NCBI RefSeq assembly: GCF_913778665.1
Contig: NZ_CAJYVQ010000011.1
Span: 372,001 to 436,000, forward strand
From: an uncultured Stenotrophomonas sp.
Lineage (GTDB): Bacteria > Pseudomonadota > Gammaproteobacteria > Xanthomonadales > Xanthomonadaceae
Direction of reading: 5' to 3'
Length of the DNA stretch: 64,000 nt
In this document: in pieces, positions 1 through 64,000 of the stretch
Layout of the letters: every line of letters begins with the position of its first letter
How positions within the stretch are numbered: position 1 is the first letter of the stretch
Made by a program: the position numbers and the translations under genes
The notes under the pieces: model-generated
Seen by the model: only the letters and a program-made list of their open reading frames with translations
Told to the model about the DNA's origin: nothing
The model's database searches: none

Positions 1-609
1 GCTCAGGGTGAACTCGCTGATGCCCTCCGGCATTACGGTCAACGCCATGCCGGGCGTGAGCGGCACACCATGGCACCAGCTCAGGGTTTCATCGGTGGCA
101 TGCAGGTATCCGAGCATCGCCCAGTCCGGTGGCAGCATGAAGCGGCCACGGCAATGGAAGCCACAGCTGATGCTGCAGAACAAGGCTTCTTCATGCACGC
201 GTGAAGCAAATGCCGCCCTCGGCCCATTGCCATCGAGCAGCAGCAGTTCAACATCACAGACACGAAGTACGCCGCTCAGCGTCGCCAGATCGATTGATCG
301 CAGGCCGCCGTCGTCGTTGTCTCCTACCCCACCATCGACCATGACAGTGTCGTCCCCCCGTTGATCCGCCACACGCTGCAGCCCCCACTGCCTGACAGGG
401 CCACACCATTCCAGGAACTTCTGCCGTTGCCGGAAAGCTGCGGTCAATGCCACGCAATCCAACCCGGGAAATGCGCCTGCGTCGAACCGAGTATGCCCGA
501 TAATCTCCGCTGGTAAACCTGCACCCTGATATGAAGAAAATAGATACACAGGTGAAGAAAATGTCTTCGCCGACGGTATGACTTTCGCATGCACTGCAAT
601 TGGAATCAC
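1..609 (-). CDS. Partial AraC-like regulator, N-terminal part (runs off left edge)
   Basis: An uninterrupted minus-strand frame of 203 codons reaches the window edge. It begins at a GTG at 609, 12 codons after an in-frame stop, with a weak GCAGGT upstream. The visible protein ends in a cupin-like stretch (FMLPPDWAMLGYLHATDE, then SWCHGVPLTPGMALTVMPEG) that I recognise from the sensor half of AraC-family regulators in this group. The DNA-binding helix-turn-helix half would lie outside the window, so the assignment rests on the sensor part alone. It is divergent from the Flp pilus genes and could regulate them, but nothing in the sequence proves that. The start is uncertain; later GTG codons are possible. 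Confidence 0.5.
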   Translation of the reverse strand, partial: MIPIAVHAKVIPSAKTFSSPVYLFSSYQGAGLPAEIIGHTRFDAGAFPGLDCVALTAAFRQRQKFLEWCGPVRQWGLQRVADQRGDDTVMVDGGVGDNDDGGLRSIDLATLSGVLRVCDVELLLLDGNGPRAAFASRVHEEALFCSISCGFHCRGRFMLPPDWAMLGYLHATDETLSWCHGVPLTPGMALTVMPEGISEFTLS

Positions 610-1026
610 ATTACCTGCACGTCAATGAACGGTTTTGTCGGGGAAAGGATTTCCGTCACAGAATCCGCGTGAAAGTTTAAGGCCCGCGAATTTTCTGCCG
701 AATTTGCATATAGGTTCCGGTTGCAGAGAACCGCCATTCAGGCAAAGTCGATAACACGGTGAAAGGCCCTTCCAGAATGGCCGCGCCCGGGGGAGAAAAT
801 GACCATGTCCGAATCACGCGACTTCTTGACCACCGGTGTTGCGCCGCGCGGTCAGCGCTGCGCGCCCGGCATCCTCCCTTCGGCGATCACCCTGCTAGAG
901 CACAGCGGGAACCACCCGCCGTGCCTTCCCCGCCAGGACGTGCGGGGGTCCACGGACGATCCCGGCGGAGCCGGGCCACCGCCCAACAGGTGCCCTGTAG
1001 AAGACAGGTAAAGGGAGACAATCGCC
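610..1026. other. Long intergenic leader upstream of flp with tandem hairpins
   Basis: These 417 bases hold no supported gene; the short open frames have no recognisable protein and no good start context. Two GC-rich hairpins sit close together: 928-947 (CCCCGC, 8-base loop, GCGGGG) and 961-975 (CCCGGC, GGA, GCCGGG). The part nearer the regulator is more AT-rich, as expected for promoters. I found no convincing -35/-10 or sigma-54 element. A good Shine-Dalgarno (AAGGGAGA) precedes the pilin start, 8 bases upstream. The hairpins may shape a 5' untranslated region of the pilin mRNA. Confidence 0.5.
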
Positions 1027-1215
1027 ATGAACGCATCGATCCGTAAATTCCTGAAGGAAGAAGATGGCGTGACCGCGCTTGAATATGGATTGCTGGCAGC
1101 GGTGATCGCCGGCGTCCTGATCGTGGTCGGCAGAACGCAGATCACCCTGTTCTTCACCACGCTGTTCACCCGCCTGCAGGCAATCGCCGCCGACGCCACC
1201 AGCGCAGCGACGTGA
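1027..1215 (+). CDS. flp: Flp-type pilin subunit
   Basis: This 62-residue protein is the structural subunit of the Flp (type IVb, Tad) pilus used for adhesion and biofilm formation. The class III leader is visible: a charged N-terminus, then a cleavage site after Gly14 followed by VTALEY, with the conserved Glu19 and Tyr20, and then a hydrophobic helix (LLAAVIAGVLIVV). The mature pilin would be 48 residues. The ATG has a strong AAGGGAGA ribosome binding site. It is the first gene of the tad locus, as is usual, and it is followed by a hairpin that could set its expression above that of the assembly genes. Confidence 0.95.
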   Translation: MNASIRKFLKEEDGVTALEYGLLAAVIAGVLIVVGRTQITLFFTTLFTRLQAIAADATSAAT

Positions 1216-1241
1216 CCCAGGCCCGGCCTGGCGATGTCCGC

Positions 1242-1265
1242 TGACCGTCCTTCGGGTGACGGTCA
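1242..1265 (+). terminator. Hairpin between flp and cpaA (possible attenuator)
   Basis: TGACCGTC and GACGGTCA form an 8-base-pair stem around an 8-base loop containing TTCGGG. There is no U-run after it, so it is not a classical strong terminator. Its place, 27 bases after the pilin stop and about 55 bases before the peptidase start, fits a partial terminator or a 3' stabiliser that gives more pilin transcript than assembly transcript. Confidence 0.4.
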
Positions 1266-1319
1266 AGCGGCTCGGCAGGCGGGCGCTAATCGAAACGGCC
1301 CTGGGCGACGGAGTGTGTG

Positions 1320-1865
1320 ATGACCTTGCTGGGACTACTGGCCATCGGCATATGCCTGCGCATCGCGATCAGTGATCTGTATGCGCGCCGGGTTCCCAAT
1401 GCCTGGTTGTTGGCGGCGTGCGCGCTGGCGGTGCCGCTGTTGATTGCCGGGCAGGTCACAACACCGCGCCTGCCGTGGTTGTCCCACGTCGGCGCTGCGG
1501 CACTCGGCCTGGTGGCATTGCTGCCGTTCTACGCGGTGCGCTGGATGGGCGCCGGCGACGTGAAATTCTTCGCGGTGCTGGGTCTGCTGCTGGGCATGCA
1601 GGCGCTGCTGCCGGTCTGGGTGGTCGCCAGCCTTGCAGCCGGGTTGCACGCGTTGGTGGTGCTCATGTCGCGCCGGCTCGGCTCGATGCTGCCGCTTGGC
1701 CTGCAGGTGCAGGTGTCGCGGGCCAGTTCGCAGTGGCAGACCCATCCTGCGCTGCGCGACATGCAGAGTGCCCGGCAGGGGCGCCGCGGTATTCCCTACG
1801 CAGCCTATCTGGCGATCGCCGCCATCGGCTGGATCCTCTTCCGCGCCTACGGAGGTTTTTCATGA
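1320..1865 (+). CDS. cpaA: Flp prepilin peptidase (A24 family, TadV/CpaA)
   Basis: This 181-residue inner-membrane aspartic peptidase would cleave the leader of Flp and of the TadE-type pseudopilin. The two catalytic aspartates are visible: Asp19 in ISDLYARRVPN and Asp80 in the GxGD motif (GAGDVKFF). Several hydrophobic helices surround them. It is short and lacks the N-terminal methylase region of PilD, as TadV/CpaA proteins do. I chose the ATG at 1320 rather than the GTG one codon earlier; a GACGGAG lies upstream. The stop overlaps the next start as ATGA. Confidence 0.93.
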   Translation: MTLLGLLAIGICLRIAISDLYARRVPNAWLLAACALAVPLLIAGQVTTPRLPWLSHVGAAALGLVALLPFYAVRWMGAGDVKFFAVLGLLLGMQALLPVWVVASLAAGLHALVVLMSRRLGSMLPLGLQVQVSRASSQWQTHPALRDMQSARQGRRGIPYAAYLAIAAIGWILFRAYGGFS

Positions 1866-2338
1866 CCATCCGCAGCTCCCGCCGGCAACGCGGCGTGGCC
1901 AGCATTGAATTCGCACTGATGCTGATGCTCGGCCTACTGCCGCTGCTGCTGTTCACCTTTACCGGCGTCATGATCATGGCGGCGCAACAGACGCTGGCTA
2001 CCGCGTCCGCCGAGGGCGCGCGTGCATCGCTGCGCTATGGCACCAACGCCGAACGCCGCACCGCCGCCTGCGTGGCGGCACGCACCTCGATGCAGTGGCT
2101 GCTGCAGTTTTCAAAGCAGGACGTGAACTGCAGCAGCGGTGGCAGCAATGCCATCGTGGTCGCCGCACCGGCGCCCTGCACCGGACTGGCCAGCGCGCAA
2201 TGCATCACCGTGACGGTGAGCTACGACTACGCCAGCCATCCCTTCCTGCCCGGTACCGCCACGCTCTACAAGTGGGTGATGCGGGCCCCCATCCGCAGCG
2301 TCGCGGTCGCCCAGCTCGACCTCGGCAGCGGCACCTGA
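1862..2338 (+). CDS. tadE: TadE-like pseudopilin
   Basis: This 158-residue protein has the TadE signature: a basic N-terminus, then RGVASIEFAL, which is a prepilin cleavage site with Glu at mature position +5, followed by a hydrophobic segment (LMLGLLPLLLFTFTGVMIM). The rest is predicted periplasmic and contains four cysteines that may form disulfides. TadE proteins are processed by the same peptidase as Flp and are needed for pilus assembly. The ATG overlaps the cpaA stop, and a GGAGG precedes it inside cpaA, so the two are translationally coupled. Confidence 0.88.
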   Translation: MTIRSSRRQRGVASIEFALMLMLGLLPLLLFTFTGVMIMAAQQTLATASAEGARASLRYGTNAERRTAACVAARTSMQWLLQFSKQDVNCSSGGSNAIVVAAPAPCTGLASAQCITVTVSYDYASHPFLPGTATLYKWVMRAPIRSVAVAQLDLGSGT

Positions 2339-2361
2339 CGCTCGGTAAAGGAGACCGTTCC

Positions 2362-3402
2362 ATGCTTAGATTGACCCGCATCGCCGCCATCGCCCTGATC
2401 GGCCTGGCCGTGCTGCTGGCGGTGATCGCGCTGATGATTGGTCGCAAGCCCGAGGCACCGGCCCATGTGGCACCGGTTTCCAGCGCAGACCCGCAGGCAA
2501 TCACGGTGGTTGAAGCGGTTGCCCGGCTTCCCGCCGGCGAGCCGATCACCGCCAATGGCCTGCGCCTGGCGCAGCGCACGACGGCGGTCGCGGGCGCGGC
2601 CACCAGCATCGGCGCGGTGGTCGGCAAGGTACCGGTGCAGGACATCGCCGAGGGCAGCGCAATCAGCACCTCGGCGCTGGCGCAGGGGTTCTCGCTGCAG
2701 CTGCGGCCCGGTGAACGTGCGCTGGCGGTACCGGTGGACGAACTGGTCGGCGCGGGCAACCGCATCCTGCCGGGCGATTTCGTCGACGTCTTCCTCAACC
2801 TCCGCAATGCCCAGCCCAGCGCCAGTGGCCCGGGCGACACCGCACAGACGCGCCTGCTGTTGTCACGCCTGCGCGTCCTAAGCTATGGGCAACAGGACAT
2901 CGCGCCCGCCGCTGCCGATAGCACTGACAGCAGCAATGGCGAGCCACGCAACGACCCGCGTGCGGCGGACATCACCGGCAGCAGCAGCGCCGGTGCCAGC
3001 ACCAGCAACGATGCCAACCAGCCGGCGCGCAGCGCGGTGCTGGCGGTCCCGGTGGCCGACGCCAACCGGCTGTTGCTGGGCGCCCAGCAGGGCAAGCTGT
3101 TCCTGGCCCTGCGCAACCCGGCCGATACCGGCCTGCCCGATCTGGCCTTGTTCCCGCAGCCACGCGGCGTGATTGATCCGGTGCGCGGCCTGGACGCGGA
3201 ACAGCAGCTGGCCTTGCAGCGGCCGGAGAACAGCGCCTTCGCCGGCATCGATGGCGACGCACTGGCCGGACGCGGCAATGCACCGGCACGCGCCAGCCCA
3301 CAGGCACCGGGGCGTGCACCGGCGGCACGCCAAAGTGCACCTCGCGCCTCCGGCATCGAAATCATCCGGGGTGACAGTTCCGCACCCCGTGGTTCCCTCT
3401 GA
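2362..3402 (+). CDS. cpaB: Flp pilus assembly protein CpaB/RcpC
   Basis: This 346-residue protein starts with a single membrane anchor (residues about 5-28) and continues into a SAF-like region (AVARLPAGEPITANGLRL; PVQDIAEGSAI) and an RcpC region (AVPVDELVGAGNRILPGDFVDVF). The C-terminal third is rich in Ala, Ser and Pro and looks disordered. CpaB/RcpC proteins sit in the periplasm with the secretin and help assemble the pore. The start at 2362 follows AAAGGAGA, with the gene 23 bases after tadE. Confidence 0.92.
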   Translation: MLRLTRIAAIALIGLAVLLAVIALMIGRKPEAPAHVAPVSSADPQAITVVEAVARLPAGEPITANGLRLAQRTTAVAGAATSIGAVVGKVPVQDIAEGSAISTSALAQGFSLQLRPGERALAVPVDELVGAGNRILPGDFVDVFLNLRNAQPSASGPGDTAQTRLLLSRLRVLSYGQQDIAPAAADSTDSSNGEPRNDPRAADITGSSSAGASTSNDANQPARSAVLAVPVADANRLLLGAQQGKLFLALRNPADTGLPDLALFPQPRGVIDPVRGLDAEQQLALQRPENSAFAGIDGDALAGRGNAPARASPQAPGRAPAARQSAPRASGIEIIRGDSSAPRGSL

Positions 3403-3420
3403 CCTGACCCGAGCGCATCC

Positions 3421-4791
3421 ATGACCCGACGTCGCCCGTCTCCACGCCCCTCCCCGCGCCAGCGCTGGCTGGCCCTGATGCTGGTGCTGCTGGCACCGGC
3501 AACCAGCGTGGCTGACGACGATCTTGTGCTGCAGGCACGCGAACAGCGGCCCTGGACCCTGCCGGCCGATCTGGAACGGGTTGCCATCGCCGACCCCGGC
3601 GTGGCCGACATCGTGATGCTGCGCGGCCAGCGCCAGGCGCTGCTGGTGGGCAAGGCACCCGGCACCACCACGCTGCTGCTCTGGCACCGCAAGCAGAGCG
3701 AGCCGCAGCGGGTGCAGGTGCGGGTGCAGAGCGCGGTGCAGGGCGCCGCCGGCAACGGCAGTGGCGGCCTTGTGTTCACCCAGCAGGACGGCCAGGGGCT
3801 GCTGCAGGGCAGCACGGACAGCGTGCTGTCGCACATGCAGGAACAGCAGACGGCCGCAATGGCGCTGGGCAAGGACGGCCAGCTTGCCGATGCATCGACA
3901 GTCAGCAGCGGCGGCGTGGTGCAGGTTGAGGTCAAGGTGGTCGAGTTCAACAAGACAGCCCTGAAGCAGATCGGCATCAGTTTCCAGAACCGCAACGGCG
4001 CCTTCGCCTACGGCATCGCCCGCCCTGGCGGTGGACTGCCGGGCAACAGCGGGCGGCTTCCGGGCGAAGTCAGCACGGGCGGCACCGGTGGCACGGGAAG
4101 CGATTCGGAATCGCCCATCTCCTCGGCCTTCCGGCTGGTGTTCGGCTCCACCAAGGGCCTGTGGAACGCCGATGTCGACCTGCTGCAGAGCAACGGCATG
4201 GCCCGCGTGCTGGCCGAACCGACGCTGGTCGCACTGTCCGGCCAGAGCGCCAGCTTCCTGGCTGGCGGCGAACTGCCGATCCTGGAGCCGCAGGGCCTGG
4301 GCACCACCACCATCACCTACAAGCCGTTCGGCATCGGCCTCACCGTCACGCCCACCGTGCTGGCGCCCAATCGCATCGCGCTGAAGGTGGCTCCGGAGGC
4401 CAGCGACCTCGACTACAGCAATTCGATCTCGCTCAACGGTGTGCAGATTCCTTCGATCACCACCCGCCGCGCGGACACCACGGTCGAGCTGGGCGACGGC
4501 GAGAGCTTCGTCATCGGTGGCCTGGTCAGCTCCAACGTGGTCTCCAGCGTCAACAAGATTCCGTTGCTGGGCGATCTGCCGATCATCGGTTCGTTCTTCC
4601 GCAACTTCGACTACAAGCGACAGGACAAGGAGCTGGTGATCATCGTCACGCCACGGCTGGTACAGCCGCTGGCCCGCAATGCCGAACTGCCGCTGCCCGG
4701 CGAACGCGAGGCCAAGGCGAACCTGCCCGAATGGGGCGCGTGGCTGCTGGGCCCGGTCAGCCGCGATCCGGTGCCCGGCTTCTCGCGCTGA
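3421..4791 (+). CDS. cpaC: Flp pilus outer-membrane secretin CpaC/RcpA
   Basis: This 456-residue protein is the outer-membrane secretin through which the Flp pilus emerges. It has an N-terminal signal peptide (LMLVLLAPATSVAD) and a pilus/BON-like N-domain (LERVAIADPGVADIVML). The C-terminal secretin core is clear, with VEVKVVEFNKTALKQIGI, then LLQSNGMARVLAEPTL and PLLGDLPIIGSFF. The length is normal for RcpA/CpaC. It lies 18 bases after cpaB in the same direction, which is the usual tad order. Confidence 0.95.
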   Translation: MTRRRPSPRPSPRQRWLALMLVLLAPATSVADDDLVLQAREQRPWTLPADLERVAIADPGVADIVMLRGQRQALLVGKAPGTTTLLLWHRKQSEPQRVQVRVQSAVQGAAGNGSGGLVFTQQDGQGLLQGSTDSVLSHMQEQQTAAMALGKDGQLADASTVSSGGVVQVEVKVVEFNKTALKQIGISFQNRNGAFAYGIARPGGGLPGNSGRLPGEVSTGGTGGTGSDSESPISSAFRLVFGSTKGLWNADVDLLQSNGMARVLAEPTLVALSGQSASFLAGGELPILEPQGLGTTTITYKPFGIGLTVTPTVLAPNRIALKVAPEASDLDYSNSISLNGVQIPSITTRRADTTVELGDGESFVIGGLVSSNVVSSVNKIPLLGDLPIIGSFFRNFDYKRQDKELVIIVTPRLVQPLARNAELPLPGEREAKANLPEWGAWLLGPVSRDPVPGFSR

Positions 4792-4863
4792 TTCCATGAT
4801 GCCTGCCAGATCACGACCATGCCCTACGCCACTGCCCAGCCGCTGCATCCACAAGGACCACCC

Positions 4864-6075
4864 ATGAACCTGGTCCTGTACTGCGTGGATCGCGAACTGC
4901 TGCCGCGGTTGGCGGCCAAACTGCCGCCGTCCACCGTCCTGCATTGGCAGGACAGCAGCCTTCCGACCTCGGCGCAGGACCTGCAGCGCGGGTCGCAGAG
5001 CCTGGTGCTGCTCGACTTCCGGCCCGAGCACGCCAACGCGTCCAGCGCGCTGGCGCAGCAGTTGCAGCAGACCCAGCCGGAGCTGGCGCTGGTCGCCGTC
5101 GGCGCCACCAACGCCGGCCAGGTCGAAGGCGTGGTACTGGCCCTGCGCGCCGGCCTGCGCGATGTGCTCGATCTGGACAGCGACAACGCCGGCATCGAGG
5201 CCGCGCTGCGCCGCGCCCTGTCGCCGCGGCCGGCCGCGGCCGCGCAACAGGCGCACAAGGCACGCCTGATCGTGTTGCTGGGCGTGCGTGCCGGGGTCGG
5301 CACCAGCACCCTGGCCGCACATCTTTCGGTGTTGGCACAGCAGACCCGCGCCCTGGCCCAGGGCGATGCGCTGCGGCACGATGGCCTGCTGATGGAGCTG
5401 GCGCAGCCGTCGGGCGACCTCGCGCTGTACCTCAACCTCGACAGCCGCTTCCACTACGAAGACGCGCTGCGCAACGCCAGCCGCATCGACGCCACCCTCG
5501 CCCGCACCGCAATGGCACGGCACGATTCCGGGCTGGTGCTGCTCGACCGTGCCAGTGGCAGCGACGCGGTGCCACCCTCCGATCCGGGCGCCCTGCTGCA
5601 GCGCCTGCGCGGCGTGTTCGCCAGCGTGCTGTGCGATGCCGGCGGCTGCCCGCTGCGGCAGCTGCCGCCACTGCTGCTGGACCAGGCCGACGAGATCTGG
5701 CTGGTCACCGATGCGTCGATCGCTACCCTGGTGTCGCTCGATCAGGCGCTGAAGCACCTGTCTGGCCAGCGCGAGCGCGAGAAGCGCCTGCAGCTGGTGA
5801 TCAACCGCCACGACGACAGCAGCGGCATGAGCCCGGAGCAGATCGCGCGCCGCTTCGAGGTGCCGTTGCTGGCCACGCTGCCCGAACGTCCGCGCGTGCG
5901 CCTGGCTGCCAGCCAGGGCCACCTGCTGCTGCAGGATGCGCCGCGCGACCCGTACCTGCGTGCCCTCGCCCCGCTCGTCCCGCGCCTGGACCCGGCTGCC
6001 TGCCCGGTCCAGGCGCATGGCCTGCGGGAAAGACTCTCCCTTGCCCTGGGTGGATCGCAATGGAAGACAAGGTAA
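4864..6075 (+). CDS. cpaE: Flp pilus localisation ATPase-like protein CpaE/TadZ
   Basis: This 403-residue protein has an N-terminal receiver-like part and a C-terminal ParA/MinD-like part, the arrangement of CpaE/TadZ, which places the Tad machine at the pole or membrane. The deviant Walker A reads GVRAGVGTSTLA where KGGVGTST would be typical, so the signature lysine is replaced by Arg and the second lysine by Thr. ATP hydrolysis is therefore doubtful, as in several TadZ proteins. I chose ATG 4864 because AAGGACC precedes it. The gene overlaps the next one by 16 bases. Confidence 0.88.
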   Translation: MNLVLYCVDRELLPRLAAKLPPSTVLHWQDSSLPTSAQDLQRGSQSLVLLDFRPEHANASSALAQQLQQTQPELALVAVGATNAGQVEGVVLALRAGLRDVLDLDSDNAGIEAALRRALSPRPAAAAQQAHKARLIVLLGVRAGVGTSTLAAHLSVLAQQTRALAQGDALRHDGLLMELAQPSGDLALYLNLDSRFHYEDALRNASRIDATLARTAMARHDSGLVLLDRASGSDAVPPSDPGALLQRLRGVFASVLCDAGGCPLRQLPPLLLDQADEIWLVTDASIATLVSLDQALKHLSGQREREKRLQLVINRHDDSSGMSPEQIARRFEVPLLATLPERPRVRLAASQGHLLLQDAPRDPYLRALAPLVPRLDPAACPVQAHGLRERLSLALGGSQWKTR

Positions 6076-7409
6076 CCCCGTTCCCGCACGCGATTGCCCG
6101 CCCGGTATTGCTCGAAAGTGCACCGGGCCACCTGCCGTTCGCGCAGACCGAGCAGTACCAGAAGGTGCTGTCGGCCGCGCATGAGCATCTGCTCAACAGC
6201 ATCGAGGACGAACGCATCGACATCGATTCCTGGGCCCCGGACACCATCGCACGCTGGGTGCAGGTGCAGACGGTGGGCTTCATCCAGGAATGGCGCATAC
6301 CGATCAACGAGGAGGAAATGCAGGTGGTCGCCGAAGGGCTGGTCAAGGAACTGACCGGCTTCGGGCCACTCGACGATCTGCTGCACGATCCGACCATCGA
6401 AGACATCCTGATCAATGGCTTCAAGGACGTGCACGTCTCGCAGGGCGGCCAGCTCAAGCGTGCCACCCAGCGTTTCACCGACGACACCCACCTGCTGCGC
6501 ATCCTGCGCCGCATCCTCGCCCCGCTCGGCCGCCGCCTGGACGATTCCAATCCGATGGTCGACGCGCGTCTGCCCAATGGTGGCCGCCTCAACGCGATCA
6601 TCTCGCCGCTGGCGGTGGATGGGCCGATGGTGTCCATCCGCAAGTTCCGCAAGGACCCGTTCACCCCGGACGAGCTGCTGGCCAAGGGTACCTTCGACGC
6701 GCCGATGCAGGCGCTGCTGAAGGCGATGGTGCTCGGCCGCTGCAACATCCTGGTGTCTGGCGGCACCAGTTCCGGCAAGACCTCGCTGCTCAATGCGCTG
6801 GCCAGCTACGTGCCGCCCAACGAGCGCGTGATCACCGTCGAGGATACGGCCGAACTCTCGCTCAATCACCCGCACGTGGTGCGCCTGGAGAGCCGCATCG
6901 GCGGCGCCGAGGGCCACGGTGCGGTCAGCATCCGCGATCTGGTGCGCAACAGCCTGCGCATGCGCCCCGACCGCATCGTGGTGGGCGAAGTGCGCGGCGC
7001 CGAAGTGCTGGAGATGCTGCAGGCGATGAACACCGGCCACGATGGCTCGATGGCCACCATCCACGCCAACTCGCCCCGCGACTGCCTGTACCGCATCGAA
7101 ATGCTGGCCGGCTTCGCCGGTTTCCAGGGCAGCGAAGACAGCCTGCGCCGGCAGATCGCCAGCGCGATCGACTTCATCGTGCAGATCTCGCGGCTGGGCA
7201 GCGGCCGCCGCGTGCTGGTTTCGATCACGGAGATCACCGGGGTCAGCGACAACCTGATCACCACCCAGGAAATGTTCCGCCACGAACTGCAGATCGACGG
7301 CAACGGCAAGGAGATCGACCGCTGGATCGGGCTTGGCTTCCATCCGCACTCGCACAAGCTGGAGCCATTCCGGCAGCTGCTGCGCGAATCGCTGTACGGA
7401 GACTTCTGA
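6060..7409 (+). CDS. cpaF: Flp pilus assembly/secretion ATPase CpaF/TadA
   Basis: This 449-residue cytoplasmic ATPase powers Flp pilus assembly. The Walker A is at residues 234-241 (GGTSSGKT). It is followed by an Asp box (ITVEDTAELSL), a Walker B region (RPDRIVVGEVRG) and a His box (NTGHDGSMATIHANS). All are characteristic of the TadA branch of GspE/VirB11 secretion ATPases. The start lies inside the end of cpaE, which implies translational coupling. The length matches the family. Confidence 0.96.
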   Translation: MEDKVTPFPHAIARPVLLESAPGHLPFAQTEQYQKVLSAAHEHLLNSIEDERIDIDSWAPDTIARWVQVQTVGFIQEWRIPINEEEMQVVAEGLVKELTGFGPLDDLLHDPTIEDILINGFKDVHVSQGGQLKRATQRFTDDTHLLRILRRILAPLGRRLDDSNPMVDARLPNGGRLNAIISPLAVDGPMVSIRKFRKDPFTPDELLAKGTFDAPMQALLKAMVLGRCNILVSGGTSSGKTSLLNALASYVPPNERVITVEDTAELSLNHPHVVRLESRIGGAEGHGAVSIRDLVRNSLRMRPDRIVVGEVRGAEVLEMLQAMNTGHDGSMATIHANSPRDCLYRIEMLAGFAGFQGSEDSLRRQIASAIDFIVQISRLGSGRRVLVSITEITGVSDNLITTQEMFRHELQIDGNGKEIDRWIGLGFHPHSHKLEPFRQLLRESLYGDF

Positions 7410-7411
7410 GC

Positions 7412-8365
7412 ATGGGCATCGGTCTGCTGCTGGGCGTATTGAGCATCATCTCGGTGCTGCTGGCGCTGGCGGCCTGGCTGTGGGGCGCAGCCAGCAGCCG
7501 CGAGCAGCGCCAGGCCTCGCTGCAGCATGCCGAGCAGCAGTTGGCACGCGGTGCCAACGTCGCCACCTCCGCCGCCGGGGCCGGCGCGGCGGCCAACGAT
7601 CCACCGCGACCTTCGGCCAGCGGACGCCGCGTGCTGCCCTGGGATGGCGTGCTGCAGAGCGCCGGCCTGCAACCAGGCTGGAAGCTGCCGCTGATGCTGC
7701 TGGTGCCGGGGCTGCTGCTGTCGGTGATCGCCGTGCTGCGCCTGGGAACCGCATGGATGTTCCCGCTGACCCTGCTGCTGTACCTGCTGGGCTGCTGGCT
7801 GTGGGTGGTGCGCAGGACCAGCCGCCTGCGCGCGCAGCTGCTTCACCAGCTGCCCGACTTCCTCGACAACCTGGTCCGGCTTACCGCGCTCGGCAACAGC
7901 CTGCAGGCGGCGTTCCAGGTAGCGTCGATGCAGACCAGTGCCCCGCTCCGAGGGCTGCTGGACACAACGGTGCGCTATGCACGCAGCGGCATGGACCTGG
8001 ACCGCGCACTGGCATTGGCCGCGCAGCCCTACCGCATGGATGTGCTGAAGGTGCTGGCGGTGGTGATCGGGGTCAGCGTGCGCATCGGCGGCCGCTCCGA
8101 CCAGATCCTGCAACGCATGGGTGACTTCATGCGCGATCTCGAACAGGCGCAGCAGGAGCTGGCGGCCACCACGTCCGAAACGCGGATGTCGGCCTGGGTG
8201 CTGGGCCTGCTGCCGCCGGCCAGCGCGGTCCTGATGGCGATCGCCAGCCCTGATTTCTTCCAGCCCGTGCTGCATGAGCCGCTCGGCCACAAAGTGCTGC
8301 TGATTGCACTGGGGCTGGAACTGGTCGGCGCCTTCCTGCTGTACCGCCTGGCCAAATCACTATGA
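7412..8365 (+). CDS. tadB: Flp pilus inner-membrane platform protein TadB
   Basis: This 317-residue inner-membrane protein has a GspF/T2SSF-type domain. It has an N-terminal membrane segment, an Ala/Gly linker, two central membrane segments near residues 90-135, then the cytoplasmic LLHQLPDFLDNLVRLTALG region typical of TadB, and C-terminal membrane segments. TadB and TadC form the platform on which the CpaF ATPase works. It begins 2 bases after the cpaF stop. Confidence 0.93.
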   Translation: MGIGLLLGVLSIISVLLALAAWLWGAASSREQRQASLQHAEQQLARGANVATSAAGAGAAANDPPRPSASGRRVLPWDGVLQSAGLQPGWKLPLMLLVPGLLLSVIAVLRLGTAWMFPLTLLLYLLGCWLWVVRRTSRLRAQLLHQLPDFLDNLVRLTALGNSLQAAFQVASMQTSAPLRGLLDTTVRYARSGMDLDRALALAAQPYRMDVLKVLAVVIGVSVRIGGRSDQILQRMGDFMRDLEQAQQELAATTSETRMSAWVLGLLPPASAVLMAIASPDFFQPVLHEPLGHKVLLIALGLELVGAFLLYRLAKSL

Positions 8366-8393
8366 ACACCGCCTGCCCCTGCGGAGGTCCCCG

Positions 8394-9329
8394 ATGAGCG
8401 CCAGCGGCTGGTTCGCGCTGTCACTGCTGGTGCTGGCCGCCGGCGTCGCCCTGCTGGGGCTGGGTGGCTGGGTGCGCAGCCATCGCGAACAACGCACCTC
8501 GGCAACGCTCAAGACCGCGCTGCAGCCGCGCGATGAGGCGCGCGACCCGGAAGTCATCCAACGCGATTCGCTGGGCTGGCTGGAGCGCTTTGGTCGCGCG
8601 CTCAGCGGGGGCCGCCTGGAGGCTGCGCTGCTGGCCAACGAGGACCGCCTGCTGCTGGACCTGGCCGGCTGGAACACGCGCCGCGGCACCGCCATCTATC
8701 TTGGCCTGCGCCTCCTGCTGGCACTGCTGGTGCTTGCGCTGGCACTGGCCTTCAGCGATGCCACCGGACTGGCAAAGATCATGGTGGTGGTCGGCGCCCT
8801 GGCCGCCGGCTTGCTGCTGCCCAAGTTCGCGCTGTCCTCATGGGTCAAGCGGCGTCGCCGCGCTGTGCAGAACGAGCTGCCGCTGCTGATCGATCTGCTG
8901 CGCCTGCTGCAGGGCGTGGGCTTCAGCATGGACCAGAGCCTGCAGACACTGGGCGACAAGCTGCGCGAGGCACTGCCGGTGTTGGGCGCCGAGCTGCAGG
9001 AAGCCAACGCGGCCTATACCCATGGCCGCACGCGTGCGCAATCGCTGCGGCGGCTCAGCGATGTCTACGGTGAAGACGACCTGACCAGCCTGGTGCAGTT
9101 GATCCTGCAGGTCCACGCCCACGGCGGCGCTGTGCAGGAACCGCTGCGGCAGTTCAGCTTCCGCCTGCGCGAACAGCGCCGCAATTCACTGAAGGAAAAG
9201 GTCGGCAAGCTCTCGGTGAAGATGACCGTGGTGATGATGCTGACCCTGCTGCCAGCGCTCATGCTGGTCCTCGCCGGCCCGGCGCTGGTTGCGCTGGCCA
9301 CCACCATGTCCTCGATGGGATCGCCCTGA
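8394..9329 (+). CDS. tadC: Flp pilus inner-membrane platform protein TadC
   Basis: This 311-residue protein is the second T2SSF-type platform component. The motif ELPLLIDLLRLLQGVGFSMD and the C-terminal LREQRRNSLKEKVGKLSVKM followed by a last hydrophobic segment are typical of TadC. A GGAGG lies 6 bases before ATG 8394. The stop overlaps the tadD start by one base (TGATG), so the two are coupled. Confidence 0.93.
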   Translation: MSASGWFALSLLVLAAGVALLGLGGWVRSHREQRTSATLKTALQPRDEARDPEVIQRDSLGWLERFGRALSGGRLEAALLANEDRLLLDLAGWNTRRGTAIYLGLRLLLALLVLALALAFSDATGLAKIMVVVGALAAGLLLPKFALSSWVKRRRRAVQNELPLLIDLLRLLQGVGFSMDQSLQTLGDKLREALPVLGAELQEANAAYTHGRTRAQSLRRLSDVYGEDDLTSLVQLILQVHAHGGAVQEPLRQFSFRLREQRRNSLKEKVGKLSVKMTVVMMLTLLPALMLVLAGPALVALATTMSSMGSP

Positions 9330-10210
9330 TGCCTGCCCTGCGCACCCCCTGCCTGCTGCTTGTCCTTGCCGCTGTCGCCAGTGGTTGTGCCTCAAGCACC
9401 CCCAGATACCTGCGCGCGCCCAGCCTGGCCGCGCCCGAACCGGCACCGCAGGACAGCCGCGGCGCCTATCTGGAACTGATCGAACGCATGCAGCAGCAAG
9501 GGGCCTGGTATGCCTCGCTGGCGCATGTGGATGCGTTCCGCCAGCGCTATGGCGATCCACCAGCGTTGCGCCTGCTGCAGGCCGATGCGCTGCGCGAGAC
9601 CGGGCAAGCCGAGGCGGCGATCGCGCTGTACCGCGACCTGTCCAGTGGCCCGCAGGCTGCTGCCGCCGCACACGGCATCGGCTTGATCGCCGCGCGCCGC
9701 GACGACGATGCAGGCAGCGAACAGGCACTGGCGCGTGCCACCCAGCTGCAACCGCTGAACACCGATTACCTTGGCGACCTGGGCTATGCACGGCTGCGTG
9801 CCGGCCAGTTCGAACAGGCCCGCGAACCGCTGGCCAAGGCGCTGGAACTGTCCCCCGGGAATGCCAAGGCCACCGCCAATCTGGCGTTGTGGGCGGTGCT
9901 GCGCGGCGATACGGCCACCGCCGAGCGACTGGCCCAGCAGGCCAACCTCAATGACGACACGCGCCGAAGCATCCAGCAGCAGGCCCAGCAGATCCAGGCG
10001 CGTCTGCAACAACGCCGGGCGGCGGCAGCGGCGGCGGTGCCGCCTGCGCGCAGCGTGGCGGGCACGACCGCCAGCGACGCGACAGGCGCTCCCCGTCTGG
10101 CCGCCGAAGCGCGCCGCGACAGCCGCGATGAGCGCGATCCGCAGCGCGTACCGCCTTCGATGCTGGAACGCTTCAGTGCCTCCGACCACCCGACCGGGAA
10201 CACGCCATGA
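9329..10210 (+). CDS. tadD: TPR lipoprotein TadD
   Basis: This 293-residue protein has a lipoprotein signal (LLVLAAVASGC, predicted lipidation at the Cys) and several tetratricopeptide repeats between residues about 50 and 220, seen as helical pairs rich in Ala and Leu such as NTDYLGDLGYARLRAGQFEQ. TadD is the outer-membrane pilotin-like factor of the Tad system. The C-terminal tail is Arg/Ala-rich and probably disordered. The last bases overlap the next start as ATGA. Confidence 0.9.
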   Translation: MPALRTPCLLLVLAAVASGCASSTPRYLRAPSLAAPEPAPQDSRGAYLELIERMQQQGAWYASLAHVDAFRQRYGDPPALRLLQADALRETGQAEAAIALYRDLSSGPQAAAAAHGIGLIAARRDDDAGSEQALARATQLQPLNTDYLGDLGYARLRAGQFEQAREPLAKALELSPGNAKATANLALWAVLRGDTATAERLAQQANLNDDTRRSIQQQAQQIQARLQQRRAAAAAAVPPARSVAGTTASDATGAPRLAAEARRDSRDERDPQRVPPSMLERFSASDHPTGNTP

Positions 10211-10665
10211 CCGCAACGCACCCGTCCCGCCGCCTGCTGCCCGCACTGGCCTGCCTGCTGATGGCCGCTACCGTGCAGGCCCAGCAACAGCCGTTGACCG
10301 GGCAGATGCTCGGTGGCGCCGCGCCGGTGCCAACGGCGCCGACGCCGCTGCAGGCTGAGGCACTGGCCACGGTCGACCTGGCTGCACCCGAAGCGCCTGC
10401 ATCTCCTGCGCCGCCGCCAACAGCGGTCAGCGCCCCCATGCCTGCCGCCAGTACCGCGCCGGTACGCGGCCAGATTGGCGACGCCACGCGCAATCTCTTT
10501 CGGCTGCAGGCCTCCGGGCAACAGGGCGGACCGCGCCTGCCGATCCTCGGCGACCAGGCCACGTTGAGCTACGCGCGTTACCTGAAGAGCTTCCAGCACG
10601 AGATTCCAGACTTCTTTGAAACCGATGTCGGCAAGTCCAAGGGAACATCCTCATCCGGACCGTGA
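10207..10665 (+). CDS. DUF3613 family exported protein
   Basis: This 152-residue protein has a signal peptide (LLPALACLLMAATVQAQ), a Pro/Ala-rich linker and a C-terminal domain with IGDATRNLFRLQASG and LSYARYLKSFQHEIPDFF. I recognise this as the DUF3613 domain, found almost only in tad loci of gamma- and beta-proteobacteria. The function is unknown; a periplasmic accessory role in pilus assembly is an inference from context. It is coupled to tadD by ATGA and lies 8 bases before the TadG-like gene. Confidence 0.8.
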   Translation: MTATHPSRRLLPALACLLMAATVQAQQQPLTGQMLGGAAPVPTAPTPLQAEALATVDLAAPEAPASPAPPPTAVSAPMPAASTAPVRGQIGDATRNLFRLQASGQQGGPRLPILGDQATLSYARYLKSFQHEIPDFFETDVGKSKGTSSSGP

Positions 10666-10673
10666 GGTAGGCC

Positions 10674-12824
10674 ATGCAACGCTCACGCCAGTTCAGTTTC
10701 AGCCGTCCGCGTGGCGGCATGTCGGTCACCATGATGCTGATCATGCTGGCACTGCTGGCCATGCTGGGCCTGATCGAAATCGGCTATCTGTTCTGGGCCA
10801 AGCGCGATGCGCAGAAGGTTGCCGACCTGGCGGCACTGGCGGGCGCACAACGGTTGGAACTTTGCACGTCAGACAACAGTGACAACAGCGCTGCACGGCA
10901 GAGCGCACTGGCCCAGAACCGCTTCCGCGGCACACTGCAGATCCGTTGCGGCAACTGGAGCGCCACACGGGCCACCAGCAACCGCTTCGTTACTACCGTC
11001 GATGCCGCCAACCCGCGCAACGCCGTGCAGGTGGTGGCGCAGCGCGGCGTATTGCCGTTCTTCGGCCAGAACGCCCGCCTGCCGACCGTGAGCGTGCAGG
11101 CGGTGGCGCGCCGCTCCGAGCCCACGGCCGTCTTCGCGGTCGGCTCGCAGCTGCTGCGCACCCGCGGCGACTCGCTGCTGCTGTCAACGCTGCGCCTGGT
11201 CGGCCTGGATGTCACCAACGCCACCGTGCTGTCCTACGATGGCCTGGCCCAGGCCAACATCACGCCCTCCGGGCTATTGAAGGCCCTGAACATCCCGGTC
11301 AGCGCCAACCTCAGCGTTGCGGATTTCAATCGCCTGCTGGCGGTCAACAAGGTCTCGCTGGCGCAGCTGGTCAATGCCACCGCCACGGTGGTCGGACGTG
11401 ACACAACCGTCGGCGTGCAGCTGCGGGCGCTGGCCGATCTGGTCGCGACCAAGATCGACATCAACAAGCTCAACATCGCGCTCGGTAGCGAGTCCGGCGG
11501 CGGCGGCCTGTTCGCCGAGGTCATCTCACCGGACGGTACCGCCGGCAGTGCGCTGGAATCGAAGATCAGCGTGCTCAACCTGATCAGCACCGCCATCTCC
11601 ATCGCCAACGAGGGCAATGGCATCGCGGTGGAGGGCCTGAATCTGCTCGGCATCAACGTGCAGGCCGGCGTGGTCGAGCCGCCGTCGATCGCCATCGGCG
11701 GCGTTGGTTCGCGTGCCTACAACGCGCAGGTGCGACTGATGGTGGACGTGGACAGCAACAACCTGTTCGCGCTGGGGCCACTGCTGCAGCTGCTGGGCAC
11801 CCAGCTGCACCTGCCGTTGCATGTCGATGTGGCCAATGCGATGGGCACGCTGACCGGCATCCAGTGCGGCAGCAGTCCACCGCGGGCCACCATCCAGGTC
11901 GATTCTTCGGTGCTGCGCGCCTGCGTCGGCAAGGTCGATCCTGCGCAGCGCTTTTCCAAGAACAATGTCTGCGACAACACGCTGCAGAACGAGCAGCTGT
12001 TGAAGCTGCTGGGCAGACCCTTGATCACCAGCAAGATCACCCTGCCCGCGCTCACCGGCTCGCAGAACCTGACCCTGGCCGCCGGCGAGAGTGGCTCCAC
12101 GCAGATCAATCCGCTGGCGCTGGGTGACACCGTCTCCAACCTGGTCGATGAGCTGCTGCGGGTGCTGTCGGGCATGCTCAGCTCACCCAGCCAAGGCATG
12201 AGCGCGAACGATACCGCCAAGGCGCTGGCCGACCGCTACCTGCAGGCCGCTTTTCCGTCGGGCGGGCGCTACAACGTTGACCAGGTCATCCCGCTGCTGC
12301 GCGATGGCGATCCCTCGCGCAACCTCGCCCCGCTGGGCAACTGGACGGTGAAGAATGGCGTTCCCAAGCCATGCCTTTTGGGCTTGACCACCTGCTGGGA
12401 AGACGGCTCGGTGTGGACCGGCTACAGGACCACCGTTACCGGCCAAGGCCTGGGCCTGCTCGACGGCCTGCTCGGCTCGCTGGTCGGCGGCCTGCTGATC
12501 AACCGCTGCGACAGCCTGCTCGGCAACCTGATCGACTACAACGGCTGCGTGCGCAACAACCTGGCTTCGTACATCCAGACCGCGCCGGCCGGCTTCCTCG
12601 ACGGCGCCGGTGGCACGGGTGTGACCAATCCGGACGGCACCGTCAGCTGCAGTGGCCTGCTCTGCACGCTGCTCAAGCCGATCCTCACTGCACTGCGTCC
12701 GGTCCTCAACAGCGTCGGCGCGCTGCTGACCAACCTGCTGGCCAGCGTGCTGGGCCTGGAACTGGGACGGACCGATGTCAACGTGCAGTCGATCCAGTGC
12801 AGCGCCGCACAGCTGGTCTACTGA
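10674..12824 (+). CDS. tadG: TadG-like pilus assembly protein
   Basis: This 716-residue protein begins with RGGMSVTMMLIMLALLAMLGLIEIGYLFWAKRDAQ split over a membrane helix and then VADLAALAGAQRL, the typical start of the TadE/TadG-like family (putative Flp pilus-assembly N-domain). The large periplasmic part has many Gly, Leu and Asn and a set of paired cysteines in the last third. I cannot see a von Willebrand factor A metal-site motif, so it belongs to the TadG-related rather than the classical VWA type. It is the last gene of the locus. Confidence 0.82.
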   Translation: MQRSRQFSFSRPRGGMSVTMMLIMLALLAMLGLIEIGYLFWAKRDAQKVADLAALAGAQRLELCTSDNSDNSAARQSALAQNRFRGTLQIRCGNWSATRATSNRFVTTVDAANPRNAVQVVAQRGVLPFFGQNARLPTVSVQAVARRSEPTAVFAVGSQLLRTRGDSLLLSTLRLVGLDVTNATVLSYDGLAQANITPSGLLKALNIPVSANLSVADFNRLLAVNKVSLAQLVNATATVVGRDTTVGVQLRALADLVATKIDINKLNIALGSESGGGGLFAEVISPDGTAGSALESKISVLNLISTAISIANEGNGIAVEGLNLLGINVQAGVVEPPSIAIGGVGSRAYNAQVRLMVDVDSNNLFALGPLLQLLGTQLHLPLHVDVANAMGTLTGIQCGSSPPRATIQVDSSVLRACVGKVDPAQRFSKNNVCDNTLQNEQLLKLLGRPLITSKITLPALTGSQNLTLAAGESGSTQINPLALGDTVSNLVDELLRVLSGMLSSPSQGMSANDTAKALADRYLQAAFPSGGRYNVDQVIPLLRDGDPSRNLAPLGNWTVKNGVPKPCLLGLTTCWEDGSVWTGYRTTVTGQGLGLLDGLLGSLVGGLLINRCDSLLGNLIDYNGCVRNNLASYIQTAPAGFLDGAGGTGVTNPDGTVSCSGLLCTLLKPILTALRPVLNSVGALLTNLLASVLGLELGRTDVNVQSIQCSAAQLVY

Positions 12825-12833
12825 GCCGTGACC

Positions 12834-12851
12834 GGCGCCCTTGGCGGCGCC
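12834..12851 (+). terminator. Hairpin after the tad operon
   Basis: GGCGCC is repeated as its own complement around a 6-base loop, 10 bases after the tadG stop. There is no U-run, so termination strength is doubtful. It overlaps the putative -35 box of the next gene. Confidence 0.3.
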
Positions 12852-12868
12852 CGTCCACATGCTAGACT
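12841..12868 (+). promoter_or_regulatory. Putative sigma-70 promoter of the DUF2968 gene
   Basis: TTGGCG at 12841-12846 and TAGACT at 12863-12868 are separated by 16 bases and lie about 57 bases upstream of the start. The match is moderate and rests on sequence alone. Confidence 0.3.
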
Positions 12869-12924
12869 CCCGGCGGGGAACCACCTTACATCTCAACCCA
12901 CACTCATCCGTGGATGGTCTAGAC

Positions 12925-13638
12925 ATGCGAGAAACTTCAGGGGGCGCGGTCTTCGCCCGGCAGGCGCGCAGCGCGGCAGTGCTGGCCGTGGCCATGATGC
13001 TGGCGGCACCGGCGGCAATGGCTGCCCGCGGCGACCGTGAGGTCGCGGCCGAGCCGGCCACGCGCAGCGCACCGGTGGTGCGCAATACCGTGGACGAGCT
13101 CAAGCAGTTGATGGATTCGCGCCAGCTGACCGAGCTGCGCACCACCTACAACGGCAACTACGGCGCCAGCCTGCTGTTCAACGCCAATACCCTGACCTAC
13201 TACGTCGCCCTGTTCCAGGAAAAGAACTTCTGGCGGGTGATCAAGACCGACGCCGTCGACAACGCCGAGCGGGTCTACCGCACGTTTGCGCAGCAGTCCG
13301 AACAGTTGGCCCAGGTCTACATCGACACCACCCGCCTGGAAGCCGGCAAGCGCTATACCGAGCGCCTGGTGGCCTACAACGAGGCGCGCCTGCGCACCCT
13401 GCAGCAGGAAATGGAACAGCAGCAGGCGCAGTCGGCCCAGGTCAGCGCCGCCCTTCAGCAGGCGCAGCAGCAGGCGGCCAGCCTGAGCACCGACGTGCAG
13501 AGCACCAACAGCCAGCTGGACGCGCTGCAGCGCCGCATCCAGATCCTGCAGGCCGAACAGGGCAATCCGGAACTGAGCCTGCCCAAGGCAGACAGCCTGC
13601 CTTCGCCGGCGCCGGCCGCAGGTAGCGACGGCCGCTGA
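12925..13638 (+). CDS. DUF2968 coiled-coil exported protein
   Basis: This 237-residue protein has a signal peptide (VLAVAMMLAAPAAMAA), a conserved globular part (NTVDELKQLMDSRQLTELRTTYNGNYGASLLF, here split; YYVALFQEKNFWRVIKTD) and then a long Gln/Ala-rich coiled coil from about residue 120 to 215. I recognise the globular part as DUF2968. The function is unknown; a periplasmic or outer-membrane structural role is plausible. It has its own putative promoter and is separated from the tad operon by 100 bases. Confidence 0.8.
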   Translation: MRETSGGAVFARQARSAAVLAVAMMLAAPAAMAARGDREVAAEPATRSAPVVRNTVDELKQLMDSRQLTELRTTYNGNYGASLLFNANTLTYYVALFQEKNFWRVIKTDAVDNAERVYRTFAQQSEQLAQVYIDTTRLEAGKRYTERLVAYNEARLRTLQQEMEQQQAQSAQVSAALQQAQQQAASLSTDVQSTNSQLDALQRRIQILQAEQGNPELSLPKADSLPSPAPAAGSDGR

Positions 13639-13664
13639 GGCCCTGCTCCCCTGCATCCACGCAC

Positions 13665-13686
13665 AACGGCGCCGCAGGGCGCCGTT
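13665..13686. terminator. Bidirectional terminator hairpin
   Basis: AACGGCGCC and GGCGCCGTT form a perfect 9-base-pair stem with a GCAG loop. It lies between the convergent DUF2968 and DUF4124 genes and can serve both. Confidence 0.75.
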
Positions 13687-13714
13687 ACCGTTTCTGGCCT
13701 TTCGTGGACCACGC

Positions 13715-14104
13715 TCAGCGGCAGGCGTCATACACCGCGTCGTCCAGTTGCCGACGCTGCACGAAGTCCAGCCGGCGGCCCTGCGCCAGCTTCGCCTGCC
13801 GTTGCCTGCGCGCACGCGCACACGCCGCCGGATCGGTGCTGAGGGTGATCAGCGCGCCCTGGGCACGCGCGCCGCGCCGGGTGCGCCCCGGCGGCTTCGG
13901 CGCTTCGACTGCGGGTACCGCAGCACCGCGCGACAGCGACTGTTCCCTGGGCACTTCCCAACGCCACGCCGCGCGCCCCTGGCAGGGCGTCTGCTGGTAG
14001 ACCGGATGCGGGCCGTCCACGCATTTGTAGACGTTGGTCTGCGCCTGCGCGGTCACCGCGCTCGACAGGGCCAGCAGCAGGATCACGGCGTGGGCTTTCA
14101 GCAT
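13715..14104 (-). CDS. DUF4124-type exported protein
   Basis: This 129-residue protein has a signal peptide ([16 protein letters not shown]) followed by [19 protein letters not shown], the two-cysteine DUF4124-like motif common in xanthomonads, and an Arg-rich tail. The function is unknown. I prefer the ATG at 14104, directly before the hydrophobic stretch, over an in-frame start 10 codons earlier. It is divergent from the hydrolase gene. Confidence 0.75.
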
Positions 14105-14289
14105 GGCAGGCTCATCGGAAGGCGCTGGCGCCATCGTCGGCGCTGTGCGTGCCAGCGGCCAGAGCGATACGCGTCACGCTATTGCCAATCCGGCACAGCC
14201 GTGCAAGCCGGCGGCTTCCCGCTGCGCTCTACTGCCGGTCGCGCCGGCAGACCGCCGGCGCGCCCCTCCCTTCCGCCAAGGAACCTGCA

Positions 14290-15114
14290 ATGAGCAACTA
14301 CGTCACCGTCGCCGACGGCGCCCGCATCTTCTACAAGGACTGGGGCACCGGCCAGCCGATCGTGTTCGCCCACGGCTGGCCGTTGTCCTCCGATGCCTGG
14401 GACCCGCAGATGCTGTTCATGGGCCAGAACGGCTATCGCGTGATCGCCCACGACCGTCGCAGCCATGGCCGCTCCAGCCAGACCTGGGACGGTAACAACA
14501 TGGACACCTACGCCGATGATCTGGCGGCGGTGATCAATGCGCTGGACCTGAAGGATGCCATCCTCGTCGGCCATTCCACCGGTGGCGGCGAAGTGGCGCA
14601 CTACATCGGCCGCCATGGCAGCAAGCGCGTGGCCAAGGTGGTGCTGGTCGGCGCCGTGCCGCCGCTGATGCTGAAAACCGCCGGCAATCCGGCCGGCACC
14701 CCGCTCGAGGTGTTCGACGGCATCCGCAAGGGCACCGGCGGTGACCGCTCGCAGTTCTTCAAGGACCTGACCACGCCGTTCTTTGGTGCCAACCGCGATG
14801 GCAACAGCGTCACCCAGGGCATGCGTGATGCATTCTGGCTGCAGGGCATGCTCGGTGGCGTCAAGGGCCAGCACGACTGCATTCATGAGTTTTCGGAAGT
14901 CGACTACACCGACGACCTGAAGAAGATCGACGTCCCGGCGCTGGTGGTACACGGCGACGACGATCAGATCGTGCCGTTCGATGCCTCGGCCAAGCTGTCC
15001 TCGCAGATCATCGCCAATGCCGAACTGAAGGTCTACGCCGGCGCCCCGCACGGCCTGACCGTGACCCACGCCGACCAGTTCAACGCCGACCTGCTGGCGT
15101 TCGCCCGCAGTTGA
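14290..15114 (+). CDS. Alpha/beta hydrolase, cofactor-free haloperoxidase type
   Basis: This 274-residue protein is an alpha/beta hydrolase of the non-haem chloroperoxidase/arylesterase group. The nucleophile is Ser96 in GHSTGG, an acid lies in [10 protein letters not shown] (Asp223-225) and the histidine is His254 in APHGLT. The oxyanion motif HGWPLSS is also present. Such enzymes hydrolyse esters and can form peracids; the true substrate is unknown. The start at 14290 is preceded by CAAGGAACC. A 7-base-pair hairpin (14232-14250) lies in the upstream region. Confidence 0.92.
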
Positions 15115-15152
15115 TGTACCGCGGCGGCGCCTCACCGCGCCGCCCCCCATCG

Positions 15153-15225
15153 GTAGTGCCGGCCGCGGGCCGGCACCCCGATCAATCCATCGCAATCTGT
15201 ACAGCCGGCCAGCGGTCGGCTCTAC
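15153..15225. repeat. Pair of inverted SMAG-type palindromes
   Basis: One element is GTAG (15153-15156) followed by an 8-base-pair stem TGCCGGCC/GGCCGGCA with a GCG loop, ending at 15175. The second is in the opposite direction (15203-15225) with stem AGCCGGCC/GGTCGGCT and terminal CTAC. The two related elements face each other, so the transcript could fold into one long hairpin. They sit between convergent genes and may act as terminators or mRNA stabilisers. GTAG-ended palindromes are typical of Stenotrophomonas maltophilia (SMAG family). Confidence 0.75.
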
Positions 15226-15235
15226 CAGGGGCCGC

Positions 15236-16891
15236 TCAGATGTCGTTGTGGTGGTGCGGGACCCCAGTCTTGGGCAGCGGGTCGTGGCCGCCCACGAAAT
15301 GGCGCACCACCGGTGCCCGTTCACCGCGATGCAGCCCGCGCAGCACTTCCTGGATCGCCTTGTCATCGGCGGTGATGCGTTCGTGCTGGCGCAGATGCTC
15401 CAGCCATGACGGGGTCACGAAATACTCCAGGTGAATGCCGGGGCTGGCTACATCCTCGACCACGCCCCAGACCACCGCGCCATCGCGGCGGCGAACGGTT
15501 CCCAGCGTGCGCATCTGCGCCTGGAATGCAGCGCGATCACCCTCCTCGATGCGGTACTCGATGGTCACCAGCACCGGGCCACGATCGTTCGACACCGGCA
15601 CCGACAGCTCCGGCGCCGGCCAATGCCCGGCCGGGCGCAGGTTCAGGTCCTCGGTGCCGGCGATGCGTACGCGCCACACCAGCAGCCCGCCGATCACCGC
15701 GCCGGTCGCCGCCACCAGCAAGGTCAGTTCCGGCGAGGTGCGCTGCGCCAGCGCACCCCAGCTCAGGCCACCGGCGGCCATGCCTGCCGAGAACACCACG
15801 ATGTACAGCGCCAGCGCACGTGCGCGCACCCATGCCGGCACCGCAGTCTGCGCCGCAATCTGCAATGACGACAACACGGTGATCCAGGCAAACCCGTTGA
15901 CCAGCATCACCAGCGGCAGCACATACCAGCTACGGGTCAGCGCCAGACCGACCAGGCTCAACGCCAGCGAAAGCGTGGCCAGCAGCACCAGCAGGTCACG
16001 GTCCAGCCGTGCGCGCAGCTTCGGCAGCAGCAACGCACCTCCCACCGCGCCGATCCCGATGCAGCCCAGCAACATGCCGTACTGCCCTGCCCCACCGTGC
16101 ATCTGCCCGCGCACCACCACCGGCAGCAGCGCGTTCATCGCGGCGGCGAAGAAGAAGAAGCCGACCGACTTGATCAGCACCGCCTGCAGTCGCCCGGCGC
16201 GGCTGGCGTAACGCAGGCCCGCCTTGAGGCCGGCGCCGAAACCTTCCGGAGGCAGGCTCGACTGCTTCGGATCACGCTTCCAGCCCCACACCACGAACAG
16301 CATCGCGGCGAAGGTGATCGCGTTGAATCCGAACGCCCACACCGCACCGAGCTGGGCAACAATCACGCCCCCGATGGCCGGTCCGATCGAGCGCGCGATG
16401 TTGATGCCGATCGAGTTCAATGCCACTGCCGAGGCCAGCATCGGCTGCGGCACCAGTTCGGACACGATCGCTGCCTGCGCCGGCATCGCCATCGCCGCGC
16501 CGCAGCCCATGCAGAAGGTCAGCAGCACCAGCAGTTCCGGGGTCAGCTGATCCATCGCGGTCAAGCTCGCCATCACTGCCGCCACCAGCAGCATCCAGCC
16601 CTGGGTCGCCAACAGGTACCTGCGGCGATCGACGATGTCGGCCAGCGTACCCGCGGCCAGCGCCAGCAGCACGATCGGCACGGTGGTGGCCGATTGCACC
16701 AGCGCCACCATCAACGGCGAGCCGGTGCGCTCGGCCATCACCCAGGCAGCGGCGACGTCGTTGACCCAGGTGCCGATGTTGCTGGCCAGGATCGCCAGCC
16801 AGATCGAACGGAACATCTGGATCTTCAACGGGGACCAGGCACCTGCGGCCTGTGCGGAAGGTTGCGACGCGCGTGCGTTCACCATTGCCAT
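15236..16891 (-). CDS. MFS exporter with C-terminal monooxygenase-like domain (MFS_3)
   Basis: This 551-residue protein is a 12-helix MFS transporter of the enterobactin-exporter (EntS-like, MFS_3) type, seen in SNIGTWVNDVAAAWVMAERT and in the loop LADIVDRRRYLL. After about residue 430 comes a cytoplasmic domain (VTIEYRIEEGDRAAFQAQM; EYFVTPSWLEHLRQHERIT) resembling antibiotic-biosynthesis-monooxygenase folds, which is usual for this family. The start at 16891 overlaps the porin gene by 13 bases. It is the last gene of the operon and may export the product or a toxic substrate of the upstream enzymes. The His-rich end (HHHND) is notable. Confidence 0.88.
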   Translation of the reverse strand: MAMVNARASQPSAQAAGAWSPLKIQMFRSIWLAILASNIGTWVNDVAAAWVMAERTGSPLMVALVQSATTVPIVLLALAAGTLADIVDRRRYLLATQGWMLLVAAVMASLTAMDQLTPELLVLLTFCMGCGAAMAMPAQAAIVSELVPQPMLASAVALNSIGINIARSIGPAIGGVIVAQLGAVWAFGFNAITFAAMLFVVWGWKRDPKQSSLPPEGFGAGLKAGLRYASRAGRLQAVLIKSVGFFFFAAAMNALLPVVVRGQMHGGAGQYGMLLGCIGIGAVGGALLLPKLRARLDRDLLVLLATLSLALSLVGLALTRSWYVLPLVMLVNGFAWITVLSSLQIAAQTAVPAWVRARALALYIVVFSAGMAAGGLSWGALAQRTSPELTLLVAATGAVIGGLLVWRVRIAGTEDLNLRPAGHWPAPELSVPVSNDRGPVLVTIEYRIEEGDRAAFQAQMRTLGTVRRRDGAVVWGVVEDVASPGIHLEYFVTPSWLEHLRQHERITADDKAIQEVLRGLHRGERAPVVRHFVGGHDPLPKTGVPHHHNDI

Positions 16892-18162
16892 GCTCCAACG
16901 ATCGAGGCGAACAGCGTGTCCTGACCGCCGGCCTGCGTCAGTGCAGGTCCAGCGTCGACCCAGGCCAGCTGCAGCTGCCATTGCCAGTGTTCGCTGGCCT
17001 GCCAGCGGGTTTCGGATTTGTATTGGGTGCCGATCCGGCGTGCACCGTCGGCGGTACCGGGCAAGCCCACCAGCGGTGCCGGCGTGGTGTACACCGCATC
17101 GGCGCGACGATGCTTCCAGGCCATCTGTACGCCCAGCTCGGTCGTCACCGTGTCGTGCAGGCGCAGCGACAGGGTCGGCTGCAGGTCCATCAGGTTGGCC
17201 GGCGCCAGCAGGCTGGCTTCGCTGAAATAAGCGGACTTCGGGAACAACGCGTTGAACGTGCCCAGCCGCCCATCGCGCAGGTTGCCATCGCCGCTGGCGA
17301 TGTCGGCCTTCAGGCCAAGCCGTGGTTGCAGCGGCAGGCGGCTCCAGCGCCAGCCGGTGTCGGTGGCCAGTGTCCACGCGCGGATGTCGAGGTCGCCGGT
17401 GGCAGTGCGTAGTTCACCGCCCTGCGCGACCAGCTCGCTGTTCCAGTCCAGTGCGCCGGCCTGGCCGAACCAGCGCGCGCCGACGGTCTGCCGACGCTCG
17501 ATGCCGGAACCAGCGGCAAAGCGCGCACCTTCGCGGCGGTAGTCCAGCAGGTGCAGGTCCCATTGCCCGGGCCAACGGCCGCGCGCCGTGGTGGCATACG
17601 CGCCCCACAGGTGCGCCCCCGGCTCACCGCGATCGTCGAAGGCACCCGGACGGTTCTGCACCGGTCGCAGCGCCATCAGATCGAGCGAACCCAACCGTCC
17701 CTTCCAACCTGCGCGGGCGCCATCGAAGGCCAGCCGGATGTTCGGCCCATCGCGCACCGACAGCAGGCGCGAACTGCCATAGCCCGCTTCCTGCCGTCCC
17801 AGCTGCAGGTGGAAGCTCCCGCGCTGCCAGCGCCAGTACGCCTGCTGCACATCCAGTGCACTGCGGTCGGTCCGGCCCGGGCCACCTGCCTTGCCATTCT
17901 CGCCGTGCACGCCCAGCTGCAGCTTCGCCTGCCACGTGTCCTCCACATAGCCGGCCGAGGCCAACGCGCGCATCAGGCCATAGCCATCTTCCGCACCGCC
18001 AATGCCGAAGCGGATCGGATCGTAGTACATCCCACGCAGGCGCAGCGACGCGTCCCAATGCAGCTGGCTGCCTCCTGCGTCGGTGCAATGCCCAGGTTCG
18101 CAGGCCAGCACCAATGCCAGCGCAACCAGCAACGCCAGGCTCAGAACGCGAAGCACGAGCAT
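16879..18162 (-). CDS. Alginate-export-type outer-membrane porin
   Basis: This 427-residue protein has a signal peptide (LALLVALALVLACEPGHC) and a beta-barrel body with alternating aromatic and polar residues. The motif YWRWQRGSFHLQLGRQE and following strands match the alginate_exp family. These porins carry polysaccharides or small organic molecules across the outer membrane. It overlaps the amidohydrolase gene by 22 bases and the MFS gene by 13, so all three are coupled. The substrate is unknown. Confidence 0.8.
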   Translation of the reverse strand: MLVLRVLSLALLVALALVLACEPGHCTDAGGSQLHWDASLRLRGMYYDPIRFGIGGAEDGYGLMRALASAGYVEDTWQAKLQLGVHGENGKAGGPGRTDRSALDVQQAYWRWQRGSFHLQLGRQEAGYGSSRLLSVRDGPNIRLAFDGARAGWKGRLGSLDLMALRPVQNRPGAFDDRGEPGAHLWGAYATTARGRWPGQWDLHLLDYRREGARFAAGSGIERRQTVGARWFGQAGALDWNSELVAQGGELRTATGDLDIRAWTLATDTGWRWSRLPLQPRLGLKADIASGDGNLRDGRLGTFNALFPKSAYFSEASLLAPANLMDLQPTLSLRLHDTVTTELGVQMAWKHRRADAVYTTPAPLVGLPGTADGARRIGTQYKSETRWQASEHWQWQLQLAWVDAGPALTQAGGQDTLFASIVGAWQW

Positions 18163-20111
18163 CCCATCGCGCCCCAGAACGCGGTCAGGTCATCGGTCGG
18201 CGCGGCGTGGTGCGCGGCGTGCCCATGCACGCCGTGGGTGCTGCAGGCAGCGCCATGGTGATGATGGCGGGCCGCCGCAAGGCCGGTGGCTTCGCCGCCG
18301 ACATGGTAGCCGCCGAAGCGGTTAACCGGCGACCAGTCCGGCATCGCCGCTGGCAGCTGCGGCGCAAGCCCTGCATAGTCGCCGTCGGCATGCACGATGC
18401 GGCCGCCGACGACGGTCAGCACGCTGGTGATGTCGGCGATCTGCGCGTCGTCGACGCGGAAGAAGTCGGCCGAGAGCAGGATGAAATCAGCCAGCTGGCC
18501 GGCTTTCAGGGTGCCCTTCACCGCCTCGTCGCCGGAGAACCAAGCGCTGCCCTGGGTCCACAGGCGCAGCGCCTGCTCGCGTTCAAGCTGGTTTTCCTCG
18601 CCATACAGGACCAGACCACCCACGGTGCGCCCGGTCACCAGCCACGACAGCGCCACCCATGGGTTGTAGCTGGCCACACGGGTGGCATCGGTGCCCGCGC
18701 CCACCGGTACTCCCTCGGCCAGCATCCGCTTCACCGGCGGCGTGTGCCGCGCAGCCTGCACACCGTAGCGCTCGACGAAGGCTTCGCCCTGGTAGGCCAT
18801 GCGGTGCTGCACGGCGATGCCGCCACCCAGCGCACGGATGCGTTCGATGTTGCGCGGGGTGATGGTCTCTGCGTGGTCGATGAACCAGTGCAGGCCATCG
18901 AACGGCACCTCGCGGTTGACCTGTTCGTACACATCGAGGATGCGGGTGATGCTCTCGTCGTAGGTGGCGTGGATACGGAACGGCCAGCGCTTCTCGACCA
19001 GCAGCTTCACCACGTCGTGCAGTTCGGGCTCAAGCTCCGGCGGCAGCTCCGGCCGCGGCTCGTTGAACAACTCGAAATCGGCGGCCGAGAACACCAGCAT
19101 TTCCCCGGCGCCATTGTGGCGCAGCAGGTCATCGCCCTGGCGCGGCTGCAGGATCTCGCTCCAGCCCCTGAAGTCGTCCACTTCCTTGCCCTTGTTCTGG
19201 GTGAACAGGTTGTAGGCGATGCGCACCGTCAGCTGGTCGTCGCGATGCAGCTGCTCGATGACCTGGTAGTCCTCGGGATAGTTCTGGAAGCCGCCGCCTG
19301 CGTCGATCACCGAGGTGATGCCAAGCCGGTTCAGTTCGCGCATGAAGTGGCGCGTGGAATTGGCCTGGTACTCGATCGGCAGGCGCGGGCCTTTGGCCAG
19401 CGTGGCATACAGGATCAGCGCATTGGGCTTGGCCAGCAGCAGCCCTGTCGGGTTGCCCAGCGAATCACGCACGATCTGCCCACCCGGCGGATCGGGGGTA
19501 TCCTTGTTGTAGCCGCAAGCGCGCAGCGCGGCGCGGTTGAGCAGCGCGCGGTCGTACAGGTGCAGCAGGAACACCGGCGTATCGGGTGCAATGGCGTTCA
19601 GCTCCTGCAGGGTCGGCAGGCGCTTCTCGTTGAACTGCGCGGCGGTGAAGCCACCGACCACGCGCACCCACTGCGGCGCTGGCGTGCGGTCGACCTGGGC
19701 TTTCAGCATCGCCATCGCGTCGGCGAGCGAGCGCAGGCCGTCCCATCGCAGTTCCAGGTTGTAGTTCAGGCCGCCACGGATCAGATGGGTATGGCTGTCG
19801 TTGAGGCCGGGCAGCAGGCGCCGGCCCTGCGCGTCGATCAGGGTCGCTTCATTGCCCCACCCGCGCATGATCTCCGCGTCGCTACCGACAGCGACGATAC
19901 GGCCTTCCTGCACGGCCAGCGCCTGTGCGTGCGGTTGCTGCGGATCAAGCGTGGTGATGCGGGCATTGCGGATGACCAGCGTGCTCATGCGACGCTCCTT
20001 GGAAGTGGAATCGAGTGCGGCGCCGGCGTGGCCGGCCAACCCCAGTGCAACGGCAGCGCCGCTGGCCAGCACCACGTTGCGGCGGCCGTGGTCGAGTGGA
20101 TCGTGACTCAT
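18141..20111 (-). CDS. YtcJ-like amidohydrolase with Tat signal and His/Cys-rich tail
   Basis: This 656-residue metal-dependent hydrolase of the amidohydrolase_3 (YtcJ) family has an N-terminal twin-arginine-like signal (HGRRNVVLASGAAVALGLAG). The HxH metal motif is in LNDSHTHLIRGG, and a late metal-binding motif is IDHAETIT. The last 45 residues are unusual: ARHHHHGAACSTHGVHGH, then AAHH, and the end CSCFAF. Such a tail could bind metal. A second Met (MSTLVIRNARI, about residue 42) would give a cytosolic form without the signal. It overlaps the DoxX gene by ATGA. The substrate is unknown. Confidence 0.85.
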   Translation of the reverse strand: MSHDPLDHGRRNVVLASGAAVALGLAGHAGAALDSTSKERRMSTLVIRNARITTLDPQQPHAQALAVQEGRIVAVGSDAEIMRGWGNEATLIDAQGRRLLPGLNDSHTHLIRGGLNYNLELRWDGLRSLADAMAMLKAQVDRTPAPQWVRVVGGFTAAQFNEKRLPTLQELNAIAPDTPVFLLHLYDRALLNRAALRACGYNKDTPDPPGGQIVRDSLGNPTGLLLAKPNALILYATLAKGPRLPIEYQANSTRHFMRELNRLGITSVIDAGGGFQNYPEDYQVIEQLHRDDQLTVRIAYNLFTQNKGKEVDDFRGWSEILQPRQGDDLLRHNGAGEMLVFSAADFELFNEPRPELPPELEPELHDVVKLLVEKRWPFRIHATYDESITRILDVYEQVNREVPFDGLHWFIDHAETITPRNIERIRALGGGIAVQHRMAYQGEAFVERYGVQAARHTPPVKRMLAEGVPVGAGTDATRVASYNPWVALSWLVTGRTVGGLVLYGEENQLEREQALRLWTQGSAWFSGDEAVKGTLKAGQLADFILLSADFFRVDDAQIADITSVLTVVGGRIVHADGDYAGLAPQLPAAMPDWSPVNRFGGYHVGGEATGLAAARHHHHGAACSTHGVHGHAAHHAAPTDDLTAFWGAMGCSCFAF

Positions 20112-20533
20112 GCGAACTCTCCCGGAAGGCGTTCGCCATCCAGCGCCCAGGCGCCAGGCCCGGCCAGCGCGAGGGCCAGCAGTACCGTGGTCCACATCAA
20201 CGGGTACTCACTACCGCCGCGCATCCAGAACCAGCCCTTGGGCAGGGCCAACAGTACGGTGAAGCCGATGAAAGCAGCGGCCGCCAGTGCGGCGATGCGG
20301 GTCTGCCAGCCCAGCAGCACCGCCAGCCCGGACAACACCTGCAGCAGCGCCAGCAGCAACGGCAATGGCACGGCCGCCGGCAACCCGAAGCCGCGCAGCT
20401 CGCTGGCGAAACCGGCCAGGCCGGGGCCACCGAACCAGCCGAACAGCTTGCCCAGCGCGTGTGGCAGCAGGAAGCCTCCTGCCGCCACGCGCAGCATCAG
20501 CAGGGCCAGGTCGAGGCCATGCCCGGACAGCAT
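20108..20533 (-). CDS. DoxX family membrane protein
   Basis: This 141-residue protein has four hydrophobic helices and the DoxX-type start (LLMLRVAAGGFLLPHALGKLFGWFGG). DoxX proteins are small inner-membrane proteins linked to quinone/thiol redox systems or detoxification; the role here is unknown. It begins 2 bases after the isochorismatase-like gene and overlaps the amidohydrolase by 4, as part of the operon. Confidence 0.85.
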   Translation of the reverse strand: MLSGHGLDLALLMLRVAAGGFLLPHALGKLFGWFGGPGLAGFASELRGFGLPAAVPLPLLLALLQVLSGLAVLLGWQTRIAALAAAAFIGFTVLLALPKGWFWMRGGSEYPLMWTTVLLALALAGPGAWALDGERLPGEFA

Positions 20534-20535
20534 GC

Positions 20536-21192
20536 TCAGTGCCCGCCTTCCTGCGCGCCGAACATGCGCTTGGCATACTGGATGCCGATGCCATAACCGC
20601 CGGCGTGGTCACGGGCGATGCCGGTGGTCAGCCCGTAGGTCTCGCCGCGCGCCCAATCGCGCTGAAGTTCCAGCAGGTACTGCACGCTGGTCATCGCTAC
20701 TACCCCGGCCTGCACCATGCGGGTGATGGCGCGCTCGTGCGCTTCCTCGCTGACGTCGCCACAGGCGTCGGTGATCACATGTACCTCGAAGCCCTGCGCC
20801 AGTGCCGACAGCGCCGGGCCGACGATGCAGACGCTGGTCCACAGGCCGGCCATCACCAGCCGGCGCTTGCCGATTCGGTTGATCTCGTCGATCACCGGCT
20901 GGTCCTCCCACGTGTTCATCGAGGTGCGATCGAACACCGTATGGCCCGGAAAAATCGCCGGCAGCTCGGGGAACATCGGGCCGGAGAACGAGGCTTCCGC
21001 CACCGTGGTCAGCAGCACCGGCACGTTGAAGCCCTTGGCGCCCTTGCCGATCAGTGCCACGTTGTTGCGCAGTGCGGAGATGTCGATCGTGTGGGTGGCA
21101 AACGCCATCTGCGACTGGAAGTCGATCAGCACCAGTGCATGGTCGGTCGGTGACAACAGGGACGGGGCGGGCGTGGCAGTTGCAAGGTTCAT
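20536..21192 (-). CDS. Isochorismatase-family cysteine hydrolase (YcaC-like)
   Basis: This 218-residue protein has the cysteine-hydrolase fold. The active-site Asp24 is in LVLIDFQSQM and the nucleophile Cys122 is in GLWTSVCIVG, with the usual cis-peptide region just before it. Its length and the C-terminal GGYGIGIQYAKRMFG resemble YcaC-like hydrolases. The substrate is unknown (amide or nicotinamide-like compounds are known for the family). The start overlaps the AraC stop as ATGA. Confidence 0.9.
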   Translation of the reverse strand: MNLATATPAPSLLSPTDHALVLIDFQSQMAFATHTIDISALRNNVALIGKGAKGFNVPVLLTTVAEASFSGPMFPELPAIFPGHTVFDRTSMNTWEDQPVIDEINRIGKRRLVMAGLWTSVCIVGPALSALAQGFEVHVITDACGDVSEEAHERAITRMVQAGVVAMTSVQYLLELQRDWARGETYGLTTGIARDHAGGYGIGIQYAKRMFGAQEGGH

Positions 21193-21632
21193 GCGTGGAC
21201 TCCGTTGGAATCAAGGTCTGGGGGAAGCAGGAGCGCGGCATCGCCAGCCAGGTACTGGCCGGGACTGCAGCCCGTCTCCGCGCGGAAGCTGCGGACGAAA
21301 TGGCTCTGGTCAAAGAAGCCGAGCTGCTGCGCCAGGCAGGACATCGGCAGATGCTGGGCCGACAACAGCTGGCGCGCACGTTCGATACGGCGCCGGCGGA
21401 CATAGCGCAGCGGACTGGCGCCGGTACCGGTGCGGAACAGGCGCACCAGATGGAAACGGCTGACACAGGCAGCCTCCGCCAGCTGGGTTACCCGCAGCGG
21501 CTGTGACAGGTGTTCATCGACATAGCGCAGCGCCCGCTGCAACGCGGCGGCCTGATGCGGTGCCAACGACGCGGCGGGCGGGGCATGCGGAAGGACGGTG
21601 GCCATCGAGGACGCCGCGAGGGGGTAGCCCAT
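21189..21632 (-). CDS. Short AraC-family regulator
   Basis: This 147-residue protein is essentially only the AraC DNA-binding domain, with two helix-turn-helix motifs (VTQLAEAACVSRFHLVRLFR and LAQQLGFFDQSHFVRSFR) and the ending GCSPGQYL. There is no ligand-binding half. It is the first gene of the coupled operon and probably regulates it. A start at 21605 is also possible; neither has a clear ribosome binding site. Confidence 0.88.
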   Translation of the reverse strand: MGYPLAASSMATVLPHAPPAASLAPHQAAALQRALRYVDEHLSQPLRVTQLAEAACVSRFHLVRLFRTGTGASPLRYVRRRRIERARQLLSAQHLPMSCLAQQLGFFDQSHFVRSFRAETGCSPGQYLAGDAALLLPPDLDSNGVHA

Positions 21633-21682
21633 GGTGCGGCGCGTGCGCGCGATGCCCTACCCCCGTCGGTCGAGGCCAGCGC

Positions 21683-22015
21683 CTACCCGAATGGGGGAGG
21701 CCGGCGGCCGATCACGCGGCGTCCGAACCAGCGTGCGTCCAGCGAATAGGCCCCTGGACCCAGCACCAGCAGGGACAGCGGCAGCAGCGCCAGCGGCCAG
21801 GGTACGGTCTGTGCGTGCAGGCTGACGGCGGCCAGCGCGACGGCCAGCGGGGTCAGCGCGCCCAGCACGAGCATCGCCACCGCCAGCAGGCACAGCACCG
21901 ACCACCCGCCTGCGTGCGTGCCAGGCATGCACAGCGCAGCGGCCAGGCACAGCCGCAGCCACAGCAGACCCAGGCCTGGACCGCGGTCGGGGAACATCAC
22001 GAACAGGCGCTGCAT
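21683..22015 (-). CDS. Small DoxX-like membrane protein
   Basis: This 110-residue protein has about four hydrophobic segments and ends with LGPGAYSLDARWFGRR, which resembles the C-terminus of DoxX proteins. It lies 50 bases upstream of the AraC gene in the same direction and divergent from the histidine kinase. The function is unknown. The start at 22015 is chosen by the beginning of the hydrophobic sequence. Confidence 0.65.
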   Translation of the reverse strand: MQRLFVMFPDRGPGLGLLWLRLCLAAALCMPGTHAGGWSVLCLLAVAMLVLGALTPLAVALAAVSLHAQTVPWPLALLPLSLLVLGPGAYSLDARWFGRRVIGRRPPPFG

Positions 22016-22111
22016 GGCCGGGCTCCGGGGAACATGCCGGCGTGATATCCGACGGTGGCGCCGGCCGCCTACCCCGTTCGGGTCACCCTCGGTTGCCCCA
22101 CACCTGCCAGA

Positions 22112-25100
22112 ATGCGCGCCATGCGTGGCCGCCCCTTCCCGTTCCGGTGTCGTTTGCCGACGCTGCTGACGTGCCTGCTGCTGTTGACTGCCCTGCCCGC
22201 TCTTGCCGTGCAGCGCCCGCCGGTGAGCGGCGGACTGCCCGATTACGAGCACACGGCCTGGCGCGTCGGCCAGGGGGCGCCCGGCGACATCTGGGACATT
22301 GTCCAGGACCGCGACGGTCTGTTGTGGCTGGCCACGGGCTCAGGCCTGTACCGCTTCGATGGCCGTCGTTTCGAACGGCAAGCGGCGCCCGTCGGCAGCC
22401 ATTTTCCGTCCACCAACATGGTCACGCTGGCACCGGGCCGCGATGGTGCTCTGTGGATCGGTTACTTCCAGGCGGGCATCAGCCGGTTCGCACAGGGACA
22501 GCTGCGCAACTACGGCCGCGAGCAAGGGGTGCCGGTCGGCGTGGTCCCGCGCTTCAGCCACGATCGCCAGGGCCAGCTGTGGGCGGCGATCAACGGCGGG
22601 CTGCGCCGCTTTGACGGACAGCGCTGGCAGCCACTGCTGGCAAATGCCGGGCTGCCGGAGCGCCGCGTGCAGTGGGTGCTGCACGATAGCCGGGGTACGT
22701 TCTGGGTGCTGGCCGACCTGAAGATCTGGATGCGTGCGACCGGCCAGACCACGTTCGAAGACACCGGCATTGCGGTCTCGCAGATGGCGACACTGGCCGA
22801 AAGCCCACAAGGTGAAGTGTGGCTGGCCGACCGGGTGCGCGGCACCTCGCCGCTGGCCAACGCGCAGGGTCTGTTGGCGGCAAGCGAACGTGAAGCGCGG
22901 CGGCTTCCAGAGCTGGTCGCCGCTCGTCTGCAGTTCACTGCCGATGGCGCGCTGTGGGCCACGATGAGCCCGCACGGCGGCATGGCCCGCATCACCTTCG
23001 ACGGCACCCGGGCCGTGCGCATGGAACGCTTCGATTCACCGCACGGGCTGACCGCCACCTCGGCGGTGCCGATCATCGTCGATCGCGAAGGCAATCTCTG
23101 GGTCGGCACCAATCTCGGCCTCAACCGCTTTCGCGCACGCAGCGTGCACACCTTGGCGGTGGGCCCGAGCGATCCCTACCGCTCGCTGGTGCGGGCCAGC
23201 GATGGCCGCGTGTATGGCTATGGCGAAGACCTCAAGCCCTACGATCTGCGACGCACGCTGCTGGACAGCAGCGCCACGCAACTGCAGGCCGCCGCACGCC
23301 AGGCACCTACGCCGATCTGGCAGTTCGACTGGGTCAATCTTGCGCGCACAGTTGGCGGCCGCACATCGTTGATCCCACTGCCGGCCCCGTTTACCGGGCA
23401 ACCGCTGCATGCGCTGCTGTTCCCCGACGACGAGCAGGCCTGGGTGTGTACGGGTGAGCGTGGCGTCCTTCATTACCTGCATGGGCAATGGCAGCGCGAG
23501 GTTCGCCTGCCAGAGCAGGCCTGCTCATCGCTGGCACTGGATGCCCATGGCCAGCTGCTGCTTGGCTATGCAGACGGCCGCCTGCGCCGGATGAGTGCGG
23601 ACCGCATCGAGAGCTTCGATGCCAGCCAGGGCCTGTCGGTGGGGCCGATCACCGCGATGCTGCATCACCAGGACATTCTGCTGGTCGCCGGCGAAGCCGG
23701 GCTGGCTGCGCGACTGGGCAATGGACGATTCGTTCCGGTGCGCACCGACATGGCCGGCGTCCTGGAAGGCATCACTGGCATGGTCGCCGATGCCAATGGC
23801 CACCTGTGGCTCAACGGCAGCCGTGGCCTGGTGCGGATGGAAAGCGGGCTGCTGCGCCGTGCCCTGCGTACCGGCCTGCCGGTCACGCCGCGCCTGTTCG
23901 ACGCGATCGACGGCATGCCGGGAATCGCCCTGCAGAGCGGGCCCATCGCCACCGCCGCCCTGGCCGACGATGGCCTGCTGTGGCTGGCCACCAACCAGGG
24001 CCTGGCCTGGCTGGACACCACCCATTCGCACGTCAATACGATGGCCCCCAGCGTGCGCATCGGCGAGGTGCTGTATGGCAGCAAGCACGAGCCGCTGCGC
24101 GATGGCCTGCGCCTTCCCGCCGGTACCAGCCAACTGCAGATCGACTACGTGGCCTTGTCACTGGCACGCCCGGAGCGCAACCGCTACCGCTATCGCCTCT
24201 CCGGCGTCGACGACGGCTGGCAGGATGCGGGCAGCAGCACCCGCGCGTATTACACCAACCTCGCACCGGGCAATTACCGGTTCGAGGTGGAAGCGGCCAA
24301 CGAGGACGGCATCTGGAGCACCTCCCCGGCCAGCCGCAGCTTCCGCATCGCTCCCACCTTCATGCAGACCGTGTGGTTCAAGCTACTGTGCGCCGCCGCG
24401 ATACTCGCGCTGCTGATGATGGCGGTGCGCATCCGCAGTGGCCAGCTGGCGGCACTGTTCCGCGCGCGCCTGCAGGAACGCAATGGTGAGCGCGAACGCA
24501 TCGCGCGCGACCTGCATGACACGCTGCTGCAGGGCAGCCAGGGCCTGATCCTGCGCCTGCATGCGATCAGCCAGTCACCCCAGACCCCGGAGCCGGTGCG
24601 CAGCCAGCTGGAGGCGGCCATGCAACTGGCCGAACGCAACCTGGCCGAGGGCCGCGAGCGGGTCAACGCGCTGCGCGACGGTCCGTTCGCAGGGCGCGAC
24701 TTGGCCTCGGCACTGGCCGACGTGCATGCCGAGTACGCTGGCCACGGCATCAACCCCCTGCGCCTGACCGTCGAGGGCGCGGCGCCACCGCTGCAGGTCG
24801 ACGCCGCCGAAGAGGTATTCCTGATCGGCCGCGAGGCGATACGAAACGCATTGCGCCATGCCGATGCGCGCGCCATCGAAGTGGAACTGTCCTACGGCGC
24901 GCGCTGTTTCCTGCTGCACGTGCGCGACGATGGCGTCGGCATCGCAGACGAGAATGCCGGCCACGGGCATTGGGGCCTGCAGGGCATGCGCGAGCGGGCG
25001 CAACGGCTTGGCGCGGAGCTGCAGCTGTGGACCCGCCCAGGCCTGGGTACCGAAGTGGCGCTGGCGGTCCCTGCCCGGCGCCTGTATCACCGCCGTCCGT

Positions 25101-25141
25101 CGCGCTGGCGCTGGCCTTGGAGCAGACCCAACCATGACTGA
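22112..25141 (+). CDS. Two-component sensor kinase with periplasmic propeller and Y_Y_Y domain
   Basis: This 1009-residue protein has a signal peptide/anchor, a large periplasmic beta-propeller with repeated WLATGSGLYRFDG-type blades (Reg_prop), a Y_Y_Y domain near residues 690-755 (YRYRLSGVDDGWQDAG), one membrane helix near 770 and a HisKA_3 kinase. The phospho-accepting His802 is in IARDLHDTLLQG, and the ATPase region has REAIRNALRHADA. The ligand is unknown. ATG codons at 22112 and 22121 are both possible. It overlaps the response-regulator gene by 8 bases. Confidence 0.93.
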   Translation: MRAMRGRPFPFRCRLPTLLTCLLLLTALPALAVQRPPVSGGLPDYEHTAWRVGQGAPGDIWDIVQDRDGLLWLATGSGLYRFDGRRFERQAAPVGSHFPSTNMVTLAPGRDGALWIGYFQAGISRFAQGQLRNYGREQGVPVGVVPRFSHDRQGQLWAAINGGLRRFDGQRWQPLLANAGLPERRVQWVLHDSRGTFWVLADLKIWMRATGQTTFEDTGIAVSQMATLAESPQGEVWLADRVRGTSPLANAQGLLAASEREARRLPELVAARLQFTADGALWATMSPHGGMARITFDGTRAVRMERFDSPHGLTATSAVPIIVDREGNLWVGTNLGLNRFRARSVHTLAVGPSDPYRSLVRASDGRVYGYGEDLKPYDLRRTLLDSSATQLQAAARQAPTPIWQFDWVNLARTVGGRTSLIPLPAPFTGQPLHALLFPDDEQAWVCTGERGVLHYLHGQWQREVRLPEQACSSLALDAHGQLLLGYADGRLRRMSADRIESFDASQGLSVGPITAMLHHQDILLVAGEAGLAARLGNGRFVPVRTDMAGVLEGITGMVADANGHLWLNGSRGLVRMESGLLRRALRTGLPVTPRLFDAIDGMPGIALQSGPIATAALADDGLLWLATNQGLAWLDTTHSHVNTMAPSVRIGEVLYGSKHEPLRDGLRLPAGTSQLQIDYVALSLARPERNRYRYRLSGVDDGWQDAGSSTRAYYTNLAPGNYRFEVEAANEDGIWSTSPASRSFRIAPTFMQTVWFKLLCAAAILALLMMAVRIRSGQLAALFRARLQERNGERERIARDLHDTLLQGSQGLILRLHAISQSPQTPEPVRSQLEAAMQLAERNLAEGRERVNALRDGPFAGRDLASALADVHAEYAGHGINPLRLTVEGAAPPLQVDAAEEVFLIGREAIRNALRHADARAIEVELSYGARCFLLHVRDDGVGIADENAGHGHWGLQGMRERAQRLGAELQLWTRPGLGTEVALAVPARRLYHRRPSRWRWPWSRPNHD

Positions 25142-25787
25142 GTCCCCTACCCCGATCGGCGTGCTGGTAGTCGACGATCACCCACTGCTGCGTGATGGCT
25201 TGGCCGCGCTGCTCGGCGCCCAGCCTGACCTGCGCCTGCTGGGCGAAGCCGCCGATGGCGAGGAAGCCATCGCGCGGTACCAGCAGCTGCAGCCCGATGT
25301 GGTGCTGATGGACCTGCAGATGCCGCGCCTGGATGGCGTGGAAGCGATCGTGCGGATCCGTGCACTCGACCCGCGCGCGCGCATCATCGTGCTGACAACC
25401 TACCGCGGCGACGTGCGCGCGGTGCGTGCGCTGCAGGCCGGTGCGAGCGCCTACCTGCTGAAGGACATGCTGCGCCACGAGCTGATCGACACCATCCGCA
25501 TGGTGGCCGGCGGTCGTCGCGCGCCGATTCCTCCAGCGGTGGCTGCCAGCATCGCCGCGCACGTGGTGGAAGACCGCCTGTCACCGCGCGAGACCGAGGT
25601 CCTGCGGCACGTGGCAGGCGGACTGTCGAACAAGCGAATCGGCGAGCGCATGCAGATCTCCGAGCAGACGGTGAAGGCGCACATGAAGAGTTTGATGGAC
25701 AAGCTAGGCGTCGGCGACCGCACCCATGCCGTCACTCAGGCACTGCGGCGCGGCATCATCAGCCTGGACGACAGCGGTCACGATTAG
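25134..25787 (+). CDS. NarL/FixJ-family response regulator
   Basis: This 217-residue protein has a receiver domain with the acidic pair Asp14/Asp15 and phospho-acceptor Asp60 (VLMDLQMP), a Thr switch and KD motif (LLKDML), and a LuxR-type helix-turn-helix (LSPRETEVLRHVAGGLSNKR, then QTVKAHMKSLM). It is the partner of the upstream kinase. The target genes are unknown; nearby candidates are the divergent DoxX-like gene and operon. Confidence 0.95.
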   Translation: MTESPTPIGVLVVDDHPLLRDGLAALLGAQPDLRLLGEAADGEEAIARYQQLQPDVVLMDLQMPRLDGVEAIVRIRALDPRARIIVLTTYRGDVRAVRALQAGASAYLLKDMLRHELIDTIRMVAGGRRAPIPPAVAASIAAHVVEDRLSPRETEVLRHVAGGLSNKRIGERMQISEQTVKAHMKSLMDKLGVGDRTHAVTQALRRGIISLDDSGHD

Positions 25788-25828
25788 GGGGTTGTTCGGC
25801 AGGGCTTGCAGCCCTGCCGAACAACCCC
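25788..25828. terminator. Strong bidirectional terminator
   Basis: A perfect 18-base-pair stem (GGGGTTGTTCGGCAGGGC and its complement) with loop TTGCA lies between two convergent genes. Its outer ends touch the stop codons of the response regulator and of the MFS gene. Confidence 0.9.
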
Positions 25829-27021
25829 TACTTCAAACGCAGCAGCAGGCTGCCGCCGGCACACATCACCGCCAGCCAGGCCACGCCGTGCCACCCCCAC
25901 TGCGCCAGCGCCAAGCTGCCCAGCGCTCCGCCGGCGGCCATGCCGATGAACATGCCCGTGAACAGCAACGCATTGAGGCGGCTTCGCGCCGGCGGCACCA
26001 GGCCGTAGACCAAGGTCTGGTGCGCCACCAGCGCCGACTGGAAGCCGAAGTCGAACAACAGCGCACTCACCACCAGCAGCGGCAACAGCGCAGCGTCCGG
26101 CAACCAGGTTTCGCCCAGCAGCAGGCCGAAGCCCAGCAGCGCCACCGCAATCGCCAGCCGTGCCACCGCATGGCACCCCAGTCGATCAGCGAAACGGCCC
26201 GCGAACGGCGCGGCCAATGCACCGGCCGCACCGGCAATACCGAATGCACCGGCTGCCGCACTGCCCAGGCCGAGGCGTGCATGCAGCATCAGTGCAAGGG
26301 TCGACCAGAACGCACTGAAACCGACTGCGAGCAGCGACTGGCTGGCCACCGCACGACGCAGCTGCGGCTGCTCGCGCCACAGCGCCAGCAGCGAGCCCAG
26401 CAGCGCGGGATAGCGCAGGGTGCTGGTCGGCGTGAAACGCGGCAGTGCGCGTGCCATCAGCGTACCCATCAACGCCACCGATACCCCGGCAAGCACGAAC
26501 TGCGTGCGCCAGCCCCACGCTTCAGCTACTACGCCACTGACCACCCGCGACAACAGGATGCCCAGCAGCAGGCCGGTCATCACCCGGCCGACGATCTGCC
26601 CGCGCTGCGCATCCGGTGCCAGCGCCGCGGCGGCGGGCACGATGTCCTGTGCCAGCGTTGCCATCAGCCCGACCAGCAGGCTGGCCATCAGCAGGCCCGG
26701 CAGGTGCCCGGCCATGGCGGCGGCGCCCAGTGCCAGCGTCAGCAGCGCGGACTTCAACAGGATCAGATGGCGGCGGTCGAAGCGGTCACCCAGCGGTGCC
26801 AGCAGCAGGATGCCCAGCGCATAGCCGAGCTGGGTCAGGGTCGGCACCAGGCCGACGGCGCGCTCACCGGCGCCAAGGTCCTGGGCGATCAGGCCCAGCA
26901 TCGGCTGGCTGTAGTACAGCGAGGCGACCGAGAAACCGGCGCCGGCCGCCATTGCCAGCACCAGCGGGGTAGAGGGCAAGGTCTCCGGTGCGGTGGCAGC
27001 GGAAAGCGAGGGAGTCGACAT
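25828..27021 (-). CDS. MFS transporter (drug/arabinose-type efflux)
   Basis: This 397-residue protein has 12 predicted helices and the MFS loop motif LAPLGDRFDRRHLIL. The start region SVASLYYSQPMLGLIAQDLG is typical of MFS_1 proteins of the YnfM/NepI-like type. The substrate is unknown. ATG 27021 is preferred because it directly precedes the membrane part. It is divergent from the LysR gene, which probably regulates it. The stop lies at the base of the shared terminator. Confidence 0.9.
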   Translation of the reverse strand: MSTPSLSAATAPETLPSTPLVLAMAAGAGFSVASLYYSQPMLGLIAQDLGAGERAVGLVPTLTQLGYALGILLLAPLGDRFDRRHLILLKSALLTLALGAAAMAGHLPGLLMASLLVGLMATLAQDIVPAAAALAPDAQRGQIVGRVMTGLLLGILLSRVVSGVVAEAWGWRTQFVLAGVSVALMGTLMARALPRFTPTSTLRYPALLGSLLALWREQPQLRRAVASQSLLAVGFSAFWSTLALMLHARLGLGSAAAGAFGIAGAAGALAAPFAGRFADRLGCHAVARLAIAVALLGFGLLLGETWLPDAALLPLLVVSALLFDFGFQSALVAHQTLVYGLVPPARSRLNALLFTGMFIGMAAGGALGSLALAQWGWHGVAWLAVMCAGGSLLLRLK

Positions 27022-27074
27022 GGGGGCGTCCACGGAAGAAAGTGGACGTATCCTGCCGATATTCGTCTTGCGCC

Positions 27075-27093
27075 TGTAGTAGGCTGAACTACA
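27075..27093. promoter_or_regulatory. Putative LysR operator between MFS and LysR genes
   Basis: TGTAG and CTACA form a perfect inverted repeat with a 9-base spacer in the 93-base divergent region. The size and position suit a LysR-type operator that controls the MFS gene and autoregulates the regulator. It is a sequence observation only. Confidence 0.5.
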
Positions 27094-27114
27094 TATCATT
27101 CATACGCCATACGC

Positions 27115-28044
27115 ATGACCAACCTTGCCGCTGGCGCCGATCGCCTGGATCTACTGCGCACCTTCCTGCGGATCGTCGATGCTGGCAGCCTGTCTGCCGC
27201 CGCTGCGCAGCTGGGCACCACCCAGCCAACGGTCAGCCGCCGCCTGCAGGCACTGGAGCGACAGCTCGGCCTGCGCCTGCTGCAGCGCTCCACCCACGGT
27301 CTGCAACTGACCGAGGACGGCCTGCGCTGCCAGCGTCACGCGCAGCGCGTGGTTGACGAATGGGAGTCGCTGCAGGCCGAACTGAACGGCGAACCGGAAA
27401 CGCTGCGCGGGCGCCTGCGGGTGATGGTGCCGCACGCCTTCGGCCAGGCGCAGCTGCTGCCGACCATGCTCGCGTTCCTCGCCCAGCACCCACAGCTGAG
27501 CCTGGAGTGGATCCTGGAAGATCGTCGCCCGGACTTCATTGCCGAGGGCATCGATTGTGCGGTGCGAGTGGGCCCCGTGGACGAGCCGCGCATGGTCGCA
27601 CTGCCGCTGGCCGAGGTGCCGCGCATCGTCGTAGCGGCGCCGTCGCTGGTGGATGCCAAGGCGATCAGCACGCCAGAGCAGGCCCAGTCACTGCCCTGGA
27701 TCTCGCTGGTGACCTATTACCGCGAACGCCTGCTGCTGCATGACGCGCAGGGCCGGGCGCATACGCTGTCAATCAGCCCACGCCTGCTCAGCGACAACCT
27801 GTTCGTGGTACAGCAGGCTGCACGCGCCGGGCTGGGCGCAGCGGTGGTCTCGGCCTGGCTGGTGGCCGACGACCTCGCACAGGGGCGGCTGGTGCAGCTG
27901 TTGCCGGACTGGCAGGCTCCAGCACTGCCAGTACACGTGGTATTTCCTGCGGCGCGCCAGCAGCCGCCGCGGCTGCGCGCCTTCATCGATGCGATGAAGG
28001 CCGCACTGCCGCAGCTGCACGGCATGCGGCCGGCGCCTCGCTAG
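27115..28044 (+). CDS. LysR-family regulator of the divergent MFS gene
   Basis: This 309-residue protein has the LysR helix-turn-helix (GSLSAAAAQLGTTQPTVSRR, then LQALERQLGLRLLQRS) and a periplasmic-binding-like effector domain. It resembles LysR regulators of the DsdC/CrgA-like branch with DFIAEGIDCAVRVG. It is divergent from the MFS exporter, so exporter induction by an unknown ligand is likely. Confidence 0.93.
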   Translation: MTNLAAGADRLDLLRTFLRIVDAGSLSAAAAQLGTTQPTVSRRLQALERQLGLRLLQRSTHGLQLTEDGLRCQRHAQRVVDEWESLQAELNGEPETLRGRLRVMVPHAFGQAQLLPTMLAFLAQHPQLSLEWILEDRRPDFIAEGIDCAVRVGPVDEPRMVALPLAEVPRIVVAAPSLVDAKAISTPEQAQSLPWISLVTYYRERLLLHDAQGRAHTLSISPRLLSDNLFVVQQAARAGLGAAVVSAWLVADDLAQGRLVQLLPDWQAPALPVHVVFPAARQQPPRLRAFIDAMKAALPQLHGMRPAPR

Positions 28045-28084
28045 GGCGCCGGCCACATCGGCGTGGATCACTTTGGGGGTGCAG

Positions 28085-28107
28085 GTAGATCCACGCCATG
28101 CGTGGAT
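28085..28107 (+). repeat. SMAG-type palindrome
   Basis: GTAG is followed by a perfect 8-base-pair stem ATCCACGC/GCGTGGAT with a CAT loop. It lies between the convergent LysR and amidohydrolase genes. A near-identical copy is at 31567-31588. Confidence 0.8.
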
Positions 28108-28124
28108 TCCGTCCAACCCCGCAA

Positions 28125-29582
28125 TCAGTCAGCTTTCGCCGCCTCCGCGTTCCACGCCGCGACCTTGGCCTTTGCATCGGCCAGCATCTTGTCCAGCGCG
28201 GAGCGGTCATACACGTTGCCGCGCAGGATCACGCTGTCGATCTTCTCGGTGGCGGCGATGTCCTGCAGTGGGTTGGCGGTCAGCAGCACCAGGTCGGCGG
28301 CCTTGCCCTGCGCGACACCACCGTAACGGTCCATCTGCCCGAACCAGGCCGGGCCGGAACGGGTTGCGGCCGACAACGCCTGCGGCGCGCTCAGGCCCTC
28401 CTTCACGAACAGCTGCAGTTCCTGGTGCAGGGCGATCCCCGGGAAGTTGAACGAATTGAGGAAGCCCGCATCGGTGCCGGCAATGATGGTCACGCCGGCC
28501 TCCTGCAGCATCGGCAGCACTGCAGCTACTTGGTGGTACTGCGCGTGGCGCGCTTCGATCTGCGCCGGCGTCGCCTTCGCCGCGCGGTCCACGCGCCACT
28601 GGTAGGTCGCGCGCAGGCCGGGGCCGATGTAGGCCAGGTACGGGTCGTTGGCGTGGTCATCCTGGTCAAGGAAGTCGAGGATGCGGCCACCGTTGAGGGT
28701 CGGCGTCACGAACACGCCACGCTTGGCGAAATCACGGTAGGCATGCATCGCCGTGTCACGGTCGAAGCTGGCGTTGAGGCGGCGGTTGGCTTCGGCGCGG
28801 TCGATGCGCCCGGCACCGAAGTCGGCGGCGATCTTCGCTTCGTCCTTGCTGCCGGCCTTGAACGCATAGTCCAGATGCTCGATCGACGCCAAGCCGGCAT
28901 CGACCGCCTGCTGCACGGTCAGCGCCATCGGAATATGGCCCGAGGCCTTGAAGCCGGCCTTGCGCGCGGCGCTGGCCGAGTACAGGAAAAGCTCGGGCTT
29001 CAGCGTGCTGTCGGTGATCTTCACGAAATCTACCTTGTCGTGCCGCAGGCGAGTGATCGCCTGGTCGACGTCGGCCTTGCTGCCCACCTCGATGGTGCCC
29101 TTCCATACCGGCTTGATGCCTTCGATCTTCGCGCCCGAGCTGAGCAGGCGCGGGCCGAACAGGGTGCCCTTGGCAATATCGCCGCGCCACTGCAGCACCT
29201 GCTCGGGAAGGTCGCCGGAGCAGTCACGCACGGTGGTGATGCCGTGCGCGATGTAGAGCGGCAGCAGTGCCTTGTTCTCTTCGATCAGCGCCGGGCCACC
29301 GCCGAAGTGCACGTGCATGTCCCACAACCCCGGGATCAGGTACTTGCCGTTGGCATCGATCTGGCGGTCGGTGTTCCACTGGCTGCGCAGCTGCGCATCC
29401 GGACCGACCGCAACGATGTCCTCGCCACGGATCACCACGCTCTGCCCCGCCAGGCTGCGGGCGTGCTCGACATCGACCACGGTGGCGTTGCGGATCAGCA
29501 GGTCGGCACGCTCCGCCGCCGCGGCCAACAGCGGTGCAGCGGCAAGAAGAATGGCGAAGAACAGTGGGCGGGAACGGAACAT
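28125..29582 (-). CDS. Exported imidazolonepropionase-like amidohydrolase
   Basis: This 485-residue protein has a signal peptide (PLFFAILLAAAPLLAAAA) and an amidohydrolase barrel. Metal ligands are visible in GLWDMHVHFGG (HxH), FVKITDS (Lys), SGHIPMAL, EHLDYAF and AGTDAGF. This pattern fits the prolidase/imidazolonepropionase-like amidohydrolases, some of which hydrolyse dipeptides or lactones. The start at 29582 is favoured by AGGA 8 bases upstream. It is 52 bases downstream of the ankyrin gene and may share its transcript. Confidence 0.88.
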   Translation of the reverse strand: MFRSRPLFFAILLAAAPLLAAAAERADLLIRNATVVDVEHARSLAGQSVVIRGEDIVAVGPDAQLRSQWNTDRQIDANGKYLIPGLWDMHVHFGGGPALIEENKALLPLYIAHGITTVRDCSGDLPEQVLQWRGDIAKGTLFGPRLLSSGAKIEGIKPVWKGTIEVGSKADVDQAITRLRHDKVDFVKITDSTLKPELFLYSASAARKAGFKASGHIPMALTVQQAVDAGLASIEHLDYAFKAGSKDEAKIAADFGAGRIDRAEANRRLNASFDRDTAMHAYRDFAKRGVFVTPTLNGGRILDFLDQDDHANDPYLAYIGPGLRATYQWRVDRAAKATPAQIEARHAQYHQVAAVLPMLQEAGVTIIAGTDAGFLNSFNFPGIALHQELQLFVKEGLSAPQALSAATRSGPAWFGQMDRYGGVAQGKAADLVLLTANPLQDIAATEKIDSVILRGNVYDRSALDKMLADAKAKVAAWNAEAAKAD

Positions 29583-29634
29583 GGACAGCATCCTGGTGGG
29601 CACGCGCAACGTGCGGGGTGGAAGGGGTCAGGCT

Positions 29635-30336
29635 TCAGCGCGCCGCGCCGTGCTGACGCAGCAGGGTTTCGATGGCGGAGTAGCCGCGCTGACGGGCGTG
29701 GGCCAGCGGTGTAACGCCCTCGCCATCGGCCAGCTCGGGATCGGCGCCGGCGTCCAGCAGCAGCTGCACGATCTGCACGTGACGCGGCCCGCCATCGCCG
29801 AGCAGGATCGCTTCCAGCAGTGCCGTCCAGTGCAGGCGGTTGACGTGGTCCACCGCCACACCTGCGCGCAGCAGCGTGCGCACGGTGGCGACGTGGCCAC
29901 GCTCGGCGGCAGGAATCAGCGCGGTGCCGCCATAGCGGTTGGTGCTGCGCAGGTCGGCGCCGTGCGCCAAGGTCATCGCCAGGATTTCATCGAGGCCACG
30001 CGCACCGGCGTACAGGTAGGCGCTGTCCTGCAGGGCATCCTTGGCATTGACGTCGGCACCGGCCTCGATCAACTCGCGCGCGGCATCCACGTTGTTGGCA
30101 TGGGTGGCCAGCAGCAGCGCGGTGCGGCCTTTTCCGTCACGTGCCTCCAGATCGGCGCCCTGTGCGATCGCCTCGCGCACGGCCTCGGCATCGCCGCGGC
30201 TGGCGGCATCGCGCAGGCGCGCGCCCCCGTCAGCCTTGGGGGTCGCAGTGCAGGCAGGGGTGACCGTGGCCAGAAGGCATAGCAGCAGCATGCGCGCCAT
30301 AGGTGCGGGCCAGCGAAGGGAACGACGGAAGCGCAT
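29635..30336 (-). CDS. Exported ankyrin-repeat protein
   Basis: This 233-residue protein has an N-terminal hydrophobic signal (MLLLCLLATVTPAC, with a weak lipobox) followed by about five ankyrin repeats from residue 38 to the end (for example GKGRTALLLATHANNVDAAR and ELIEAGADVNAKD). Ankyrin repeats bind proteins. A role protecting or regulating the neighbouring exported amidohydrolase is possible but is an inference from position. A start at the inner ATG just before the hydrophobic stretch is also possible. Confidence 0.85.
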   Translation of the reverse strand: MRFRRSLRWPAPMARMLLLCLLATVTPACTATPKADGGARLRDAASRGDAEAVREAIAQGADLEARDGKGRTALLLATHANNVDAARELIEAGADVNAKDALQDSAYLYAGARGLDEILAMTLAHGADLRSTNRYGGTALIPAAERGHVATVRTLLRAGVAVDHVNRLHWTALLEAILLGDGGPRHVQIVQLLLDAGADPELADGEGVTPLAHARQRGYSAIETLLRQHGAAR

Positions 30337-30380
30337 GGCAGTGTCTCCTCATGTCCGTCGCCACGGAACGCCGCGTGACG

Positions 30381-30411
30381 GTAGCAACGGCCGGGCATTG
30401 CCGGCCTCTGC
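30381..30411 (+). repeat. SMAG-like palindrome (divergent)
   Basis: GTAG is followed by an imperfect stem: GGCCGG and CCGGCC pair around GCATTG, and the outer GCA/TGC also pair with two mismatches between. It lies in the divergent region between the ankyrin and LysR genes, which is less usual for a transcription end. Assignment to SMAG is tentative. Confidence 0.4.
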
Positions 30412-30458
30412 CCTGCATGGTAGAAGTCGCCCCGGGTATCCAGAAGTGAAATGTTCAA

Positions 30459-31340
30459 ATGCAAGACAGTGCCAAATCGAATAGAACCCTGTTCGAGCTG
30501 GACCTGCTTCGGGCGCTGGTGATGGTGGCCGACTGCGGCAGCTTCACCACGGCGGCTACGCGCCTGCATTCAACCCAGTCCACGGTCAGCCAGAAGGTGC
30601 GACGGCTGGAAGAGCTGGCCGGGCACCGCCTGCTCGAACGCGGCCACCGCGACGTGCACCCCACTGACGCCGGCCACACCCTGCTCGGCTACGCGCGGCG
30701 CATGCTCGACCTGAACGAGGAAATGGCACAGGCGCTGGCCGGGGCCACGGTGGAAACCGCCGTGCGCATCGGCGTGCCGGAGGACTTCGTCAACGCACAG
30801 ACCACACGCATGCTGGCGGCCTTCAGCCGCCGCCACCCGCAGGTGAAGCTGGAGATCAGCAGCGGGCTGAGCCGTGACCTAGCACACGGCTTCGACCACG
30901 GCGAGCTGGACCTGGTGCTGGTCAAGCAGCGGCGCAACAGCCGCCAGGCCGTGCACTGCCGGCGCGAGCCGATGCACTGGATCGACAGCCTGCGCAGCAG
31001 CAGCCTGCAGCACGACCCGCTGCCGCTGGTCACCTTCCCGCCGCGCGGGCTGTACCGCGACGAGATGATCCACGCCGTGGAAGCGCTGGGCCTGCGCTGG
31101 CGCATCGCCTTCACCAGCTCCTCGCTCAGCGGCATCCAGGGAGCCGTGGCCGATGGCATCGGCATCAGCCTGCTGCCGCGCCGCGCGGTCAATCGCGAAC
31201 ACCGCATCATCGATGGCGAGCGCAACCTGCCAGTGATCGACAACTATGAGATCGGCCTGCTGCACCGCGCCGACGCCGATGACGCGCTGCGCGCGCTGGC
31301 CAGTGAACTCTGGCGCCAAGTGCAGCGCGAACCGGACTGA
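30459..31340 (+). CDS. LysR-family regulator
   Basis: This 293-residue protein has a LysR helix-turn-helix (GSFTTAATRLHSTQSTVSQK) and an effector domain (VRIGVPEDFVNAQTTRML; DLVLVKQR). The N-terminal half is typical, and the whole is slightly short. It is divergent from the ankyrin-amidohydrolase pair and may regulate it. It ends 33 bases before a truncated gene remnant. Confidence 0.93.
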   Translation: MQDSAKSNRTLFELDLLRALVMVADCGSFTTAATRLHSTQSTVSQKVRRLEELAGHRLLERGHRDVHPTDAGHTLLGYARRMLDLNEEMAQALAGATVETAVRIGVPEDFVNAQTTRMLAAFSRRHPQVKLEISSGLSRDLAHGFDHGELDLVLVKQRRNSRQAVHCRREPMHWIDSLRSSSLQHDPLPLVTFPPRGLYRDEMIHAVEALGLRWRIAFTSSSLSGIQGAVADGIGISLLPRRAVNREHRIIDGERNLPVIDNYEIGLLHRADADDALRALASELWRQVQREPD

Positions 31341-31373
31341 TCGAACCGTACGGGACTGGCGCATTGATCACCC

Positions 31374-31530
31374 GTGCAGCGGCCGCTGGAGCCCAGCACG
31401 CTGCAGCGCGTGGTCGATGCAGGACTGATCGATCGCACCGACAGCGATGGCTGGAAAGCGCTGGGGGTGGCGTTCGGCGATACCCTGGCCCAGCGCGTGC
31501 CGGGCCTGGCCTGTGCACGGCAGGTCGACG
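31374..31530 (+). pseudogene. 5' remnant of a DUF3806-like gene
   Basis: A GTG-initiated frame reads LEPSTLQRVVDAGLIDRT and then GWKALGVAFGDTLAQRVPGL. This is the beginning of a DUF3806-like domain as I know it from Stenotrophomonas proteins, where an acidic EYGRD-type motif would follow. Instead the family resemblance stops after about 45 residues. The frame then runs into unrelated sequence and the SMAG element at 31567. I infer a deletion that joined the remnant to the end of the neighbouring amidohydrolase gene. The end coordinate is approximate. Confidence 0.5.
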
Positions 31531-31566
31531 CCATGGGCGGATGCAGCCATCCTGCGACCATGCTCG

Positions 31567-31588
31567 TCCACGCATGGCGTGGATCTAC
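31567..31588 (-). repeat. SMAG-type palindrome containing a stop codon
   Basis: Read on the minus strand it is GTAG followed by ATCCACGC, loop CAT and GCGTGGAC, nearly identical to the element at 28085-28107. The TAG inside its GTAG is the stop codon of the amidohydrolase gene that ends at 31585. Confidence 0.8.
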
Positions 31589-32745
31589 AGCCAGCGGCCG
31601 TCGACCACCACGCGGCGTTGCGCAGGTACGGCGGCCACCGCCGCCGGGCCATGATCGGCGCGTACCGCTACAAAGGTCGCCGGCAGGCCTTCGGCGATGC
31701 CGTAGCGCGGCAGCCCGACCACCTGCGCCGCGTGCGTGCTGACCATCTCCAGCGCCAGCATCAGGTCGGCGTCGGTGTAGAAGCCGGAACGGTAGCCGAG
31801 CAGCATCGCCCGCTGCAGCAGATCGCCATTGCCATATGGCCACCAGCAGTCGCGGATGTTGTCGTTGCCGGCAAACACGCGCACGCCCGCCTCGTGCAGC
31901 GCGCGCAACGGCGGGAACGGATGGTCGCCCGGGGCATTGCTCATGATCGCCACACCGGCCGTGGCCAGTGCCTCGCCCACCTGCAGCGCGCGGGCCAGCG
32001 GCACTTCTCCCAACGCGTATGCGTGGCTGACCGCGACCCGCCCCTGCAGGCCGGCGGCACGGGTGCGCGCGGCAATCCGCAGCAGCTGGGCCAGGCCGGT
32101 TTCGCCAGGCTCGTGCAGATGGATGTCCAACTGCACCCCATAGCGCTGGGCCAGTCCGAACAGCAGTGCCAGCTGGCCTTCCGCGTCGCCGTCCAGCGTG
32201 GTCGGGTCGATGCCACCGAGCACTTCCACGCCCGCCGCCAGCGCCTGTTCCAGTACGGCCGCCGTACCCGCGCGGGACATCACGCCTGCCTGCGGGAACG
32301 CCACCAGCTGGATGCGCATGATGTCGGCGCAGCGCAATGCCGCCTCGCGCACCGCCTGCAGATGGTGCAGGCCGGTGCTTGCATCGACATCGACGTGACA
32401 GCGCATGGCCACCGTGCCGAAACCGCTGCACTGACGGATCAGGGCTTCGGCGCGATCGGCCATGGGTGCGGCGGTGGCCAGTGCGGCCTTCTCCACCGCC
32501 AGCCGCTCGCGCAGGCTGTTGACCGGCTGGTGAGGGTGCCAGCCGTCGCCAACGAAACTCTTGTCGAGATGGATGTGGCCGTCGACCAGACCAGGCAGGA
32601 CGGTAAAGCCGGTCAGATCGACGCTTTTCGCACCTTCGGCCGCCTGGGCATCGCCATTGAGGCCGCTGATGCGGCCGTCACGGATATGGAAATGCAGCGA
32701 CGCGCCGGCGCGATCCACGCCGCCGTGAACGAACTGAAGCGTCAT
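31585..32745 (-). CDS. Cytosine-deaminase-like amidohydrolase
   Basis: This 386-residue protein belongs to the CodA-like metal-dependent deaminases. Metal and catalytic motifs are visible: DGHIHLDKSF, then RCHVDVD, DIHLHEPGE, VSHAYALG and FAGNDNIRD. It is somewhat shorter than E. coli CodA. Related enzymes deaminate cytosine, isoguanine or other cyclic amidines; the substrate here is unknown. The start at 32745 gives a cytosolic protein without a leader. The last codon is directly followed by the TAG of a SMAG element, so the C-terminus may have been reshaped. Confidence 0.82.
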   Translation of the reverse strand: MTLQFVHGGVDRAGASLHFHIRDGRISGLNGDAQAAEGAKSVDLTGFTVLPGLVDGHIHLDKSFVGDGWHPHQPVNSLRERLAVEKAALATAAPMADRAEALIRQCSGFGTVAMRCHVDVDASTGLHHLQAVREAALRCADIMRIQLVAFPQAGVMSRAGTAAVLEQALAAGVEVLGGIDPTTLDGDAEGQLALLFGLAQRYGVQLDIHLHEPGETGLAQLLRIAARTRAAGLQGRVAVSHAYALGEVPLARALQVGEALATAGVAIMSNAPGDHPFPPLRALHEAGVRVFAGNDNIRDCWWPYGNGDLLQRAMLLGYRSGFYTDADLMLALEMVSTHAAQVVGLPRYGIAEGLPATFVAVRADHGPAAVAAVPAQRRVVVDGRWL

Positions 32746-32929
32746 CGGAAACTCCCGCAAAGCCGTGTCATGCAGCCATCGTGCGCCTCGGCATGGCCAT
32801 CGGCCAACGAAATATCTGGATGCCACGCATTCACCAGCACGATGAATGCATCTGCGTCAGCCGGTCGCAGCCACGCCGTGCACACCGCTGAACGGGTACC
32901 ATAGGCGCCTGTTTCCGTTGTGATGCCGC

Positions 32930-33574
32930 ATGGGCCCGTCCGACCGCCACGATCGTCTCCGCCGCTGGCAGGCCGCGTCCCTGCTTGCTGCTGCCCCGAT
33001 GGCCAGCCTATCTGCCACGGATGCGGCCGCCACCGCGCCGCTGCAGGCGCCGCCTGGCCAACAGCGCATTGCATCGGCTGCGCTGGTCGAGCGGCTGCAC
33101 CAGCGTGTGCTGTCCGGGCAAAGCGCCACCGCCACCCTGGAATACTGGTGCGCCGAACACGGCCTGGCCCAACAGGCGCGGGTGCGCGCGGTGCGTATGC
33201 ACGGCCAGGACAAGCCTGCGCCGGCCGACGTGCTGCAGGCACTGGGCGCAACGCAGCCTGGCACCGCCCTGCGCTATCGCCGCGTGCAACTGGTCTGCGG
33301 CAGCCGCGTGCTCTCCGAGGCAGACAACTGGTACCTGCCGGACCATCTCAGCCCGGCGATGAACCAGGTGCTGGACAGCACTGACGAACCCTTTGGCCGC
33401 GTGGTCGGCCCGCTCGGCTTCCAGCGCCAGACACTGGCCGACCAGGCCTTCTGGCCACCGCGTGGCGAAGGCGACCACGGCGTGATCCTGGAAGTGCGCG
33501 CCCTGCTGCGCGATCGCCAGCAGCAGCCCTTCAGCTACGTCATCGAGTCGTACCTGCAACAGGCACTGCCCTAG
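32930..33574 (+). CDS. Chorismate-lyase-like (UbiC fold) protein with N-terminal extension
   Basis: This 214-residue protein has a C-terminal domain that resembles the UbiC/UTRA fold: YRRVQLVCGSRVLSEADNWY, then PFGRVVGPLGFQRQTL. The first 45 residues begin with basic RLRR and an Ala/Leu-rich stretch, a weak signal or Tat-like leader. UbiC removes pyruvate from chorismate to give 4-hydroxybenzoate, but I cannot confirm the catalytic residues here, and an exported version would not meet chorismate. The annotation is by fold resemblance only. Confidence 0.5.
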   Translation: MGPSDRHDRLRRWQAASLLAAAPMASLSATDAAATAPLQAPPGQQRIASAALVERLHQRVLSGQSATATLEYWCAEHGLAQQARVRAVRMHGQDKPAPADVLQALGATQPGTALRYRRVQLVCGSRVLSEADNWYLPDHLSPAMNQVLDSTDEPFGRVVGPLGFQRQTLADQAFWPPRGEGDHGVILEVRALLRDRQQQPFSYVIESYLQQALP

Positions 33575-33612
33575 GCGACCGGCGCGCGCCATCACGGCGG
33601 ATATCGACACAG

Positions 33613-33641
33613 CAGAAGGCCCGGCATTGCCGGCCCTTCTG
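33613..33641. terminator. Bidirectional terminator hairpin
   Basis: CAGAAGGCCCGGCA pairs with TGCCGGCCCTTCTG with one mismatch; the sequence is followed by TTT on the plus side. It lies between the convergent UbiC-like and receptor genes. Confidence 0.75.
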
Positions 33642-33654
33642 TTTGCCAGCCGGA

Positions 33655-36381
33655 TCAGCGGAACCGGTAGTCCAGCTGCAGCCAGTACTGGCGACCATAC
33701 GGGTCGTAGTTGCCGACCGGATAGAACGGCCAGCCGCCGCCATTCCTGTCCGCCGGCGGGCGGCTGTCACGCAGGTTGTTGACGATCACGCCCACCGACA
33801 GGTTCTCGCCGAACTGACGGAACACGCTCGCGTTGTACGTCATGTACGGCGCGATGCGGCCACTGCCATCGGTCTTCGGCAGCGAGCCGAAACGATTGCC
33901 GTACAGGGTGGTGGTCCAGTCGCCCTGGTTCCAGGTGATGCTGCCGTTGGCCTTGCTGCGCCACTGGTAGTCATCCAGCGAGTTGCGGATGTCGCGCTCG
34001 GGGTCGTCGGAGAACTGCTTGTAAGTGTGCTCCAGCACCACGGTGTAGGCCAGGCGGGTGGTGAAGCGGCCATAGCGGCCGGCATCGAAACGCCAGTTGC
34101 CCTTCAGGTCCAGGCCGCGCACCGATTCGGATGCCGCGTTGATCGGGTTGATCAGCACGCGGGTCACCTGGTCCGGCTGCACCGTGGCATTGGACGGATT
34201 GCGGATCACCCGCGACAGCGCGTCCTGGCACAGCGGCGAACCGATTTCGCGCGCTTCGCCGCCGAGGGTACGGCCCAGCCGGCAGTCGGCCTCATCACGC
34301 AGGATGCGGCTGGTGTCGAGGCTGGTGACCTCGTTGTCGATGCGGATGTCGTAGTAGTCAGCACTGAAATCCAGCCCGGCCAGCGGTGACCAGACCACGC
34401 CGAAGCCGTAGGATTTGGCACTTTCCGGTTGCAGCTGCGGATTGGCACGGTTGCTGTAGTCGATCGACAGGCCGCTGTAGTCGCAGTTGGCGTACGCCTG
34501 GCCAGCGGTGCGGCAGCGCCAGTAGTCGGTCATGCCCGGGTTGTAGCCGCGGGTCTCGGTGGCGAACACGTAGTTCATGTCCGGTGCGCGGAAGCTGGTC
34601 GCCGCGGAGCCGCGGATCAGCAGGCTCTCGATCGGCCGGAACTCGACGCCGACACTCCAGGTCGCCTTGCCGATGTGTTCGCCGCCGGCTCGATACTGGT
34701 CGTAGCGACCGGCCAGGGTGGTGGTCAACGACTGCAGCAACGGCAGCTGAAGTTCAACGCCCGCCGCGTAGCGATCGCGGTCACCACCCGCACCGATCCC
34801 GGCGCTGGTGTTCCAGAACTCGCCGGTGCCCAGGCGCGGGTCCGGGCGGTTGCGGTAACCCTGGCTGCCGGACTCGATCACCGCCGCCAGCGCGGCGTCG
34901 CCGCCGGGCAGCGCAAACAGGCGGCCGTTGATGCTGGCGCTGAAGGTCTGCAGCCATGCCGCATTGTGGCTTTCCTGGTACCCGGTCAGGCCTTCGTACT
35001 CGTTCGGCGTCAGCGGCTGGAACAGGCGCGCCGGGTCAGGCGCATAGACCTCCACGCCGTAGCGCACGCCCAGCTTCGGGCCGAGCAGGTACTCGTTGAT
35101 GCCGGCCAGCAGCACCGGGCGACGGGTGCGGTTTTCATAGCGGGAACGGCTGTAGACCGCTTCGTAATCCCAGCCGCTGTCGCCGATCTGGCCGCGTGCA
35201 CCGACGTTGAACGACCACGAATTTTCCAGGAAGCGGTTGGCATTGCGCGGTAGGCCGCCGATTTCCTCCGGCGCGAAGCGGCGGTACCAGCTTTCCAGGT
35301 TGCCGGTGGTCTGGTTATAGAAGTAGTTGCGCGCCGAGGTCCAGGTCGGGGCACGGGTGTTGTTGGTGATGCGCGCACTGCCCACGGCGACGTCGGCGAA
35401 CAGGTCGGTGTGCTCGTCCAGATGGAAGGTCGCCAGGCCATACCCGTTGAGGTTGCGCTTCTGGGTCTGTACGGTCCAGTAGCTCGCCGCCGCTTCGTTG
35501 CTGCCGCAGTACCAGCCCTGGCGCGGGTTGTTGGCGCGGAACACGCTGCCGCCATAGATGTCCGCCGCAGCATCGCATCCGCTCACGCCCGGGTCGATGT
35601 TGCGCCCGGTGGCGGCATTGCGCCGGTAGGCGATCGCCGTCGCCTGCGGCGCCTTGCCGCTGGGATCATCATCCAGCGAATCCATGAAGTCGCGCTGGCG
35701 CGCGTGGATCGCCTTGCGCACGTCGAACTCGAAGCCGAACAGGGCCTCCCAGCGTTCGCCAGAACTGCCACCGACCACCTGCACGCGCTGATTGTCGCCT
35801 CCGCCCTGCTGGGTACCGCCTGCACGCACGTTGACGTCGACGCCGTCGAAGCGGTCCTTGAGGATGATGTTGACCACGCCAGCGATGGCGTCGGAGCCAT
35901 ACACCGCCGATGCACCCGCGGCCAGCACCTCGATCCGCTCGATCAGCGCACTTGGGATGTTGGCCAGGTTGACCACGTTGACCGAACCTTCGTAGGCCAG
36001 CGGGTAGTCGGCCTGGCGGCGGCCATTGACCAGCACCAGCGTGCGATTCGGGCCGAGGCCGCGCAGGTTGATGGTGTTGGCGGCCGGCGTGAAGGTATTG
36101 CCGAAGTCCTCGCCCTGCACGTTGCCGGTGTTCTCGGTCAGCGCGCTCAACGCATCGAAGGCATTGCGATAGCCCTGCGCATCGATCTGTTCACGGCTGA
36201 TCACCGTCACCGGCGACGGTCCCTCGATGCTGGCGCGCGGTATGCGCGAGCCGGTGACCTTTACTTCCTGCAGTGACGTGGGTGCGCTTTCCTGCGCGAA
36301 GGCCGGCAGCGAGACCAGCATCAGGGACGACAGCGCGAGCACCAGCGGACGCGGGCGCAGCGCCTGGAAAGAGGCGGACAT
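33655..36381 (-). CDS. TonB-dependent outer-membrane receptor
   Basis: This 908-residue protein has a signal peptide (LALSSLMLVSLPAFAQ), a TonB-box/plug region (VTGSRIPRASIEGPSPVTVI, then INLRGLGPNRTLVLVNGRR and GSDAIAGVVNIILK), a long beta-barrel and the final aromatic strand (QYWLQLDYRFR). It belongs to the large xanthomonad TonB receptor set with the NLRGLG signature, often used for carbohydrates or peptides. No substrate gene lies next to it. It stands alone between two unrelated genes. Confidence 0.95.
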   Translation of the reverse strand: MSASFQALRPRPLVLALSSLMLVSLPAFAQESAPTSLQEVKVTGSRIPRASIEGPSPVTVISREQIDAQGYRNAFDALSALTENTGNVQGEDFGNTFTPAANTINLRGLGPNRTLVLVNGRRQADYPLAYEGSVNVVNLANIPSALIERIEVLAAGASAVYGSDAIAGVVNIILKDRFDGVDVNVRAGGTQQGGGDNQRVQVVGGSSGERWEALFGFEFDVRKAIHARQRDFMDSLDDDPSGKAPQATAIAYRRNAATGRNIDPGVSGCDAAADIYGGSVFRANNPRQGWYCGSNEAAASYWTVQTQKRNLNGYGLATFHLDEHTDLFADVAVGSARITNNTRAPTWTSARNYFYNQTTGNLESWYRRFAPEEIGGLPRNANRFLENSWSFNVGARGQIGDSGWDYEAVYSRSRYENRTRRPVLLAGINEYLLGPKLGVRYGVEVYAPDPARLFQPLTPNEYEGLTGYQESHNAAWLQTFSASINGRLFALPGGDAALAAVIESGSQGYRNRPDPRLGTGEFWNTSAGIGAGGDRDRYAAGVELQLPLLQSLTTTLAGRYDQYRAGGEHIGKATWSVGVEFRPIESLLIRGSAATSFRAPDMNYVFATETRGYNPGMTDYWRCRTAGQAYANCDYSGLSIDYSNRANPQLQPESAKSYGFGVVWSPLAGLDFSADYYDIRIDNEVTSLDTSRILRDEADCRLGRTLGGEAREIGSPLCQDALSRVIRNPSNATVQPDQVTRVLINPINAASESVRGLDLKGNWRFDAGRYGRFTTRLAYTVVLEHTYKQFSDDPERDIRNSLDDYQWRSKANGSITWNQGDWTTTLYGNRFGSLPKTDGSGRIAPYMTYNASVFRQFGENLSVGVIVNNLRDSRPPADRNGGGWPFYPVGNYDPYGRQYWLQLDYRFR

Positions 36382-36598
36382 GGGCTTCCTGGGGGAGTTG
36401 GGCGGGTGGTACGGGGCCAGCGACCTGTGCGGCGCATAACGATCCCGTAACGAAAGTGTCCTGAACGGATGGTTTCAACGGAAATGATCAGCCCTGATGG
36501 GCTTATGCCTGAACCGAATCAGTCGTTCCCTGCCCCGCCCGCACGCTTTTGCAACGAATTGAATGGTTCCGCGCGCCGACGACTCGCATCGTGCCGGG

Positions 36599-37198
36599 AT
36601 GAACGACACGACCTGCCACACCCACCTCAACCCGTTGCGTCCGGTCCTGCGCCGACATCTGCTGCATCTGGCGGCCGCACCGGTCACCCTGCGCTCCTTC
36701 CAGCGCAACGATTTGCCGCGCTGGCGCGTCTTCGACGACCGCCGCCAACGCACCCAGCAGCGTCATCCCGGCATTGACGAGGAAGCGCGGTTCCTTGCCA
36801 GCATCCATCGCTCCCGGCTGGAGCAGGACAACGACAAGCTGGTACTGGGCGTGTTCGACGATGCGCAGGGCGCCCTGATCGACCAGCTGCATGTGCGCCT
36901 GCAATCACTGCACTCGCGCTGTGCCGAACTGCAGTCGCTGCACCACCAGCACGTCTATCCGCAGCAGGCCCTGCAGGCACTGTGCCCGTTCCTGTTCGAC
37001 AATGTTGGCCTGCACCGCATCTTTGTACTGCTGCCGCCGGGCTGCACCACGCCCTTCGCCCAGGCCCTGCAGCGCCAGGGCTTTACCCATGAAGGCATCC
37101 TGCGCGATTACCACCTGGATGTGGAGGGATGGCACGACCGTCAGTTGCTGGCGCTCACTGCCCCCGCGTGGCGCAACGGCCAACAGCGGATCGGCTAG
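36599..37198 (+). CDS. GNAT-like acetyltransferase (RimJ/RimL type)
   Basis: This 199-residue protein shows the GNAT pattern of RimJ/RimL-like enzymes: VTLRSFQRNDLPRWRVFDD near the start, and a C-terminal NVGLHRIFVLLPPGC, then FAQALQRQGFTHEGILRDYH. The acetyl-CoA-binding central motif is poorly preserved, so activity is uncertain. The target is unknown. The stop overlaps the convergent diphosphatase gene end by 4 bases. Confidence 0.72.
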   Translation: MNDTTCHTHLNPLRPVLRRHLLHLAAAPVTLRSFQRNDLPRWRVFDDRRQRTQQRHPGIDEEARFLASIHRSRLEQDNDKLVLGVFDDAQGALIDQLHVRLQSLHSRCAELQSLHHQHVYPQQALQALCPFLFDNVGLHRIFVLLPPGCTTPFAQALQRQGFTHEGILRDYHLDVEGWHDRQLLALTAPAWRNGQQRIG

Positions 37199-37983
37199 CG
37201 TACCCGCTCCAGCGCATCACCTGCGCCGGTCAGCACCGCGCAGGCATGGTCCTGCAGCTCTTCGCCGCTGGCCTCGTTGCCGCTGCCTGCATCCACACGG
37301 GTAGCGAGCAGGATGAAGCCCGGGGCACCCTGCACATTGTCGCGACCGGCCACCACCAGGCTCCACTGGCCGACATCGTCCACCCCGCTGAGGCCGTAGG
37401 CCAGCAGATTGAGCGGATTGGCGGTCAGCTCCGCCCCGGGCAGCAACCGCGTCTGGTAGGCGTGCCCACGCAGCGGCACCGGCAGCGGCGCCCACTGCGT
37501 GCCAAGCGCATCGCTGTGGGCGTCCAGGGCCTGCAGCACATCCGCGCGCAGGCAGTCGACATGGATATGCAGCTGGTGCTGGGACCGGCCGTGCGGCGAG
37601 TTCAGCGCCAGGCTGGCCACCGCACGCGGCAGCGGCCGGCCCAGTGCCTGTTCGGTATGGCGGCGCGCCTGCCAGGCCGCGGCGAAGTAGTTCGGCGCGC
37701 CGCGCTGGTACAGGCGGCGGTTCTCGATCCCACTGACCTTGTCCAGCGGCATCAGCAGGAACTGGTAATTGCCATGCGCGTCCTTGACCAGCACATCGCG
37801 CCGGTCCGCCGCGCTTTCCACCCGCAGGCAGTCACCGCGAGGTCCCTCGGCGCCACGGCAGTCGCGTTCGATCAGCCGCCACAGCGCGTCGGAATGCGCC
37901 GGTGGCGGTGGCGCACTGGCACAGCCCGCCAGCACTGAAAAGGACAGGGACAACAGCAACGGCAGACGGGGCACGGCATTCAC
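37195..37983 (-). CDS. cdh: CDP-diacylglycerol diphosphatase, lipoprotein form
   Basis: This 262-residue protein matches Cdh, which hydrolyses CDP-diacylglycerol to phosphatidate and CMP. The HIT-like catalytic motif HQLHIHVDCLR and the preceding LNSPHGRSQ are clear, as is FLLMPLDKVSGIE. A lipoprotein signal is visible (LLLSLSFSVLAGCAS). No ATG exists near the signal; GTG at 37983 or 37974 is the likely start. It lies 47 bases downstream of the DUF2235 lipase gene on the same strand, which is interesting because both act on phospholipids. Confidence 0.88.
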   Translation of the reverse strand: MNAVPRLPLLLSLSFSVLAGCASAPPPPAHSDALWRLIERDCRGAEGPRGDCLRVESAADRRDVLVKDAHGNYQFLLMPLDKVSGIENRRLYQRGAPNYFAAAWQARRHTEQALGRPLPRAVASLALNSPHGRSQHQLHIHVDCLRADVLQALDAHSDALGTQWAPLPVPLRGHAYQTRLLPGAELTANPLNLLAYGLSGVDDVGQWSLVVAGRDNVQGAPGFILLATRVDAGSGNEASGEELQDHACAVLTGAGDALERVR

Positions 37984-38030
37984 ATCAATGGCTCGGCCAA
38001 CGGCCGCGGCGCGTAGTGTAGCCCGCCCTC

Positions 38031-39728
38031 TCAACCAGGCACCGCCTCGGCGGCTTCGGCCTTCTCCTCCACCTTGCCCGGCGTATACTTGGTGGCGCCG
38101 AAGTAAAGCACCCGCCACTGGCTCAGGTTGCCGATGAACCAGTGCGCCACCGAGTCGTGACCGTAGCCGTCGAAGAAGGCCTCCACCTCCGGCGGCAACA
38201 GCGTGGTGTTGTCCCACGACTCCAGGGTCACCCGCTCGGCCATCGTCAGCGTCGCGCCACGCTCGCGGCGGCGGCGCAGGCTGACGATCTTGCCCAGCAT
38301 CGTATCGTTTTCCTTCTCCAGGCCCCGGCGTTGCTTGCTCACCGCCGAAAGCTCATCGCCGCGCGCCTTCAGTTCGTCGGAAACCCGATTCCATTCGGCC
38401 GTCTTGTCCGCATTGCCCTGGTCGGCCAGATGCAGGTTGTCGTTGCCCCACGGCGACGGCAGCTGCGACTGGCGCCGGCGCAGGGTCCGCACCTGCTCGC
38501 GCAGTGCTTCTTCGCGGGCCGCGAGCCGCTGCATCGACGGCAGTCTGTCACCGCGCGCCACGCGTACCCGCAGCCAGCGGTACAGCAGCTCCATGTGCGA
38601 TGCCTGCACATCCTCCATCCGCCCGCGCTTGACCCGCACCGCCTGCAGGTAGGCGTTGAACACGGCCTGCAGCTCCGGGTCCTGCTTGTCGAACTCGGCC
38701 TTCAGGAACGGCTCCAGTTCACTCACCGGATGGAGCAGCACGCCACCGGCCTGCGCCATGTCGTACATCTCGTTGAGGGCAAAGCGCGCAATGCTGTTCT
38801 GGCGCCCCTGGTGTTGCGGGTCATAGCCGCCGCCCACATCCGAGTGCACACCCGGGAACCAGATTTCCACCGTATTGGCCGGGTAAACCGCGTGTTCCCG
38901 CGTCGAATCCAGCGGGAACTGGCCGCGCAGCTCATGGGCAGCGGTCATGTGCACCGACTGCTCCACGATTTCCGGAACCGCCATGCCTTCGGCCCAGCCG
39001 GTGTGTCCGTTGCGGTAGTTCACCGCCGCAGCCGCCAGGCTGGGCCACACCGAGCACACCGTATCGAACACGCCCATGAAGCCGATCCGCAGCGGGATGC
39101 GTTCGCGGTACAGCCAGGTGCCATCGGCCTGGCGCCGGCAGCGCGCGGCCAGGTCGCGGGCGAACGCGCGTGCCGATGCCGCGCCGCGCGAGAAGCCCAG
39201 CACCGACACGCTGACCACCAGGATACGCATCGGCTCGGGCTGGCTGTCGATCAACTCATCCAGTGCCTGCAGCGCGAAGTCGATGCGCTCGCGCCCACCC
39301 TTGCCGATCGACAAACCGAGCAGGCCGCCGCTGTCCCCCACTTCCGGGCAGGGCGTACCGACGCCGGCCAGATACTGGCGCTTGATGTTCCGCGTATCGT
39401 CCTTGTGCGAAATGAACAGCCGGGCGATGTTCGACAGAGCGCGCTCGTCCTCCCCCTTGGCCAGCTCTTCATCGCGATTGTTGCCGGTACCGTCGAAGAA
39501 CACGCTCAGGTGCAGGCTCTGGGTACAACCGGTGGTGGCTGCTTCCTTGTCGGGCACCGTGCGGCACATCGCTTCCTGGCGACGGCGACGCTCGGCATCG
39601 CTCAACGGACGCGTGCCACGGGCCAGCCGCGCGGTGCGCGCCGTGCCCTCGGCCTGCGCGATCGGATCAGGGGTACCGGGTTCGAGATCCACCTGGCCCG
39701 GAATCGCGGTCGGATCAGTACTGGTCAT
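38031..39728 (-). CDS. DUF2235 phospholipase-type T6SS effector (Tle-like)
   Basis: This 565-residue protein is of the DUF2235 family, which includes type VI lipase effectors (Tle1-type) that attack membranes of rival bacteria. The nucleophile is Ser180 in GFSRG. The acid is probably Asp297 in PGVHSDVGGGYD, and the base His524 in GHDSVAHW. The start FDGTGNN region is typical. No signal peptide is present, as for T6SS cargo. It lies in the order vgrG, DUF4123 adaptor, DUF3304-like gene, lipase, and overlaps the DUF3304-like gene by 14 bases. Confidence 0.9.
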   Translation of the reverse strand: MTSTDPTAIPGQVDLEPGTPDPIAQAEGTARTARLARGTRPLSDAERRRRQEAMCRTVPDKEAATTGCTQSLHLSVFFDGTGNNRDEELAKGEDERALSNIARLFISHKDDTRNIKRQYLAGVGTPCPEVGDSGGLLGLSIGKGGRERIDFALQALDELIDSQPEPMRILVVSVSVLGFSRGAASARAFARDLAARCRRQADGTWLYRERIPLRIGFMGVFDTVCSVWPSLAAAAVNYRNGHTGWAEGMAVPEIVEQSVHMTAAHELRGQFPLDSTREHAVYPANTVEIWFPGVHSDVGGGYDPQHQGRQNSIARFALNEMYDMAQAGGVLLHPVSELEPFLKAEFDKQDPELQAVFNAYLQAVRVKRGRMEDVQASHMELLYRWLRVRVARGDRLPSMQRLAAREEALREQVRTLRRRQSQLPSPWGNDNLHLADQGNADKTAEWNRVSDELKARGDELSAVSKQRRGLEKENDTMLGKIVSLRRRRERGATLTMAERVTLESWDNTTLLPPEVEAFFDGYGHDSVAHWFIGNLSQWRVLYFGATKYTPGKVEEKAEAAEAVPG

Positions 39729-40215
39729 GGTCCTTGTGCTCCTTCGGCACCGGCATGCGTCGCACGTCCCATTTGTTCACGCCCTTGTCCAGCAGCTCGG
39801 CCTCGACATGGCCGTCGGTATAGAAATGCAGCAGCAGCGTGGCCGGGTTGGGCGGGTACGGCGTCTTCAGCGGCACCACCGCTTCGCGCGGCACGCGGTG
39901 CCCCTCGCTCAGGTAGCGGTTGGTGGCCAGATCGTAGCGGTTGGCCTCGATCCAGCGCACCCGCACGCTGTCCGGCCCCTTGCCGCGCGGCGCGCGCGGC
40001 CCCATCCCGGAGCCGCCGTTGGTGTAACCGCTCACCCCTCCCAGAAACTGCCCATCGACCCGCACATCGGCCAGGTAGTACGGGCTGTAGTTGAACGCGA
40101 ACAGCGACATGATCGGCGTCTTGCCGCGCGCCATCGCCCGGCTGCAGCCAACGCCCATCACCAGCAGCGCGATCACCGCCAGCGCGCTCCACCACAGGTA
40201 CTTGTTGCTCATCAT
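39715..40215 (-). CDS. DUF3304-like membrane or lipoprotein, candidate immunity protein
   Basis: This 166-residue protein has one N-terminal hydrophobic segment (WWSALAVIALLVMGVGC, a weak lipobox) followed by a small periplasmic domain with LFAFNYSPYYLADVRVDG, which resembles DUF3304 proteins that accompany T6SS lipases. Its gene sits directly upstream of the lipase gene with overlap. I infer that it protects the cell against the lipase in the periplasm. The double ATG at 40215/40212 leaves the start open by one codon. Confidence 0.65.
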   Translation of the reverse strand: MMSNKYLWWSALAVIALLVMGVGCSRAMARGKTPIMSLFAFNYSPYYLADVRVDGQFLGGVSGYTNGGSGMGPRAPRGKGPDSVRVRWIEANRYDLATNRYLSEGHRVPREAVVPLKTPYPPNPATLLLHFYTDGHVEAELLDKGVNKWDVRRMPVPKEHKDHDQY

Positions 40216-40231
40216 CGCGGTCTCGCTCCGT

Positions 40232-41095
40232 TCAATCCCAGCTTTCTTCCAAGGGCCAGACTTCGTCACCGATATCGGCCGCACTGCGCCGCCCGCTGGC
40301 GAAATCCTGCAGTCGCTGCCGCCAGGCCGGGTCCTCGCCAAGATCCACACCGGCCAACAGCGTCCAGGTGGCCACCATCACCACGCGGCGGCTGTCTTCG
40401 ATACCGGCCGTGGCGGCCGTCGCCACCGCGCGCCGCAACACGGTGTACCAGCGCTCGCGTGGCAGCCGTGCCAACAGTTCCGGGTCGGTCAGCTGGAAGT
40501 GGTCGATCAACGTGTAGGGATAGCTGGCGTCGATCAGCGCGCGGCGCTGCGCGGCCTCCAGCACCCAGGGCGCATCATGCGGATCCTGCACGCTGTCCTG
40601 CAGTTCCAGCTGCGCCCAGCGCAGATCGTGGCGCAGGTACCACCAACGCTCTCCCAGCGACAGGAAAGCGCGGCACTGGGTTTCGTCCAGTACCTGCACC
40701 CACCACGGCAATACGCGTGCATCGAAGAAGCGCGCCAGGAACTCCTTGCCGTTGGGGAAGCTCGCGTCCAGCCGCCGCTGCAGGCGCTGCAGCAGCGCCT
40801 CGGCGCCCAGCGTCGTCTCGATCACGCTGAGCAGACCCGGCGAACGTGCCTGCGCGGCGGCGCGCTGCAGGAAGCGGTCGATGTCGATGCCGGCCGGCAG
40901 CCGCGCCAGGAACACGCTGGCATCATCGGTGCCGTCGGCCAGCAGGCCGTCAAACAGCCGCAGCGGCGTCCACGGCAGCGCGCGCAGCAGCTGCAGCGGC
41001 TGCTCGCACTGCGCGCCATCCAGCAGCACGAAACGCTGCGCGTCCGCGTCCAGTGGCGGCAGCACAAGTGGAGGAAACTGCCAGTCCTGGCGCAC
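40232..41095 (-). CDS. DUF4123 T6SS effector adaptor/chaperone
   Basis: This 287-residue protein shows the DUF4123 pattern: FVLLDGAQCEQPLQLLRALP near the start and FDARVLPWWVQVLDETQC in the middle. Such proteins load effectors onto the tip of a particular VgrG. The GTG at 41095 has GGGAGG 6 bases upstream, inside the end of vgrG, which is better than the nearer TTG. It overlaps vgrG by a few bases and precedes the DUF3304-like and lipase genes, so it probably loads the lipase on VgrG1. Confidence 0.85.
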   Translation of the reverse strand: MRQDWQFPPLVLPPLDADAQRFVLLDGAQCEQPLQLLRALPWTPLRLFDGLLADGTDDASVFLARLPAGIDIDRFLQRAAAQARSPGLLSVIETTLGAEALLQRLQRRLDASFPNGKEFLARFFDARVLPWWVQVLDETQCRAFLSLGERWWYLRHDLRWAQLELQDSVQDPHDAPWVLEAAQRRALIDASYPYTLIDHFQLTDPELLARLPRERWYTVLRRAVATAATAGIEDSRRVVMVATWTLLAGVDLGEDPAWRQRLQDFASGRRSAADIGDEVWPLEESWD

Positions 41096-41097
41096 GC

Positions 41098-43872
41098 TCA
41101 ACCTCCCTTCGGCGTCAACGGTGCGGCCCGCTGTGCCGCCAGCAACAGGCACTCCTTGCACACCGACTGGGGGAACATCGGCAGCGGGTAGCGACCGCCG
41201 CCACCGGGCAGGAACGACTTGCGCCCGGCGTGCACGGTGATCCGCCCCGGCGCATTGAAAACGATGTTGCCGTCGCTGATGGTGATGCTGGCACCGGCTG
41301 CGGTCGCCACCTGGACGGTGCGGCCGGCCCCGATCTCGATGGCCGCCTGTGCACTGGCGGCGTGCAGCGATTGCCGGGCCTGCACGCCGACCTGATCCTG
41401 CTGCGCCTTGATGTCCAGCACCTGCGTCGCGCTGGCCAGTGTCAGCGTCGGCAGCCGGGTATCGACGCCGGCCATGCTCGCGGCCAGCACACCGATCGCC
41501 TGCCGGCCATGCCAGCGCGCCTGTCCCATCACCGTCGCATCGCTGTGCTGCCCACTGCCCAGCACCAGCGTTTCGCCCGGCGTCCAGTGCAGGCCCTGCC
41601 CCGCTACGATCACCGCCCCTGCCGGCGCGGACAGGCCCAGCAGCGCGTCACCGGTATGCGGTACGCGGCCGTCGGCGGCGTCGCTGCTGCGCTGCGGGGC
41701 CGCACCTGCGGCCTCCTGCAGCGCCGCGCCGGGCACCGTGCTGCCTACGCTGGCCAACAGCACCGGCAACGGCGCGCGCGCGCCGTCGAGTGACGAGCGC
41801 TGAGGCGACTGCACGCCCAGATGCGATGCCGGCTGCACCGTCAGATGGCTGTGCGCCGCCGCAGCCTGGCGTTGCGCCAGCGCCGCCAGCTGTTTCAGCA
41901 ATGCCGCCGATTGCGGTGCGGCACCGGCCGGCTCATGGTCGCGGTGCGCATACGCATCCAGCCACAGCCCGCGTTGCCCGCGCACACTGCCCCACGCGTC
42001 GCTGCGCAGTTCAAAACCGGTGCCGCGCAGGCTTCCACGATGGTTGTCGGCCTGGTGCCGCAGGTGCCCCAGGCTCAACGCCGAGCCTTGCTGGCTGCTG
42101 GCCAGCTGCGCCCGCAGCTGCTGATCGCTGTCGTCGAACTGCAGACGGTTCCAGCCTTCGCCCTGCCATTCGCGCGACTGCACGCCCCACAACGCACCGG
42201 CATGCCGATGCGCCTGTTCGCCACCGGCGGCCGCGTGCCACGCCGGCGCCTGGCCGCCGCCGAGGTTGGCCTGGGCACTGCCGGCGCCATCGCGGGCCTG
42301 CGCATATGCGGTGGTATCCGATTCGGTACTGACGCCTGCCGGGCTCGGCGCCACACCGGCTTCGCCGCGCCCGTTGTACAGCGCACCCAGCACCACCGGG
42401 CGATCGATGTCCCCTTCCAGGAAGCCGACCAGCACCTCCTGGCCGATGCGCGGCAGGAACTGGCTGCCCACCCCTGGCCCGGCGTAGCGCTGCGCCACCC
42501 GCAACCAGGCGCTGTCCGCGCCTTCCGCCGCTTGCTGGAAATGGAAACGCACGCGTATCCGTCCGAGTGTGTCGGCATGCAGCTCGTCACTGCCGGCGCC
42601 CTGACCGGCCACCACGATCGCGGTCTGATAACCGGGCGCCAAAGGCCGCGGATTGCGCCGTACACCGGTGCCATCCTCCAGCACCGGCCGCCAGCGCCGA
42701 TCGCGTGCGAGCGCGGTGAACAGGTTGCTGTAGCCGTGCGCTCGCGCCTCGGCCTGTAGTGTGTCGTCGGCGGCGTGGAGGGTTTCGAGCGCGGCCATCG
42801 CCTGGCGCAGGTCGACCGGCAGAGTGTTGACGCCGACATGCTCGATGCTGACCAGCAACAATTCCGCCGGCAGCTCGCCCGGCAGACCGGTCAACACCCA
42901 GGCCTGGCCGGCATCGGCGCTGCGCACGCTGCCCCGGCCTTGCCATTGCAACGCCTGCGCCTCCATCGCCTCGGCGACCAGGTGGGCGTGATGCTGCAAT
43001 GCGTCGGCGTCGGCGAACGCGTACGCGCCGGTGGCATCGTAGTCCTCGCGCGGCGCTTCGCCACCGCCCTGCACCGGCAGCTGCCCCATCAACGACCGGA
43101 CGCTGCGGTAATCGCTGCTGTGCAACTGCACGCGTGTACTGTGCAGCCGGCGATGTTGCCCGAGCTGCTGCACGCCATCGCAATGTTCGCTGGCATCGGC
43201 GCGATGGAAGCGGATTCCGCCGCCCGCCTGCGACTCTGCGGACTCGGGAAGCAGCGTCGAATCGGCGAACAGCAGCACGCTGTGCCCGGCCGTTGCCTCT
43301 CCGGTCTCCTGCACGCACCAGCCCAGCCCTTCTTCGGCCAGCAAGCGCTGCACGAAGGCCAGATCGGTCTCGCGGTACTGCACGCAATAGCTGCGCGGCC
43401 GGGATGCGGCCAGCATCCCGTCGACCTCATCGCTCCAGCGCCAATGCGCATGCTGCGAATGCCTCTGGAACACCGCGTCCACGATCTCCCGCACGCTCTG
43501 TTCCTGGAACACGCGGCTGCAGCGGGCCTGGTCGAGCCACCAGGTCCAGTCACGCAGCGTGACGCGATAGCGCGCCAACCCGCCGTCAGCGCCCACGCAC
43601 TGCGCATCGGCGATCACGCCGTGACGCGGCCAATCCTGGCCATCGGCCAGTCGCACATGCAGGCAGGCGGGCTGCCCCAGCCAGTCAGCCAATGGCAACG
43701 TGGCGTCCAGCGCGAGAACATCGATCTGCAGATGCCGCCCCTGCGACAGGGCATCACGCCCGTGCCACTGGTCGACCACGACCGCCGGCATGCCGGGTAG
43801 ATCCAACCGATACAGGCGGCTGCCGGCATCAAGCGCTGCCGCCTGCACCATGAGGTTGCGAATCGCTTCCAT
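41098..43872 (-). CDS. vgrG: T6SS spike protein VgrG1
   Basis: This 924-residue protein is a VgrG spike. It has the gp27-like start (LYRLDLPGMPAVVVDQWHGRD), the VgrG core (YAGPGVGSQFLPRIGQEVLV; DIDRPVVLGALYNGRGE) and a C-terminal DUF2345 beta-helix extension with VFNAPGRITVHAGRKSF. The last 40 residues after it carry two cysteines (CKECLLL) and may be a cargo-docking tail. It is paralogous to VgrG2 at 49642. Its cargo is probably the downstream lipase. Confidence 0.95.
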   Translation of the reverse strand: MEAIRNLMVQAAALDAGSRLYRLDLPGMPAVVVDQWHGRDALSQGRHLQIDVLALDATLPLADWLGQPACLHVRLADGQDWPRHGVIADAQCVGADGGLARYRVTLRDWTWWLDQARCSRVFQEQSVREIVDAVFQRHSQHAHWRWSDEVDGMLAASRPRSYCVQYRETDLAFVQRLLAEEGLGWCVQETGEATAGHSVLLFADSTLLPESAESQAGGGIRFHRADASEHCDGVQQLGQHRRLHSTRVQLHSSDYRSVRSLMGQLPVQGGGEAPREDYDATGAYAFADADALQHHAHLVAEAMEAQALQWQGRGSVRSADAGQAWVLTGLPGELPAELLLVSIEHVGVNTLPVDLRQAMAALETLHAADDTLQAEARAHGYSNLFTALARDRRWRPVLEDGTGVRRNPRPLAPGYQTAIVVAGQGAGSDELHADTLGRIRVRFHFQQAAEGADSAWLRVAQRYAGPGVGSQFLPRIGQEVLVGFLEGDIDRPVVLGALYNGRGEAGVAPSPAGVSTESDTTAYAQARDGAGSAQANLGGGQAPAWHAAAGGEQAHRHAGALWGVQSREWQGEGWNRLQFDDSDQQLRAQLASSQQGSALSLGHLRHQADNHRGSLRGTGFELRSDAWGSVRGQRGLWLDAYAHRDHEPAGAAPQSAALLKQLAALAQRQAAAAHSHLTVQPASHLGVQSPQRSSLDGARAPLPVLLASVGSTVPGAALQEAAGAAPQRSSDAADGRVPHTGDALLGLSAPAGAVIVAGQGLHWTPGETLVLGSGQHSDATVMGQARWHGRQAIGVLAASMAGVDTRLPTLTLASATQVLDIKAQQDQVGVQARQSLHAASAQAAIEIGAGRTVQVATAAGASITISDGNIVFNAPGRITVHAGRKSFLPGGGGRYPLPMFPQSVCKECLLLAAQRAAPLTPKGG

Positions 43873-43994
43873 GGCGTTCCTACCGTTGCTGCCCTCCGCG
43901 ATGCGGCAGGCAGGTCCTTCCCCTGTAGGCTGACGGTAGCAGATGGAAAACGGCAGCGCACGCGACCGCCGTCACACCGGATTAACGTTCCGGA

Positions 43995-44621
43995 TCAATA
44001 GGTTCCGTAGGACACTTCGACGATCACCGGCTTGCCCGTGCCCTGTACTTGTTGCAGGGTGAAGCGGTCCAGCGCACTGCTGTCATCGCCCAGCGGCGTA
44101 CTGCGGAACTGCAGGCGATAAGTTGCCCCGGCCTGCACGCTGCCATCGGGCAGCAGGCGTGCGTCGGCAGGCAGCAGCAGGCCTCCCAGATCGCTGTAGG
44201 CCTCCGGCGCATCGCTGAACCCATAGTCGACCAGTTCGCCGACGCGGCGCATCTCGTACACCCGCGTCGGCCAGGGGCGGGCCGTGCTGCGGCCGTTGCG
44301 CAGGTCGGTCACCCACTGCTCGGGCAACTGATAGACCTTGCGCAGCGCCGTGTCATCCAGTTCGGCGCTGGCCACCTGCAGGCAGCACACCAGCCGCTTG
44401 CTCTCGCGGTCGTAGATCGAGAAACGCGCATCGCGCGCCACCGGCGTCGGCAGCAGTGCGAACGGGACGTCGCGCAAGGCGGGCTCGGCACCATCGCGGG
44501 AGCCCAGGTTGCGCCAGCCGCCAAAGGCCGGTTCGGCGGCCTGTGCCAGCGGTGCGGCCAGGCAGAGAGCCAACGCCAGCCCACAGGTGGCGCGTCCGAT
44601 CCAGTTCTGCATCTCGTTCAT
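43995..44621 (-). CDS. Exported protein of unknown function upstream of vgrG1
   Basis: This 208-residue protein has a signal peptide (ATCGLALALCLAAPLAQAAE) and a small beta-rich domain with FSIYDRESKRLVCCLQVASAEL and a final VIVEVSYGTY. I do not recognise a family. It has two adjacent cysteines and no lipobox. It sits between the effector cluster and vgrG1 in the same orientation, so an immunity or effector-accessory role is possible but only inferred from position. The 122 bases between it and vgrG1 contain nothing I can name. Confidence 0.7.
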   Translation of the reverse strand: MNEMQNWIGRATCGLALALCLAAPLAQAAEPAFGGWRNLGSRDGAEPALRDVPFALLPTPVARDARFSIYDRESKRLVCCLQVASAELDDTALRKVYQLPEQWVTDLRNGRSTARPWPTRVYEMRRVGELVDYGFSDAPEAYSDLGGLLLPADARLLPDGSVQAGATYRLQFRSTPLGDDSSALDRFTLQQVQGTGKPVIVEVSYGTY

Positions 44622-44738
44622 CCATCGATGGCGTCAGGCCAATCAGTTTCGTGAGGATGCCATGAAGATGGAGCGGTCGCCACGTCGAGCAGCCCGGCTC
44701 GTTCAGCCGGGTCCATCGATCGCGCCTGAACGCTGCGG

Positions 44739-45344
44739 CTACTGCATGTACTGCGTCGTGTGGCCGGTGAACCTGACACCGTCGAATCCGAAGCAGAAAC
44801 GCCCCTCTTCGAATGCCCGGTAGACGAGCAGTGCGCCGCTCACGCAGAACGTATCACGCGCAGCGGATGTCTCCACCGTGCCATAGGTGCGCGCGCCGTC
44901 CTTGCCCACCAGCGGGCCCGAGAACGCATCGATGGGCAACGGATACACGGTACCGTCGCGACTGTCGATAAGGACGATGGAGCGCTGGAAATACTCCTTG
45001 CGCTCATCCAGCTGGGCCAGGATGTAATGCCGGTTGAAGTTCGGCGCCTGGGTAAGGATGGCCTGGTCGATCTGCGCGCGATGCTGCGCATCACAGAAGT
45101 CCACCGGGCTGTATTCGTATGAGCAGCCGGAGTGCGGATAGCTCATCACAACGCCTGCGTAGGGCGCGTTGTGGGTCGCAGCAGGTGCCGGTGCGGGTGC
45201 AGCTTCGGGTGCCGTGTCGGAGGCCGGTGCAGCCGGCGCGGGTGCCGCGCTGGACGCGCCGGACCCGGTACAGGCTACGGACAGGCAAAGGACCCCCGAG
45301 CAGGCGGCCACAAGTACGCTCCTGGCAATCTTCACACGCGTCAC
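44739..45344 (-). CDS. Lipoprotein downstream of effector, candidate immunity protein
   Basis: This 201-residue protein has a lipoprotein signal (VLVAACSGVLCLSVAC), a Pro/Ala-rich linker to about residue 60, and a domain with NFNRHYILAQLDERKEYF, then IVLIDSRDGTVYPLP. This region resembles a widespread family of small exported proteins with a GHY...LID..G.VY pattern. Several cysteines suggest disulfides. Its start overlaps the effector stop as ATGA, so effector and lipoprotein are made together. This is the usual arrangement of a periplasmic immunity protein. Confidence 0.75.
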   Translation of the reverse strand: MTRVKIARSVLVAACSGVLCLSVACTGSGASSAAPAPAAPASDTAPEAAPAPAPAATHNAPYAGVVMSYPHSGCSYEYSPVDFCDAQHRAQIDQAILTQAPNFNRHYILAQLDERKEYFQRSIVLIDSRDGTVYPLPIDAFSGPLVGKDGARTYGTVETSAARDTFCVSGALLVYRAFEEGRFCFGFDGVRFTGHTTQYMQ

Positions 45345-48300
45345 TTCCGACTCTCCGCAATTTCCATCAGTAGTTCCCTCAGTCCACGTGTCGAACCGGC
45401 GTTGGCACTGTTGGCCGCACCCTCATGGTAGGACAGGTTGCCGTCGGACACGTTGTCCTTCTTGGTCTTGTAACCCTTGGGTGCCGCAATCGATGCCCAC
45501 TCCTTGGCGGCCGCGTACTGTGCATCGTCGACGCTGCCGGTGCCATTGCGCACGAAGTTCGCCAGCGCGCCACCGCCCGCCTTGCCGAGCAGGTACTCGG
45601 CGAACACCCGCTCCTGCAGCTCCGCATCATATTTTTCCGCACCGGTCAGGCCCATCGCCTCCTTGGCCGCACGCAGTGTCTTGATGATGGTCTGGTATTT
45701 GCCGGTGGCGAACATGCGGTTGCGATCGGTGCCGTCCAGCGCATCGGTCGCGAGGATCTGATCGATGGTCTTGCCGGTCACCGTGCCCGCCGGGGCATGC
45801 ACGAAGCTGAAACCGACCTTGTCACCCGGTACATTCTTGGTACCGGTGTTGTACGACTCGTAGCCACCCTCACCGTGGGCAATGATGTCGCCCAGCCGGC
45901 GGATGAAGTCGCCGCCACTGACCTTGATGCCCAGCCCCATGAAGTTGCTGATCATCGCCAGCGGGTGGAAATGGAACACCTCCAGCGAGGTCGGGAAGTC
46001 CTTCACGCCCTTGAGCGCATCCCACCATTGCAGGTTGCGGATGCGGACCTTCTCGCCAGCCCATTCATTGCCCTGCGCACGCAGCATCATGGCGTCCAGT
46101 TCGTCCCACTTCTGCATGCCGCCGCCCCACTCGCTTTCGTAGCGCGCGATCAGCCGCTGCAGGTAGCGGGCCAGCAATGGATTCTGCTGCGCCTGTTTCA
46201 GTTCTGCCGGACTCAGGTCGCCATCGTTGTTGGCGTCCAGCAACTGGTAGATCTTGCGATGCAGCGAGCTGCCCCTTACGCGGTCGGCGCGCATCTTGTG
46301 ATCGGCCTTTTCGGCAGGCTGCGAGCGCGCCATCTGGAACAGCTTCCACGCCATCAGGTCCATCGGCGTCAGCTGCCCTTCCTCGACATATTCAAAGCAG
46401 GGCCACGCCCACGGAGACTCCCATCGCGTCAACGGGTGGTCCTTCTGGCAGACCCAGCCGCTCGCCTGGTCGGTGGAAACCCACCACCAACGGACGCCCT
46501 TGCTGTCGGTTGCCACCGACTTGCTTTCCAGCGCATCCAGCTCGACACGCGCCATCACACGGGCCAGCCTGCTCGGCGCGGTGGTCAGGTTGTCGATCCG
46601 CAGGGGATAGGCATTCCATGCCGGGACATCGGCCGGCAATGCGGTTCCCGCCGGCGCCGTGGCCAGGCGCGCACGCTCGGCCCACAGCTCGTCGGCAAGC
46701 TGAACCAGCACCTCGCGATCAGGCCAGCTTGCGCCCGTCTTGGCATCCTGGGTGCGCTCGCCCTTGCCGCTGATGTACCACCCGGTGAACTGCTCGCCTC
46801 CGGCATAGCGCCGGGTCTTCTCGTTGAATTTTCCCAACGCCTTGCGTGAGGCCTGGCGGACGACGCACTTGTGCACTTTCGCCCACGGTCCCTTCGGGCT
46901 GTCAGCAGCCACCACGACCATCGAACCCGCCGCGAGCGTGGCGTCGCTGGCCGCCGGCGTGACCAGCTTCACCCCGACCTCCAGCACCAGCATGTTGCGC
47001 TCGTTCTCGGGCCGGGTGGCCGCATACGCACGGCTGCGCCCGATGAAGCCGGGCACATCGCCGCCGCTGAACATTTCCAGGTGCAGCATGCTGCGCATTC
47101 CCGGCGACGGCGAGGCGCGCGCTACCGCAAACGTCTGGTATTCGCCGATCTGTCCGATGATGTCGCCGGCCTTCACCGGGAACGGCTTGTCCAGCACCAC
47201 CACCTGATCCACCGGGTCGGCCTTGTCGAACACCGCTTCCATGCGCGATAGATAGACCCAGCCGGTTTCGGCTCCGGGCTTGACCTGCCCATCAACGGCT
47301 TCAGCGGCGATGATCTCGCCTTCCAGCAGCTCACCGATGTGGCCCCAGACGCCCTTGCCCACCGCCTTTGTTTCGGTGAAGCGTACGCGGGCACCCTGCG
47401 CCAGCATGCCCAGCAGCTTTCCATTCGGTTCGGAGCGGATGTTCAGGCCTTTGCGCCCCTTGATGACGGGTGCCACGGGTGTGCTCGCCGCCGTCGCGCT
47501 GGCAGCCTCAGGGGCCGTCGTGGCAACCGAGGCACCCGGTGTCGGCAAGCTGCCGTACGGCACCCGCTGTGGCGTCGCCTGCTCCGCAGCGGCTTCCAGA
47601 CCGAAACCGCGCTGCCCGATGCTGGCCTGATCGCCGACCGGAGCCTGGCCCCAGCCGCCACCCAGCGGCGACTGGCCCAGGCCGAAGCCGCGGTCGCTGG
47701 AAAACGGAGAGCGTGGCAGCGCGAAGGGATCGACCGCCGGCGCTTCCTGCGGCGGCGGCGGGGGCGGAGGTGGCACCTTCTGCGTGTCTTCGGCGGCAGA
47801 GGCGGTTACACGGTAGGTGCTGTCGCCTTTCCAGTACTTCGCACGCGGAATCTTCTCGTCCTGCCGATAGCCACGCCAATCCATCAGGTGCATATAGAGA
47901 CTGAACAGGACCAGGGTTTCCGGCTTGCTTTCTGTCCGTTCGGGCGTCGCTTCGACCTTGGGCACTTCGGTTTTTATGCCCTTCTTCTTGTCCTTGGCCG
48001 CCTCGGCTGCCGCCGCTTTCTGCGCCTCCTTGGCGTCCGCGGCAGCCTTCTTGTCCTCGGCCTGCATCTTCACCGCGATCGCCGAGCGCATCTGCGCGGA
48101 GCGGGTCTGCTCTTCAAGGTCGGCCGTCTCGCTTTCAGGCTGGCAGGCCTTCAGCTGGGTGCTTTCAGGCAGCACCAGGGTATGCCTTACCAGCGTGAAA
48201 CCGGTGGAGTACAGCGCCTTGAGCTGGTTCTCGCGGAACTGCACCGCCGGATAGGTGGAGTCAAGTTTGTAGGCCACCACCTCGCCATCGGCGATGCAGC

Positions 48301-48952
48301 GCACGCCACTCTTCTCGCCCAGCTGTGTCGGGCCCTGCGCCAGCTCGTTCGCGGTTCCATCGCCGAAATGAATGCCGCCGTGCCAAAGACTGTTGCCGCC
48401 GACCGGATAGAACCCGTCTTCGGCACCGCGCATGGCATGCATGTACGCCGCCAGGCTGCGCGCCTGCTCGCCGTCCTTGAGCAGGAACGGATACCCGAAC
48501 GCGCCGGAGACGGCCTCGCCATCGGGGAAATCGAAGGTCGCCGGATCAACCGTCTTGTGCAGCACCAGCTTCCCGGACTCGGCGAACGGATGCACCTCGA
48601 AATGCAGGTGATTGCCCGAACTCACCCCGCCTGTCATCCCCACCGGCCCGAGCGGATCGCCCTTCTTGACCTTGTCCTTCACCTTCAGCGGCGACGCAGC
48701 CGACATGTGCGCATACATCGTATGCACCACCTGGCCGCGGATCATGTGCTCGATGGCAATCGTGTTGCCGTACCCGTTCATCCAACCGGTGTAGACCACA
48801 TGGCCGTCGGCCGCCGCCGGAATCGGCGTGCCCGCGGGCGCGGCCCAGTCCTGTCCTTCGTGGCGCTTCACCGTGCCCAGCGTTGGATGTTTGCGGGCCT
48901 GCGACCAGTTGCTGCTTACCCGGAACGGCGGGCCAGGGTTATACGTCGGCAT
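45341..48952 (-). CDS. Putative T6SS effector: M23 peptidase + EF-hand + lysozyme-like domain
   Basis: This 1203-residue protein has no signal peptide. Residues about 20-140 form an M23 endopeptidase with zinc ligands His31 and Asp35 (HEGQD) and His115/His117 (HLHFEV), plus His82. A Lys/Ala-rich linker and a Pro run follow. Residues 906-917 form a perfect EF-hand loop (DANNDGDLSPAE: Asp906, Asn908, Asp910, Asp912, Glu917) in front of YESEWGGGMQKWDEL, a region I know from T6SS peptidoglycan hydrolases. The C-terminus, from about 1010, has IIAHGEGGYESYN with candidate catalytic Glu1028, and resembles a muramidase. Two-enzyme cell-wall effectors such as Aeromonas TseP are known. It lies between two vgrG genes. 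Confidence 0.82.
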   Translation of the reverse strand: MPTYNPGPPFRVSSNWSQARKHPTLGTVKRHEGQDWAAPAGTPIPAAADGHVVYTGWMNGYGNTIAIEHMIRGQVVHTMYAHMSAASPLKVKDKVKKGDPLGPVGMTGGVSSGNHLHFEVHPFAESGKLVLHKTVDPATFDFPDGEAVSGAFGYPFLLKDGEQARSLAAYMHAMRGAEDGFYPVGGNSLWHGGIHFGDGTANELAQGPTQLGEKSGVRCIADGEVVAYKLDSTYPAVQFRENQLKALYSTGFTLVRHTLVLPESTQLKACQPESETADLEEQTRSAQMRSAIAVKMQAEDKKAAADAKEAQKAAAAEAAKDKKKGIKTEVPKVEATPERTESKPETLVLFSLYMHLMDWRGYRQDEKIPRAKYWKGDSTYRVTASAAEDTQKVPPPPPPPPQEAPAVDPFALPRSPFSSDRGFGLGQSPLGGGWGQAPVGDQASIGQRGFGLEAAAEQATPQRVPYGSLPTPGASVATTAPEAASATAASTPVAPVIKGRKGLNIRSEPNGKLLGMLAQGARVRFTETKAVGKGVWGHIGELLEGEIIAAEAVDGQVKPGAETGWVYLSRMEAVFDKADPVDQVVVLDKPFPVKAGDIIGQIGEYQTFAVARASPSPGMRSMLHLEMFSGGDVPGFIGRSRAYAATRPENERNMLVLEVGVKLVTPAASDATLAAGSMVVVAADSPKGPWAKVHKCVVRQASRKALGKFNEKTRRYAGGEQFTGWYISGKGERTQDAKTGASWPDREVLVQLADELWAERARLATAPAGTALPADVPAWNAYPLRIDNLTTAPSRLARVMARVELDALESKSVATDSKGVRWWWVSTDQASGWVCQKDHPLTRWESPWAWPCFEYVEEGQLTPMDLMAWKLFQMARSQPAEKADHKMRADRVRGSSLHRKIYQLLDANNDGDLSPAELKQAQQNPLLARYLQRLIARYESEWGGGMQKWDELDAMMLRAQGNEWAGEKVRIRNLQWWDALKGVKDFPTSLEVFHFHPLAMISNFMGLGIKVSGGDFIRRLGDIIAHGEGGYESYNTGTKNVPGDKVGFSFVHAPAGTVTGKTIDQILATDALDGTDRNRMFATGKYQTIIKTLRAAKEAMGLTGAEKYDAELQERVFAEYLLGKAGGGALANFVRNGTGSVDDAQYAAAKEWASIAAPKGYKTKKDNVSDGNLSYHEGAANSANAGSTRGLRELLMEIAESRK

Positions 48953-48973
48953 CGTGCTGTTCTCTATCCTTGA

Positions 48974-49588
48974 TCAAGCCCAATCGGGCGTGCATATCAA
49001 TTGCGATTTCTGCGCGTTGTCACCCTGCGGAACGAGCTTCGGCCTTTCGCCGCGCTGGCTGCGTGCATCATCGGGAAAATCAGACCCCAGCGACCTGCGC
49101 GCATGTATGCGTGCCTGATCCAGCGGCAGATCGATCAGGATGCCGATCGGGGTGGGCGCGGTTCCGAGGTGGGCAACCACTCTGGACACCGGCAGGCCAT
49201 GGAAATCAGCATTGACGCAGAAGTAGGCAATGCCGAATTCCTCATCGCGCTCGCACGGCTCCGGTGTGTGGCGGGCCAGGTAGGGATTGGCGGGGCGGCC
49301 TGATTCGGCATTGAGATACCAGCCCTTCGGCTGGCAATCGAGCAGTCCGTCAAAGAGCGTTGCAGTGCTGTCCGGATCGCCCGCCAGCGGCGGCTCGCCC
49401 TGCGCGGCATGCGCGTCGGCGGCGATCTGCGCGTCCACCGCAGCCTGCGCGGAGCGGGCAGCGGCGGGCTGTTCGGCATCCTGGGGTGTTGCCTGTCCGC
49501 ACGCCGCCAGCGGCAACAGCAGGCTGAGCAGAAGGATCGGGCGCAGCACACCGGACGCGTGACGATTGACGGGCTTGCTCTGATTCAT
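48974..49588 (-). CDS. Lipoprotein upstream of effector, candidate immunity protein
   Basis: This 204-residue protein has a lipoprotein signal (ILLLSLLLPLAACGQ), an Ala-rich linker and a domain with LLDCQPKGWYLNAESGRP and FGIAYFCVNADFHGLPVSRV. I do not recognise a family. It lies 21 bases before the dual peptidoglycan effector gene and 53 bases after vgrG2, all on one strand. Periplasmic lipoproteins next to cell-wall effectors often give immunity; this is an inference from context. Confidence 0.72.
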   Translation of the reverse strand: MNQSKPVNRHASGVLRPILLLSLLLPLAACGQATPQDAEQPAAARSAQAAVDAQIAADAHAAQGEPPLAGDPDSTATLFDGLLDCQPKGWYLNAESGRPANPYLARHTPEPCERDEEFGIAYFCVNADFHGLPVSRVVAHLGTAPTPIGILIDLPLDQARIHARRSLGSDFPDDARSQRGERPKLVPQGDNAQKSQLICTPDWA

Positions 49589-49641
49589 GGTTCCGTGCCT
49601 TTTCGAAGAACCCCGGTATGGATCCGGGGCATGCGTTTCCA

Positions 49642-52404
49642 TCACCCCGAGAATCCGGTCAACCTCCAGCTGGAGGTGTCGCTCTGGCTCCAGTTCGGCA
49701 GCTCGGTCTTGAACTGCGCCGGACCCAGGAACGACTTTGTTCCGGCATGGACGGTGATGACACCCGGGCACGCGAAGGTGATGTTGCCGCCCTCAACGGT
49801 GATGCTGGCACCACCGCTGGTGGCGATGTGCACAACCTTCCCTGCCTCGACTTCAACCACCCCCTGCGCGCTGCTCGCACGCAGCGGTTGCCGGGCCTGC
49901 ACATGGATGGCATCGGCCTGCGCCTGCACGTCCACCACACCGGTGCCTGCCACCGCAACCAGCGTGGGACCGCCCGCACCCGCACCGGAACTGGCCGCGG
50001 CCAGCATGCCCAGCGCCTGCGATGCATGAAGCCGCGCCTGCCCCATCACGGCCAGGTCGCTATGGCTGCCACTGGACAGCAGCACGCCCTCGCCACTGGA
50101 CCACTGCAGCGTTTGCCCGGCGACGTGCACCACACCCTCGGGCGCGGCCACGCCCAGCAAGGGATCCCCGCTGTGCGGCACGCGTTTGTCACCGGGCGAG
50201 GCGTCGCGCTCGCGGGCCTGCTCGGTCGCCGCATCGAAGCCTTCGCCGGTCAAGGTGGTGCGCACGCTCTTGAGGATGCCTGGCAGCGGCGACTGGCCGG
50301 TCATCAGGACCGAGCGCTGCTTCGCCCCCGCCCCCTCCTGCATCGCCAGCGGGCTGGTCACGTGCTTGCGCGCGGCCTGGGTGAAACGCTCGCCCAGCGT
50401 CTGCAGCTGCGCCAGCAGCGCGGAAGGCTGCACTGCTTCACCCGCAGGCGCCGTCGGACGGCGGCCATAGGCCGAGAACCATGCGCCTGCCGGCGCACGC
50501 ACTGCGCCCCATGCATCGCTGCGCAGCTCGAAGCCGGTACCACGCAGGCTGCCGACGTAGTTGTCGGCCTGGTGCCGCAGGTGCCCCAGCGTCAGCTGCG
50601 ATGCCTGCTGGCTGCTGGCCAGCTGCGCACGCAGCTGTTGGTTGGAATCGTCGAACAACAGATGGTTGCTGCCGTCACCGCCGTCCCACTCGCGCGAGCG
50701 GATGCCCCAGAGCGCGCCGCCGTGGCGATGGGCCTGGTCACCGGCACCGGCCGCGTGCCACGCCGGCGCCTGGCCACCACTGAGATTGGCCTGCGCACTG
50801 TTGCGCGCATCACCGGCCTGGCCATAGGCCGACAGGTCGCTCTCTCCATTGGCACCGGCGGTGGTGGGGGCCACGCCGGCTTCGCCGCGGCCGTTGTACA
50901 GCGCGCCCAGCACCAGCGGCCGATCGATATCCGCATCGAGGAAGCCCACCAGCACTTCCTGGCCGATGCGCGGCAGGAACTGACTGCCGACACCCGGGCC
51001 CGCATAGCGCTGCGCTACACGCAGCCACGCGCTGTCATGGGCACCATCGCCCTGCCCGTTCTGGAAATGAAAACGCACGCGCACGCGGCCGTGACTGTCG
51101 GCATGCAGGTCCTTGCCGGTGCTGCCCTGGCCGGCCACCACCACCGCGGTCTGATAGCCGGGCACGGTCGGGCGGGGATTGAGCCGCGCACCGGTGCCAT
51201 CCACCAGCAGCGGGCGCCAGGGCGTGGCGCGCGGCACCGCGTCGAAGCGATTGCCGTAGCCGACCGCGTCCGCCTGTTGCCACAGTGCTGCGTCCTCGGA
51301 CACGCCGGGTGCAACACCCAGCGCATCCTCGAGACTGCGCCGCAGGTCGGTGGGCAGGTTGTTGATGCCCGCATGGTCGACGGCCACCAGCAGCAGCTCG
51401 GGCGGCGTCGTGCCGGGAGCCTGCTGCAGTCGCAGCCAGTTGCCCGAGTGCAGGCCACGCACCGTACCGTGCCCCTGCCAGCGGCGGCTGTGCGCTTCGC
51501 GCGCCTGTGCCAGCAGCCGGGCCTGGCGCGACGCGGCAGCACTGTCACTGAAGGCATAGGCGCCCACGGCATCGAAATCTTCGCGCGCCGACGCACTGCC
51601 ACCGCCGTCCATCGGCGACTGGCCCGCCAGCGCACGCACCTGACGGTAATCATCACTCTGCAGGCTGACCGTCGTGCTGGCCAGACGCCGGCACAGGCCG
51701 ATGGCCTGCACGCTGTCACTGGCTTCGGTGGCATCGCTGCGATGGAAGCGCACGCCGGTGCCGGCACTGGTGGCATCTTCCGGCAGCGCGACACTGTCGG
51801 CAAAGATCTCCATGCCGTTGCCGCAGGGCGCTTCCTCGTCGGCGTACAGCCGCCAGCCCAACCCCTCTTCGGCCAGCAGCCGCTGCAGGAAATCAGCGTC
51901 ACTCTCGCGGTACTGCACGCAGTAACTGCGTACGCGCGCGCCCAGGAAGGCATCGACGCCCTCGGCCCAACGCCAGCGTGCGATGTCGCCGTGTCCAGCG
52001 AGGACCGCATCGACGATGGCACGAAGGCCCTGTTCCTGGAAAACGCGGCTGTGGCGCGCATGCTGCAACCACCAGGTCCACGACACCAGCCGCAGCCGGT
52101 AGCGCACCAGCCCGCCATCGCCTCCGAGCCTGGCGGCATCGGCAACCAGGCCACTGCGTTGCCATTGCCCGCCGTCGGCAAGCTGCGTGATCAAGGTCGC
52201 GCGCGTGGCCGGCAACGATGCCAGTTCAATACCAGCGTCGGTGGTGAGTACATCGACCTCGGTCCACGCATCTTCGCCCAGCGCGTCGCGCCCACGCCAG
52301 CGCTCCACGGTGCATGCCGTGAATGCCTCGGACTGCAGACGATAGAGACGCTGGGCATCGCCAAGACCGGCGGCCTGCGTCATCAGGTAATTCAGCTGAT
52401 CCAT
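49642..52404 (-). CDS. vgrG: T6SS spike protein VgrG2
   Basis: This 920-residue VgrG has the same architecture as VgrG1: a start with LYRLQSEAFTACTVERWRGR, the core YAGPGVGSQFLPRIGQEVLV and DIDRPLVLGALYNGRGE, and a DUF2345 end with ITFACPGVITVHAGTKSF. The last 25 residues (LPNWSQSDTSSWRLTGFSG) differ from VgrG1 and may specify its cargo, presumably the dual peptidoglycan effector encoded downstream. The start at 52404 is chosen by alignment with VgrG1. It is divergent from tssA. Confidence 0.95.
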   Translation of the reverse strand: MDQLNYLMTQAAGLGDAQRLYRLQSEAFTACTVERWRGRDALGEDAWTEVDVLTTDAGIELASLPATRATLITQLADGGQWQRSGLVADAARLGGDGGLVRYRLRLVSWTWWLQHARHSRVFQEQGLRAIVDAVLAGHGDIARWRWAEGVDAFLGARVRSYCVQYRESDADFLQRLLAEEGLGWRLYADEEAPCGNGMEIFADSVALPEDATSAGTGVRFHRSDATEASDSVQAIGLCRRLASTTVSLQSDDYRQVRALAGQSPMDGGGSASAREDFDAVGAYAFSDSAAASRQARLLAQAREAHSRRWQGHGTVRGLHSGNWLRLQQAPGTTPPELLLVAVDHAGINNLPTDLRRSLEDALGVAPGVSEDAALWQQADAVGYGNRFDAVPRATPWRPLLVDGTGARLNPRPTVPGYQTAVVVAGQGSTGKDLHADSHGRVRVRFHFQNGQGDGAHDSAWLRVAQRYAGPGVGSQFLPRIGQEVLVGFLDADIDRPLVLGALYNGRGEAGVAPTTAGANGESDLSAYGQAGDARNSAQANLSGGQAPAWHAAGAGDQAHRHGGALWGIRSREWDGGDGSNHLLFDDSNQQLRAQLASSQQASQLTLGHLRHQADNYVGSLRGTGFELRSDAWGAVRAPAGAWFSAYGRRPTAPAGEAVQPSALLAQLQTLGERFTQAARKHVTSPLAMQEGAGAKQRSVLMTGQSPLPGILKSVRTTLTGEGFDAATEQARERDASPGDKRVPHSGDPLLGVAAPEGVVHVAGQTLQWSSGEGVLLSSGSHSDLAVMGQARLHASQALGMLAAASSGAGAGGPTLVAVAGTGVVDVQAQADAIHVQARQPLRASSAQGVVEVEAGKVVHIATSGGASITVEGGNITFACPGVITVHAGTKSFLGPAQFKTELPNWSQSDTSSWRLTGFSG

Positions 52405-52638
52405 GCCATTTCCAGAGTGAAGGCGCCAGATCGAGTCTGTACGGCGCCGGTTTCCAGCCTTTGAATCTACCAGATTGTGGTGTTCGTCAAAATCACGGCG
52501 CAGAATGTGGCGATGAACTGCGCTCTCCGTCACATAATTGGCGGAATGGCGCATTCAGTCTTGGCGACTTTCTCACTTCCCGCAACCGCGTTCACATTCA
52601 ACCGCTAGAATCGACCGCAGTCCCCAACGAGACCTGCC
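52405..52638. promoter_or_regulatory. Divergent promoter region of vgrG2 and tssA
   Basis: This 234-base region is more AT-rich than the genes around it. A good -10 box, TAGAAT at 52606-52611, lies 27 bases before the tssA start; I cannot assign a -35 box at normal spacing. No sigma-54 site is apparent. Confidence 0.4.
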
Positions 52639-53700
52639 ATGCTGGATCAGGAAGCCCTGCTGGCCCCGATTTCGGACCACGCCCCGACCGGTGAAGACCT
52701 GTCGTTCTCGGCGGAGTTTGATCGGATCATCGAAAACCGTCGTGCCGACGACCCCACCCTGGACCAGGGTGCGTGGCAGACCGACATCAAGTATGCCGAT
52801 TGGACCAGCGTGCTGCGCGAATCCAACGACCTGCTGCAGTCACGCACCAAGGACCTGCGCGTCGCCGGCTGGCTCACCGAAGCGGCCACCCAGCTGGACG
52901 GGTTCCAGGGCCTGGCCAGCGGCTACCGGGTCACTGCCGGCCTGTGTGACCGCTACTGGGACGAGGTTCACCCGCAGGCGCCGGATGGCGACTTCGAGGA
53001 ACGCATCGGCAACCTGAGCTGGCTGCTGACCAATTCACTGCAATGGTTGCGTTCGGTGCCGATCATCGTCGCACCGCAGGGCCGCTTCAGCCTGGCCGAT
53101 TTCGAACACGCCCATGCCCGCGCGGCCAGTGGCGAGGAAGATGACGGTCGGCCAGGACTGGAGATGCTCAATGCAGCCCGTCGCGATACCCAGCACGGGT
53201 TCTACCGGCAACTGGCCGATGACCTGCCCGAGTGCAGCCAGGCCCTGGCCGAACTGCAGGCTGCGGTCGACAACCGGCTCGGCCTGGATGGCCCGAGTTT
53301 CAGTGCGGTGCGAGAGCAGCTGGAACACCTGCAGCGCACCGTGCTGCGCTTCGCGCGCGAGGCGGGCGTGCTGCTCGATGGCGAGACCGGGCCGGCAGAG
53401 GACACGTTCAGCGGCACTGACTTCGCCGCGGATGCCCCGGCATTCGACCCGGCGCCGGTCAGCGCCGCCCCGCGTGGGCCGGCCGGTGCTCCGGGCTCGC
53501 GCAAGGAAGCACTGCAGCAACTGCGCCAGGTCGCCGAGTTCTTCCGTCGCACCGAGCCGCACAGCCCGGTGGCCTATCTGGCCGAGAAGGCGGCACGCTG
53601 GGGCGAGATGCCGCTGCATGTCTGGCTCAAGCGGGTCATCAAGGACAACAGCACGCTGGAGCAGATGGAAGAAATGCTGGACGTCAATCCGGAAGATTGA
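52639..53700 (+). CDS. tssA: T6SS protein TssA
   Basis: This 353-residue protein is TssA, which organises baseplate and sheath assembly. The N-terminal ImpA_N domain is clear: LLAPISDHAPTGEDLSF at the start, then DWTSVLRESNDLLQSRTKDL and WDEVHP. The C-terminus (VAYLAEKAARWGEMPLHVWL) is of the short TssA type. It is the only plus-strand core gene in the T6SS region here, facing the tssM operon tail-to-tail. Confidence 0.93.
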   Translation: MLDQEALLAPISDHAPTGEDLSFSAEFDRIIENRRADDPTLDQGAWQTDIKYADWTSVLRESNDLLQSRTKDLRVAGWLTEAATQLDGFQGLASGYRVTAGLCDRYWDEVHPQAPDGDFEERIGNLSWLLTNSLQWLRSVPIIVAPQGRFSLADFEHAHARAASGEEDDGRPGLEMLNAARRDTQHGFYRQLADDLPECSQALAELQAAVDNRLGLDGPSFSAVREQLEHLQRTVLRFAREAGVLLDGETGPAEDTFSGTDFAADAPAFDPAPVSAAPRGPAGAPGSRKEALQQLRQVAEFFRRTEPHSPVAYLAEKAARWGEMPLHVWLKRVIKDNSTLEQMEEMLDVNPED

Positions 53701-53752
53701 ACCGGCTGTCGCTTCAGCAGGGAGAGCGGGCCCGGCCCGCTCTCCCTTGCAC

Positions 53753-54532
53753 CTACTGGATCTTGAACTCGATACGACGGTTGCGCGCGCGGCCCTCGTC
53801 GCTGGTATTGTCCGCCACCGGCTCGTCAGGCCCCTTGCCCAGCACGTCCATGTGACTGCCCGGGATGCCCTTGGACATCATGTAGTTCTTGACCGCCAAC
53901 GCGCGCGCATGGCTCAGCGTCAGGTTGGATTCGCGCTGGCCCACATTGTCGGTATGGCCGATGACCAGGAAGCGGCTGTCCGGCATCTGCGCCATCTTGG
54001 CCACCATCTCGTCGAGGATGCTCATGCCGAAGGGCGTCAGGCGTGCGCTGCCACTCTGGAACTCGATGATGCGGTTGGCCAGGGTCTGGTCCAGCACGTT
54101 CTGCTGCGAGCCGACCTTCAGTGCATTGGTGACCGTATAACTGGTGTTGCTGGCCAGACTGAGGTCACTGGCAACCTGCTGGCGCAGCGCCTCGTTGCCC
54201 ACCTCACCCGTGATGCGCACGGCCTGGCCATTCACCTCCAGCTTGCCCGGTGACACCCGCTTCAAGCCCGGATTGATCATGCCCGCGACATAGTCTCCCC
54301 AGTTCGGTGGCGTCGCGATGGTTTCCACCTGGATGCGGTCAACCACGCGCTCGGCGCCGTACACCGCGCGCAGATTGTTGAGCAGCTTGGCCTTGGTGGC
54401 CTGATCGGGCACCACGCCTTCGATGACCACCGGCCGTTCACCGGCGGCCGCAGCCGGCCCATTCTGCGCGGCAAGCGGTGCGGCCGCCAGCAGCAGCGGC
54501 CACATGAGATGGAAAGGATTGCACAGGCGCAT
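53753..54532 (-). CDS. T6SS-associated OmpA-family protein
   Basis: This 259-residue protein has a signal peptide (LLLAAAPLAAQ), a BON-like segment (VVIEGVVPDQATKAKLLNNL) and a C-terminal OmpA peptidoglycan-binding domain (VIGHTDNVGQRESNLTLSHA; NRRIEFKIQ). It may anchor the membrane complex to the cell wall, a task served by TagL or extended TssL in other systems. The gene starts 2 bases after tagF. Confidence 0.88.
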   Translation of the reverse strand: MRLCNPFHLMWPLLLAAAPLAAQNGPAAAAGERPVVIEGVVPDQATKAKLLNNLRAVYGAERVVDRIQVETIATPPNWGDYVAGMINPGLKRVSPGKLEVNGQAVRITGEVGNEALRQQVASDLSLASNTSYTVTNALKVGSQQNVLDQTLANRIIEFQSGSARLTPFGMSILDEMVAKMAQMPDSRFLVIGHTDNVGQRESNLTLSHARALAVKNYMMSKGIPGSHMDVLGKGPDEPVADNTSDEGRARNRRIEFKIQ

Positions 54533-54534
54533 CG

Positions 54535-55518
54535 TCAGGTTCCCAGGAAAGTCTCGCCGAACAGCTTGCGTGCGGTGGCCAGCGCCAGGTCGTCACGGTC
54601 GAGGAAGCTGCCGAAGCGGTTGAGGTTGTAGTCGCCGCGCAGGTAGTCGTCCACCCACTCCGAGTGCTGGATGCGGATCAGGAAGTCACCGGCTTCGGCC
54701 GGGTCCAGCACCGCACGCAACACCTGACGATCGGCGCCGTTGAAGCCGACGATCATGCTCGGCGCGGCATCGTTGCGGATCAGCACCGCCAGTTCGAAAT
54801 CACCGCGGGCGACGAAGCTGGACAGCAGGTCGAGCCAGAACGCCGCCACCAACGGCCGGTAGGCCGGATCTCGCACCAGCGGGAACACCAGCGCCTTGTC
54901 GATGTTGACGTCGCCGCCGCCGAGCACCGGCTGCAGCAGCAGGCCCAATGCCGGCAGCACCTGACGCAGCGCCACGTCGCCATGCCCGGAATCGCGCAGG
55001 CGCTGTTCGAGGTCGGCCACCGTGGTGCTTTCCAGGAAGTCCTGGAAGCTGCCGTTGTAATCGCCCGGGTCGGTGCTGATGGTGAAGCGCGCGTCGGCCA
55101 GCTGGGCCAGCGCCTGCGCCGCGTCGCCGGCCTGGTAGGCCTGGCGCGCCAGCCGGGCCAGGCCCGACCAGGCGTTGGACATGGCCAACGGGCTGCGGCC
55201 AATGAACGTCAGCGGTTCCGGTGCATCCAGGCGCAGCGCCGACAGCAGCGGGAAGCGTCGTTCGGACGCATCACGGCTGGCCAGGAAGTGGCCGCACAGC
55301 ACCATCTTGCTGCGTGAGCCGAGGAAGGCGTAGTGGATCTCCGGCGCTTCGTCGTAACGCTGCTTCCAGTCCGGACTCTGGCTCAGCAACTCCAGGCTCT
55401 CGCCGGCCCAGCGATCGAGCCAGCCCAGCAACTGGTGGTTGTCGGCGGCGCGGACGAAATCTCCGCGTGAGGGCACCTTGCCGAAGTACGACACGCCTGC
55501 ACTGACCACCCGGCTCAT
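54535..55518 (-). CDS. tagF: T6SS-associated protein TagF
   Basis: This 327-residue protein matches TagF (SciT/ImpM family), seen in SYFGKVPSRGDFVRA and WLDRWAGESLELL at the N-terminus, and HYAFLGSRSKMVLCGHFL. TagF represses T6SS assembly post-translationally in Pseudomonas and Agrobacterium. The start overlaps the tssM stop as ATGA, so both are translationally coupled. Confidence 0.93.
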   Translation of the reverse strand: MSRVVSAGVSYFGKVPSRGDFVRAADNHQLLGWLDRWAGESLELLSQSPDWKQRYDEAPEIHYAFLGSRSKMVLCGHFLASRDASERRFPLLSALRLDAPEPLTFIGRSPLAMSNAWSGLARLARQAYQAGDAAQALAQLADARFTISTDPGDYNGSFQDFLESTTVADLEQRLRDSGHGDVALRQVLPALGLLLQPVLGGGDVNIDKALVFPLVRDPAYRPLVAAFWLDLLSSFVARGDFELAVLIRNDAAPSMIVGFNGADRQVLRAVLDPAEAGDFLIRIQHSEWVDDYLRGDYNLNRFGSFLDRDDLALATARKLFGETFLGT

Positions 55519-58500
55519 CGTGCACCTCCTGCCGCCGGTGCCGGTGCAGCCGTCGTGCCTGTCGCCGGCGCGACCGGCGTAACCGGCGTTCCACCGGCCA
55601 CACGCTCAGGCAGCTGCAGCCCGCGCTGCCAGTCACCACCACCTTCGCCTCCGCCCCCGCCGGCGCGGCGCACGATACGCATCTCCACGGTCACCCCGAC
55701 GCCATTGCCATTCCAGGTGATGCGGCTGGAATCATCCAGGCGCTCGTACTCACCCTCGGCCATCAGGCGATTGAAGCCATTGGAGCCGGGCGCACTGAAC
55801 ACCTCCACGGTGCGACCGTCGCCAGTCACGGCGGTGATCTTCACACCGGGCACCTGGCCCACATTCGGGTACTGCATGGTCGTCCATTGCGGCGGCGTAT
55901 TGCGATAACGCAGCACCTGGCCATCAATCTCGATGGTGTATTCCAGGGCACCGGCCGCCGGCGCCGGCAGGATCTCGAAGATCGTGGTGTCCTGCGCCGC
56001 ACCGGCTGCCGAGCCGCTCACCCAGTTGCCGTAGTTGGCGACCAGGTCAGCCGACAGGTTCACGCCCTGCCCGGCCCAGCGACGGGTCTCCAGCAGCGGA
56101 CCGCGCTGGATGACCAGCGTGCCCAGTGCCTCCTTGTTGAAGGCGGCGATGCTGCCGCTGGCGCCGAAGATGCCGGCGATGTCACTCGGTGCGGCATCAA
56201 CGTCGGAGTTCAGGTTGAACGGATACTGCTGGCCGATGCGCGCCTTGAACGGGTCGTAGACCTGCGCCTTCCAGGTCTTGTTGACCTCCTCCTCGGTGGG
56301 CGGAATCAGCGCACTGAAGGTCTGGGTCAGCGGGCGCAGCAGTAGTGGACGCAGGGCCTCGCGCTGCTTCTCGTCCAGCCCGGTCAGCACCTGCTCGTCG
56401 ACCAGCGCCAGGCCCACGCTCAGCTCGGAGCCTTCATTGCTGAAGGTGTCCTGCATCAGCTTGCGGGTGCCCACGCCGATCTCGCCCTGGCTCTTGATCG
56501 CGTTCAGGCGCGCGCGCAGCTTGGCCAGCGTTTCGAAGTAGGCCGTGATGACGGCCGGCTGGTCACCGCGCTCGGTGGTCAGTCGGGCAATGCCTTCAAA
56601 GGCCTTGCCGATCGGGCCAACGCCCTGCGCTGCGGCCGTCGCCGCCGGGTCCTTGCGCAGGATGGTGCGCTGGAACCAGGCCACGAAGCCCTTGCGTGCC
56701 TTGCTCGAGCGCGCCAGTGCCGGCGGGTTGTCCCACACCGTCTCTTCGTTGATACGCTCCAGCAGGATGCGCAGCGGCGAATTGCTGGCATCGCCCAGCT
56801 TGTTGATGCGTGCCACGGCTTCATCGAACGTGCTGAACTCGGCCACGCTCAGGCCCTGCACGAACTTGCTCCACTCGCGCGCGTAGTCGTTCTTGTACAG
56901 GTTGACCAGCTCGCGCGAGACATGCTCCGGGCTGCCGGCCAGCGACAGATCGCTCTGCTCGGTGGTGCCCAGCACCCAGTCGGTGGTGCTGAGCTGGGTG
57001 TTGGCCGCTTCCTTGATCGCGTCCTGCACGTAGTCTTCCCACGCCTTGCGCGAGAACGCGCCGGAGATCGCGTAGCTGCCATTGATCATGCGCCCGTTGC
57101 GCTCCACGCCGACCAGGTTGTCGACCGTGGTCGTGCCAAAGCGGGCACCGGCGCGCGCCTTGATCTGCGCATACACGCGCTCCATCGCCGGCTGCCCCTT
57201 CATCACCTGGCCCAGTGCCTGGCGCGTGTCGGAGACCAGGGTCACCTTGTTCTGCACCTGCGGCCAGCTCGGAGCGCCGGCCTGCGCCACGTAGAAGGTC
57301 ATCAGCTTCTCGGCAGCGCGGACCATTTCCTCGCGGCTCATCTGGCCACGGTTGGCCTCCAGCCAGGTCCGCCAGAACAGCGTCAGCTGCTGCGACAGGT
57401 GCGCGCCCTCCACGTACTTGGGGTTGCCCAGCATCAGGTAGGTCTTGAGCGCGTTGTAGGCGTCGTTGGTGCTGGTCGGCGAGGCATTCTGGTACAGCAC
57501 TTCGCTCTCGGCGGCAGCACTGTTGCCCTGGCCCAGCTTGTCACGCTCGGCCACCACCTGGCCCAGGTAGTTCTCCAGGTTGGCCACGGTCGGCGCCAGC
57601 ATCACCTGCTGCATGCCGTGGTTGTACTCGCGCAGCAGCTTCTCGCGGATCGCCGTACCCTGGTACAGGCCCAGCCGGGTCGTGATGCCACCGTCCTGGC
57701 CATAGCGGTCCAGCTGTTCCATGCGGTCCTGAAGCAGCAGCAACGCATCGATGCGTGATTTCAGGTCCATGCGGTCCTTCTGCACGCGCACGGCCTGGTC
57801 CAGATCCTTGGTGGCATTGGCCACCAGCTGCGCGTTGGTGGTGTAGGACCACGTCCACAGGCCCAGCGCCAGCGCCAGCACGCCGACCGCGCCAAGGAAA
57901 ACGCCATAGCGCAGGCGGTTCTGGTGCGGGCTGGAGTACTGCCGCACCAGTTCCTTGTCGGCGAAGATCACCTTGCGGAACAGGTCCTTCAGGAAGAACG
58001 CGGTATGCCCGGTCGGTGCCTCGTCCACGTTCGAGCCGCGTTCCAGGTTGAACTGGCGGCCGACGCGCTCGGAGGCGTGATGCACCGAGCGCCCTTCCTG
58101 CAGCGCGCTGGAGAAGTAGAAGCCACGGAACACCGGCTTGAACTGGTAGGGGTTGTCTTCGAACAGGGTGGCGATGAAGGTGCGCAGCGCCGGCTTGATG
58201 CCGACGAACTCCAGCGGCAGCGACAGCAGCCCCGGCGACACTTCGCGCCCGCGCTGCATCGCCATGTGGGTCAGGCTCATTTCCTTGATGCCTTCGGCCA
58301 GCTCATCGAAATGGCTGTCGAACGCGGCCAGTGCGTCACCCTGCTGCTGCACGTCGAACGGCAGCGTGGCACCCCACACATGCTCGCGCTCGCCCGGGTC
58401 GAGGTTGCGGAAGAACTCGCTGAAACCGGCGATCAGGTCGGCCTTGGTGAACAGCACATACACCGGCGCGAACACTTCCAGGCGCTCGGTTATCTCCTGC

Positions 58501-59225
58501 ACGCGCTGGCGCAGGTTCTTGGCCAGCTCGATGGCGAATTCCGGCTTGCTGCCGGACAGTTCGGCCAGGCTGGCGGCGATGATCACGCCGTTGATCGGTG
58601 CACGCGGGCGGTTCTTCTTCAGCAGGCCGAGGAAGGTCAGCCACTCCATGCGGTCCTCGACGCTGACCGAGTAGCGGCCTGCGGTGTCGAGCACGATGCC
58701 GTTGGTGGTGAAGTACCAGTCGCAGTTGCGGGTGCCGCCGATGCCCTGCACCACGTTGCCGCGGTTGTCCTCGAACGGGAACTGCAGCCCGGAATTGAGG
58801 ATCGCGGTGCTCTTGCCCGCCGCCGGGTTGCCGATGATCACGTACCACGGCAGTTCATAGAGCGCGGCATTGCCCTTCAGCACGCCCATCCGCGACGACT
58901 TGATCTGCTTGACTGCATCCATCATCCGCGAGCGCAGCGCCTCGGTGTCGGCACGCTGCGCCGGCTGCGCCCCGGCCACCGCCTTGTCCGCCTCGTCCTT
59001 GACCATCGCTTCCACGCGCTTGGCCGCGCGCCGGGCCAGGATCCGCTTGATGATCCAGACCAGCAGCGCCAGCACCAGCAGGCCGGCCAGCACAACGGCC
59101 ACCCAGATGCCGATCTGCCGCGCCTCTGCCTCACCGTAGTGGGCCAGCGCAGCGGCACCGACCAGGCCGATCACCATCCACAGGCGGTAATCGCGCAGGT
59201 AGTAGCTGAAATTGCTCAAACTCAT
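55515..59225 (-). CDS. tssM: T6SS membrane complex protein TssM (IcmF-type)
   Basis: This 1236-residue inner-membrane protein is TssM, the backbone of the T6SS membrane complex. It has two N-terminal helices, a cytoplasmic NTPase domain with Walker A at residues 132-140 (GNPAAGKST), a third helix (GVFLGAVGVLALALGLWTW) and a long periplasmic region with IcmF-related domains (GPLLETRRWAGQGV). The Walker motif is intact, so the NTPase may be active. It ends in a Pro/Ala-rich tail. The start at 59225 gives the typical short N-terminus before the first helix. Confidence 0.96.
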   Translation of the reverse strand: MSLSNFSYYLRDYRLWMVIGLVGAAALAHYGEAEARQIGIWVAVVLAGLLVLALLVWIIKRILARRAAKRVEAMVKDEADKAVAGAQPAQRADTEALRSRMMDAVKQIKSSRMGVLKGNAALYELPWYVIIGNPAAGKSTAILNSGLQFPFEDNRGNVVQGIGGTRNCDWYFTTNGIVLDTAGRYSVSVEDRMEWLTFLGLLKKNRPRAPINGVIIAASLAELSGSKPEFAIELAKNLRQRVQEITERLEVFAPVYVLFTKADLIAGFSEFFRNLDPGEREHVWGATLPFDVQQQGDALAAFDSHFDELAEGIKEMSLTHMAMQRGREVSPGLLSLPLEFVGIKPALRTFIATLFEDNPYQFKPVFRGFYFSSALQEGRSVHHASERVGRQFNLERGSNVDEAPTGHTAFFLKDLFRKVIFADKELVRQYSSPHQNRLRYGVFLGAVGVLALALGLWTWSYTTNAQLVANATKDLDQAVRVQKDRMDLKSRIDALLLLQDRMEQLDRYGQDGGITTRLGLYQGTAIREKLLREYNHGMQQVMLAPTVANLENYLGQVVAERDKLGQGNSAAAESEVLYQNASPTSTNDAYNALKTYLMLGNPKYVEGAHLSQQLTLFWRTWLEANRGQMSREEMVRAAEKLMTFYVAQAGAPSWPQVQNKVTLVSDTRQALGQVMKGQPAMERVYAQIKARAGARFGTTTVDNLVGVERNGRMINGSYAISGAFSRKAWEDYVQDAIKEAANTQLSTTDWVLGTTEQSDLSLAGSPEHVSRELVNLYKNDYAREWSKFVQGLSVAEFSTFDEAVARINKLGDASNSPLRILLERINEETVWDNPPALARSSKARKGFVAWFQRTILRKDPAATAAAQGVGPIGKAFEGIARLTTERGDQPAVITAYFETLAKLRARLNAIKSQGEIGVGTRKLMQDTFSNEGSELSVGLALVDEQVLTGLDEKQREALRPLLLRPLTQTFSALIPPTEEEVNKTWKAQVYDPFKARIGQQYPFNLNSDVDAAPSDIAGIFGASGSIAAFNKEALGTLVIQRGPLLETRRWAGQGVNLSADLVANYGNWVSGSAAGAAQDTTIFEILPAPAAGALEYTIEIDGQVLRYRNTPPQWTTMQYPNVGQVPGVKITAVTGDGRTVEVFSAPGSNGFNRLMAEGEYERLDDSSRITWNGNGVGVTVEMRIVRRAGGGGGEGGGDWQRGLQLPERVAGGTPVTPVAPATGTTAAPAPAAGGAR

Positions 59226-59241
59226 GCAGGGATCCAAGGGG

Positions 59242-60678
59242 TCAGGAGGCCGACGGCGCATCGGCCGCCAGCGTCGGGGAAGGAAGCGGGTCAACCAGGC
59301 CGAACAGGCGCTGCTGGTTGTCGGCGACGCCGAGCAGCAGTACCGGTTCACTCTGGCGTTGCAGTTGTACGTGGGCCAGCGCCAGCTGGGCCACCGGCAG
59401 CACCGGGCCCAGCTCGCCGGCGCTGACCGCCAGCGCCAGGCTCTGCGGACTGAAGTCGAGATCGGGGGCGAGCGTCGCCGCGATGGCGGCGGCGTCCACC
59501 ATCAGGTCGCCCCGATGATCGGCGTCGTGCAGCACGAACTGGGCCTGGCCGCTGTCAGCGCCCAGCGCAGCATGCCACTGCGTGGCCAGCGCGGCCAGTT
59601 GACGACGCTGCTCGGCCGGGCGTTGGCCTTCAATCTGTTCGGCGCGCACCAGCTGCGGGCGCCACACACGACCGGCGCCTTCACGCGCCGCACTCGCGCT
59701 GGCCAGCAGCACGCCCGCCGCGCCCTCGCCCGGCACGCGGCCGTCGGGGTCCTTGGCCGTGGCCAGCACGCCGGCCGTCTGCCACGCCGAAATGATGTTG
59801 GCATCAATGCTCGACGACGAAGCCAGCAGCAAGTGCCAGCGCGGCGTGGACGACGCGTGCAGCGCATCGATCACCCGCTGCAGATGCGGCCAGACTTCGC
59901 GGGCGCCATCGAGCGTGGTGACGCGCACATCGAAGCGGCGCGCATCCAGGCCTGCCAGTCGCGCCTGCTCAAGCAGCCAGTCCTGTGCCCAGTGGCGCAG
60001 CGGATCGGACCAGCTGCCGGGCACTAGAAGGTCGATGCTGAGTACGTTCTCCACGCGCTGTTCGTCGCGACGACGCAGCCCAGCCACCACCACCTCCTCA
60101 GAGGCCACGATCTCCGGCAGCGCCGTGAACACGGTTTCCAGCAGCTCTTCCAGCACCGGTCGCAGCAACGCCAACGCGCGGCGTTCATGCGCCGCCGTGT
60201 CGATGCCATCCTGGCGCGCCTGCACGACCTCGAACTCGTCCAGGCCCTGGGCCGCGCTCATCCGCACCGGCAGGTTGTAATTGTCACGGAAGCGCCCATC
60301 CAGCGAAGGTCGCGGTGGCGCAGCAGCCGTCGCCAGCAGCGCCGGCGCATCCAGATCGACGCCCAACCGGAGGGTGCCGGCAAGCAGCGCGACCGAAGGC
60401 GGCGCAGCGGACTGCGGATCGGCCGCATCCTGCTTTGCAGCTCCCGCCTTGCCGTCATCAGACGTGGCCTTGTCCAGTGCCGATTCCGCGCCACGGCGCA
60501 CAGCACCGCGCAGCATGAAGCCTGCGCTGCTCAGCCCAACAGGCAGCAGGCCCAAGTAGGCCAGCATCTGCATGCCGGTCGGTACCGTGCCGCTGTTGCG
60601 CCAATAGAGAATCGTCGCGCCCCAGGTGGCGATGAACACCATCACCACCGACGCTGCCTTGCCCAGCCATCCTGCCAT
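59242..60678 (-). CDS. T6SS-linked membrane protein with ketoacyl-synthase-like region
   Basis: This 478-residue protein has two N-terminal membrane helices (VVMVFIATWGATILYW; LAYLGLLPVGLSSAGFML), a charged linker and a long soluble part. A segment around residues 280-330 reads LLASSSSIDANIISAWQTAG, then DPDGRVPGEGAAGVLL with GEG at 317-319. It closely resembles the RDGFVxGEGAG element of beta-ketoacyl synthases, but the classical Cys and His residues cannot be found. I interpret it as a degenerate thiolase-fold protein of the T6SS operon. The function is unknown. It begins 42 bases after PAAR and ends 16 before tssM. Confidence 0.65.
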   Translation of the reverse strand: MAGWLGKAASVVMVFIATWGATILYWRNSGTVPTGMQMLAYLGLLPVGLSSAGFMLRGAVRRGAESALDKATSDDGKAGAAKQDAADPQSAAPPSVALLAGTLRLGVDLDAPALLATAAAPPRPSLDGRFRDNYNLPVRMSAAQGLDEFEVVQARQDGIDTAAHERRALALLRPVLEELLETVFTALPEIVASEEVVVAGLRRRDEQRVENVLSIDLLVPGSWSDPLRHWAQDWLLEQARLAGLDARRFDVRVTTLDGAREVWPHLQRVIDALHASSTPRWHLLLASSSSIDANIISAWQTAGVLATAKDPDGRVPGEGAAGVLLASASAAREGAGRVWRPQLVRAEQIEGQRPAEQRRQLAALATQWHAALGADSGQAQFVLHDADHRGDLMVDAAAIAATLAPDLDFSPQSLALAVSAGELGPVLPVAQLALAHVQLQRQSEPVLLLGVADNQQRLFGLVDPLPSPTLAADAPSAS

Positions 60679-60720
60679 CAGTTGCCCTGCTCCATGCGCT
60701 GCTCCCGTCGACCGCGTCGT

Positions 60721-60981
60721 TCAGCGCAGGCCAGTGATGGCCTGCGAGGCCATCAATGTCGCCCCGCAGGCCGTGCGGTCGCCGTCGCGCGCTACCGGCT
60801 GGCCATCGACCATTACCGTGGCGTCGCCACTGACGATCGTGGTGGCGCCATGCACCGCGCACACGGCACGGTCGCCCACCCGGGCCACCGCCTTGCCATT
60901 GATGTCGGTCTGGCCGGTGCCTGCCACCACGCTGCCGCCGTGGCTGAGCTTGTCACCGACAACGATAAACGGTCGTGCCAT
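60721..60981 (-). CDS. PAAR spike-tip protein
   Basis: This 86-residue protein is a stand-alone PAAR, the metal-binding tip that sharpens the VgrG spike. The repeats GDKLSHGGSVVAGTGQTDI, VGDRAVCAVHG and DGDRTACGATL are visible, with His and Cys residues for zinc. No effector domain is attached. It could serve VgrG1, VgrG2 or both. It belongs to the tssM operon. Confidence 0.92.
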   Translation of the reverse strand: MARPFIVVGDKLSHGGSVVAGTGQTDINGKAVARVGDRAVCAVHGATTIVSGDATVMVDGQPVARDGDRTACGATLMASQAITGLR

Positions 60982-61081
60982 CCATCATGCTCCTTGATCC
61001 TGTGTGATCTGGCACTCCATCGCCCGTTCCGTGGCGACCCAGATCATCAGTGTTAACCATACCAGCACCGCCATGGGGTTA

Positions 61082-61963
61082 TCACCCTTGGCGTGACAGC
61101 TCTTCACGCTTGGCTGCACGGGCCGCGCGGCAACGCGATGTCATTTCCACGTGAACATAATCCTTGATGCTGCGCCAGTTTCCGCCCCAGTCCAGGCCCG
61201 CCTGCTCAGCCAGCTCGCCGTAGAGGAAATAACCGCGCTTGGTCCACTCATCGTTCATGTCCCACTGCAGCTTGCCGTCGCGGATCGGCGCACTGTCCAC
61301 GCCCAGCCCGTACTGGTGACAGCTCTGCCAGGCGCCGGCGCGTGTCGCCTTGCCCCCGGCCATCAACTCCGCCTGCCGCTCGGGGCTGCGATAGCCTTCA
61401 ATCAGCACCATTTCATAGCCGTACTGGCGGCGCATCACTTCATAGATGGCCAGCACGCGCTGCTGCAGATCAGCATCGATCTGACCCCACTTGCGGTCCG
61501 CCGTCACGATTTCAGGCCGCAGGCGACGCACCTCGGCGGTGGTGAACACCTCCGGTGGCGGCGGCGGCGGCGGGGCCAGGCGCTCGCCCCGCAACAGCTG
61601 GGCGACCATGGAACTCGACTCGGCAAGATCATCGCCGCGAAAATCGTCGAGCACCACCGTCTGACGTGTGACCAATATCACAGTTGGGGGAATCAACAGC
61701 GCCGCGGCCGCAATCGCCATGATCGGCCAATGCCGCCGCAGCGCACTGTGCGCGGCGCCGGCTTCTTCACGAACCCCACTGCGCACCCGCGTCACACCGT
61801 GGCCGACTTTATCGCCGACCCGGCCCGCCCTGCGACGGAATCCACCCAGCCGGCGCGCCAGCGCTTCACGCAGCGATTCCACCGTTTCGGGAAACAACAA
61901 CACCCAGCACACCACGGCTACAAGCACTACCGCCGCAATGGCAGCAACCACGATTGGCAACAC
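61082..61963 (-). CDS. Membrane-anchored M15 peptidoglycan endopeptidase (TagX-like)
   Basis: This 293-residue protein has two N-terminal membrane segments (VVAAIAAVVLVAVVCWVLLF; IMAIAAAALLIPPTVILV), a Pro run, and a C-terminal M15/VanY-type domain. Zinc ligands are His216 and Asp223 (SCHQYGLGVD) and His271 (YVHVEM). It resembles endolysin L-Ala-D-Glu peptidases and the T6SS factor TagX of Acinetobacter, which opens peptidoglycan for T6SS assembly. Its place directly upstream of PAAR and tssM supports that role; an effector role is less likely because it is membrane-anchored. Confidence 0.8.
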   Translation of the reverse strand: MLPIVVAAIAAVVLVAVVCWVLLFPETVESLREALARRLGGFRRRAGRVGDKVGHGVTRVRSGVREEAGAAHSALRRHWPIMAIAAAALLIPPTVILVTRQTVVLDDFRGDDLAESSSMVAQLLRGERLAPPPPPPPEVFTTAEVRRLRPEIVTADRKWGQIDADLQQRVLAIYEVMRRQYGYEMVLIEGYRSPERQAELMAGGKATRAGAWQSCHQYGLGVDSAPIRDGKLQWDMNDEWTKRGYFLYGELAEQAGLDWGGNWRSIKDYVHVEMTSRCRAARAAKREELSRQG

Positions 61964-62160
61964 CGGTCCTCCCTGACACGTAATCTGGTTGACGCCCCAC
62001 CGCCTTTCACTAAGAATGCGGAAATTCGCTTCGGCAGATGCCGACTCAAACCAAGGGCTGGATGCACTTGAATAATGGCGGAATCAATCGGCCAAGTCTG
62101 CTCTCAGGGGGAGCGCAGGCGAAGGGCCAGGCCCCGAGTTCGGGCCGTATTCTGGCAGAC

Positions 62161-62946
62161 ATGGAGGGCCGGCAGGCAACCGCGTCGCCTCGTGCTGCGC
62201 GCGTTTCCTCCGGCGGCAACCGTCGCCTCGGCCTGTGGCTCGCGATCGCGGGCACCGTGGTGGTCATTGCCGGCCTGACCGTGTGGGGCCTGTCCGGCAG
62301 CGGCGATTATCGCGAGCCCGGTGAGTACTCACTGGCGCCGGAACCCGTGCACGCCACCGGCCATCCGGATCTTCCGGCCAGCGCTCCGCGCGATGGTGCA
62401 GCGATGATTGTCGATGCGCCGGCTACCACGGGCGAACCGGCCCTGCCCGCGCCCGCGCCGGCACCGATGGAAACTGCGGCGGCCCCGGCCGAAACTGCTT
62501 CGGCGGCCACCGCTGCAGCAGCTGCCGCCGGTACTGCGGCGGCGACGGGTGCGTCTTCACGCGGCGCCGCGCAGGCATCGCGCAGCAGCCGTGCCCCTGC
62601 CGCTTCGTCAGCCGGCAGCAAGGGCAAGCAGGACGAGAACCTGCTCGGCACCCTGCTCGGCATCATCAAGGAAGAGGACAAGGCCAAGGGCAAGGCGAAG
62701 GCCAGCACCCAGCCGCAAAGCATGGATGACCTGATCGCGCAGATCGAAGCCGACCAGCGCAAGCGCACCGAGGACGAGCGTGCCGCCTTCGAGCGCGTGG
62801 CCAGCAAGAGGTCCGCCTCGACCGAATCGAACATCCAGGCCCAGCTGCGCGCCTGCCCGAGCCCGGCATCGTTGAAGGGCGTCGATTGCCGCCGCAGGAT
62901 CTGTGCAGCGGTGAGCGGCAAGGACCCGGCCTGCCCGGCGATGTGA
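62161..62946 (+). CDS. Membrane protein with Ala/Pro-rich linker, unknown function
   Basis: This 261-residue protein has one membrane helix (LWLAIAGTVVVIAGLTVWGL, residues about 20-40), a long Ala/Pro/Glu-rich region, a Lys-rich charged helix and a C-terminal motif with four cysteines (LRACPSP, CRRRICAA, DPACP). The C-terminal pattern recurs in uncharacterised xanthomonad proteins. It is divergent from the TagX-like gene. An in-frame ATG 41 codons upstream would give a longer protein; the chosen ATG begins just before the basic segment and helix. Confidence 0.65.
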   Translation: MEGRQATASPRAARVSSGGNRRLGLWLAIAGTVVVIAGLTVWGLSGSGDYREPGEYSLAPEPVHATGHPDLPASAPRDGAAMIVDAPATTGEPALPAPAPAPMETAAAPAETASAATAAAAAAGTAAATGASSRGAAQASRSSRAPAASSAGSKGKQDENLLGTLLGIIKEEDKAKGKAKASTQPQSMDDLIAQIEADQRKRTEDERAAFERVASKRSASTESNIQAQLRACPSPASLKGVDCRRRICAAVSGKDPACPAM

Positions 62947-62955
62947 ACTGCTTTT

Positions 62956-62977
62956 GTGGGGTCGAGCCGTGCTCGAC
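62956..62977 (+). repeat. Diverged SMAG-like palindrome
   Basis: A 7-base-pair stem GTCGAGC/GCTCGAC with loop CGT follows GTGG in place of GTAG, 10 bases after a stop codon. It may act as a terminator for the upstream gene; it also precedes the ribosome binding site of the next one. Confidence 0.55.
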
Positions 62978-62996
62978 GCTGCGGGGACGGATACCC

Positions 62997-63194
62997 GTGA
63001 AGATCGAACCGATCAGGCTCGTCTACATTGCGCTGGTGCTTGGCGTGTTCTGCGTGACCTCGCACTCGATGTACCACTATCTCGCACGCTTTTCACGCTG
63101 GCAGTCGAAGTCCAAGCGCTGGCTCGCCATCAGCCCATTACTGGGCTCCATGGCGCTGATCGTTTTTACCGTGTACTACGTCACGACGCATTAG
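62997..63194 (+). CDS. Small two-helix membrane protein
   Basis: This 65-residue protein has two hydrophobic helices (LVYIALVLGVFCVTSHSMY and PLLGSMALIVFTVYYV) with a basic loop between them. The GTG start has GGGGACGG 6 bases upstream. I recognise no family. Its gene follows the orphan membrane gene and a SMAG-like palindrome. Confidence 0.55.
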   Translation: MKIEPIRLVYIALVLGVFCVTSHSMYHYLARFSRWQSKSKRWLAISPLLGSMALIVFTVYYVTTH

Positions 63195-63232
63195 CAGGGC
63201 GAGCACACGATCCAGTCCCCACCGACTGGGGC

Positions 63233-63997
63233 TCAGGAGCCGCCGGTGGTCCACGGCAGAAGCGCCAGCAGAACCATCGGCGCAAGCACGATCACTGCAT
63301 TGAACAGGGCCGGCAGCAACCAGCGAACCCATAGCGCGCCTGTCCACTGCTGCGGGTGCGCCGCTGGGTTGGGCGATGCCTTCATCGTCAGAGCATCCAC
63401 CTCACCGGCCAACGCATCGGGCCAGGCAACACGTGGGGCACGGCGCAGCAGCCAGAATCCCGCCAGTTCGAACCAGAACACGAGGCTGCCCGGAAACAGG
63501 ATATGAAGCCATCCGGAAAGCCCGCTGACGCGGTGGTCACGATCAATCCGAGGATCGAACACGAGCCGCTCCAACTGCACCAGGTCGGCCTGGACCCCGT
63601 CCCATGGCGGAGGGGCCGCGCTCGCAGGAAGTGTGCTCATGTCGCCGTTCATGTAGTGCCGAAGAAATTCCCATAGATCTTCGGGACCGGCATCGTTGAG
63701 CGCAGGCTCAGACAGGGGCAGGAACGTATCGATCTGGCGACCGCCTGGCGCCAGCGCAACGACGGCAAGCACTTGAACTGGCATGGACACATGCTTGCCG
63801 CGGACCGAATCCGATCTGCTGATGGGCACCACGGTATCGTAGTCCAGACTTTGCCAGCCCCTGCTTGGGCCCAACCAAGCGTAGAACTTTCGAAGCCGCC
63901 GACTGAGCACCACCGGCGGCTCCGCAGGTTTGCGATAGAGATGAAGGGCCAACGCGAGGCAGCCGATCATGCCGGCAAAAAACAGCGCTGCCAGCAC
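63233..63997 (-). CDS. DUF6708-like membrane protein (possibly extends past right edge)
   Basis: The visible 254 residues have an N-terminal hydrophobic helix, a soluble part with VVLSRRLRKFYAWLG and IDTFLPLSEPAL, then EDLWEFLRHYMNG, and further helices near the end (LLPALFNAVIVLAPMVLLALL). The order of these motifs resembles DUF6708 proteins, which occur beside T6SS effectors in Burkholderia and relatives. The role is unknown. A GTG at 63997 is the first possible start, but the frame is open to the edge, so the true start may lie outside. Confidence 0.6.
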   Translation of the reverse strand: MLAALFFAGMIGCLALALHLYRKPAEPPVVLSRRLRKFYAWLGPSRGWQSLDYDTVVPISRSDSVRGKHVSMPVQVLAVVALAPGGRQIDTFLPLSEPALNDAGPEDLWEFLRHYMNGDMSTLPASAAPPPWDGVQADLVQLERLVFDPRIDRDHRVSGLSGWLHILFPGSLVFWFELAGFWLLRRAPRVAWPDALAGEVDALTMKASPNPAAHPQQWTGALWVRWLLPALFNAVIVLAPMVLLALLPWTTGGS

Positions 63998-64000
63998 TAT

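What the first reader, a model, noticed from the sequence alone, without database searches (positions are those of the whole stretch)
59242..60678. Ketoacyl-synthase-like pseudoenzyme in the tssM operon
The stretch DPDGRVPGEGAAGVLL is a striking match to the conserved GEGAG element of beta-ketoacyl synthases, yet the protein starts with two membrane helices and lacks recognisable Cys-His-His residues. A thiolase-fold protein repurposed as a T6SS structural part would be unexpected.
Basis: partly seen in the sequence, partly recalled or inferred. Interest (0 to 1): 0.6.

Follow-up and report, generated by a model that had tools for sequence, protein, structure and literature searches.

The report
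Enzyme-like strut of a bacterial harpoon
This Stenotrophomonas protein has the shape of a fatty-acid-making enzyme without its working parts and is encoded beside the membrane base of a bacterial weapon; a relative was described in Acinetobacter as a stand-in for a missing part, but here both parts occur together, so it probably does a different job.

Summary
The 478-aa protein (59242-60678, minus strand) has two N-terminal membrane helices and a domain with a ketoacyl-synthase (KS) fold: AlphaFold2 pLDDT 80, pTM 0.75; best Foldseek match an ishigamide KS/CLF, E 1.1e-10. It has no cysteine. It lies 16 bp before tssM in a Stenotrophomonas T6SS.

It is a homologue of A. baumannii TsmK, a pseudo-ketoacyl synthase essential for T6SS (PMC10564176): a profile built without Acinetobacter sequences finds A. 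baumannii TsmK at E 4e-21. That paper calls TsmK Acinetobacter-specific and a partial substitute for the missing lipoprotein TssJ. My data argue against both: relatives sit beside tssM in three further families of the class, 10 of 12 genomes carrying them encode TssJ, and the TssM 'GS-linker' motif is absent from 13 of 13 non-Acinetobacter TssMs examined.

The best PDB sequence match of the profile is not a metabolic KS but Tla3 (DUF2875), a T6SS effector adaptor (8YZ3, E 1.5e-6). T6SSs may thus share a pseudo-ketosynthase group used for docking.

The parts
59242..60678 (-). TsmK-like pseudo-ketoacyl synthase gene, 478 aa
60601..60657 (-). first predicted membrane helix (aa 8-26)
   Evidence: Kyte-Doolittle window; AF2 helix 2-29
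60511..60567 (-). second predicted membrane helix (aa 38-56)
   Evidence: Kyte-Doolittle window; AF2 helix 35-73
59269..60408 (-). ketosynthase-fold domain (aa 91-470)
   Evidence: model pLDDT about 79-97 in most ten-residue blocks, lower (51-71) at 151-160, 191-210 and 461-470; fold matches span about 91-470
59704..59751 (-). DPDGRVPGEGAAGVLL, KS GEGAG-like element (aa 310-325)
59284..59682 (-). C-terminal part alignable with Tla3 (aa 333-465)
55515..59225 (-). tssM, 1236 aa, immediate downstream gene; Gly-rich stretch near the C-terminus but no strict GxxGxxxGxxG motif in the last 150 aa
   Evidence: TIGR03348 E 1.6e-201
60721..60981 (-). PAAR spike-tip gene, immediate upstream gene
   Evidence: PF05488 E 1.9e-25
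61082..61963 (-). tagX-like M15 peptidase
   Evidence: PF13539 E 1.5e-12; matches L065:28494-29447 of A. baumannii at 136 bits
54535..55518 (-). tagF
   Evidence: TIGR03373 E 2.2e-33
53753..54532 (-). tagN, OmpA-like
   Evidence: OmpA-family models; name by position
52639..53700 (+). tssA
   Evidence: TIGR03363 E 9.4e-116

Best explanation
The gene encodes a TsmK-type pseudo-ketoacyl synthase: two N-terminal membrane helices anchor a catalytically dead KS-fold domain, most likely in the cytoplasm, beside TssM, TssL and TagX. By analogy with A. baumannii TsmK (shown there by pull-downs and deletion: binds TssM, TssL, TagX and the baseplate protein TssK; stabilises the membrane complex; needed for Hcp secretion), it works as a scaffold that steadies the TssM-TssL complex and helps dock the baseplate on it. 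Shown here: predicted fold, loss of the nucleophile, homology to TsmK, recurrent position beside tssM, coexistence with TssJ. Inferred: cytoplasmic orientation (positive-inside rule), binding partners and docking role in Stenotrophomonas. Because TssJ is present in the same T6SS cluster, the role cannot simply be replacing TssJ.
For: Fold: (includes 4TKT, Z 24.0, the best DALI match named in the TsmK paper). No Cys. Homology to A. baumannii TsmK: BLASTP E 4e-10, 20% identity; hhalign probability 85.7; an HMM built without it scores it at E 4e-21, top non-self hit of 728 sequences. Position: PAAR and TagX on one side and tssM on the other in the window and in L002-L006 of the same genus; directly before tssM also in G230, G335, G431, G444, G482 and A. 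baumannii. Co-occurrence: 6 of 61 genomes (own plus relatives) have it, and the same 6 of 61 have the matching TssM type at 2154 bits or more; the other TssM copies found at E up to 1e-60 in that set reach at most 326 bits. TsmK and TssM distances run in parallel across 11 taxa (Mantel rho 0.79, 1 of 9999 permutations as high), as expected of genes inherited together.
Against: No experiment exists for this protein. Two Paraburkholderia T6SS clusters with a related TssM (49% identity to the window's) have no TsmK within the 39 kb read, so TsmK is not an obligate part of T6SSs with this TssM type. The membrane-helix part of the model has low confidence (ten-residue means 50-77 for residues 1-60, below 50 for 61-90). 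Two of 12 genomes with the gene lack a detectable TssJ (G430, 85% complete; G444, 99% complete). In G335 the tssJ gene lies about 256 kb from tsmK, and in G033 and G482 on another contig; for most genomes other than the window's and G230 I judged only by coordinates that tssJ belongs to the same T6SS. Identity to A. baumannii TsmK is only about 17-20%. The Mantel result may reflect common descent of the operon only.
Confidence: 0.8

Rival explanations
1. TsmK is a substitute for TssJ, as proposed for Acinetobacter, and the Stenotrophomonas gene is a stage in that replacement.
For: In A. baumannii deletion destabilises TssM foci, and none of 893 complete Acinetobacter operons had TssJ (PMC10564176). 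G444 and G430 have TsmK and no detectable TssJ.
Against: 10 of 12 genomes with the gene carry TssJ over the Pfam cut-off, inside a T6SS structural gene cluster in the three cases read (own L014, G230 L083, G335 L082). TssJ is an outer-membrane lipoprotein, whereas TsmK's bulk is predicted cytoplasmic. The GS-linker said to accompany TsmK is absent in 13 of 13 non-Acinetobacter TssMs beside a tsmK.
Confidence: 0.08
2. TsmK is mainly a cargo-loading platform: like its relative Tla3 it recruits effectors or VgrG/PAAR to the nascent baseplate at the membrane complex.
For: Best PDB sequence match of the profile is the T6SS adaptor Tla3 (8YZ3, E 1.5e-6); hhalign probability 72% for a 3-row Tla3 alignment against 4.6% for a 6-row KS alignment; 3 of 3 Tla3 proteins hit by the TsmK HMM. 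Two of three Tla3 homologues also start with two hydrophobic segments. The gene lies beside PAAR in Stenotrophomonas.
Against: Tla3 serves one effector and is not needed for Hcp secretion (PMC6560169, passages), whereas A. baumannii TsmK is needed for Hcp secretion and killing. P. aeruginosa Tla3 was found in the cytoplasmic fraction.
Confidence: 0.15
3. It is an active or acyl-binding ketosynthase acting on lipids or lipoproteins of the secretion apparatus.
For: KS fold with a well-conserved GEGAAG element. Some KS-fold proteins without the cysteine (chain length factors, KSQ domains) keep partner or ligand functions (family knowledge, recalled).
Against: No Cys at all. In the hhalign register, extended by me by two residues, the first KS His falls on D385, an Asp invariant in 14 of 14 rows; by eye the GH of the second His falls on GP here. 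No acyl-carrier gene was named among the neighbours.
Confidence: 0.04

Closest known systems
TsmK (AsaB, A1S_1301) of Acinetobacter baumannii
   Same: Two N-terminal hydrophobic helices plus a dead KS-fold domain; gene directly upstream of tssM; TagX-, TagF-, TagN- and PAAR-type genes in the same cluster; homology.
   Different: About 17-20% identity; here TssJ is present, the strict TssM GS-linker motif is absent, and the gene lies between PAAR and tssM rather than between tssG and tssM; GEGAAG is kept here but the same place reads AEFAAS in A. baumannii.
Tla3 (DUF2875; Pfam Tla3_N/Tla3_C), T6SS lipase adaptor
   Same: Structure 8YZ3 aligns with the model at Z 24.3 over 302 residues; significant profile similarity in the C-terminal part; T6SS-linked; two of three homologues have two N-terminal hydrophobic segments.
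   Different: Serves a single effector; the profile matches cover only the C-terminal part; neighbours in L111 and L112 are DUF3274 and PAAR genes, not tssM; Pfam Tla3 models do not hit TsmK.
Chain length factor / KS-beta subunits of type II polyketide synthases (1TQY_B, 6KXD_B)
   Same: KS fold; loss of the catalytic Cys in chain length factors is family knowledge; 1TQY_B is the best sequence hit after Tla3 (E 0.0022) and 6KXD_B the best fold hit (E 1.1e-10).
   Different: Soluble partners of an active KS and an acyl carrier protein (recalled); TsmK is membrane-anchored and T6SS-linked.

Membership tests
TsmK (as defined in PMC10564176) | BLASTP to A. baumannii TsmK with E at most 1e-20 and at least 60% coverage | tested here: not met
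   Pairwise BLASTP with the DETAB-P16 protein: E 4e-10, 20% identity, query 10-333 of 478 and subject 8-341 of 470 (68% and 71%); coverage met, E-value not. The paper used the ATCC 17978 protein and UniRef90. A profile search reaches 4e-21 but is not the paper's criterion.
TsmK (as defined in PMC10564176) | KS fold with catalytic residues lost, two N-terminal membrane helices | tested here: met
   (predictions)
TsmK (as defined in PMC10564176) | gene in a T6SS cluster directly upstream of tssM | tested here: met
TsmK (as defined in PMC10564176) | host T6SS lacks TssJ | tested here: not met
   TssJ TIGR03352 E 3.6e-28 and PF12790 E 2.2e-26 in the same cluster
TsmK (as defined in PMC10564176) | partner TssM carries the GxxGxxxGxxG GS-linker | tested here: not met
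   Absent in the last 150 aa of the window TssM; a Gly-rich stretch lies at the same place
TsmK (as defined in PMC10564176) | binds TssM, TssL, TagX, TssK; deletion abolishes secretion | not testable with these tools
   needs experiments
beta-ketoacyl synthase (PF00109/PF02801) | match over the Pfam cut-off | tested here: not met
   0 Pfam families at E up to 10; only a sub-cut-off NCBIfam PRK06147 match
beta-ketoacyl synthase (PF00109/PF02801) | catalytic Cys | tested here: not met
   no Cys in the protein
Tla3 / DUF2875 | match to Pfam Tla3_N or Tla3_C | tested here: not met
   P0001, E up to 10; five homologues, E up to 0.05; distant relation only

The most novel reading that the evidence does not exclude
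T6SSs carry their own family of dead ketosynthases: one ancestor, recruited from a chain-length-factor-like KS, gave both the membrane-anchored TsmK that couples the membrane complex to the baseplate and the DUF2875 adaptor Tla3 that couples a lipase effector to VgrG. TsmK would then be an old docking subunit of T6SSs that also use TssJ, and Acinetobacter lost TssJ later rather than gaining TsmK to replace it.
Probability: 0.4. Interest if true: 0.75.

Novelty: new variant of a known kind. Interest (0 to 1): 0.5.

Why it matters
The published model says TsmK is Acinetobacter-specific and, with the TssM GS-linker, makes up for a missing TssJ. Finding TsmK relatives in Stenotrophomonas and three further families of the class, mostly together with TssJ and without the GS-linker, weakens that correlation and points to a separate job, probably at the membrane-complex/baseplate junction. 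TsmK can now be studied in TssJ-bearing systems where the two roles can be separated genetically. The link to Tla3 suggests that one enzyme fold was reused more than once as protein-docking hardware in the same machine.

Tried and rejected
P0001 alone against PDB sequences (phmmer): nothing at E up to 10; only the 14-row profile reached Tla3 and KS. The G335 protein alone gave only two unrelated glycosylase chains at E 0.94-0.95, and the A. baumannii protein alone nothing at E up to 1. tblastn of P0001 and of the G335 homologue against 72,556 plasmid records: no match at E up to 1, although that collection holds at least one A. baumannii chromosome with tsmK (L065), so absence by a single sequence is weak evidence. 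Genome-contig scan: 5 loci, all Stenotrophomonas; its patterns came from P0001 alone and find close relatives only.

Results against the KS/Tla3 reading: hhalign of the TsmK profile against canonical KS from these genomes is weak (probability 4.6%), Tla3 against KS is nil, and a 3-row Tla3 profile finds 8YZ3 but no KS in PDB. The KS relation of TsmK rests on fold, on PRK06147 and on weak PDB hits. In the class draw 7 of 11 positive genomes had only partial weak matches (E 1.4e-7 to 9.8e-4), and 3 of 5 around G335 likewise; I took these for KS-like proteins without checking each. PF11394 (Tla3_N) was found in 1 of 61 relatives and 1 of 369 of the class draw, the same genome, so the Tla3 comparison rests on 3 sequences plus 8YZ3. 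No tree was built.

Rejected: active enzyme (no Cys); TssJ substitute (TssJ present). Rows dropped: L011 (a metagenome-assembled genome whose tsmK is split over two frames; left as it is and not aligned as TsmK, but its TssM is one of the 13 in the GS-linker count); L002 (same protein as L007); L008 left out of A4 as near-identical to L007.

Papers: PMC10564176 outline and abstract, sections 7, 8, 10 and 23, part 1 of sections 6 and 11, and passages; PMC6653060, PMC10732056, PMC13340143, PMC6560169 passages only; PMC6602968 (AsaA) and PMC11796373 search listing only. 'TsmK' with 'type VI secretion': 2 papers. At least 3 of ketoacyl synthase / T6SS / TssM / thiolase fold: 1 paper, PMC10564176. 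Tla3 with ketoacyl: 1 paper, on a microalga. DUF2875 with thiolase: 0. Broader listings showed no paper joining these, but only 10 of 58 and 10 of 36 were listed in the last two. The paper behind 8YZ3 was not found, so its authors may already have reported the fold of Tla3. Most subscription journals are not held.

Full report
What is there. The minus-strand ORF 59242-60678 encodes 478 aa. Around it on the minus strand lie a tagX-like M15 peptidase gene (61082-61963), PAAR (60721-60981), this gene, tssM (55515-59225, start 16 bp after its stop), tagF and tagN; tssA follows on the plus strand. The window is C11:372001-436000 of a 4.4-Mb genome; the five named relatives are all Stenotrophomonas. 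To the right of the window the same contig carries vgrG, clpV, tssG, tssF, hcp, tssC, tssB, a TPR lipoprotein, tssJ, tssK and tssL (family models) and a 125-aa gene that I call tssE by position only, since no model hit it. In the 61-genome search this genome has one TssM at E up to 1e-60 and, by PF12790, one TssJ, at C11:457289-457639, about 25 kb from this gene. So tssJ and this gene most likely serve one T6SS. Its type (i4b) is inferred: PMC10732056 (passages) groups the commonest S. maltophilia TssC with the i4b TssC of A. baumannii; I did not type this TssC.

Fold and catalytic state. AlphaFold2 on a 14-row alignment gave pLDDT 80.4, pTM 0.75, with high values over most of residues 91-470 and low ones in the membrane part. 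Foldseek found 729 PDB matches at E up to 0.001; the 50 shown are by title ketosynthases, related condensing enzymes, or Tla3, the best being the ishigamide KS/CLF (E 1.1e-10, TM 0.64 by target, 0.50 by query). VIA-align gives Z 23.8-24.9 for the 50 listed, including 4TKT (24.0), named in the TsmK paper as the closest DALI match of A. baumannii TsmK. The protein has no Cys. In the hhalign register with FabF-like proteins, extended by two residues, the first catalytic His falls on D385, invariant in 14 of 14 homologues; this is an alignment inference. Positive residues after helix 2 (5 K/R in residues 55-80, 1 in 25-36) suggest a cytoplasmic domain, as the paper predicts for A. baumannii TsmK.

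Identity. A. baumannii TsmK (gene between tssG and tssM) was taken from NZ_CP077849.1, a chromosome-sized record filed as a plasmid. It matches P0001 at BLASTP E 4e-10, and an HMM of A4, which contains no Acinetobacter sequence, ranks it first of all non-self sequences at E 4e-21 among 728 (ORFs of six loci plus 5 KS and 3 Tla3 proteins). Y25-W26-R27, P33, Y41, P46 in the membrane part and the E of the GEG element are shared. Its single Cys (residue 331) agrees with the paper's 'unique cysteine'.

Distribution. TsmK relatives: 6 of 61 genomes (own plus relatives), all in the window's genus; 4 of 369 in an even draw of the class with strong matches (G000, G004, G230, G335) and 7 more with weak partial ones; 2 strong and 3 weak of 56 around G335; 4 of 61 around G230. 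Draws overlap. In 11 of 12 the gene is directly before tssM; in G430 the contig ends inside it. In the class draw the four genomes with TssM above 1200 bits are the four with strong TsmK matches; the next TssM scores 404 bits. Two Paraburkholderia clusters with 49% identical TssM and with TssJ have no TsmK in the 39 kb read.

Against the published model. PMC10564176 calls TsmK Acinetobacter-specific on BLASTp thresholds, though 30% of its 116 hits were outside the genus and TssJ was found in 77.1% of those non-Acinetobacter genomes; the authors set these aside as 'similar sequences'. The profile evidence and the position next to tssM say that at least the sequences found here are TsmK relatives. 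TssJ is found in 8 of 8 and 2 of 4 genomes with the gene, together 10 of 12. By coordinates tssJ lies 11-32 kb from tsmK on the same contig in G000, G003, G004, G025, G027, G230 and G431, about 256 kb away in G335 (within a tssG-tssL gene group, L082), and on another contig in G033 and G482. G004 has a second TssM of another type but one TssJ match. The strict GS-linker motif occurs in A. baumannii TssM but in 0 of 13 TssMs beside a tsmK elsewhere and 0 of 2 Paraburkholderia TssMs, looking at the last 150-170 residues. The simplest reading is that TsmK was present before TssJ was lost in Acinetobacter. It stays possible that TsmK later made the loss tolerable. PMC13340143 (passages) notes that Acinetobacter and S. 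rhizophila T6SSs are very close in architecture although Acinetobacter lacks TssJ.

Tla3. The top PDB sequence match of the TsmK profile is 8YZ3, P. aeruginosa Tla3 (DUF2875), E 1.5e-6; KS proteins follow at 0.0022 or worse. hhalign gives 72% (E 3.4e-5) for Tla3 against 4.6% (E 0.0088) for KS, and the TsmK HMM hits 3 of 3 Tla3 proteins (E 1.6e-8 to 1.5e-4) but 1 of 5 KS (E 0.005). Tla3 is a T6SS adaptor that links Tle3 to VgrG2b (PMC6560169, passages). A common T6SS-side ancestry is therefore favoured but not proven; Tla3 itself shows no sequence relation to KS, and no tree was built.

Mechanism. In A. baumannii TsmK binds TssM, TssL, TagX and TssK, raises TssL/TssM recovery, and its deletion stops secretion and shortens TssM foci traces. 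I infer the same scaffold role here: a membrane-anchored, cytoplasmic pseudo-ketosynthase joining membrane complex and baseplate, working beside TssJ rather than instead of it. The active-enzyme view is unlikely. An effector-loading function is an open rival.

Noticed in passing
L014:3255-3878 (-), G000:C11:456255-456878: TPR lipoprotein gene next to tssB. A profile of five such proteins picks A. baumannii TslA/AsaA (same position) first of 34 ORFs, E 3.4e-5 with composition bias; single BLASTP against four of them finds nothing better than E 0.67. TslA, called Acinetobacter-specific in PMC10564176, may be its relative.
   Followed up: partly
63233-64000 and L013:1233-3451 (-): Two tandem genes beyond tagX; both resemble DUF6708 (PF20455; E 9.4e-6, just under the cut-off, and 2.2e-15, over it). 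Two similar genes near the T6SS of G027.
   Followed up: no
41098-52554: Island with two VgrG genes (41098-43872 and 49642-52554, TIGR03361 E 4.8e-83 and 1.3e-77) around a 1203-aa ORF (45341-48952) and two smaller ORFs; looks like an effector/immunity region by position only.
   Followed up: partly
G444 (L080): Genome with tsmK, 99% complete, without a PF12790 (TssJ) match and without the strict GS-linker in TssM: a second possible loss of TssJ.
   Followed up: partly
NZ_CP077849.1, NZ_CP104448.1, NZ_CP064203.1: Chromosome-sized (3.7-4.1 Mb) A. baumannii records filed as plasmids in PLSDB, with a tssM match; the first was read and holds a T6SS cluster.
   Followed up: no
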